From: a virus
Direction: 5' to 3' (one strand)
IMG/VR virus record: IMGVR_UViG_3300010885_035744
Span: 1 to 27,354 of that record
Length of the DNA: 27,354 nt
Within the stretch, counting starts at the first letter, position 1, and every line of letters begins with the position of its first letter. The notes below the pieces were generated by a model that saw nothing but the letters and a program-made list of their open reading frames with translations, was not told the DNA's origin and searched no databases. A program made the position numbers and the translations under genes. Positions 1 through 27,354 of this stretch are shown one piece after another.

Positions 1-25
1 AATACGCACAATCTAAAGGCTTTTC
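1..25 (+). repeat. 25-bp direct repeat, copy 1
   Basis: Positions 1-25 (starting AATACGCACAATCTAAAGGC) recur exactly at 366-390. The left copy is cut by the window edge, so the repeat may be longer. Confidence 0.85.
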
Positions 26-319
26 GATATGAGTAAAGCCATATCGACATGTGACATCTCAATATGACGCAAGCCATATCGACATGCACTGAGACACGCA
101 CCATGAGCGGCGCTGAGAAGAGATGTCGACATACACCATGAGGTACATGCATGCAAGGGGAATCTTTCTCAGCCGCCTGTCACATGTCGATATGACTTGA
201 CACTTGTCTCAAGGTGTGTATGCGGCTCGGCACCGTATGTCGATATGGCTTGACACTTGCTCACGCACCGTGTATGTGGCTCCGCTCGCTCGGTCAGCGC
301 CACAACTCGAGATGTCGAC

Positions 320-337
320 GCAGAAAACCCTTATTTT
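320..337 (+). repeat. 18-bp direct repeat, copy 1
   Basis: GCAGAAAACCCTTATTTT here is repeated exactly at 403-420. In this copy GCAGAAAA (320-327) can also pair with TTTTCTGC (344-351) to form a hairpin. Confidence 0.8.
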
Positions 338-365
338 CATTGGCTTTTCTGCATCACGCATGCAG

Positions 366-390
366 AATACGCACAATCTAAAGGCTTTTC
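366..390 (+). repeat. 25-bp direct repeat, copy 2
   Basis: Exact second copy of positions 1-25, ending in AAGGCTTTTC. It is embedded among short A- and T-rich hairpins. Confidence 0.85.
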
Positions 391-402
391 TGACACCGAC
401 GT

Positions 403-420
403 GCAGAAAACCCTTATTTT
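403..420 (+). repeat. 18-bp direct repeat, copy 2
   Basis: Exact second copy of 320-337. It forms the left part of a terminator-like hairpin. Confidence 0.8.
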
Positions 421-431
421 ATAAGGCTTTT
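408..431 (+). terminator. Probable rho-independent terminator
   Basis: CCTTAT (412-417) and ATAAGG (421-426) form a perfect stem around TTT, extended by flanking A/T pairs and followed by CTTTTT. It would end a transcript entering from the left edge. Confidence 0.5.
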
Positions 432-438
432 TGGTCAC

Positions 439-474
439 ACCCCCCACCCTTTAGTTGCGCTCGCAAGGGGGGGC
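439..474. other. GC-rich imperfect hairpin
   Basis: A C-rich run followed by ACCCTTT can fold back on AAGGGGGGGCGGG across a short loop containing TTGCGCTCGC. It lies between the probable terminator and the first gene. No U-tract follows, so a terminator role is unproven. Confidence 0.35.
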
Positions 475-532
475 GGGCCTAGAGTACAAATATGGCGGAG
501 GGTCTATAGAGGCCAATGAGTAGTGGGGCGTG

Positions 533-538
533 TATAAT
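533..538 (+). promoter_or_regulatory. -10 box of leaderless gene at 546
   Basis: A perfect TATAAT lies 7 nt before ATG 546, so transcription should begin at or beside the start codon. No Shine-Dalgarno sequence precedes this ATG. Confidence 0.65.
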
Positions 539-545
539 GGGCGTT

Positions 546-956
546 ATGTCACGTCAAGACCATTTCAATGCGGGGGCAGGTGTCCCCCCTGAGCCTGAAA
601 AGCCTGTAAATCCTCTTGTGAGTGGAAAAGGGGGCCTGAGCGAGGTGTCACAGCCCCCTGCGGGAATTAGGTATCGAAGCGCTGAATCGGGAAATAGGTT
701 CTCCACTGGTGGAGGTATTGAATTCGATACCGAATCGGTCAGGGCGGGTGATTTGACAAAGGACCATGCCTTCTTGTGTGCATGCGGGCGTATTCATTCC
801 TACAATAATGAAATTAAGCCAATGGGTAGCGGGCAAGTCAAGGTCCATTCCTCGCATGGTCATTCATTTGATGCAGATAAAGAAATTACTGTTATCAAAG
901 GTATTGATCGGGATACTCGTAAGCAGATAAATAAGTACCCATGGGAAGCAATTTAA
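546..956 (+). CDS. Hypothetical protein with RRDHF-type N-terminal signature
   Basis: 136 residues, function not recognised. The frame is open from 516, but ATG 546 is preferred: it follows TATAAT at the spacing seen for many genes here, and it places MSRQDHFNAGAG at the N-terminus, matching MTNRRDHFDAGH in the proteins at 1457 and 1820. Past a Pro/Gly-rich stretch (about residues 13-40) is a compact region containing CACGRIH and HSSHGHSF, whose Cys and His residues could bind metal, though no known zinc finger is recognised. The only homology visible is the N-terminal signature. It is the first gene after the repeat block. Confidence 0.7.
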   Translation: MSRQDHFNAGAGVPPEPEKPVNPLVSGKGGLSEVSQPPAGIRYRSAESGNRFSTGGGIEFDTESVRAGDLTKDHAFLCACGRIHSYNNEIKPMGSGQVKVHSSHGHSFDADKEITVIKGIDRDTRKQINKYPWEAI

Positions 957-990
957 AGTAATCTATGGAGCATTGCGAGTAGTGGTGTGG

Positions 991-996
991 CATAAT
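991..996 (+). promoter_or_regulatory. -10 box of leaderless gene at 1003
   Basis: CATAAT ends 6 nt before ATG 1003. No Shine-Dalgarno sequence is seen. Confidence 0.6.
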
Positions 997-1002
997 TGAA
1001 GA

Positions 1003-1389
1003 ATGGCTGCCGCTGATCACCTCAATGAACATATAAAAAGTTTTACTCCCTATGCAAAATCACGAGGATGGGATACTTGTGATGGTGCAGGAGGAAATTG
1101 TGAAATGGCAACAAACTACTTTTTAGATCATGCAGAGGATGCAGCCCACAAAGAAGGACTACACACAGAAGTAGCTAGATTAAGAGGGCCTAAATTTGAT
1201 GTCAGTAAGGGAGATTCCCATTCACGAAAAACTAATTCAACAGAAATAGAGCATGTTGTTCCTGTTATTGATGGTTTTATAGTGGACTGGACCATGCGCC
1301 AATTTAATCCAGACGCTGATTTTCCTCATGTTGAAGAAGAGTACTCATACAAATCAAAATGGAACGGTGAAGGCGGCGAATGGGCCTGA
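1003..1389 (+). CDS. Papain-like/transglutaminase-like fold protein (C-H-D)
   Basis: 128 residues. The layout GNCEMATNYF (Cys33), EHVVPVIDG (His84) and VDWTMRQFNP (Asp95) matches the Cys-His-Asp order of small papain-like or transglutaminase-like cysteine enzymes. In such proteins a Gly-x-Cys begins a helix, His lies on a strand, and Asp precedes W-T-x-R-Q-F. Related domains occur as toxin or peptidase modules in actinobacteria and their phages. The N-terminus MAAADHLNEH resembles the MAAxDN signature of genes at 2599, 3639, 7871 and 23335. There is no signal peptide, so it probably acts inside the cell or is carried in the virion. Its substrate is unknown, and the fold assignment rests on motif order alone. 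Confidence 0.55.
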   Translation: MAAADHLNEHIKSFTPYAKSRGWDTCDGAGGNCEMATNYFLDHAEDAAHKEGLHTEVARLRGPKFDVSKGDSHSRKTNSTEIEHVVPVIDGFIVDWTMRQFNPDADFPHVEEEYSYKSKWNGEGGEWA

Positions 1390-1444
1390 ACAATGGCTGC
1401 GTGGGCAATACCATTACTATTCGGCTAAATAGTATGTGATGAGA

Positions 1445-1450
1445 TACAAT
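1445..1450 (+). promoter_or_regulatory. -10 box of leaderless gene at 1457
   Basis: TACAAT ends 6 nt before ATG 1457. Confidence 0.6.
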
Positions 1451-1456
1451 TGGGAC

Positions 1457-1762
1457 ATGACGAACCGTAGAGATCACTTCGACGCTGGGCACGACCCCGA
1501 GTTTGCAGCGCAGCAGCGCCTACTGCATGAATATAGGGATTGGCACCACCAAAACCTTCCCTATGATGAAAATTCCAGTGACCCTGAAGAGCAGGCAAAA
1601 GCCAAAGCTTATTCAGATACTTTAAGGAACATGTATGAGGGTCTACGGCCTGAACAGATTACTGACAGGCATGTTGCTGAGATGGAACGAGACCCTCAGG
1701 GTACCGGACCCCATAAAGCTGCTATGGGTAACGCTGAAGCCGAGTACAGAGAATATATGTGA
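1457..1762 (+). CDS. Hypothetical protein with MTNRRDHFDAGH N-terminus
   Basis: 101 residues, function not recognised. An in-frame ATG at 1436 exists, but 1457 lies 6 nt after TACAAT and begins MTNRRDHFDAGH, identical for twelve residues to the protein at 1820. The remainder is hydrophilic and probably helical, rich in Glu, Gln, Arg and His, with no Cys and no membrane segment. The two genes agree at nucleotide level through the first 12 codons apart from third-position changes, and then diverge. This suggests a conserved terminal signature on different bodies rather than a recent whole-gene duplication. Confidence 0.7.
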   Translation: MTNRRDHFDAGHDPEFAAQQRLLHEYRDWHHQNLPYDENSSDPEEQAKAKAYSDTLRNMYEGLRPEQITDRHVAEMERDPQGTGPHKAAMGNAEAEYREYM

Positions 1763-1765
1763 TTA

Positions 1766-1785
1766 GGGCCTCTGCCCGCCTTTTT
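1766..1785 (+). terminator. Weak terminator-like hairpin
   Basis: GGGC (1766-1769) and GCCC (1774-1777) form a short stem with a CTCT loop, followed shortly by TTTTT (1781-1785). The stem is only 4 bp. Confidence 0.3.
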
Positions 1786-1806
1786 CCTAATTTTTGCGTA
1801 ATGGGC

Positions 1807-1812
1807 TATAAT
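1807..1812 (+). promoter_or_regulatory. -10 box of leaderless gene at 1820
   Basis: TATAAT ends 7 nt before ATG 1820. Confidence 0.65.
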
Positions 1813-1819
1813 TGTGTCC

Positions 1820-2350
1820 ATGACGAATCGTAGAGATCATTTCGATGCTGGGCATGGGAACCCTGAACATTCCCTAGAAGGAATGATGTCCAAGCGTGAA
1901 CAGAGCCGCATTGCCGGTGAAGCCTTCGGTGGTCATCTATGGGATTCCATGGAGGAGATGATGGGTGGGCCGGGTTCCTACAAGGCATCACTGCGTCTTG
2001 CAGCCACTGGTCATGCTCACGACAAGTTCTCGGGTGAAGATGTGCGCTTCGATGAGGAAGACTATCCCTATCTACATCATCAGGTTACACCGTCAATTCA
2101 TGTTGAATATCCGATTCCACATGAGTCATCTAAGCCTACCGATGAAGACACGGACAAAGAGTACTTCTACGCCACTATGTACAAGACTAATGCCCGTGGG
2201 CAGAAGGCCCCGCTAGATGCTTTGTACATTCCGGGGCTGGCTCGTCACGATCCAAATTACATCAAGGACTCGGCAAAGGAATGGGTTGACGAGACCTACA
2301 CGCCGAGCAAAGAAGGTTATGATCTCAACGCTCGTGGGTCTTACGAATAG
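1820..2350 (+). CDS. Hypothetical protein with MTNRRDHFDAGH N-terminus
   Basis: 176 residues, function not recognised. An upstream in-frame GTG at 1814 is rejected in favour of ATG 1820, which fits the -10 spacing and the shared N-terminus. After MTNRRDHFDAGH comes an acidic, Met-rich helix region (about 20-50). A beta-rich part follows, with many Tyr and His residues (PYLHHQ, IHVEYPIPHE, EYFYATMYKT). The C-terminal half contains DALYIPGLARHDPNYI. There is no signal peptide or membrane helix. The gene stands alone between its own promoter and the dyad-controlled promoter of the next operon. Confidence 0.7.
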   Translation: MTNRRDHFDAGHGNPEHSLEGMMSKREQSRIAGEAFGGHLWDSMEEMMGGPGSYKASLRLAATGHAHDKFSGEDVRFDEEDYPYLHHQVTPSIHVEYPIPHESSKPTDEDTDKEYFYATMYKTNARGQKAPLDALYIPGLARHDPNYIKDSAKEWVDETYTPSKEGYDLNARGSYE

Positions 2351-2357
2351 TTCGATT

Positions 2358-2381
2358 AACTATACCAATAATGGTATAGTT
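2358..2381 (+). promoter_or_regulatory. Promoter with perfect 10-bp inverted repeat over the -10 box
   Basis: AACTATACCA (2358-2367) and TGGTATAGTT (2372-2381) are perfect inverted arms around a 4-nt centre. The right arm contains the -10 box TATAGT (2375-2380), which ends 6 nt before ATG 2387. A dyad covering the -10 suggests a repressor operator; a hairpin in the DNA or RNA is the alternative. Confidence 0.6.
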
Positions 2382-2386
2382 TAGTT

Positions 2387-2599
2387 ATGAAAGACGATAA
2401 CTCTCCTGAAGCGAGGCAGGCTCGCTCCGATGCTCTAGTAGCTCGAACTCAACGTGCTGCTGCTTTTGCCAAATCAAGTGGGTATTCAGCGAACGCTCAG
2501 GCGGCAAGGGAGAAACGTCGTATCCGACGTAATAATGGTCAGGAACAGTTGTTTTCGACTGATACAGAACTTGATCGCCGCCATCCTGAGGAGTTCTGA
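2387..2599 (+). CDS. Small basic helical protein with QEQLF motif
   Basis: 70 residues, function not recognised. It is Ala/Arg/Lys-rich and probably helical through residue 48 (RQARSDALVARTQRAAAF, REKRRIRRNN). Then GQEQLFSTDTEL places QEQLF at 52-56, a fit to the Q-x-x-L-F pattern of bacterial sliding-clamp-binding peptides. The tail is acidic. It is the first gene of an operon: its stop overlaps the next start by one base (TGATG at 2597-2601), implying translational coupling. The basic helical body could bind nucleic acid, but nothing specific is recognised. Confidence 0.7.
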   Translation: MKDDNSPEARQARSDALVARTQRAAAFAKSSGYSANAQAAREKRRIRRNNGQEQLFSTDTELDRRHPEEF

Positions 2600-3639
2600 T
2601 GGCTGCAATAGATAACATTCAAGAACAACTTTTTGATGATTCCGTAGGAAGACTTACTCCTGAGCAGGAAGCACAATCCCGTAGAGAAATCCTAACCAGT
2701 CATGGAAACAAAAATCCTGCGCTGATTGAACACATTGCACAGGATACGTCAATACCCACGAGTGACCTTCATACTCTTCATAATAAGTCTATTAATATTA
2801 TGACAGATAGTGATATGCGCGATTACCCTCAAGCATCAGGGTTTTCGGAGGCACCGATCATTGATGATGGGACTCCGGCCTCCATTGGTATACATCCCTT
2901 AATGGCAACAGGTCATTTATCAAAATACGGTCCTAGAACGGTAGCGCATGAAATAGGGCACGCTATGCATTCGGGAAGACTTCCGACCTCTAGAGTAGAG
3001 AATATTCCGACAGGAATACTACGGAACCTAAAATATCCTGCATCAGAAGGTTCAGCAGAGGGGTACAGTGCACGGTACACAGCCCCTGATGCTCCCCATA
3101 GCAGTATGTACACTCCTGAATTCTTTTCTCAGTCTATGAACACCCGGTGGCAGACTCCACACGGACCTGAATTGTTCTCACGAGCACATAGTTGGACACA
3201 AAGCACAGGTCAGGGCCTTGATATATCCGATTTCAGGAGAATTAAAGATATTTCTCATGTACTTGCTTCTGATTACGATAAGGATTCTTACGGTGACGAA
3301 GTTTCCACTCGTAATGATGTAGGCAACACTCCAATCGATGTAGGTCATCGAATGGCAATAAATGAGATCGACCGCCGTGATCCTTCTGTAAAAACTCCTA
3401 AATTTGAAGATGAACGTCGTAAACGAGATATGGTTATCAATGGGCAATACGTTCAAGGATCTTTGATGCCAGATCTTGTTCCTGAGACTAATCAGTATGG
3501 CGATACCCCTGTTGATCCTTCCGAACTAGCTCCCTCTAGCTGGGGAAAGCATATGCAATTCAAGAAAAAACAGTCAGAAGATAGGTTTCAAAGATGGGCA
3601 ACTGAGCAACGACGCCCGAGATCTGGAAAACAAGACTGA
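2599..3639 (+). CDS. Zincin-like metallopeptidase-fold protein (HEIGH)
   Basis: 346 residues. VAHEIGHAMHSG has the HExxH zinc motif at 117-121, and EGSAEGYSARY (Glu150/Glu154) downstream is a plausible third-ligand segment, as in gluzincin-like folds. The same arrangement, HE(I/Y)GH then EGxA(D/E), occurs in the proteins at 4639 and 5957. The N-terminus MAAIDNIQEQLF combines the MAAxDN signature with QEQLF (8-12). There is no signal peptide, so this is not an obvious secreted protease and may be cytoplasmic or virion-borne. The charged C-terminal third (250-346) is Arg/Lys/Asp-rich. The target protein is unknown. Starts and stops overlap on both sides (TGATG). Confidence 0.65.
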   Translation: MAAIDNIQEQLFDDSVGRLTPEQEAQSRREILTSHGNKNPALIEHIAQDTSIPTSDLHTLHNKSINIMTDSDMRDYPQASGFSEAPIIDDGTPASIGIHPLMATGHLSKYGPRTVAHEIGHAMHSGRLPTSRVENIPTGILRNLKYPASEGSAEGYSARYTAPDAPHSSMYTPEFFSQSMNTRWQTPHGPELFSRAHSWTQSTGQGLDISDFRRIKDISHVLASDYDKDSYGDEVSTRNDVGNTPIDVGHRMAINEIDRRDPSVKTPKFEDERRKRDMVINGQYVQGSLMPDLVPETNQYGDTPVDPSELAPSSWGKHMQFKKKQSEDRFQRWATEQRRPRSGKQD

Positions 3640-3980
3640 TGGCAGCAGCAGACAATATTCGAAACGATCAATTTCGTATGGAGTACTTAACACGGGATAC
3701 GGGTGGATCTAAGCCCCGACACGTTGTAAAGGCTTTTTTAGGAGATGGAGATACACCCTTAGGAAGTATGGGTTGGACGTCTGATGGTATTACAAGTATC
3801 GACGTATATGACCCTAACAACACTAGGAAGGGTATTGCGACGGCTATGTGGGAACATGGTCATCGTTTAGCGGAAGAAAACGCACGGATACCTAAGCCCA
3901 AACATAGTAGTGATCGCACGAGGGAAGGCGATGCATGGGCAAGGGCTGTAGGTGGACGGTTGCCTCGTCGCAAGCAGTAA
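3639..3980 (+). CDS. GNAT-family N-acetyltransferase
   Basis: 113 residues, a minimal GNAT core. ITSIDVYDPNNTRKGIATAM has the acetyl-CoA-binding signature: a strand, then R-K-G-I-A at 63-67 leading into a helix. The C-terminal PKHSSDRTREGDAWARAVGG resembles the HSxxRTxxGxAWA tail common in actinophage GNAT proteins. The acceptor substrate is unknown. The N-terminus MAAADNIRNDQF carries the MAAxDN signature. The start overlaps the stop of the zincin gene (TGATG at 3637-3641), so the two are made together. This is the last gene of the 2387-3980 operon. Confidence 0.72.
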   Translation: MAAADNIRNDQFRMEYLTRDTGGSKPRHVVKAFLGDGDTPLGSMGWTSDGITSIDVYDPNNTRKGIATAMWEHGHRLAEENARIPKPKHSSDRTREGDAWARAVGGRLPRRKQ

Positions 3981-4030
3981 GGGCGGCGTAGGGAGGGAGC
4001 GTTTAGCCCCTTGCCCTCTCAGTTACAAAG

Positions 4031-4050
4031 ATCCTCTTATAGGATATACT
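4031..4050 (+). promoter_or_regulatory. Promoter of 4058 with small dyad touching the -10
   Basis: ATCCT (4031-4035) and AGGAT (4041-4045) are inverted arms directly upstream of and touching the -10 box TATACT (4045-4050). The box ends 7 nt before ATG 4058. Confidence 0.5.
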
Positions 4051-4057
4051 AGTAGGC

Positions 4058-4345
4058 ATGGGTATCTTTCATAAGCTTAAGCACTCCGGTGATCACGGTC
4101 AGATAGCGAACACTAGGGGTGACACATCCTCGTTGCTTCCTCGGGGTGTTGCGGGACCTATGCTTCCTCGTCAGGCCGGTTATGCTGACGCTAAGGCCGG
4201 TAAACCCTTGTATGAGGGAGATCCTCGCTCAGGTGCAGGTAACTGGGACAATCCCTCAGAGAGTTACTTCATGGGTCATATGGATTACGCCTATGAGAAT
4301 GCCGACAAACTCTATCCTTCTCTATTCTCTGGGTCAACAGAATAG
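4058..4345 (+). CDS. Hypothetical protein, GYADAKAG-containing
   Basis: 95 residues. It contains QAGYADAKAGKP (about 40-51) and later FMGHMDYAYENADKLY. A GY.DA..G.P...-spaced-Y..GY..A pattern is seen in small phage and bacterial proteins of unknown function. The N-terminal 35 residues are Gly/Pro/Arg-rich and probably disordered. It is a single-gene unit with its own leaderless promoter and a terminator downstream. No enzymatic motif is visible. Confidence 0.65.
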   Translation: MGIFHKLKHSGDHGQIANTRGDTSSLLPRGVAGPMLPRQAGYADAKAGKPLYEGDPRSGAGNWDNPSESYFMGHMDYAYENADKLYPSLFSGSTE

Positions 4346-4386
4346 AATACTGATATGTGAGAATCACACAGTCTAATTACACACTG

Positions 4387-4408
4387 CCGGTCCTACGGGG
4401 CCGGTTTT
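4387..4408 (+). terminator. Rho-independent terminator with UACG tetraloop
   Basis: CCGGTCC (4387-4393) pairs with GGGCCGG (4398-4404, one G-U pair) around a C(UACG)G tetraloop, the extra-stable UNCG type, and is followed by TTTT. It ends the 4058 transcript. Confidence 0.75.
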
Positions 4409-4480
4409 GTGCTATAAAACGCATAATAAAGTGTATGAGGACCTATTCACCAATTTTTTTCGGAATCTATTGTGGTGTGT

Positions 4481-4486
4481 CATAAT
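4481..4486 (+). promoter_or_regulatory. -10 box of leaderless gene at 4493
   Basis: CATAAT ends 6 nt before ATG 4493, within the sequence GTGTGTCATAATTGATCT. Almost the same box (GTGTGGCATAATTGAAGA) precedes the gene at 1003. Confidence 0.6.
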
Positions 4487-4492
4487 TGATCT

Positions 4493-4639
4493 ATGCCGTA
4501 TGACATTAAGCCTAAGGGTACACAGTTCCAGCTTGTCCTAGAGCGCACCGGCAAGGTGCTGGGGACGCACGCTACCAAGGCCGAGGCGCAAGCTCAAATC
4601 GGGGCAATAGAAGCCTCCAAAGCACGACGGGGTAAATAA
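4493..4639 (+). CDS. Small conserved phage protein, 48 aa
   Basis: A short gene, 48 residues: MPYDIKPKGTQFQLVLERTG, then KVLGTHATKAEAQAQIGAIE and ASKARRGK. A two- to three-strand sheet followed by an alpha helix with the pattern G-x-H-x-T-K-A-E-A-x-A-Q-I-x-A is frequent in tiny proteins of actinophages and cyanophages, often near head genes. Its role is unknown. The stop overlaps the next start by one base (TAATG), so it leads the operon 4493-8635. The start is fixed by the -10 box 6 nt upstream. Confidence 0.75.
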   Translation: MPYDIKPKGTQFQLVLERTGKVLGTHATKAEAQAQIGAIEASKARRGK

Positions 4640-5955
4640 TGACACTAGGCAAGCAATTCGAAAACACTTATTGGCATGACGACGACGGGCGTACGAATTT
4701 CTCTTTAGTAAATAAAGAATCAAAAGAAGGCAAACCTATAAATTCTTCCATGACCGGCACCCTTGATAGGAAATTCGGCGGTGACGAAGGAAAATATTTA
4801 AGTGCTCTTGCCGAAATGGGAAGAATAGAGAGTACACCCCTTCAAGGAATGCTGTTCAGTCCTTATACCGGTACTGGGTTGAAAGGCGATCCCACAGTAG
4901 ATCCTGATGAACGCCAGAAGCGCATCCGCCAAGCCTTAGGACAGCAACTTACTGACAAGGATGAGGCTGACGACCTCGTTTCTGGCACACGACATGAAAG
5001 GTCTAAAGAAGCTTGGGCAGATAATGCTAGCTATGCCGCTGAAATCGACGGACTTGACCCTGATGTTGCTGCAAACAAGTCAAGAGAAAGACATGATAGG
5101 TCGGGACGACAGTTTGTAGACTGGATGGACAACAGCGACCTTCCAATGAATGAGCTTAGAAAATTAGCCGACGAAGATTTTCTGGCTGTCGCTTACCCTG
5201 AAGAAGCACATCGGGGAGGTTATTACAATCAGAGTGGAAAACTTATAGTTGTAGCTGGTAATAGTACTCCCGAACTTCGGGCAGAAGGAAAACATTTTCC
5301 AAATAGTAGAGCCAGTACCCTCATGCATGAGTATGGGCACGCCGCAGATTTTGAAATTCATCGTGGAAGAGACCCGTTAGCACAACAAATTGATAGAAAA
5401 GGTGTAACAGCAGATCCTGTTCAAGAAGGAATAGCTGACGGGTATGCCGATAAACATCAGAGGCATGCGGGTGCTTTAGAGTCAGTAAGACGAGATCAAC
5501 ATGAAGCTGATAATGCTCATCAAACAGGATATGGGATAAGTCATTGGTCCGACGGTCCTTCTGTAAGATCCGCTTTATATGCCGCCTCTCGCTTTATCAC
5601 AGCCCGAAGAGGTAATAGTTCTTCTATTCCTTTTAAATCTGCTGATGTTGTTGCTCCCCCTGACCCTTCAATAGGTTCACATCCAGCTAATGTTCAATGG
5701 GCCAATGAACGTGCTGTGCACGATCATCAACTAGCTAACATTTGGGAGCACAATCCTGATATCCATGACTCTATGGAACGTGCCGGAATGGGCGACATTG
5801 CTAGATACGTTCATGCCAAGCACTTTGATCCTCAAGCAAGCCGCCGTGAAGCCTTCTGGAGTCACAGGGAACCTGATAGTGAAGTTCCTGTCGAAGACCG
5901 TGAAACTCCTCCTCCCGCTAAATACGACGAACCTCTACCTTTAGAAGGAATATAA
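4639..5955 (+). CDS. Zincin-like metallopeptidase-fold protein (HEYGH), paralogue A
   Basis: 438 residues. LMHEYGHAADFE gives HExxH at 230-234, and DPVQEGIADGYAD (Glu263) supplies the likely third zinc ligand. The N-terminus MTLGKQFENTYWHDDDG and an internal QGMLFSPYTGTG (QGMLF 69-73) are shared with the next protein, together with EGxAD and a downstream RxALYAA(S/T)R segment. The C-terminus PLPLEGI resembles the neighbour's FDLEGI. The region 120-200 has no counterpart in the neighbour, so the pair are diverged tandem paralogues. No signal peptide is seen. A cytoplasmic or virion-packaged protease is likely, with an unknown target. An inactive zincin-fold scaffold is the alternative. Confidence 0.68.
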   Translation: MTLGKQFENTYWHDDDGRTNFSLVNKESKEGKPINSSMTGTLDRKFGGDEGKYLSALAEMGRIESTPLQGMLFSPYTGTGLKGDPTVDPDERQKRIRQALGQQLTDKDEADDLVSGTRHERSKEAWADNASYAAEIDGLDPDVAANKSRERHDRSGRQFVDWMDNSDLPMNELRKLADEDFLAVAYPEEAHRGGYYNQSGKLIVVAGNSTPELRAEGKHFPNSRASTLMHEYGHAADFEIHRGRDPLAQQIDRKGVTADPVQEGIADGYADKHQRHAGALESVRRDQHEADNAHQTGYGISHWSDGPSVRSALYAASRFITARRGNSSSIPFKSADVVAPPDPSIGSHPANVQWANERAVHDHQLANIWEHNPDIHDSMERAGMGDIARYVHAKHFDPQASRREAFWSHREPDSEVPVEDRETPPPAKYDEPLPLEGI

Positions 5956-5956
5956 A

Positions 5957-7171
5957 ATGCCGTTAGGTAAGCAGTTCCGAAACACCTATTGGGAAGACGA
6001 AAACGGCAATACGAGGTATGCCCTTGATAAGGGAGGAGATCGTCCCGAATATACCTCTTCCTCTGCCGAAGTTGAAAAGCCCACGCAAGGCATGCTTTTT
6101 GACCCCTACACCGGTACGGGGTACAAGGAAGACCCTTCCGTGCATCCTATCCAGCGACAGGCCATAGCATCTAACGCTCTTGGTTGGCCTGAAGATGATC
6201 GCCTCAGTCAGTCTTTGGCCGATTCTGGTATTCCAATACAAACAATGCGTAAGATAAACACTAGCGCCAAAGTAAGCCCAATTCCTAGTATGTATGGCAA
6301 CGCTGCTCAATATAGCCCTGATGATAATGAGCTACTTTTAGATAGCAATCAAGCTATGTCCTCTCCAGACACAATAGGGGCGGCTCTTACCCATGAAATA
6401 GGCCATCATCTAGATCGTAGTGTTCATAAGACTACTGAAGGACGTCTAAGGTTCTTAGACCCTGTCTACACTGACATGTGGGACGATCCTGACACCCCTT
6501 CTAAGCTTCCCGAAGGCCCCACTCCTGACTGGGATTCGGAATATACAGGAGGCGCCGATCCTGTTGAGGAAGGAAAAGCTGACGCCTTTATGGACAGGTC
6601 TCATACATTCTCTGATGTGTATGAGCACAAGATGCCTGAGGTGGTAGCTAGAAACATGTCTGAGCCTTTCTCAGATAGAGGGTATGGGGTTAATGCCCGT
6701 AGTTGGAAACGGAAAAAAAACCACGATCATACTGACACCAATAGAGCGCTTTATGCTGCAACAAGGATTCTTGCCAGTAAAGGTGACTCTGCTGGCTCAG
6801 ATCTTCCCAATAGATCAGAAGTACTTAACGACACTTATGGAAGTAGATACTCAACACTGACTGATATGCCTGAACCATATGATTTTCCTCATGGTTTTGA
6901 TGATTCCGGTTATAAAAAAGCCACTGAAGAAGCACTCCAAGGCGCACAACATACCAATAATAAGACTTTGTTGGGTCACTACGTTTCTAGAAACCCCGGC
7001 CTTATTACTAGTTTGCATGGTATAAATCCTCTTCTTGGAGACGCCGCTAGAGAGGCTCACGCCCACTACAAGAGTATCGAACCCGCTGATGGTACATATC
7101 TTAAGCGCCAGCGAGAAGAAGCCAAGGCGGCTCGTGGAGAGCAATTGAGATTTGATCTAGAGGGTATTTGA
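5957..7171 (+). CDS. Zincin-like metallopeptidase-fold protein (HEIGH), paralogue B
   Basis: 404 residues. LTHEIGHHLDRS gives HExxH at 146-150, followed by DPVEEGKADAFMD (Glu205). It is paralogous to the preceding protein along its length: MPLGKQFRNTYWEDENG, QGMLFDPYTGTG (QGMLF 44-48), zincin core, RALYAATRI, and a helical C-terminus. It ends GEQLRFDLEGI, so it has a second Q-L-x-F motif at 396-399. The start is 1 nt after the previous stop, with a weak AGAAGGA ribosome site inside the upstream gene. Motif conservation suggests zinc binding is kept; activity is inferred, not shown. Confidence 0.68.
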   Translation: MPLGKQFRNTYWEDENGNTRYALDKGGDRPEYTSSSAEVEKPTQGMLFDPYTGTGYKEDPSVHPIQRQAIASNALGWPEDDRLSQSLADSGIPIQTMRKINTSAKVSPIPSMYGNAAQYSPDDNELLLDSNQAMSSPDTIGAALTHEIGHHLDRSVHKTTEGRLRFLDPVYTDMWDDPDTPSKLPEGPTPDWDSEYTGGADPVEEGKADAFMDRSHTFSDVYEHKMPEVVARNMSEPFSDRGYGVNARSWKRKKNHDHTDTNRALYAATRILASKGDSAGSDLPNRSEVLNDTYGSRYSTLTDMPEPYDFPHGFDDSGYKKATEEALQGAQHTNNKTLLGHYVSRNPGLITSLHGINPLLGDAAREAHAHYKSIEPADGTYLKRQREEAKAARGEQLRFDLEGI

Positions 7172-7172
7172 T

Positions 7173-7871
7173 ATGGACCCTGAGAAACTCAGCAAATATC
7201 AATTTAGCGCTGGGACTAAATTTCACGATGCTAAAAACCGTGATGCCGGTAAAACCGTAGTAACTGCCCATCGACAAGGTGATGACCCCTCTACTACTCC
7301 ACCAGTAGCAGCCTTATACATAGGTCATGGGGGGATTAGCCAAGCTTCTTCTCAATTAGAAATAAATAACCCAGATAGTTCTTGGGAGCATGGCGTAAAT
7401 GAAGATGAACACGGTCAGAGGTTTTGGACCGGAGGATCTTTTGACAAGCCTTGGGCCAGTGACATTGACTCTATGTCATGGTTAGGAACTACTGATCGCA
7501 ATCCTCATCTTCTTAGAGGACTTTTAGCCACTGCGGGCGTTGAGCACGCCAGAACTAGAGGACCCGGAAGGCTGCACGCTGACTTAAGTATGACAGAAGA
7601 TAGTGCTAGAATTGCACGTCGTCTATCTAAATCATTAGGATTAAAGCCACATCCTTCAAATCCTGAAATGAAATCTAATAATGAAGACTGGAAAGAAGAT
7701 ATCCACCTTAATGAACTAACTAATCATGGTATTTATACTGGTTCCGCTGATGTTCTCCAGCCGGTATCTTCTGATGAGGTAGCTGTTAACGTGGGTACCG
7801 TCTTCGGTAAAAGAACTCGTAAGAAAAAGCCTACGGGTCCTCAACCTGAGCAATTGAGATTTGATATCTGA
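7173..7871 (+). CDS. GNAT-like protein with C-terminal QLRF motif
   Basis: 232 residues. The middle (about 95-165) reads as a GNAT-like core: TTDRNPHLLRGLLATAGVEH resembles the acetyl-CoA loop and following helix, then DSARIARRLSKSLGL resembles the C-terminal helix and strand. The R-x-x-G-x-A loop is weaker than in the gene at 3639, so the family call is tentative. The N-terminus MDPEKLSKYQF has a leucine four residues before Q-F, as in other proteins here. The C-terminus PEQLRFDI (QLRF 227-230) nearly repeats the end of the preceding zincin. The start lies 1 nt after the zincin stop. The acceptor is unknown. Confidence 0.5.
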   Translation: MDPEKLSKYQFSAGTKFHDAKNRDAGKTVVTAHRQGDDPSTTPPVAALYIGHGGISQASSQLEINNPDSSWEHGVNEDEHGQRFWTGGSFDKPWASDIDSMSWLGTTDRNPHLLRGLLATAGVEHARTRGPGRLHADLSMTEDSARIARRLSKSLGLKPHPSNPEMKSNNEDWKEDIHLNELTNHGIYTGSADVLQPVSSDEVAVNVGTVFGKRTRKKKPTGPQPEQLRFDI

Positions 7872-8635
7872 TGGCCGCTATTAATAATCTGCGATTAGAG
7901 CAATTCATGCGTCACTATCCCGACATGATGCGTGAAAGCTTAGCCTTTGGTAAAAGGGCGGCTTTAGAGGAGCACGGGCAGCGTACCGCTCCTTATGGGG
8001 GCAACATAGGACCCACCATAAATGCAGATAACTACATTAATCCGGGTGACGCCGTAGGAGAGCGTGTTATCGCTCATATCCACTCACCCGCCTCTCAGGC
8101 TTCTTTTGCCCTACATAACCCTGATAATCCTAATCGACTTACTCGTAGCCCATTTAGGCGTGCTCCTCATATTTATACGATAAGTCGTCTCAGCCCCAGT
8201 GGATCTTCTATCGATGAGCACCTCGGGTGGACTACAGGACTTTCTTTGTCTAATGCAGGACTTTGGGTCGACAAAGACGAATTGAAAACACATCTAATAG
8301 ATAAAAACGTAGGAACTAAGAAAGTAAACAAAACTACGGGAGAAGTACAGCAGCGGGAACCAAGAGGAGCGGACGCTGCAAAGACTAGGAATACCGCTAT
8401 CAGTGGCATTATTTCTTCTACTCCCCGTTCTACCAAGGATTACCATAGTCTGATAGTAAAACCGGGTTATGTAGCCGATGCTGATACTGGGGAAGACATC
8501 TATGAGCATCCTCTTCATAGCGATATAGAGTCGAAAGCACCCGGAGGGTTAGTAGTACCTTCTTTGGGAAGACGCTTAGTATTAGGTAACAGTGGTAACT
8601 TGTTTAGACCAAGCGCTTTATATCTTCCACATTAA
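7871..8635 (+). CDS. Hypothetical protein with MAAxNN N-terminal signature
   Basis: 254 residues, function not recognised. MAAINNLRLEQFMRHY matches the MAAxDN signature family and has a leucine at position 7 and Q-F at 11-12. The body includes a Pro/Arg/Ser-rich middle (LTRSPFRRAPHIYTISRLSP). A Lys-rich segment (about 140-170) may be a linker, and the tail has many hydrophobic beta-like stretches (GGLVVPSLGRRLVLGNSG). There is no Cys, no HExxH and no membrane helix. It is the last gene of the 4493-8635 operon, overlapping the GNAT-like stop (TGATG). Operon position suggests the same class of role as its neighbours. Confidence 0.62.
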   Translation: MAAINNLRLEQFMRHYPDMMRESLAFGKRAALEEHGQRTAPYGGNIGPTINADNYINPGDAVGERVIAHIHSPASQASFALHNPDNPNRLTRSPFRRAPHIYTISRLSPSGSSIDEHLGWTTGLSLSNAGLWVDKDELKTHLIDKNVGTKKVNKTTGEVQQREPRGADAAKTRNTAISGIISSTPRSTKDYHSLIVKPGYVADADTGEDIYEHPLHSDIESKAPGGLVVPSLGRRLVLGNSGNLFRPSALYLPH

Positions 8636-8640
8636 TAAGA

Positions 8641-8646
8641 TATAAT
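8641..8646 (+). promoter_or_regulatory. -10 box of leaderless gene at 8653
   Basis: TATAAT ends 6 nt before ATG 8653, directly after the stop of the previous operon. Confidence 0.62.
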
Positions 8647-8652
8647 ATAGTC

Positions 8653-8853
8653 ATGCACTCAAAGTCATCTGAATCATTCAAGCGCTCGGGTATTCCCGAA
8701 AATCACCATGACTTTTTGGCAGTAGCTCAAGCACACCAGCATGCTCTTACTGACCTTCAACGTAAGGGTTTCCCCCTTAACCACCCTCTTGTCCAGCATC
8801 ATCTTGAGCAACATACCAATGCTGCCCGAAGCGCTTCTATTCGTCAACCATAA
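8653..8853 (+). CDS. Small His-rich hypothetical protein
   Basis: 66 residues with many His and Gln residues in helical spacing (NHHDFLAVAQAHQHA, VQHHLEQHTNAA). It is probably all helical, perhaps two helices around a KGFPLNHP turn. The His pattern could suggest metal binding, but no known motif is present. Monocistronic, with its own leaderless promoter. Confidence 0.6.
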   Translation: MHSKSSESFKRSGIPENHHDFLAVAQAHQHALTDLQRKGFPLNHPLVQHHLEQHTNAARSASIRQP

Positions 8854-8855
8854 TG

Positions 8856-8874
8856 TGTGTCTATAATAGACACA
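8856..8874 (+). promoter_or_regulatory. Promoter with perfect 9-bp dyad centred on the -10
   Basis: TGTGTCTAT and ATAGACACA are perfect inverted arms around A8865. The -10 box TATAAT (8862-8867) lies at the centre, which is a strong operator candidate. Transcription would start near 8874, giving a leader of about 30 nt. Confidence 0.6.
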
Positions 8875-8905
8875 TACACTTTTCTCTCTTAAGGATGTTT
8901 AAAAC

Positions 8906-9187
8906 ATGAACACAGCTCGCAAAGAAAACGATCTCGGTCGTAGGGTTGACCTAAATGCCCATTTAGCCCGTGAAGCCCATTTAGCCCGTGAAGCTGCATT
9001 TACTGAGGTGCCGCTTGATGAGATGACTGAAAGTGGCCTTGTCCACTCCAACATCTATGGCGAGCGCAATGAGGGTTATCCGGGTCAGGGAGAGTATGGG
9101 TATGACGAGTTTGAAGATCCTCGTGAAGCCCAAGTTCATCCTGACGAGCGTGGAGACTACGAAGCTGCTCAGCGCGGCTTGATGTAA
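8906..9187 (+). CDS. Small acidic protein with in-frame hexapeptide duplication
   Basis: 93 residues, acidic, function not recognised. It is one of the few genes here with a real 5' leader: consensus TATAAT, then AAGGATG as a Shine-Dalgarno site before ATG 8906, a combination that suggests strong expression. Residues AHLARE are duplicated in tandem (NAHLAREAHLAREAAF, about 18-33), coming from an exact 18-bp duplication. The C-terminal half is Gly/Tyr/Glu-rich (GQGEYGYDEFEDPREAQ) and probably disordered. It could be a scaffold or internal structural protein; this is a guess from expression signals and composition only. Confidence 0.65.
   Translation: MNTARKENDLGRRVDLNAHLAREAHLAREAAFTEVPLDEMTESGLVHSNIYGERNEGYPGQGEYGYDEFEDPREAQVHPDERGDYEAAQRGLM
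8957..8992 (+). repeat. 18-bp tandem duplication inside a CDS
   Basis: GCCCATTTAGCCCGTGAA occurs twice back to back (8957-8974 and 8975-8992) with no mismatch. It encodes AHLARE twice. Confidence 0.9.
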
Positions 9188-9190
9188 TCC

Positions 9191-9226
9191 TTGACCATTT
9201 TGTCTAATGCCGCTAGTATAAGCGGC
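9191..9226 (+). promoter_or_regulatory. Promoter of glycosyltransferase gene with dyad
   Basis: TTGACC (9191-9196), 17 nt, then TAGTAT (9214-9219), ending 8 nt before ATG 9228. GCCGCT (9209-9214) and AGCGGC (9221-9226) are inverted arms that flank the -10. Confidence 0.6.
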
Positions 9227-9227
9227 C

Positions 9228-10442
9228 ATGACATCTGCTCTCATCAACGTAGTCCTTATCGGTCATAACGACACTGATATCAGTACTAATCTCGTCTTAG
9301 AGGCCCCTCCGCATGAAGCAGAGGGGTTCTCTGTTTTATCGTTAGAAACCGATATCCACATCGAACGAGTGCTTGCCGCAGAGCACGTTCACGTCATCTG
9401 TTCTTTTGGTGACTTAGAGGATTACAAAGAGCTTTTTGATCTTTCTCTTGAATATCGCCGCCGTTGGCTGCATTTCGAGGATAAGAACAAGAATGCTGGA
9501 GAACTGGCTCAATCAGTCATTAATTGCTTTGTGAACGTAGTAGGGAACGCTCCTTCCGATACTCCGCTGGTGTCGGTGTTTACTCCGACATACAACACTG
9601 GAAAAGACATAAACAAGGTATATCAATCCCTCCTAAACCAGTCGTACGACAACTGGGAATGGGTCATCTATGATGACTCCACTGAGGGAGCTACTATTGA
9701 ATATGCCTTTGACATTTCCAAGAATGACCCACGAGTAAAGGTGTTCTTGTCAATGAAACCCCTTGGGATCATTGGAGAGGTCAAGCGGCGATGTGCGGGG
9801 CTTACCAAGGGTGAGATCCTCGTAGAACTAGACCATGATGATGAGTTGACAGACAATTGTCTCATGGACCTTGTATCGGCCTTCAAAGAGTTCCCCGATG
9901 CCGGTTTCGCTTACACGGACTGTGCGGAAGTATTTGATGATGGCGAAAACGCTACCTATGGCGAAACATACGCTTTTGGGTTCGGATCGTACCGATATGA
10001 GGATTATCGGGGTAAAAATTATGCCGTGAGTAACTATCCCTCCGTGAACGCAAAGACCGTGCGTCACATCGTCGGCATGCCCAATCACGTCAGGGCATGG
10101 CGACGGAGGGATTATTTTGAGATTGGGGGCCATAATCCTGATCTTCATGTGGCTGATGACTACGAACTCTGTATCAGAACCTTCCTTATGACTCGTATGA
10201 TTCATATCAACAAGCTCGGGTATATTCAGACGCTCAACAGGAGCGGAAGTAACACTCAGCGGGTCAGGAATAAGGAAATTCAGCGGTTGGTGCGCTTGCT
10301 CTCCAATGCCTATGAGGAAGCCATCCATGAGCGCTTTGTGGAACTGGGTGTGGACGACTTTATCTGGACTGAAGACGGTCTGGATTGGGATCGTAACCCT
10401 GAGGACAATTTCCGTGCTAACTATGAGTGGCCTGTTTTATAG
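9228..10442 (+). CDS. Family 2 glycosyltransferase
   Basis: 404 residues. The GT-A domain starts near residue 115 with LVSVFTPTYNTGKDI. It continues with SLLNQSYDNWEWVIYDDSTEG, then the nucleotide-sugar and metal-binding segment VELDHDDELTD (DxDD near 202-205), and a later VADDYELCIR near the acceptor side. This is the normal order for inverting GT2 enzymes. The first 110 residues are a separate alpha/beta domain. There is no membrane anchor, so it acts in the cytoplasm. It sits two genes away from the fibre genes, so one plausible job is to glycosylate a virion fibre or capsid protein, as reported for other actinophages. Teichoic acid or DNA-base modification are alternatives. The start is fixed by the -10 at 9214. 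Confidence 0.88.
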   Translation: MTSALINVVLIGHNDTDISTNLVLEAPPHEAEGFSVLSLETDIHIERVLAAEHVHVICSFGDLEDYKELFDLSLEYRRRWLHFEDKNKNAGELAQSVINCFVNVVGNAPSDTPLVSVFTPTYNTGKDINKVYQSLLNQSYDNWEWVIYDDSTEGATIEYAFDISKNDPRVKVFLSMKPLGIIGEVKRRCAGLTKGEILVELDHDDELTDNCLMDLVSAFKEFPDAGFAYTDCAEVFDDGENATYGETYAFGFGSYRYEDYRGKNYAVSNYPSVNAKTVRHIVGMPNHVRAWRRRDYFEIGGHNPDLHVADDYELCIRTFLMTRMIHINKLGYIQTLNRSGSNTQRVRNKEIQRLVRLLSNAYEEAIHERFVELGVDDFIWTEDGLDWDRNPEDNFRANYEWPVL

Positions 10443-10460
10443 TATGTAGACATCTCATGG

Positions 10461-10466
10461 TACTAT
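10461..10466 (+). promoter_or_regulatory. -10 box of leaderless endolysin gene
   Basis: TACTAT ends 7 nt before ATG 10474. No Shine-Dalgarno sequence is seen. Confidence 0.55.
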
Positions 10467-10473
10467 TTAATCC

Positions 10474-11541
10474 ATGAGCTACTACCTTTTAGACAACCCG
10501 CCCGCTAGTCAGCAATTCTGGCCGTCACGAAACAACCCTTGGAATGGTGGAATAGTTATTCACACCACTGAAGGCGTTGGTGGATACGATTCGGCAGAGA
10601 ATACTGCTGCATTTATCTCCCGCCGTTCTGATCCGGGTTCATACCATGTGATTACGGATCTCAACGGTCCTGTGTGGCTTATGCCTATTGATTACACCGC
10701 TTTCGGTGTTGCTGCGTCAGGTTACAACTCCTCCTGTGTCATGGTTGCTCTGGCCGCTATCAGTGCTGATCTTGACCTCGGTAACGGCTATACGCCCACT
10801 GAGATTGATTACATGGCTCAGGCCATTGTTGACGCATGGCGTCAAGGTGGTTTCGATCCAATGGCTGGTCTTCAGTTCATCGGTGAGGGCGTGAAAACCG
10901 GGCAGGGTCTCGCTCATCATGGAGATGCTCAGCCTTGGGACCGTTCAGACGCATGGAGCCGATCACCGCAGCGAGCAGAGTTTGATGACTATCTCCTTGC
11001 ACGCATAGCTGCCCATGCCGGTGGTGTTGCTCCTGAGCCGCAGCCTCCGTTCGTTCCCCCGACTCCTCCTGCTACTGCCATCTGGCAGGTCGGTTCCACT
11101 GGCGACAAGGTTAAGTCCATCCAAACTCTTGTTGGAGTTCCCGCTGATGGAGTGTTCGGTCCTCAGACTGAGGCCGCTGTGCGTCAGTGGCAATCGAACT
11201 TGAAACTTGATGCTGATGGTGTTTGGGGTCCTGCGACTGAAGAGGCGACGAATAACCTCTTTGCCTTCCTTGCCAATCTTCCTATTGTTCAGGAAGTCAA
11301 TCCTAACAATGAGTTCCTCAAGGCGCTCTCTGAGGCTACAACGCAGGTTCTACAGCAGAGTTCTGCTGGAGGCGCTGTAAAGGTCCTTCAGGCCGGTCTG
11401 AACGGCAAGGGATACCCTCTTGTCGCTGACGGTGTGTTTGGACCTGCTACTGATAGTGCTGTTCGGCGTTTCCAAGGAGACCGAGGTCTTCAGGTTGATG
11501 GAATCGTTGGTCAGCAAACTTGGAATGCTCTGTTTCGTTAA
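10474..11541 (+). CDS. Endolysin: N-acetylmuramoyl-L-alanine amidase with two peptidoglycan-binding domains
   Basis: 355 residues. The N-terminal PGRP/amidase-2 domain (about 1-175) shows zinc ligands in GIVIHTTEG (His30) and GLAHHGDAQPWDRSDAW (His148 or 149), and SYHVITDLNG (His58) in the middle. A Pro-rich linker (180-205) leads to two PG_binding_1 domains, about 206-262 (DGVFGPQTEAAVRQWQ) and 297-354 (DGVFGPATDSAVRRFQ). It cleaves the bond between muramic acid and the stem peptide at lysis. There is no signal peptide, so it needs a holin or another route; no holin is recognised nearby. Its codons are richer in G/C than those of the 4639-8635 genes. Confidence 0.92.
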   Translation: MSYYLLDNPPASQQFWPSRNNPWNGGIVIHTTEGVGGYDSAENTAAFISRRSDPGSYHVITDLNGPVWLMPIDYTAFGVAASGYNSSCVMVALAAISADLDLGNGYTPTEIDYMAQAIVDAWRQGGFDPMAGLQFIGEGVKTGQGLAHHGDAQPWDRSDAWSRSPQRAEFDDYLLARIAAHAGGVAPEPQPPFVPPTPPATAIWQVGSTGDKVKSIQTLVGVPADGVFGPQTEAAVRQWQSNLKLDADGVWGPATEEATNNLFAFLANLPIVQEVNPNNEFLKALSEATTQVLQQSSAGGAVKVLQAGLNGKGYPLVADGVFGPATDSAVRRFQGDRGLQVDGIVGQQTWNALFR

Positions 11542-11555
11542 TAAATAGATTGTGA

Positions 11556-11561
11556 GATACT
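11556..11561 (+). promoter_or_regulatory. -10 box of leaderless gene at 11568
   Basis: GATACT ends 6 nt before ATG 11568. It is a weaker match to TATAAT, but the spacing fits the pattern. Confidence 0.45.
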
Positions 11562-11567
11562 AATACC

Positions 11568-12047
11568 ATGGAAAAATTAAGTCATTCTAACGGTGATGGG
11601 TCTACTATGTCCCGACAATTTGCCCCTGATCTGGTCTCTTCAGATGCCCATGCTGCTAGGCAGATGGGTAAATCCCGTTATGGTATATATGAACCTAATG
11701 CGGGTGGATCTGGTAAAAAGCCGCCTGTCTATAAATTCCACAATGGTTTGGGAGACTCTGAACCTGAAAAGGGCGAAGGCAAGTATGGAGGTCATACACC
11801 TCCAGCACCTCGGTACGACCACAACGCTCCTATTGATAAACCCGCTACTCCTAAGAAGGAGCCTTATAATCCTCAGGCGAAACTTTTGGATGACAAGAAG
11901 AGTGATAGTCGTCCTAAGGCTAGTGGTTCTGACAATAAACCCAAGCCTAATAAGCCTAATAAGCACACCAGTATGCCTTCTCGTCCAGCAGATATGCCCA
12001 GTAAAAAGGGACCTTACAGTCCTCCTACTAAAAAAGACAAAAAGTAA
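11568..12047 (+). CDS. Disordered Pro/Lys-rich protein
   Basis: 159 residues, function not recognised. The first 45 residues are mixed (MEKLSHSNGDGSTMSRQF, AARQMGKSRYGIYEPNAGG). From there on it is low-complexity Pro, Lys, Asp, Ser and Asn (KPNKPNKHTSMPSRPADMPS), probably unstructured and basic. It lies between the endolysin and the fibre module and has its own promoter. A role as a virion linker or nucleic-acid-binding protein is possible, but nothing specific is seen. The overlapping +1 frame is also open but has an implausible composition. Confidence 0.6.
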   Translation: MEKLSHSNGDGSTMSRQFAPDLVSSDAHAARQMGKSRYGIYEPNAGGSGKKPPVYKFHNGLGDSEPEKGEGKYGGHTPPAPRYDHNAPIDKPATPKKEPYNPQAKLLDDKKSDSRPKASGSDNKPKPNKPNKHTSMPSRPADMPSKKGPYSPPTKKDKK

Positions 12048-12067
12048 CCAAGTTTCAAACTATGGGA

Positions 12068-12099
12068 TACTATTCTCATAGTACTATCAGGAGAACGTA
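12068..12099 (+). promoter_or_regulatory. Leadered promoter and strong Shine-Dalgarno for 12100 operon
   Basis: TACTAT (12068-12073) is a likely -10. A 10-bp palindrome ATAGTACTAT lies at 12078-12087. AGGAGA (12089-12094) sits 5 nt before ATG 12100. Unlike most first genes here, this transcript has a leader of about 20 nt with a good ribosome site. Confidence 0.55.
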
Positions 12100-12375
12100 A
12101 TGGGACGATCAGCAGAGTTCTACACTTGGGCAGCTAACGCTGGTAATTCCATGGTGGGCAACATCCTTAATGCCTTTCAACCGCACGCTGAGTTCAAACA
12201 AGCGGCGTTTGAAATTGGACATCCTGAGGATGTTGGTAATATCGCTATTGCCGATGGACTTCCTCTCAACGATCAGTATGGAGCTATTCACCGTCTGAAG
12301 AATGAGGATTCTGAAGGCATGTGGCACCACGAAGAAAACGAGACTCCTGAAGAAGAAGCCGCAGAAGATAAATAA
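12100..12375 (+). CDS. Hypothetical protein, first gene of tail-fibre operon
   Basis: 91 residues. The N-terminal MGRSAEFYTWAANAGNSM is followed by a short hydrophobic stretch and an acidic C-terminal tail (DSEGMWHHEENETPEEEAAE). There is no clear membrane helix and the function is unknown. It is translationally coupled to the next gene by a one-base overlap (TAATG). Shared transcription with fibre genes suggests a small structural or assembly protein. Confidence 0.65.
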   Translation: MGRSAEFYTWAANAGNSMVGNILNAFQPHAEFKQAAFEIGHPEDVGNIAIADGLPLNDQYGAIHRLKNEDSEGMWHHEENETPEEEAAEDK

Positions 12376-12707
12376 TGGCGACTTCGTTACCTCTCGTTAT
12401 ACGCATAGGTGACGATAAGACACTGGACTTCACGTTTCGTTTGAAGTCTGGTGCTTATCTTGACATTTCCGGCAGGACTTACACCGCCCAGATTCGTCGT
12501 ACCTATTCAGACCCCAACGTCCTTGCTGCGTTTACTTGCAACGTGGTGAACGGACCCAATGGGCATCTGGTTTGCACTCTTCCAAATGCCGTCACCAGCG
12601 CCCTCAGAGTGGGCAGTGCAAAATGGGATTTGCAAGAAGAGTATGGGAACGTAAGCAACACCATATTTAGTGGAACGGTTTCAATACAACAGGAAGTATC
12701 TCAATGA
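12375..12707 (+). CDS. Tail-fibre adaptor-like protein (BppU N-terminal-type)
   Basis: 110 residues, all-beta. LVIRIGDDKTLDFTFRLKSG, then LDISGRTYTAQIRRTYSD, a mid segment ending LVCTLPNAVTSALRVGSAKWD, and final SGTVSIQQEVS follow the layout of small baseplate/fibre N-terminal domains: a leading strand, D-I-S-G-x-T-x-x-A-Q-I-R, a T-x-x-L-x-x-G-x-x-x-W-D segment, then a last strand. This family usually precedes fibre genes and acts as an attachment or adaptor domain. The stop overlaps the next start (ATGA), fitting co-assembly with the collagen-like fibre. Confidence 0.6.
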   Translation: MATSLPLVIRIGDDKTLDFTFRLKSGAYLDISGRTYTAQIRRTYSDPNVLAAFTCNVVNGPNGHLVCTLPNAVTSALRVGSAKWDLQEEYGNVSNTIFSGTVSIQQEVSQ

Positions 12708-14290
12708 ACGTCAGCGATAATTCTCTTAGAGTAGATGTTCTTGTTGATGGTGACTCTTACACTCTTAGTGGAATAACTTCTATCGGCCCACAAGGTCCCC
12801 GAGGATCTCAGGGAGTTCAAGGACCTCAAGGACCTAGTGGGGGCGCACAGGGGCCTCAAGGTTTTCAGGGAAATCAAGGATCTCAAGGATACCAAGGTCC
12901 ACAAGGAACTCAAGGCCCACGAGGATATCAAGGACCTCAGGGATACCAAGGCGGTACGGGTGCTAAGGGAGATAGAGGTTATACGGGGCCTTTAGGTCCC
13001 CAAGGGTACCAAGGCGCTCAAGGAGCAGTTGGTGCTAAAGGGTCCCAAGGTAACCAAGGTTCTACAGGCCCTATCGGTCCCCAAGGTATCCGAGGAGGTC
13101 AGGGATCTCAAGGTCCTATTGGCGACCAAGGGCCTCAAGGGGCTATTGGACTTCAAGGGGTACAAGGTCCTCGTGGGTATCAAGGCCCACAGGGATATCA
13201 GGGCTACCAAGGGCCACAGGGCTACCAAGGTCATCAAGGTTCCCAAGGGGCTAGGGGCTATCAGGGAAGCGTGGGACCTCAAGGTCCTAAGGGGTTTCAA
13301 GGAGATAGTGGCGATATTTACGCTGCCGCTTCTAGTACATCTATTACACTCCCCGCCAGTGGGGTTGTTACCTTAACCATACCTCCGAAGCTTGCCTATA
13401 CTTCTGCTCAAAGCATCATTGTCGCTCATAACTCGTCTAATTACATCAGTGTAACTATCAACTCCTATAGTTCTGTTACTGGTGTTTTGGCTGGGACTGT
13501 TACTGCATCAGTTGGGTCGGGTACTTACACTTATTGGAATGTAAACCTTGCCGGTGCTGTCGGTGTTCAGGGTCCCCGAGGGTTTCAAGGAGATCAGGGT
13601 GATCAGGGTGCCCAAGGTGATCAGGGTGCCCAAGGTGATCAGGGTGCCCAAGGTGCTCAAGGAGATCAAGGAGCTAAGGGTGATCAGGGTGCTAAGGGTG
13701 ATCAAGGCGCCCAAGGAGATCAGGGTGCTAAGGGTGATCAGGGCGCTGTAGGACCTAGAGGATTCCAAGGAAACCAAGGCGCTGTAGGGCCACAGGGTGA
13801 CCAAGGTTCGACAGGTCTAAGAGGGCCTCAAGGGTACCAAGGTGATCAGGGGCCAGTAACTCTGTATGTAAGCGCTACTGCTCCTACTGACCACTCAGTT
13901 CTATGGGCAGACGTTATGGCTACGGGGACCATGGGTATTGTTGGTCCTCAGGGAACCGCAGGCGCTCAGGGAGACTGGTCTTCCGCTGAAGAAATAAAGG
14001 AAATAACCACCACTACCTACAGTGTAGTAGGTAGTGATGTAGGTAAGTTACTTCTATTTTCTAGCGCTGGTTCTGGTGGGACAATAAGCGTTACCCTAAA
14101 CAGCGGCTTAGGAATAGCTGCTGGGAAGCGTATAGATTTAGCGCAGACCGGCACAGGTAAAGTTCTTATATCTGGTACTGCCACTGTTAATGCAAGCCAT
14201 ACCAAGCAGTTAGCTTACAGATATTCAGCGGCAACGATCATTTGTACAGGAATAGACACCTACTTATTAGTTGGAGACATAGCACCATGA
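12704..14290 (+). CDS. Collagen-like tail fibre protein
   Basis: 528 residues. Two collagen-like blocks of Gly-X-Y triplets (28-204 and about 287-384) are dominated by Gln at Y (GPQGYQGPQGYQ). They flank a beta domain (205-283, SSTSITLPASGVVTLTI to GSGTYTYWNV), and a C-terminal beta-rich head follows (about 385-528). Such triplets form trimeric triple helices in phage fibres, with the globular parts giving trimer registration and receptor contact. The start ATG 12704 has AGGAAG 7 nt upstream. One triplet break occurs near residue 46 (PSGGAQG). The stop overlaps the tailspike start (ATGA). The long ORFs on the other strand and frames here are by-products of the repetitive codons. Confidence 0.9.
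   Translation: MNVSDNSLRVDVLVDGDSYTLSGITSIGPQGPRGSQGVQGPQGPSGGAQGPQGFQGNQGSQGYQGPQGTQGPRGYQGPQGYQGGTGAKGDRGYTGPLGPQGYQGAQGAVGAKGSQGNQGSTGPIGPQGIRGGQGSQGPIGDQGPQGAIGLQGVQGPRGYQGPQGYQGYQGPQGYQGHQGSQGARGYQGSVGPQGPKGFQGDSGDIYAAASSTSITLPASGVVTLTIPPKLAYTSAQSIIVAHNSSNYISVTINSYSSVTGVLAGTVTASVGSGTYTYWNVNLAGAVGVQGPRGFQGDQGDQGAQGDQGAQGDQGAQGAQGDQGAKGDQGAKGDQGAQGDQGAKGDQGAVGPRGFQGNQGAVGPQGDQGSTGLRGPQGYQGDQGPVTLYVSATAPTDHSVLWADVMATGTMGIVGPQGTAGAQGDWSSAEEIKEITTTTYSVVGSDVGKLLLFSSAGSGGTISVTLNSGLGIAAGKRIDLAQTGTGKVLISGTATVNASHTKQLAYRYSAATIICTGIDTYLLVGDIAP
13598..13651 (+). repeat. 18-bp perfect tandem repeat, three copies
   Basis: GGTGATCAGGGTGCCCAA is repeated three times (13598-13615, 13616-13633, 13634-13651). 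Diverged copies continue to about 13750. It encodes GDQGAQ and is a slippage-prone segment that can change fibre length in six-residue steps. Confidence 0.9.
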
Positions 14291-17200
14291 CGGTCATAAA
14301 ACAGTTCAACAACTCCACCGGTCAGTGGGAAGAAGTCTTATTTGGGGCAATAGGTCCCCAAGGTCCTAAGGGTGACACTGGAAATACAGGTCCTCAAGGA
14401 CCCTTGGTCCCCGGAGGATTGAAAGGGCAAGTTCTTTCCAAAGCTTCAAACACCAATTATGACTACAGTTGGGCAGATCGACAGTATAAGAACGCTGTTG
14501 ATATCCGAGAGTTTCAGGACAACATTGCTGTTGGCGTGTTTGACCCTACTTACAGAGATGTTACGGATATCACTCCAGCCATAATAAGGGCTTTTGGGGT
14601 GTTGAGTAACGATGGTTATTCTTATATTTCTGGTCAAACACCTGAGCTAACCAGAGGAGACACTCTTGTACTACCCAAAGGGTTTTACAAGTGTCAACCT
14701 TTTTCTTATCATTTCCCGATGCACCTTACGGGTTCTGGGATGACTCTTACTCGCCTTGCCCCTGTAAACAATGTTCATGTAAACGGATCTACTGCTGAAC
14801 AGTTCATAACCCTAAAAAAGGGACCAAATAACACACCCTACCTTAGCGAAAACCACATCCCCGGTTCGTTGATAGAGAACCTTTTTATAGATGGAAGAGG
14901 TCGTACCATTGACATCGGGGGGCTTGAGTACCAGTTTCAACATCGCTACTTGTTACGCAATGTTCGCATAGCTCACTTTGCACGGACAGCTTTGACAATT
15001 AATCAATCTCCGCGAGAATCAGTAATTGATTATGTGTATTTAATTGGTAGCGGCGATGGATCGTCATACCCACAGTTTGATTTGTCAGAAAATACTACTT
15101 CTGACGACACGAACAATATGCATTTCAAAAACTTCTTCTCCATTTTCCCGTTCGGCGACAGTATGTGGCTTCGACCAGATCCTACAACAGGATCAAGGTT
15201 TGCAAGAAACGTATATTTTTCGCAATCCATGATCCACGGAGTAACTGGGGGAATTAGACAATCAATGATGTTTCAAGACGGGTATGGCTATATAGGCACT
15301 CCCGTCACAAGGGGCAGTACTGCTCTTACCATTGCAGGGAATGGCTCAGCTTTTCTCAATGGCGCTAGATTTGTCAACAGTTCTTACGGTAAGCCGTCCA
15401 TTAGAGAATGTGATTACCCTATAGATAGCGGTTATTCCAAGCAGACTGGCCCGATAGTTTCCTATTCACAAAATATAAATTTTGAAATAGGTACCAACCT
15501 CACATTGTTCACAATGCCTTATGGTACTAATTTTACCACTGGAACAAGGGTAAAATTTCCAATAGATAGTGACATACTTCCATCTGCATTCTCTCATAGC
15601 AAATACTATTTTGTAATATTAGTAGATTCTAACCATATAAAGTTAGCTACTACATACAAAAATGCTATTAATAGCGTTGCAATACCGTACACAAGCGCAT
15701 CTAATCTTAATGCGACTATAACTTCGTATGTAAACACTGGAGCAAGCAATTACCTGCACTACGCTCAAGGAAACGTAGGGCAGAGTCAGTACTTAACTGG
15801 TTCTGTTACAACCTCTAGTGGTTCGCCTACGTTCACAGTTGTGCCAGAGTCTGTAAATAGTCCTGTAGATGCCGATGAATCACGTCTTTTTCAAGATAGT
15901 GAACATAACCTCACTACTGGAGCTTTGATACGTTTTAGTAATAGTCAAACCACTTCTCAAAGCACTTTAGTTGTCGGGGAAGGCCCTCGGTCTTTTACTG
16001 TTGCAAACCCTTCACTCATTTACCCGGGTCAGACATTAACCCTTACAACTAATGCTGATTACAGCACGTCTATCATGTCTGTCGTTGTTGATACTTGCAA
16101 CCGTGACACTGGTGTCGTGACAGGAACTTCAATATTTCATTACGGGAGTGGTACCTATTCGGCTTGGAATGTTTATGTAACAGAGATTCCTACAGGTATT
16201 AACACAGAGGTTGATTATTACGCTGTGGTTCCCACAACCCGCAGTTTTCAGACTTATCCTACGCCCCTTAATCCTGCTAGCGGCTATGCAACTACTTCTT
16301 CTAGCTCTCTGACTATTGTCAGTAGTGGAGATATCACTCTAACTATCGTTCCCATTGGAACTTTTGGGCCAGACCAGATGGTATCCGTCGTATATGATGT
16401 TGACAATTGGATGATGATTAGAGTCAATAGCTACAATTCTGCTACTGGTCAAGTGGTTGGAAGTGTTTTTGCTAGCAAGGGGTCGGGAACATATGGGCCG
16501 GGAATTGGGACATGGGATATAAATCGAACTACTGCAAACACGGGCCAGTGGGGAGAAATGGCTGTTAGCCCCACAACTTTCAAAATAGCAGGGTCATTCT
16601 TGGATGCAGAGTATTCTGCAAAAAATCCCTCTGATACATCCCGTCTTATCTCGGTTGGTTCAAACGGGTCGTGTGCGTTCACTACACAACGCTATTTTGT
16701 GTCACTTGAAAAGGGCAGTATGCATTTACAAGACGTTGATTTTGACGGTACTACTGACAATAGTCTAATACGAGCGGCTTCTGACGTAAAATTAGATATA
16801 GGAAAAGGCATGGATTTTGCCCAAAACAAAGTCTTGCCCCCCGATTTCAATACTGTTATGAATCAGTTACCCGTGTATCTTTCATCAGCTATTTTTAGTA
16901 ACGACAACACGACGAATGTTACTGGCATTCGGGCCATTTATCCCCAGTTGCTTAAAAATGCACAGTACACATTTGAGGGTACACTGTATGTAACAAGTGA
17001 CCCCGCTGAAGACATAAAACTGTCAGTTGGCTATAACAACCTATACGACTTGAAATGGTACGCCAGTGGGCTGGCTTCAGACGGAACGACGTTCATTACC
17101 AGCGATGGCATAGTCGGAGAGGGTACAGGAACAACCGCCTCAGTCGCTATGGGTACAAAGTCCGCTACCGTCCCCAACGTGATAACAGTAAAAGGCACGT

Positions 17201-17322
17201 TCAATACTTTAACAGGCCCTCCTACTTTCAACTTAAAGTTTGCACAGAACGCAACAGCAGTAACCGGTACGGTAGCAGCACTAAGGGAAGGTTCTAACAT
17301 TACGTTCACTCAGATCGGTTGA
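14287..17322 (+). CDS. Tailspike/tail fibre with short collagen segment and beta-helix-like body
   Basis: 1011 residues. ATG 14287 is chosen because it overlaps the fibre stop (ATGA); the open frame from 14242 merely runs inside the previous gene. The N-terminus MTVIKQFNNSTGQWEEVLFG leads into a short collagen stretch (GPQGPKGDTGNTGPQGP). NAVDIREFQDN then introduces a Pectate_lyase_3-like segment (DTLVLPKGFYKC, MHLTGSGMTLTRL, HRYLLRNVRIAHFARTALTI) typical of right-handed beta-helix tailspikes. Two copies of a GSGTY...W beta module follow (about 15980-16190 and 16290-16530). The C-terminal part (from about 16860) is beta-rich. It is likely a receptor-binding or depolymerase trimer on the tail; no catalytic residues can be assigned by eye. 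Confidence 0.82.
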   Translation: MTVIKQFNNSTGQWEEVLFGAIGPQGPKGDTGNTGPQGPLVPGGLKGQVLSKASNTNYDYSWADRQYKNAVDIREFQDNIAVGVFDPTYRDVTDITPAIIRAFGVLSNDGYSYISGQTPELTRGDTLVLPKGFYKCQPFSYHFPMHLTGSGMTLTRLAPVNNVHVNGSTAEQFITLKKGPNNTPYLSENHIPGSLIENLFIDGRGRTIDIGGLEYQFQHRYLLRNVRIAHFARTALTINQSPRESVIDYVYLIGSGDGSSYPQFDLSENTTSDDTNNMHFKNFFSIFPFGDSMWLRPDPTTGSRFARNVYFSQSMIHGVTGGIRQSMMFQDGYGYIGTPVTRGSTALTIAGNGSAFLNGARFVNSSYGKPSIRECDYPIDSGYSKQTGPIVSYSQNINFEIGTNLTLFTMPYGTNFTTGTRVKFPIDSDILPSAFSHSKYYFVILVDSNHIKLATTYKNAINSVAIPYTSASNLNATITSYVNTGASNYLHYAQGNVGQSQYLTGSVTTSSGSPTFTVVPESVNSPVDADESRLFQDSEHNLTTGALIRFSNSQTTSQSTLVVGEGPRSFTVANPSLIYPGQTLTLTTNADYSTSIMSVVVDTCNRDTGVVTGTSIFHYGSGTYSAWNVYVTEIPTGINTEVDYYAVVPTTRSFQTYPTPLNPASGYATTSSSSLTIVSSGDITLTIVPIGTFGPDQMVSVVYDVDNWMMIRVNSYNSATGQVVGSVFASKGSGTYGPGIGTWDINRTTANTGQWGEMAVSPTTFKIAGSFLDAEYSAKNPSDTSRLISVGSNGSCAFTTQRYFVSLEKGSMHLQDVDFDGTTDNSLIRAASDVKLDIGKGMDFAQNKVLPPDFNTVMNQLPVYLSSAIFSNDNTTNVTGIRAIYPQLLKNAQYTFEGTLYVTSDPAEDIKLSVGYNNLYDLKWYASGLASDGTTFITSDGIVGEGTGTTASVAMGTKSATVPNVITVKGTFNTLTGPPTFNLKFAQNATAVTGTVAALREGSNITFTQIG

Positions 17323-17794
17323 CGCTTACTATCTCTAACCCTGCCGCCCACAGGAAGTCATACACGTCAGGCCACTGACCGTAGGACTCATCGGAGTAAT
17401 GAACGAGTCTGGAAACCCCTGAGGAAGCAATGAGCTTCGCACAGGTCATACACGGTGGGCCGTTTACAACTATTGTTCCTCCCTGCCGCATCGCTGGGTC
17501 GCTCCACAAGAGCGCTCCTTGTTCAGCATGCTGAGATATACAGTTGTCATAGCTGGAGCCGCTCTCAGAGCCTTCTACGGCCCTTAGACAGGCCCCCTGA
17601 TTACAGTGCGCCATGCCCGGTGGTGATCCGTTATAGCCTATTCCTGCCACCCTCTTATTGGGCGCAAGCACTACAGCGAAGTACTGACGCTTGGAGCAGG
17701 TAGAGAAGAGCGGGGCAAGAAGAGAGCAGGCTTCAAGCCATTTCATTTCGTGACGTTCTGGAAGATGTACGTTAGGCATATGTTCGTGTATCAT
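17306..17794 (-). CDS. dCMP deaminase-like cytidine/deoxycytidylate deaminase
   Basis: 162 residues if started at 17794. ISQHAEQGALLW (His89-Ala-Glu91) and PPCMTCAKLI (Cys115 and Cys118) are the zinc-binding and catalytic motifs of the deoxycytidylate deaminase family. GYNGSPPGMAHC lies upstream, as in dCMP deaminases, and extra Cys residues (64, 69, 85) resemble their second zinc cluster. It would convert dCMP to dUMP to feed dTMP synthesis. A second Met, six codons in at 17779, is possible. The gene is on the opposite strand to the surrounding genes and its 3' end overlaps the tailspike end by 17 bp. Its start is 29 bp from the divergent phosphoesterase gene. Confidence 0.85.
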   Translation of the reverse strand: MIHEHMPNVHLPERHEMKWLEACSLLAPLFSTCSKRQYFAVVLAPNKRVAGIGYNGSPPGMAHCNQGACLRAVEGSESGSSYDNCISQHAEQGALLWSDPAMRQGGTIVVNGPPCMTCAKLIASSGVSRLVHYSDESYGQWPDVYDFLWAAGLEIVSVNRSE

Positions 17795-17810
17795 ACTGTT
17801 TTCCGAACTC

Positions 17811-17816
17811 TATCGT
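17811..17816 (+). promoter_or_regulatory. Possible -10 box of phosphoesterase gene
   Basis: TATCGT ends 7 nt before ATG 17824. It is a weak box, but the spacing matches the leaderless pattern. Confidence 0.35.
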
Positions 17817-17823
17817 GCAAGGT

Positions 17824-18654
17824 ATGGGACTCATGGATAATCCTCGGACTCATTTAGTTATACCCGATACGCAGGCCAAGGCCGGTGTTCCAACCGATCA
17901 CCTCTACTGGATCGGTGAGTACATTATCGACCGTAAGCCCGATGTCGTTGTCCACATTGGAGATCACTGGGATATGCCCAGTTTAAGTAGCTACGATGTT
18001 GGTAAGCGCCAATTTGAGGGTAGACGTTACCTACAGGATATTGAAGCGGGTAATGAAGCTTTCAGTATTCTTAACGAGGCTATGACCACCTACAACGAGC
18101 CTAAGAAGAAGTGGCGTAAGGGAGTATACGAGCCTGAGCTTCACCTACTTCTTGGAAACCACGAGGACCGCATCACTCGGGCCGTTGATGGTGACGCCAA
18201 GCTTGAAGGAACTATCGGGCTACAGGACCTGAACGCTGAGGAATGGGGATGGAAGGTTCACCCATTCCTTAAGCCTGTCGATATCGACGGAGTATGGTAC
18301 GCACACTATTGGGCTAACCCAATGAACGGGCGTGCTATGGGTGGTCAGGCTCTTTCACGTCTGAAGAACATCGGACACAGCTTTACCATGGGCCATCAAC
18401 AGACCCTTGATTACGCCGTTCGGTTCGTAGGAGCCGGTGATAGCGCTAAGAGTCAGCACGGACTAGTCGCAGGCGCTGCATACCTGCACGATGAGGATTA
18501 CAAGGGATTTCAAGGTAATGCACATTGGAGGGGTGTTGTGGTTTGCCATGAGGTTTCTGAAGGCAGCTATGATCCAATGTTTGTTAGTATGAATTACCTT
18601 TGTAAGAAGTATGAGGGTGTACCATTGAGTAAGTACACCGCAAAGAGGTTCTAA
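17824..18654 (+). CDS. Calcineurin-like metallophosphoesterase
   Basis: 276 residues from ATG 17824; GTG 17815 and ATG 17833 are alternative starts. Metal-binding motifs appear in the family order: HLVIPDTQ (first Asp), VVHIGDHWDMPS (GDxxD), LLLGNHEDRI (GNHED), and later FTMGHQQTLD. This matches phosphodiesterase-type metallophosphatases using two metals. The substrate cannot be inferred; phage homologues are thought to act on nucleic-acid ends or small phosphate esters. The codons are G/C-richer and more uniform than in the accessory cassette. The stop overlaps the next start (TAATG). Confidence 0.87.
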   Translation: MGLMDNPRTHLVIPDTQAKAGVPTDHLYWIGEYIIDRKPDVVVHIGDHWDMPSLSSYDVGKRQFEGRRYLQDIEAGNEAFSILNEAMTTYNEPKKKWRKGVYEPELHLLLGNHEDRITRAVDGDAKLEGTIGLQDLNAEEWGWKVHPFLKPVDIDGVWYAHYWANPMNGRAMGGQALSRLKNIGHSFTMGHQQTLDYAVRFVGAGDSAKSQHGLVAGAAYLHDEDYKGFQGNAHWRGVVVCHEVSEGSYDPMFVSMNYLCKKYEGVPLSKYTAKRF

Positions 18655-18836
18655 TGAACAAAAACCCAATAAGAGTGGATTGGGATAACTGCGGCACACC
18701 CACTGTTACTGTTGGGTGGCTCAAGGAATCCGATAATCGGACTCTAGACATTCAGGTACAGCACTCAGATACTGGAGATAACAACATCGTCCTCAGTATT
18801 CCGGTAGTTGCTATATCTAACGTCAAGATCTACTAA
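18654..18836 (+). CDS. Small hypothetical beta-rich protein
   Basis: 60 residues, function not recognised. It alternates polar and hydrophobic residues (TPTVTVGWLKES, TLDIQVQHSD, NIVLSIPVVAISNVKIY), as expected for a small beta sheet. It is coupled to the phosphoesterase by a one-base overlap. Its stop is one base away from the stop of the convergent minus-strand gene. Confidence 0.6.
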   Translation: MNKNPIRVDWDNCGTPTVTVGWLKESDNRTLDIQVQHSDTGDNNIVLSIPVVAISNVKIY

Positions 18837-18837
18837 G

Positions 18838-19218
18838 TTAGATAGAGAACGGCGAGTCTAAAAAGCTTGACTCAAGACACATAATCTCTTCACGTTCCTC
18901 AATGCTCTTGGATAAGAGTTCATCGTGGAATGTAGATACGGTAGCTGCCGACTGAATGAGATAGGCGCCTATTTGGTAGGCTTCTTGAGGTGTCAGAACG
19001 ACGGGGATAATCCCTTGGACGATTTCTTCCTCATCGGCGGGGATTCCCAAAAGGATCTGTGGCAACCATGTATCGGGGTTAGCGGCTACAGCGATGATCA
19101 TAATGTCATCGTCAAAGTCAGGAAGATCATTAAAGTCATTCACGCCATTCACTGTACACCCTTTGGGGTGTCCGTGACGAATACCTCTAAATAAAGTATA
19201 AATCCTTTTTTCTTGCAT
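18838..19218 (-). CDS. Hypothetical acidic protein (minus strand)
   Basis: 126 residues, function not recognised. The N-terminus is basic (MQEKRIYTLFRGIRHGHPKG), followed by an acidic loop (NDFNDLPDFDDDI), a beta/alpha stretch (MIIAVAANPDTWLPQILLG) and a helical C-terminus (EAYQIGAYLIQSAATVSTFH). It could be a small regulatory or structural protein. It is convergent with the gene at 18654 and divergent from the transglycosylase gene at 19306. Its promoter is unclear: TAAGTT 8 nt upstream is weak. Confidence 0.62.
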   Translation of the reverse strand: MQEKRIYTLFRGIRHGHPKGCTVNGVNDFNDLPDFDDDIMIIAVAANPDTWLPQILLGIPADEEEIVQGIIPVVLTPQEAYQIGAYLIQSAATVSTFHDELLSKSIEEREEIMCLESSFLDSPFSI

Positions 19219-19305
19219 ATCCGCCCAACTTACGTTACAGTTGTATTACCGCTTTGTCTGCGGCCACCAATACGAGGCTCACCCTGAGCTTCGGGAAAGG
19301 AACAC

Positions 19306-19824
19306 ATGACAAACGGAAAGACCCGGTTTTTTATAGCCGGAATGACCCTTACTCTTATCGGCAGCGTGATAGGAGTGTTGGGTGTTATGAATGCACAAGC
19401 AGTAGGAGCACCCGTAGTTCAAACGGCACTGATGTTGCCGGAAGAACCCAAGGAGCCTCCTAGTACCACGTCTACCACCTTCGTGGTAGAGCCGACAACT
19501 ACGACAACATATGTAGCTCCAACGACTACAGTACCAATTCAAACACCTGTCGTAGTTTCTCAGAGCGCCCCTAATGACTTCTTGGCTTGCGTAAAACAGC
19601 GTGAGTCAGGAGGAGATTATGGAGCGTACAACCCTAGTGGGTCAGCAGGGGCGTACCAGATGCTCCCCAGCACCTCTAACACTGTTGCGGAATGGATGGG
19701 CCGACCCGACCTAATTAGCGTAAGCGCTAATTATTGGTCACCGGCTGATCAGGATGCAGGGGCACTCGTTCTCTATGAACACATGGGGAAGTCCCCATGG
19801 TATTACCCACCGAAACCTTGTTAG
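19306..19824 (+). CDS. Secreted Rpf/transglycosylase-like muralytic protein
   Basis: 172 residues. The N-terminal signal or anchor segment FFIAGMTLTLIGSVIGVLGV (about 8-27) is followed by a Thr/Pro/Val-rich linker (50-85) and a compact C-terminal domain. That domain starts DFLACVKQRESGGDYGAYNP, then GSAGAYQMLPST, the Rpf/lysozyme-like fold with catalytic Glu at about residue 100. It probably cleaves glycan strands of peptidoglycan outside the membrane, during lysis or entry. AAAGGA lies about 5 nt before ATG 19306, so it has a classical ribosome site. Such short transglycosylases are typical of actinobacteria and their phages. The end is at PPKPC. Confidence 0.8.
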   Translation: MTNGKTRFFIAGMTLTLIGSVIGVLGVMNAQAVGAPVVQTALMLPEEPKEPPSTTSTTFVVEPTTTTTYVAPTTTVPIQTPVVVSQSAPNDFLACVKQRESGGDYGAYNPSGSAGAYQMLPSTSNTVAEWMGRPDLISVSANYWSPADQDAGALVLYEHMGKSPWYYPPKPC

Positions 19825-19838
19825 AGAACAATCTATTT

Positions 19839-19878
19839 ACTTCCTCCCCTTATTATGTATCATGTAGGGGGAGGAAGT
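19839..19878 (+). promoter_or_regulatory. Hairpin that can sequester the Shine-Dalgarno of gene 19885
   Basis: ACTTCCTCCCC (19839-19849) pairs perfectly over 11 bp with GGGGAGGAAGT (19868-19878) around an 18-nt loop. The right arm contains the Shine-Dalgarno GGAGGAAG lying 7 nt before ATG 19885. When folded, translation start should be blocked. The hairpin could also act as a weak terminator for the upstream gene. Confidence 0.6.
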
Positions 19879-19884
19879 TTAGAT

Positions 19885-20259
19885 ATGCCTAAAGACCTAG
19901 CTAACTCAGAATCAACCGAACAGTACGACCTAGCGCCGTGGGCGATGACTTCTCAGTCATCACGGGTGAGGGCCTATCGGTATAACTACACCAATAACTC
20001 GCTTCAGGTTCTTTGGAGGAACAGACCCTCCACAGGGTATGGTTACGTTTATGAAGATGTTTCATACGAACAGTTCCGTGCTTTTGCACGAGCCTCATCC
20101 TTAGGTAAACGTATTAATAACCCTCTTACCTATGGCCCTTTTCAATATAGGCACATGTCATTAGAGGAAGAGACAATGCCCTCAAACCCTGCACGACGAG
20201 GACTCCAGTCCCGTACGAAACGTGACATGGGCTTTAGTTGGGAAAACCCAAGTTCATAA
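19885..20259 (+). CDS. KTSC-domain protein
   Basis: 124 residues from ATG 19885, chosen for its strong Shine-Dalgarno; an earlier in-frame ATG at 19855 falls inside the hairpin loop. Residues about 24-88, from SSRVRAYRYNYTNNSLQVLW through YVYEDVSYEQFRAFARASSLG to KRINN, match the KTSC domain: a leading S-S-x-(V/I)-x-A-x-x-Y, a strand L-x-V-x-(W/F), a Y-x-Y-x-x-V segment, and the S-x-G-x-x-(I/F)-N end. KTSC is found alone or fused to nucleic-acid enzymes, and its biochemical role is unsettled. A basic Arg-rich tail follows (RRGLQSRTKRD). Confidence 0.7.
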   Translation: MPKDLANSESTEQYDLAPWAMTSQSSRVRAYRYNYTNNSLQVLWRNRPSTGYGYVYEDVSYEQFRAFARASSLGKRINNPLTYGPFQYRHMSLEEETMPSNPARRGLQSRTKRDMGFSWENPSS

Positions 20260-20267
20260 GGAGAAGC

Positions 20268-20507
20268 ATGGCAACACCTGAAATACAAGGACGAGGATTT
20301 ATCTACTGGTCAAAAGAGAGAGAAGCTACAGGTCCCAGCTTCTCCCGCTCTTGGATGCACATTACTGTTCCACCGTTTTATACCGGTAGGGGTGTCCGTC
20401 TGCGGATCAAGAAAATAGCTTTCCACATAGGTATCTACTGGAAGAATAAGAATCCTATAGTCAAGGATATCGACGCCACTCCTGAGGAGATCCGACAGTG
20501 GGGTTGA
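20268..20507 (+). CDS. Small basic hypothetical protein
   Basis: 79 residues from ATG 20268, which has AAGGAG 4-6 nt upstream; the frame is also open from 20238. It is aromatic and basic (GFIYWSKERE, RLRIKKIAFHIGIYWKNKN), with a helical end (TPEEIRQWG). Function is unknown. It follows the KTSC gene by 8 bp and overlaps the next gene by 10 bp, so it is part of the same operon. Confidence 0.62.
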   Translation: MATPEIQGRGFIYWSKEREATGPSFSRSWMHITVPPFYTGRGVRLRIKKIAFHIGIYWKNKNPIVKDIDATPEEIRQWG

Positions 20508-20737
20508 TAGGCAGGAAAAAAGCTAAGCCTGAGGAATCTCCTAGTCCTACACGACTGGCGAAGATGTCCAATGACGATATTTACGTCTTGCTGGAAACCA
20601 GCCTCATGTCTGCTCAACAGCAACTTACGGTGTATCGGACCAGTCCTGCTTCTGATAAGGCCGCTCTGTTGAATTGGATAATTTCAAACCTTGAAACAGC
20701 CACTCTTGGCTGTCATGAGATGTCCAACAGAATTTAG
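20498..20737 (+). CDS. Small helical hypothetical protein, GTG start
   Basis: 79 residues. The GTG start at 20498 is supported by GAGGAGA (20484-20490) 7 nt upstream, inside the previous gene. A basic Lys/Pro/Ser-rich head (residues 5-20) is followed by two predicted helices (NDDIYVLLETSLMSAQQQLT and DKAALLNWIISNLETATLG). There is no membrane segment and no recognised family. It is the last gene of this operon. Confidence 0.58.
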   Translation: MGLIGRKKAKPEESPSPTRLAKMSNDDIYVLLETSLMSAQQQLTVYRTSPASDKAALLNWIISNLETATLGCHEMSNRI

Positions 20738-20749
20738 TCTACGGAAGAC

Positions 20750-20779
20750 TTGACTTCGATTAAGTAGCCCGTATACTAT
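20750..20779 (+). promoter_or_regulatory. -35/-10 promoter of leaderless gene at 20786
   Basis: TTGACT (20750-20755), 18 nt, then TACTAT (20774-20779), ending 6 nt before ATG 20786. The overlapping TATACT (20772-20777) is an alternative -10 at 8 nt. Confidence 0.65.
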
Positions 20780-20785
20780 TCAGGC

Positions 20786-21079
20786 ATGGACCAACTACAG
20801 CTAGACTTTGCGAAAGAAACACCCTCAAGCTACAAAATACATCTTTACAAGAATGATGCTGAGATTGTCTCTTTAAGGGCAGACTCACAAGTTGACGCCT
20901 CCCATAAGCGGAGAGCACTGATAAATCTCTTGGATCGATCCCCTTACCGAAAAGTGGGTTGGGAAGAAGATCCAAGGGCTACCGGCTGGTTTGGGTTGAG
21001 CCTCCACAATGGCCCTGCCTCTCCTGCTTCCATCTACCATCTAACAATAGAAAAAGACTTAGGAGTCCGAGATGAGTGA
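20786..21079 (+). CDS. Small hypothetical protein with N-terminal QLQLDF
   Basis: 97 residues. MDQLQLDFAKE puts QLQLDF at residues 3-8, resembling the six-residue form of the clamp-binding peptide (QLxLxL/F). The body is alpha/beta: YKIHLYKNDAEIVSLRADSQ, a helix SHKRRALINLLDRS, PYRKVGWEE, then GLSLHNG and IYHLTIEKD. Function is not recognised. It is first in an operon with 21072 and 21340, overlapping the next gene by 8 bp. Confidence 0.62.
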   Translation: MDQLQLDFAKETPSSYKIHLYKNDAEIVSLRADSQVDASHKRRALINLLDRSPYRKVGWEEDPRATGWFGLSLHNGPASPASIYHLTIEKDLGVRDE

Positions 21080-21371
21080 CCAAAACATCACAATTGAAGA
21101 AAGAATTGACGCCCTTGAGCAACGAGTTGCCTTCCTTGAGAAGGAGCGACCGGGCCGTCGCATGCGCCCTAACGTAACCTCACAGGGTGGCGTGTGTGGC
21201 ATTAATCCTGACTGTGACTCCAAAACCTGTGAAGATGCCAGCATCTACCGTTACCAGCAGGGTTGTCAGGGAGAAAAATGTACTCAAATCAACCGTGACT
21301 ACTACGCAGACTATCGGGCCAAGAGGAAGCGGGAAAAGAATGGTGCAGCGGAAGCCACCACAGAGTACTGA
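21072..21371 (+). CDS. Coiled-coil plus Cys-rich (possible zinc-ribbon) protein
   Basis: 99 residues. The N-terminal helix ITIEERIDALEQRVAFLEKE (about 6-25) is a heptad-like coiled coil. Six Cys follow (CGINPDCDSKTC and GCQGEKC), then a basic helix NRDYYADYRAKRKREK. The C-x-GC-x-C with a trailing basic Arg/Lys helix is common in small actinophage zinc-binding proteins thought to contact DNA. It may be a small regulator, but the exact metal ligands are uncertain. AGGAGT precedes the start inside the upstream gene. Confidence 0.6.
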   Translation: MSDQNITIEERIDALEQRVAFLEKERPGRRMRPNVTSQGGVCGINPDCDSKTCEDASIYRYQQGCQGEKCTQINRDYYADYRAKRKREKNGAAEATTEY

Positions 21372-21576
21372 ACCTTCTCCAGACATCACTGAGATCGGGA
21401 AAGGTCATCCCGTTAAGGTGAAAGGCGAGAAGCAGACAGTCACCTTCAGGTTTATGAAGATCAACGAGAAGGACGACTCTGTCACAGTTTGGGGTGGAGA
21501 TAAAGACCCCACTGGATATATCGCTATGAGGACTTATCCCAAGGATAAGATAATCGTACTTCCGAACCCAAGGTAG
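21340..21576 (+). CDS. Small hypothetical protein overlapping the Cys-rich gene
   Basis: 78 residues from ATG 21340, which overlaps the end of the previous gene by 32 bp; the frame is open further upstream, but that stretch lies wholly inside the Cys-rich gene and is probably not translated in this frame. The body is beta-like (VTFRFMKINEKDDSVTVWGG, GYIAMRTYPKDKIIVLPNP) after a basic, Pro-rich head. It reads like a small SH3-like or OB-like fold, but no family is recognised. A GAGGAAG site lies about 12 nt upstream, so the start is less certain than most. Confidence 0.52.
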   Translation: MVQRKPPQSTEPSPDITEIGKGHPVKVKGEKQTVTFRFMKINEKDDSVTVWGGDKDPTGYIAMRTYPKDKIIVLPNPR

Positions 21577-21605
21577 TTGCATTCCTCGTAAAGCGCCGCT
21601 ATACT
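21577..21605 (+). promoter_or_regulatory. Promoter with no ORF downstream
   Basis: TTGCAT (21577-21582), 17 nt, then TATACT (21600-21605). No start codon lies at the usual 6-8 nt. The transcript would begin near 21612 and run straight into the strong terminator at 21663-21696. Confidence 0.5.
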
Positions 21606-21611
21606 CAGAAC

Positions 21612-21702
21612 TACTCAGGGTGCTTGGATTGGTCCCCTTTCCTTGGGTTGGTCAGGTTGGTGAAAGTAGCCCCTCGTTAAAGCGAGGGGCTACTTTGTTT
21701 CT
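21612..21702 (+). ncRNA. Candidate small untranslated RNA upstream of terminase
   Basis: About 90 nt lie between the promoter at 21577-21605 and the terminator. There is no credible ORF. The body is G/U- and C/U-rich (GGTCCCCTTTCC, TTGGGTTGGTCAGGTTGG) and could pair internally. No tRNA cloverleaf or known RNA family is recognised. Its position just before the terminase gene invites comparison with packaging-linked small RNAs, but that is only an analogy. Confidence 0.4.
21663..21702 (+). terminator. Strong rho-independent terminator
   Basis: AAAGTAGCCCCTCG (21663-21676) and CGAGGGGCTACTTT (21683-21696) form a perfect 14-bp stem with a 6-nt loop, followed by GTTTCT. It separates the upstream genes from the terminase unit. 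Confidence 0.88.
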
Positions 21703-21720
21703 AATATGGAATAAATGCTT

Positions 21721-21726
21721 TATAGT
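21721..21726 (+). promoter_or_regulatory. -10 box of leaderless terminase gene
   Basis: TATAGT ends 6 nt before GTG 21733. The upstream in-frame ATG 21715 would place the -10 box inside the coding region. Confidence 0.6.
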
Positions 21727-21732
21727 GGCATC

Positions 21733-23319
21733 GTGGCTACTTACGAAGATTTAGGCAATCCAGACGACATCGAAGAAGGAAATTACATTGAGGACGAGGA
21801 CCAAGAGGTAGTAGAAGAAGAAGAAGATTATGGACTTGATGCTGAGTCTCAAGCCTTTGTTGATGAGTTGATCAAGAGAATTATCATATTCTGTGAGGAA
21901 TTCGCCGGTTTAGAGCTTCGTCCTTATCAACGTAGTCTTGCGTACAGGATCGTGGAATCACTGGTCATGGTGGACGGCGAGGAAGTTACGGCTCTGTGGT
22001 CACGTCAAAGCGGTAAAAGCGAAACCCTGTCGGTGATTGTGGCTGGTTGTATGGTTATCCTTCCCAAGCTTGCTATGTCTTATGAAATGCTGGAGCGCTT
22101 CAAGCGAGGACTTTGGGTAGGGGTGTTTGCCCCTGTCGATAGCCAGTCAGACTTCCTTCATGGCCGAATTGTGGATAAGTTGACTTCTGAGCACGCTCAG
22201 GATTTCCTTAATGATCCCGAGCTTGATGAGCGGGTTGATGGTAAGTCCAAAGTGATCCGGCTTCGATCAGGTTCTCTCTGTCGCCGTTCGACTGCTAACC
22301 CCCGAGCCAAGATCGAAGGCGCTTCCTACCATCTTGTAGTTATTGATGAGGCCCAAGAGGCCGATGACACGATGGTTAGGAAATCGATCCACCCCATGCT
22401 TGCAGCCTATGCAGGAACCATGGTCAAGATCGGTACCCCCTCGTTCCATAAGGGTGATTTCTACAAAGCCATCCAGTTGAACAAGCGTCGTGGTACGCAG
22501 CGTCGTAGTCGTATGAATCACTTTGAATACGATTATCGGACTGTGAGTAAATACAATCCTTATTACGCCAAGTTCATTACTCAGGAGAAAATGCGGCTTG
22601 GAGAGGATTCCGATGAGTTCCAGATGTCCTACAACCTCAAGTGGATGCTTGACCGAGGAATGCTCGTGGCTGAGGACGATCTGGACTTCTTGTCCGATCC
22701 ATCTATGCCACTGGTGAAGTCATGGCACCGGACCCCCTGCGTAGTGGGAATCGATCCCGCCCGTGTGAAGGACTCCACCGTGGTGACCGTGTGCTGGGTG
22801 GATTGGGACTTCCCTGATCCTGCGGGTTTCCGAGAGCACCGAATTCTGAATTGGCTGGAGATCCAGAACACTGAGTGGGAAGAACAGTACTTCCAGATTC
22901 TGGACTTCCTTGATAACTACAACATCGCCTATGTAGGCGTGGACGCTCAAGGTATGGGGTCTGCTGTGGCAGAGCGCCTCAAGCGGCTTTTAGAGCATAA
23001 GTGCGAGGTCATACCAGTATCATCCGATATCAAGACTCAGAGTGAGCGTTGGAAGCATCTGATCTCTCTTCTCCAGCGCCGCATGATCGTGTACCCCGGT
23101 CACTCCAAGGCCAAGCGCACACGAGTGTGGCGTCGATTCCGGCAGCAGATGGAGGACGCCGAGAAGGTCATCAAGGGCAACTACATGATGATTCAGGCCC
23201 CACCGGATGAGCGTGACTCCCATGACGACTATGTGGACTCGCTCGCCATTGCCTGCGCTATGAGCATAAACGATACTACTCCATATGTGGAAACCTTCGA
23301 GGCTCCTTGGTTCAGGTAA
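21733..23319 (+). CDS. terL: Terminase large subunit
   Basis: 528 residues from GTG 21733 (534 from ATG 21715); GTG is preferred because it lies 6 nt after TATAGT. The ATPase has Walker A SRQSGKS (90-96), Walker B LVVIDEA (201-207) and then a coupling segment VKIGTPS. The nuclease has acidic residues in VVGIDPARVKDST (Asp341), YVGVDAQGMG (Asp404) and HDDYVDSLAIACA (Asp498-502). It cuts and pumps DNA into proheads through the portal. A highly acidic Glu/Asp-rich N-terminal extension (about residues 10-35) precedes the motor. No small terminase subunit is recognised upstream. The codons are G/C-rich, unlike the accessory cassette. Confidence 0.95.
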   Translation: MATYEDLGNPDDIEEGNYIEDEDQEVVEEEEDYGLDAESQAFVDELIKRIIIFCEEFAGLELRPYQRSLAYRIVESLVMVDGEEVTALWSRQSGKSETLSVIVAGCMVILPKLAMSYEMLERFKRGLWVGVFAPVDSQSDFLHGRIVDKLTSEHAQDFLNDPELDERVDGKSKVIRLRSGSLCRRSTANPRAKIEGASYHLVVIDEAQEADDTMVRKSIHPMLAAYAGTMVKIGTPSFHKGDFYKAIQLNKRRGTQRRSRMNHFEYDYRTVSKYNPYYAKFITQEKMRLGEDSDEFQMSYNLKWMLDRGMLVAEDDLDFLSDPSMPLVKSWHRTPCVVGIDPARVKDSTVVTVCWVDWDFPDPAGFREHRILNWLEIQNTEWEEQYFQILDFLDNYNIAYVGVDAQGMGSAVAERLKRLLEHKCEVIPVSSDIKTQSERWKHLISLLQRRMIVYPGHSKAKRTRVWRRFRQQMEDAEKVIKGNYMMIQAPPDERDSHDDYVDSLAIACAMSINDTTPYVETFEAPWFR

Positions 23320-23322
23320 TGC

Positions 23323-23328
23323 TAGAAT
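23323..23328 (+). promoter_or_regulatory. -10 box of leaderless gene at 23335
   Basis: TAGAAT ends 6 nt before ATG 23335 and lies just after the terminase stop. Confidence 0.6.
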
Positions 23329-23334
23329 AGTTGT

Positions 23335-24216
23335 ATGGCTGCGAAAGATAATCTTAGCGAACAACTTCATCTCTTCACGCCGCCTGATCCTGAACCCGCT
23401 GTGGATGTGTCGGATTGGGCTAGACAGCAGCAGTGGCATGCTTCCAAGCAAGGTATATTTCCTAAAACGGATAGAGATGTGTCGTCACCAAAAAGGGATG
23501 ACAGTGCGGAGTGGAGATCTGCCGCAGGACATCCTTTAGGATTCCATATGGGTACCCCTTGGGCGGCTACAGATAGAGATGTATTTGCCCACAAGGTCTA
23601 CCATCCTCTGAATCTTCAGGGAGAAGACTACGCTCCAACTGATGAGTTGGATATGGCGGTTAACGAAGATTACGGGTTTGATATACCTCATCTATGGTCT
23701 GATGATTCTGCAAATGGAGCAAATGCTGAGTCAACCAGAGCCGTTCGACAAGGTAAAAACATCCCTTACCTCAATGAGGGTGAGGACGTTGGTTCGGTGT
23801 CGTACAGAGCGCCAAGAAAAAACATACGGACTTGGAGCCAGAGTGTAATCCATAATCCAGATTCCACTTTTGCCGAACGAGCGGCTGTTCGTAAGGGTGC
23901 GGAACTTGCCTATGTGCGACTTCCTAACAATATAAGAGGTCCTGTAAATACTATAAAAGATTCTCAAGGGGAATCCATGGAAGTTCCTACCCCAAGAGGA
24001 CTTAAGGCTTCTCCTATTGATTTCAGTCCTGAGGGTCTTTCTTCTCAGGCCCAACATGAGTTCTATGATGAAGAAACCGGTGAAATGATTCTTCCTGAAC
24101 GTAGGCTTCTGGGCAGATTTACCTATCCTGAAAAAACGGCCCGTGAAGAAAGAATACGGCAAAGCAAACTAGGAACCAACCGTATAGGACAGCTACCCCT
24201 AGAACTAGAACTATAA
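23335..24216 (+). CDS. Possible ADP-ribosyltransferase-like-fold protein with clamp-type motifs at both ends
   Basis: 293 residues. The N-terminus MAAKDNLSEQLHLFTPPDP joins the MAAxDN signature to QLHLF (10-14), the closest match here to the consensus clamp-binding pentapeptide. The C-terminus GQLPLELEL (QLPLEL 286-291) fits the hexapeptide form. Between them, GFHMGTPWAATDR and IPYLNEGEDVGSVSYRAPRK recall an actinophage pattern (H-x-G-T... then Y-x-N-x-x-E-D-x-G-S-x-S-Y) that suggests an ADP-ribosyltransferase-like fold. I am not sure of that; catalytic residues cannot be confirmed by eye. It sits alone between the terminase and virion-like genes. Confidence 0.45.
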   Translation: MAAKDNLSEQLHLFTPPDPEPAVDVSDWARQQQWHASKQGIFPKTDRDVSSPKRDDSAEWRSAAGHPLGFHMGTPWAATDRDVFAHKVYHPLNLQGEDYAPTDELDMAVNEDYGFDIPHLWSDDSANGANAESTRAVRQGKNIPYLNEGEDVGSVSYRAPRKNIRTWSQSVIHNPDSTFAERAAVRKGAELAYVRLPNNIRGPVNTIKDSQGESMEVPTPRGLKASPIDFSPEGLSSQAQHEFYDEETGEMILPERRLLGRFTYPEKTAREERIRQSKLGTNRIGQLPLELEL

Positions 24217-24231
24217 CCATCTAAGTCGTGC

Positions 24232-24237
24232 TACAAT
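24232..24237 (+). promoter_or_regulatory. -10 box of leaderless gene at 24245
   Basis: TACAAT ends 7 nt before ATG 24245. Confidence 0.58.
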
Positions 24238-24244
24238 AATAGTC

Positions 24245-24553
24245 ATGGCTACTAAGACTATTACTACCAGAGGGACTATGTCCCTCACGGGTTCTCCAAC
24301 AGTAGATGTGGTAACCCTATCTACTACCCGTAAAACTAACATAGTTATTACTTACATAACTGGTTCAGGACTTGTGTATGTGACAGCAGGTGGTAGTGAT
24401 GTCGCTAATCCTACTCAAGGAACAAGCGATGAGTTTGTATTAATACCGTCTTCTTTAGGATTTAAAGTTACTATTCCTATGGATAGCACTATCACCACTT
24501 TGAAACTTATCTCTTCAACAAGCTCCGCTAGAGTCCACATTCAGGTTAACTGA
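24245..24553 (+). CDS. Small beta-rich protein, possible virion decoration protein
   Basis: 102 residues, Thr/Ser/Val-rich and all-beta (TTRKTNIVITYITGSGLVYV, FVLIPSSLGFKVTIPMDS, TTLKLISSTSSARVHIQVN). It resembles a small jelly-roll or immunoglobulin-like virion protein. No Cys or catalytic motif is present. Its position between terminase and other head-region genes fits a decoration or head-tail protein, but this is inference from composition and context. Confidence 0.55.
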   Translation: MATKTITTRGTMSLTGSPTVDVVTLSTTRKTNIVITYITGSGLVYVTAGGSDVANPTQGTSDEFVLIPSSLGFKVTIPMDSTITTLKLISSTSSARVHIQVN

Positions 24554-24577
24554 TTTCGGTAATACCCATACTTGTGG

Positions 24578-24612
24578 CATACTTATGATGTCCACTCTTT
24601 ATAGGAGACACT
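24578..24612 (+). promoter_or_regulatory. Leadered promoter and strong Shine-Dalgarno for 24613
   Basis: CATACT (24578-24583) is a likely -10. The leader is about 22 nt and carries AGGAGA (24603-24608) 4 nt before ATG 24613. Confidence 0.55.
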
Positions 24613-24984
24613 ATGTCTTACGCCCCTGAAACTGGCTACGAAGTCGCTTACGCCATGAACATGAATCGTCGTGGCCCGCTCCGCTTTGAGGAAGGTGTCG
24701 CTACCGATACCGACGTTCCTTTTGAGTTCGGTCGTGGTGCCTACAACGATACCGCTGGTGACGGTCGTGGCCGTCAGACTATGGCTGGCATGATCAAGAC
24801 CCCGATGGAAACCCTTCGTGAGAAGGCCCACGTCGGTTCAGCTACTTGGATTGAGGCTCCGATGGAGCTTTCAGAGTTCGTCCAAGGAGCCATGGCTGAT
24901 CATCCGTCGTTTGAGCGTGTTGCCGGTAGCGAACTCGCATCCTGCGTTTCAACGCCACTGTCGTCAACGACTGATAACAAATGA
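24613..24984 (+). CDS. Probable abundant structural protein (unknown)
   Basis: 123 residues, function not recognised. It has a strong Shine-Dalgarno and uses mainly C/G-ending and CGT-type codons, unlike the A/T-ending accessory genes, so high expression is likely. Sequence features include NMNRRGPLRFEEG, a Gly/Arg/Asp-rich middle (GRGAYNDTAGDGRGRQT) and a helical EAPMELSEFVQGAMADH. There is no membrane segment. The stop overlaps the next start (ATGA). A small head or internal virion protein is the most likely class, by context. Confidence 0.6.
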   Translation: MSYAPETGYEVAYAMNMNRRGPLRFEEGVATDTDVPFEFGRGAYNDTAGDGRGRQTMAGMIKTPMETLREKAHVGSATWIEAPMELSEFVQGAMADHPSFERVAGSELASCVSTPLSSTTDNK

Positions 24985-25253
24985 ACGTCGGTCGCTTTGC
25001 GCCGGGATCTGGGACTGTTCAGAAGAACGCCTATGGTCCCGGCGCTACAGGTCGTCCTGCCGGTAAAACGACGCGCCCAAAACCGATGTTTGCTCCTACT
25101 AGCAACGCCGACATGATGCCTGAGTATCTGAAAACGGCAAACGATCTAATGAAGACCTATGGAAGTAATAGCCTTCCTTCCGGTCTTAAGCCCCGTTGGC
25201 AGCGTAACAAGATCAACGCCAATATCTCTAAGGGAATGACTAAGGGTAAGTAA
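24981..25253 (+). CDS. Small basic Gly/Pro-rich protein
   Basis: 90 residues. A disordered basic head (FAPGSGTVQKNAYGPGATG, GKTTRPKP) precedes a helical segment (PEYLKTANDLMKTYG) and a basic end (RWQRNKINANISKGMTKGK). Function is unknown. It is translationally coupled to 24613 by a 4-base overlap and lies 1 nt before the next gene, so all three are expressed together. Confidence 0.6.
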   Translation: MNVGRFAPGSGTVQKNAYGPGATGRPAGKTTRPKPMFAPTSNADMMPEYLKTANDLMKTYGSNSLPSGLKPRWQRNKINANISKGMTKGK

Positions 25254-25254
25254 A

Positions 25255-27186
25255 ATGGCTAAGAAACGTAAAAAAATAGTAGATCCTAGTGAGAACCTCG
25301 CTAACTTTTCTACTACAAAACCCGGAGATGTAGTTGGTGGCGGTGATCCAGTCGTTTCTCAAACCGGAGAAACTCGCCAGACCGCTCCTGCTGCTGTTTC
25401 TATAGGTCGTCTTACCAACAACGAAATAAATACCGATGATATAGATAGCTCTGGTATGTCTTTAGGTGCTCGTATGGCACAACGCGGTCAGGTATATTTT
25501 CCCGGCGCTGGTCGCGGTACCGGTCGTATTAGTCCTCGAATCCCTCATAGATTATCTATACGAGATCAAATTCTTGAGTCCAACCCTGAAACCGCTATCG
25601 GTATTGATATAAACCAAGGAATGCTATTTCATCCTGATTATATTGATGAGTTAGAGACTAAAGCTGCTGGAGCACCTCCCCTTCGTGAATCATCTAAGGG
25701 AGGTATAGTTCCCACTGTTGGTTCTGTGTCTTTAGCCCATCAAGAATTAGATGAAGCTGCTGGGCGTATTGCCGAGGATCAGGGTGCTCGTGTTGCAAAA
25801 GCTGAGAAAACAAGAGCTTCTCACGAAAAAAAACCAACTGCTACTAGTGAAGCTAAGATGCTGGAGGCCGCTGAGAAAGCTGAGGCTCCTTCACAAGAGG
25901 AATTAAATTTAAGAGGAATGGGAGGGGCTATTAGAGATGCAAAAATTAAGTCCCTTAAGACAGTGCAGGATTTATTCCGCGCTGGCCCAGCGTATGTAGA
26001 GCCTAAACAAAGTAAACCTACTGAAAAAAACCCTAATCCTCGTCCAGTATCTCAAAAAAAAATAGATGCTGCTAAAGAATCACATCGACTTCAACAGATT
26101 ACCCATGAACAAAAACTTAGAGAACTTGTAGGCCCTGAAGTAGGTCCCGTAAATAGGAACGATATCTTTCTACACGCCCATGGACGTCAACTTTTAGCTA
26201 GTGCTTTCGACCCAGATATTGACCCGACATTTTATCCCGGCTCATCACAGGAACAAATGCGTGACGTTGCTTCTGAAGAAGCCGTCCATCCTATGTCGGT
26301 TCGAAGCGTTGTGGGAACCACATCTGCTCAGCGGTCTTGGAGAAAGACGATAGGAGCAGGAACAGAAGACGAGCGCACTAACTATCCAAATTTAGATGCA
26401 TCTGAAGCCTCCATTAATAAAGTACAGGACGTTGCTAGAGATTATCCTGATCGATCTGATCCAGCTTTCATAGAGTCAGCAGGTAACGCTACTAGAGGTA
26501 CTAAAGGTGTATCAGGAGGACTTACCGCCCTTCATGGAAGAAACACTGCCAAAATTCTTCGAGGAGAACTTCCTTCAGGGGAGTTTGACCCTTCAGCTAT
26601 TGTAGATTTTTGGAATGAGTCAGATAGTGACAAACAGCCTACATTCACATTAGGTTTGGCAGCTAATGCAGCGGGAGATGTCGACCTACAAGGAAGAGTT
26701 TCTAAGCCCAATAAAGGATTAGCACGTTCTTCTGCTCAGGCTATGACTGTCGACACACACCAAGTTCGACCTATGGGAATAACATACGATAGCGTTTTAG
26801 GTACAGGACCGGGCATGCATACCCGTGCATTTCAAATGCCCGGCAATCAACCGGGGAAATCAACCCAACCACATTATGGAACTATAGCTAACATTGGTAC
26901 TGCCGCCACCCATTTAATTGCTCAACGCATGATTAATAGCGATGGTTCGTGGATGCGAAAGTCCTCCCCAGATGCAGAACCTACTGCTAACCCTCTACCT
27001 ACCCCTCGTGATGTTCAAGAAAACTTGTGGGGAAGTTATGCCGCCGATGTTGCAGGAGATATTGCTGCTGCTAAAGCAGCGGGTACCAAAGAGCGTCAAA
27101 GTAGTAGAGAATACTACAGGCGTTTAAATGACACTAGTAAACGAATTAATACTGTACGTTCTCGCAAAGAAGAGTTTGGACAATAA
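25255..27186 (+). CDS. Large hypothetical protein with QGMLF motif and possible DUF7178-like C-terminal domain
   Basis: 643 residues. A basic N-terminus (MAKKRKKIVD) precedes a disordered stretch. RISPRIPHRLSIRDQILE then leads to INQGMLFHPDYIDEL, with QGMLF at 121-125 as in the zincin paralogues. A Lys/Ala/Glu-rich linker spans about 170-285. The C-terminal half runs through VRSVVGTTSAQRSWRKTI, TKGVSGGLTALHGRNTAKIL and MTVDTHQVRPMG. That order recalls actinophage proteins often called DUF7178 or glycosylase-like (S-x-x-x-x-W... N...KA..IL.G... VTVD.H..R). I hold this loosely. There is no signal peptide. A DNA-associated or virion role is possible. Confidence 0.6.
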   Translation: MAKKRKKIVDPSENLANFSTTKPGDVVGGGDPVVSQTGETRQTAPAAVSIGRLTNNEINTDDIDSSGMSLGARMAQRGQVYFPGAGRGTGRISPRIPHRLSIRDQILESNPETAIGIDINQGMLFHPDYIDELETKAAGAPPLRESSKGGIVPTVGSVSLAHQELDEAAGRIAEDQGARVAKAEKTRASHEKKPTATSEAKMLEAAEKAEAPSQEELNLRGMGGAIRDAKIKSLKTVQDLFRAGPAYVEPKQSKPTEKNPNPRPVSQKKIDAAKESHRLQQITHEQKLRELVGPEVGPVNRNDIFLHAHGRQLLASAFDPDIDPTFYPGSSQEQMRDVASEEAVHPMSVRSVVGTTSAQRSWRKTIGAGTEDERTNYPNLDASEASINKVQDVARDYPDRSDPAFIESAGNATRGTKGVSGGLTALHGRNTAKILRGELPSGEFDPSAIVDFWNESDSDKQPTFTLGLAANAAGDVDLQGRVSKPNKGLARSSAQAMTVDTHQVRPMGITYDSVLGTGPGMHTRAFQMPGNQPGKSTQPHYGTIANIGTAATHLIAQRMINSDGSWMRKSSPDAEPTANPLPTPRDVQENLWGSYAADVAGDIAAAKAAGTKERQSSREYYRRLNDTSKRINTVRSRKEEFGQ

Positions 27187-27194
27187 TGGGACAA

Positions 27195-27227
27195 GCACAT
27201 AATTTGACTTCGTCAATTATTTAGTGC
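27195..27227 (+). terminator. AT-rich hairpin after 25255 operon
   Basis: GCAC...TTGAC (27195-27208 region) folds back on GTCAA...GTGC (to 27227) with a TTC loop and a small internal bulge. No clear U-tract follows, so termination strength is doubtful. Confidence 0.35.
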
Positions 27228-27261
27228 AACTCCTAAATCCTAGATTTCCAAAACTTTCTGC

Positions 27262-27267
27262 TATAGT
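27262..27267 (+). promoter_or_regulatory. -10 box of leaderless gene at 27276
   Basis: TATAGT ends 8 nt before ATG 27276. Confidence 0.5.
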
Positions 27268-27275
27268 GGTGGCTA

Positions 27276-27354
27276 ATGTCTTTTCAACTTATAGATGATG
27301 GAACAGGACGGCTTAGGAAGGTACTCATCCTTTCAGATGCCGTTAACTGTGCTC
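27276..27354 (+). CDS. Start of a gene cut by the window edge
   Basis: 26 codons are visible, beginning MSFQLIDDGTGRLRKVLILS and continuing in frame to the window end. It is too short to assign. The -10 box 8 nt upstream supports this start. Confidence 0.5.
   Translation, partial: MSFQLIDDGTGRLRKVLILSDAVNCA

What the first reader, a model, noticed from the sequence alone, without database searches (positions are those of the whole stretch)
2599..7171. Three zincin-like proteins with HE(I/Y)GH and EGxA(D/E) in one cassette
Seen: HEIGH at 2599 (117-121), HEYGH at 4639 (230-234) and HEIGH at 5957 (146-150), each followed by an EGxA[DE] segment suited to a third zinc ligand. 4639 and 5957 are clear paralogues; 2599 is more distant. 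None has a signal peptide. Several divergent intracellular or virion-borne zincins in one phage is unusual and fits an arms-race effector family, perhaps targeting host defence or regulatory proteins.
Basis: partly seen in the sequence, partly recalled or inferred. Interest (0 to 1): 0.6.

Follow-up and report, generated by a model that had tools for sequence, protein, structure and literature searches.

The report
Phage zincin family with address tags
Three genes in an uncultured virus of bacteria encode related zinc-dependent protein-cutting enzymes of an undescribed family, and they carry short end-labels like those on many unrelated enzymes of the same and related viruses, which suggests a shared delivery label for proteins that the virus injects into its host.

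Summary
The window encodes three HExxH proteins, each with a downstream E-G-x-A-[D/E] segment (0.01 expected by shuffling). All three belong to one family with no Pfam, PHROG, PADLOC or PDB match. It has about 24 distinct members in uncultured tailed phages; every complete member keeps HExxH and nearly all keep [DE]PxxEGxA. A predicted structure of 5957 puts both motifs on helices, and the best PDB neighbours, though weak, are gluzincins. 2599 joins by sequence only.

The zincins share a disordered N-terminal leader (LGxQFxNTYW), a QGxLFxP motif and a C-terminal QLxLPGxE or FDLEG motif; the first two are about as conserved as the active site. A variant of the leader (NLSxxQF) begins proteins of roughly 30 unrelated families in the same and related phages, including an Arr ADP-ribosyltransferase and GNATs, sometimes five genes in a row. 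In some relatives the zincin lies between terminase and portal.

Most likely these are late-made effectors, packaged through a shared tag as with T4 internal proteins, then injected to cleave host proteins. The zincin assignment is strong; packaging and host targets are inferred. Rivals are phage-protein processing and clamp binding.

The parts
2599..3639 (+). divergent zincin, 346 aa; tag DNIQEQLF at 2611-2634, HEIGH at 2947-2961, EGSAE at 3046-3060
   Evidence: predicted structure inconclusive
4639..5955 (+). zincin, 438 aa; leader LGKQFENTYW 4645-4674, QGMLF 4843-4857, HEYGH 5326-5340, DPVQEGIAD (EGIAD 5425-5439), C-terminal PLPLEGI 5932-5952
5957..7171 (+). zincin, 404 aa; leader LGKQFRNTYW 5963-5992, QGMLF 6086-6100, HEIGH 6392-6406, DPVEEGKAD (EGKAD 6569-6583), C-terminal EQLRFDLEGI 7139-7168
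4493..4639 (+). 48-aa ORF that opens the gene run 4493-8635, with a CATAAT box a few nt upstream of its ATG
3639..3980 (+). tagged protein (MAAADNIRNDQF), GNAT-like; homologue L101:12059-12388 hits acetyltransferase models weakly
7173..7871 (+). cassette protein of unknown fold with C-terminal tag PEQLRFDI (QLRFDI 7851-7868)
7871..8635 (+). tagged protein (MAAINNLRLEQF), fold unknown
2387..2599 (+). small cassette protein containing QEQLF near its C-terminus; overlaps the start of 2599
23335..24216 (+). tagged protein directly downstream of terminase (MAAKDNLSEQLHLF ... GQLPLELEL); related to ART-like L024:1693-2727
   Evidence: no Pfam hit
25255..27186 (+). 643-aa non-zincin protein near the terminase that also carries QGMLFHP (25615-25635)
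21715..23319 (+). terminase large subunit, lineage marker

Best explanation
The three genes encode members of a new family of phage gluzincin-type metallopeptidases. SHOWN: they share a catalytic signature, HExxH plus a Glu in [DE]PxxEGxA[DE], that is conserved across about 24 divergent phage proteins, together with conserved short motifs in predicted disordered ends. Variants of the N-terminal motif begin proteins with many unrelated bodies in the same and related phages, and in several relatives the gene sits inside the head module. INFERRED: the terminal motifs are address labels that bring these proteins into the assembling head or virion. The proteins are made late, packaged with the DNA and injected, and the zincins then cleave host proteins (defence or regulatory) at the very start of the next infection. 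Multiple divergent copies reflect different or evolving targets. Working estimates: zincin fold and zinc site 0.9; active peptidase 0.8; host-directed 0.6; delivered in the virion through the tag 0.5.
For: HExxH is present in every complete member of the family and the third-ligand motif in nearly all, at 25-35% identity. AlphaFold places HEIGH on helix 137-152 and EGKAD on helix 202-215 after strands. The top PDB neighbours are selecase and abylysin minigluzincins, then lethal factor, deuterolysin, collagenase H, IrrE and ArdC (best E 0.3, probability 0.97). The leader (mean conservation 0.64) and QGxLFxPxTGTG (0.68) are as conserved as the HExxH helix (0.59) and the EGxAD helix (0.70); neighbouring stretches are at 0.19-0.40. 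Residues 1-52 of the model are below pLDDT 50. The N-terminal tag search found 106 distinct ORFs with 38 unrelated bodies by BLAST, about 30 of them credible, including Arr ADP-ribosyltransferase (Pfam E 1e-12, matching from residue 12, right after the tag), GNAT (7e-5), and weak PARP and ParB_N. Arrays of up to five tagged genes occur (L112). An ATG-anchored tag pattern hit 39 viral stretches, 19 of them at ORF starts, but only 16 in 257 Gb of cellular genomes, close to my rough chance estimate, 3 of them start-like. Context: terminase, zincin, portal on one strand in L203; zincin, portal, scaffold, capsid in L201, L202 and L204; terminase, tagged ART-like, zincin in L024. Precedents: T4 internal proteins share only an N-terminal capsid-targeting leader (PMC3012670, PMC12373910); phage ARTs next to terminase or portal genes are probably packaged (PMC9503650).
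Against: No virion proteomics was found for these uncultured phages, so packaging is not shown. The zincins' own leader (LGxQF) differs from the commonest tag (NLSxxQF); calling them one class is a judgement. 2599 has a further variant (DNIQEQLF). The cultured relatives (Streptomyces phages BRock, GiJojo, LuckySocke) have neither tag nor zincin in the regions examined. In the window itself the zincins lie about 15 kb from terminase, near tail-fibre, lysis and glycosyltransferase genes. The model has mean pLDDT 62 and no PDB match below E 0.001; the 2599 model has no zincin neighbour. No substrate is known.
Confidence: 0.5

Rival explanations
1. The zincins are maturation or processing peptidases that act on the phage's own proteins (head, tail or the tagged cargo); the shared short motifs are substrate or docking sites for them rather than packaging labels.
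For: The gene lies in the head module in L203, L201, L202, L204 and L024. Iyer et al. propose that MPTases process multidomain phage polypeptides (PMC5512222). QGxLFxP also occurs in non-zincin phage proteins (25255 family, L024:1693-2727).
Against: Two or three divergent copies per phage and rapid divergence are unlike a single essential maturation protease. Many phages with the same terminase lineage have no detectable copy, though their records are fragments. Tagged arrays occur on loci with no detected zincin, such as L112 and L130, though these are fragments.
Confidence: 0.17
2. The terminal motifs are beta sliding-clamp-binding motifs, so the enzymes are recruited to the host clamp or phage replication fork after infection.
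For: The canonical motif Q-phi-x-[LM]-[FL] or its hexamer form (PMC11139829) occurs 34 times within 25 residues of termini against 13.3 expected from internal density (P 1.5e-6); the reversed motif gives 6 against 9.5. Examples are EQLNLFD, QLSLDL, QLHLF and QLRMF.
Against: The commonest N-terminal form, NLSxxQF, and the zincin motifs LGxQF and QGxLF do not meet the consensus. About ten of the hits come from one related ParB-like family (QLxMFMPA). No clamp is annotated in the GiJojo regions examined.
Confidence: 0.13
3. The enzymes are toxins aimed at eukaryotic grazers that eat infected bacteria, as suggested for ADP-ribosyltransferases of freshwater phages.
For: Kavagutti et al. 2019 (PMC6802176) make this proposal for freshwater phage ARTs; some Foldseek neighbours are secreted or toxin zincins.
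Against: No signal peptide, binding or translocation domain is seen. The accompanying GNAT and ParB-like proteins are typical of phage-bacterium conflict (PMC5512222).
Confidence: 0.05

Closest known systems
Zincin-like metallopeptidase (MPTase) domains of polyvalent phage/plasmid proteins (Iyer et al. 2017, PMC5512222)
   Same: HExxH helix plus a second helix with a Glu ligand; found with ART, GNAT and ParB-like domains; phage conflict setting next to virion genes
   Different: Here each enzyme is a separate polypeptide with short terminal tags, not fused into one large protein; no Pfam PolyVal peptidase match
Phage T4 internal proteins and Alt with the capsid-targeting sequence
   Same: Several proteins with unrelated bodies share only a short N-terminal leader; repertoire includes an ADP-ribosyltransferase; diversified, multi-copy
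   Different: Leader sequence is different; packaging and cleavage not shown; includes a zincin family and C-terminal tags
Minigluzincins (selecase, abylysin) and lethal-factor-like peptidases
   Same: Best fold neighbours of the 5957 model; HExxH with Glu as third ligand
   Different: No sequence match to any PDB chain; fold scores weak
ArdC / ImmA-IrrE
   Same: Zincin domain in conflict proteins
   Different: No Pfam match, no ArdC N-terminal domain, only marginal fold matches (E 6.4-7.6)

Membership tests
Zincin / gluzincin metallopeptidase | HExxH conserved among homologues | tested here: met
   present in all complete members of about 24
Zincin / gluzincin metallopeptidase | third ligand Glu on a following helix | tested here: met
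   [DE]PxxEGxA[DE] in nearly all members; helix 202-215 in the 5957 model
Zincin / gluzincin metallopeptidase | zincin fold by structure comparison | tested here: inconclusive
   5957: top hits are gluzincins but E is at least 0.3; 2599: no zincin hit
Zincin / gluzincin metallopeptidase | zinc binding and proteolysis | not testable with these tools
   needs protein biochemistry
Polyvalent protein MPTase | domain fused in a large multidomain polypeptide | tested here: not met
   window proteins are 346-438 aa with one recognised motif pair and no other Pfam domain
Polyvalent protein MPTase | match to known PolyVal peptidase models | tested here: not met
   no Pfam or PHROG match above cut-off
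T4-type internal protein with capsid-targeting leader | shared N-terminal leader on unrelated bodies | tested here: met
   106 tagged ORFs, 38 unrelated bodies; positional controls
T4-type internal protein with capsid-targeting leader | present in virions and injected | not testable with these tools
   no isolate
T4-type internal protein with capsid-targeting leader | leader removed by prohead protease | not testable with these tools
   no prohead protease is annotated in the related head module
beta-clamp binder | canonical Q-phi-x-[LM]-[FL] motif in a disordered end | tested here: inconclusive
   met in many proteins; not met by NLSxxQF, LGxQF or QGxLF
ImmA/IrrE or ArdC | family profile match | tested here: not met
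   no Pfam match for the window proteins or A5 members, no PADLOC match for the window proteins

The most novel reading that the evidence does not exclude
A short transferable address label (NLSxxQF / LGxQF at the N-terminus, QLxLPGxE or QLxF[DE]LEG at the C-terminus) marks dozens of unrelated enzymes in a widespread lineage of uncultured tailed phages for delivery with the genome. The injected arsenal could then be read directly from sequence, and the zincins would be a new family of injected host-directed proteases in it.
Probability: 0.42. Interest if true: 0.78.

Novelty: new variant of a known kind. Interest (0 to 1): 0.6.

Why it matters
Which proteins a phage injects is normally known only for a few model phages such as T4. 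If the shared terminal motif is a packaging label, the injected enzymes of a large group of uncultured phages can be listed from sequence and tested by fusing the label to a reporter. The zincin family, with no match in the family libraries searched, would add a multi-copy class of candidate early host-protein-cutting enzymes.

Tried and rejected
Single-protein searches of viral contigs with 5957 and 2599 found nothing; relatives appeared only through the terminase and then degenerate patterns. The first alignment was too diverse for a scan. Known phages: no full-length relative of 5957 or L057; a 28% hit in Brevibacillus phage Sundance (E 0.09) was rejected as chance. Cellular genomes: no relative. 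PDB sequence searches: none. An early motif count restricted to proteins shared by several records showed only a weak signal, because it removed the variable cassette genes; it was redone on deduplicated sets with positional, reversed-motif and shuffle controls. Matches to MPARDNFDExQF inside a long, unrelated phage protein family were set aside as a different, internal motif. The structure model of 2599 was unusable for fold assignment.

Full report
What was checked. The window is a 27,354-base virus record, probably a fragment of a larger genome, of a tailed phage with a terminase at 21715-23319. Of 37 window proteins three contain HExxH and the same three contain E[GAS]x[AS][DE] 15-80 residues downstream; shuffling gives 0.66 and 0.01.

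The phage. Terminase relatives at 46-100% identity were found in 30 loci. The nearest cultured phages are the Streptomyces phages BRock, GiJojo, LuckySocke, Alone3 and pSt2308, contractile-tailed, 112-116 kb (terminase 48%, and 57% for the capsid protein of a lineage relative). An actinobacterial host is therefore likely, but this is inference.

The zincin family. Single queries found nothing, but the terminase relatives hold homologues, and degenerate patterns and profile searches brought the family to about 24 distinct members. HExxH is present in every complete member and the downstream motif is [DE]PxxEGxA[DE] with few exceptions (one member has EGLAG; a few remote members lack the strict form). 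Further conserved blocks are GYG and ALYxAxR. Larger members carry an insertion of 100-300 residues before the active site. The window's 2599 joins through L069, profile comparison and the HMM built without it. Multi-copy sets recur: three in the window, three in G022, two in G016 and two in G024. No Pfam, PHROG, PADLOC or PDB sequence match was found, no relative in 85,000 cellular genomes at the sensitivity of one scan, and no convincing one in about 50,700 phage records.

Structure. AlphaFold2 on 5957 with 11 sequences gave mean pLDDT 62, with most of the core at 84-93. HEIGH lies in helix 137-152 and EGKAD in helix 202-215, after strands at 103-107, 117-120 and 125-129. Foldseek's best PDB neighbours are minigluzincins, followed by lethal factor, deuterolysin, collagenase H, IrrE and ArdC; none is below E 0.3. 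This supports but does not prove the fold. The model of 2599 is uninformative. Zinc geometry could not be measured because coordinates are not returned.

The tags. Residues 1-52 of the 5957 model are disordered, yet the leader LGxQFxNTYW and QGxLFxPxTGTG are as conserved as the catalytic helices, while the flanking stretches are not. Ten of the 27 invariant columns of alignment A4 fall in this disordered part. QGxLFxP also occurs in two non-zincin families near the terminase, 25255 and L024:1693-2727. A related leader, (D/N)NLSxxQF or its QLx[LM]F form, starts other genes of the window (3639, 7871, 23335) and many genes of related phages. A systematic search found 106 tagged ORFs that fall into 38 groups with unrelated bodies, perhaps 30 of them credible genes. 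Domains immediately after the tag include Arr-type ADP-ribosyltransferase (E 1e-12) and GNAT (E 7e-5, above cut-off), with weak matches to PARP, ART-PolyVal and ParB_N. L112 has five tagged genes in a row and L115, L130 and L200 have four each. Controls: QF within residues 3-26 occurs in 48 of 830 family representatives against 22 and 24 in the next windows. The ATG-anchored pattern hit 39 viral stretches, 19 start-like, against 16 and 3 in 257 billion bases of cellular genomes; by a rough estimate of mine about 15 cellular hits are expected by chance.

Position. In L203 the order is terminase, zincin, an endolysin-like match, portal; in L201, L202 and L204 zincin, endolysin-like match, portal, scaffold, capsid; in L024 terminase, tagged ART-like protein, zincin. 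All are on one strand. In the window 4493-8635 forms a tight run of five genes that overlap or lie 1 nt apart.

Mechanism. The repertoire (zincin, ART, GNAT, ParB-like) is the one Iyer et al. (PMC5512222) found fused in polyvalent proteins that are thought to be injected. Here the parts are separate and share a short label, as the T4 internal proteins do (PMC3012670, PMC12373910). Position in the head module is the criterion by which phage ARTs have been inferred to be packaged (PMC9503650). I therefore favour late synthesis, tag-mediated entry into the head, injection, and cleavage of host proteins. The catalytic signature, tag sharing and gene position are shown; delivery and targets are inferred.

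Rivals. Processing of phage proteins cannot be excluded. Canonical beta-clamp-binding motifs are enriched at protein ends (34 against 13.3; reversed motif 6 against 9.5), so a clamp-docking role is possible for part of the set, but the commonest tag forms do not meet the published consensus (PMC11139829) and about ten of the hits are one ParB-like family. Action on eukaryotic grazers has been proposed for freshwater phage ARTs (PMC6802176) but nothing here supports it.

Novelty. The fold class is known; the family is undescribed in the libraries searched; the shared-label arsenal is a variant of known injected-protein systems. It would become more if the label is shown to direct packaging.

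Noticed in passing
window 1003, 1457, 1820, 2387, 4058, 4493, 8653, 10474, 20786, 23335, 24245: TATAAT-like boxes lie only a few nt upstream of the ATG of most operon-leading genes, cassette and head genes alike: a leaderless promoter design.
   Followed up: partly
window 1457-1762, 1820-2350, 516-956; L057:9578-10105, L059:1146-1592: A second shared leader, (R)(R/T)(D/E)HF(D/N)AGHG, starts proteins whose bodies look different; in the window it is a 36-nt repeat at 92% identity.
   Followed up: partly
window 1-430: The left edge is made of direct and palindromic repeats (CATATCGACATG / CATGTCGATATG, GCAGAAAACCCTTATTTT); the first 25 bases recur further in.
   Followed up: no
window 12704-14290: Collagen-like Gly-x-y repeat protein beside the long tail-fibre-like gene 14287-17322; collagen-like proteins are also annotated in phage BRock.
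   Followed up: no
L206, tagged ORF of 119 aa: Small protein beginning MHNNVPGIEDLRAQF with HEASH, perhaps a minimal relative zincin.
   Followed up: no
L079:7921-8403, L095:14632-15111, L178:10394-10807 and others: A ParB-like family whose N-terminus is xHVNPxQLRMF[MI]PA, very close to a canonical clamp-binding motif.
   Followed up: partly
L110, L111, L116, L120, L129 and others: MPARDNFDExQF is a conserved internal motif of another, unrelated phage protein family.
   Followed up: no
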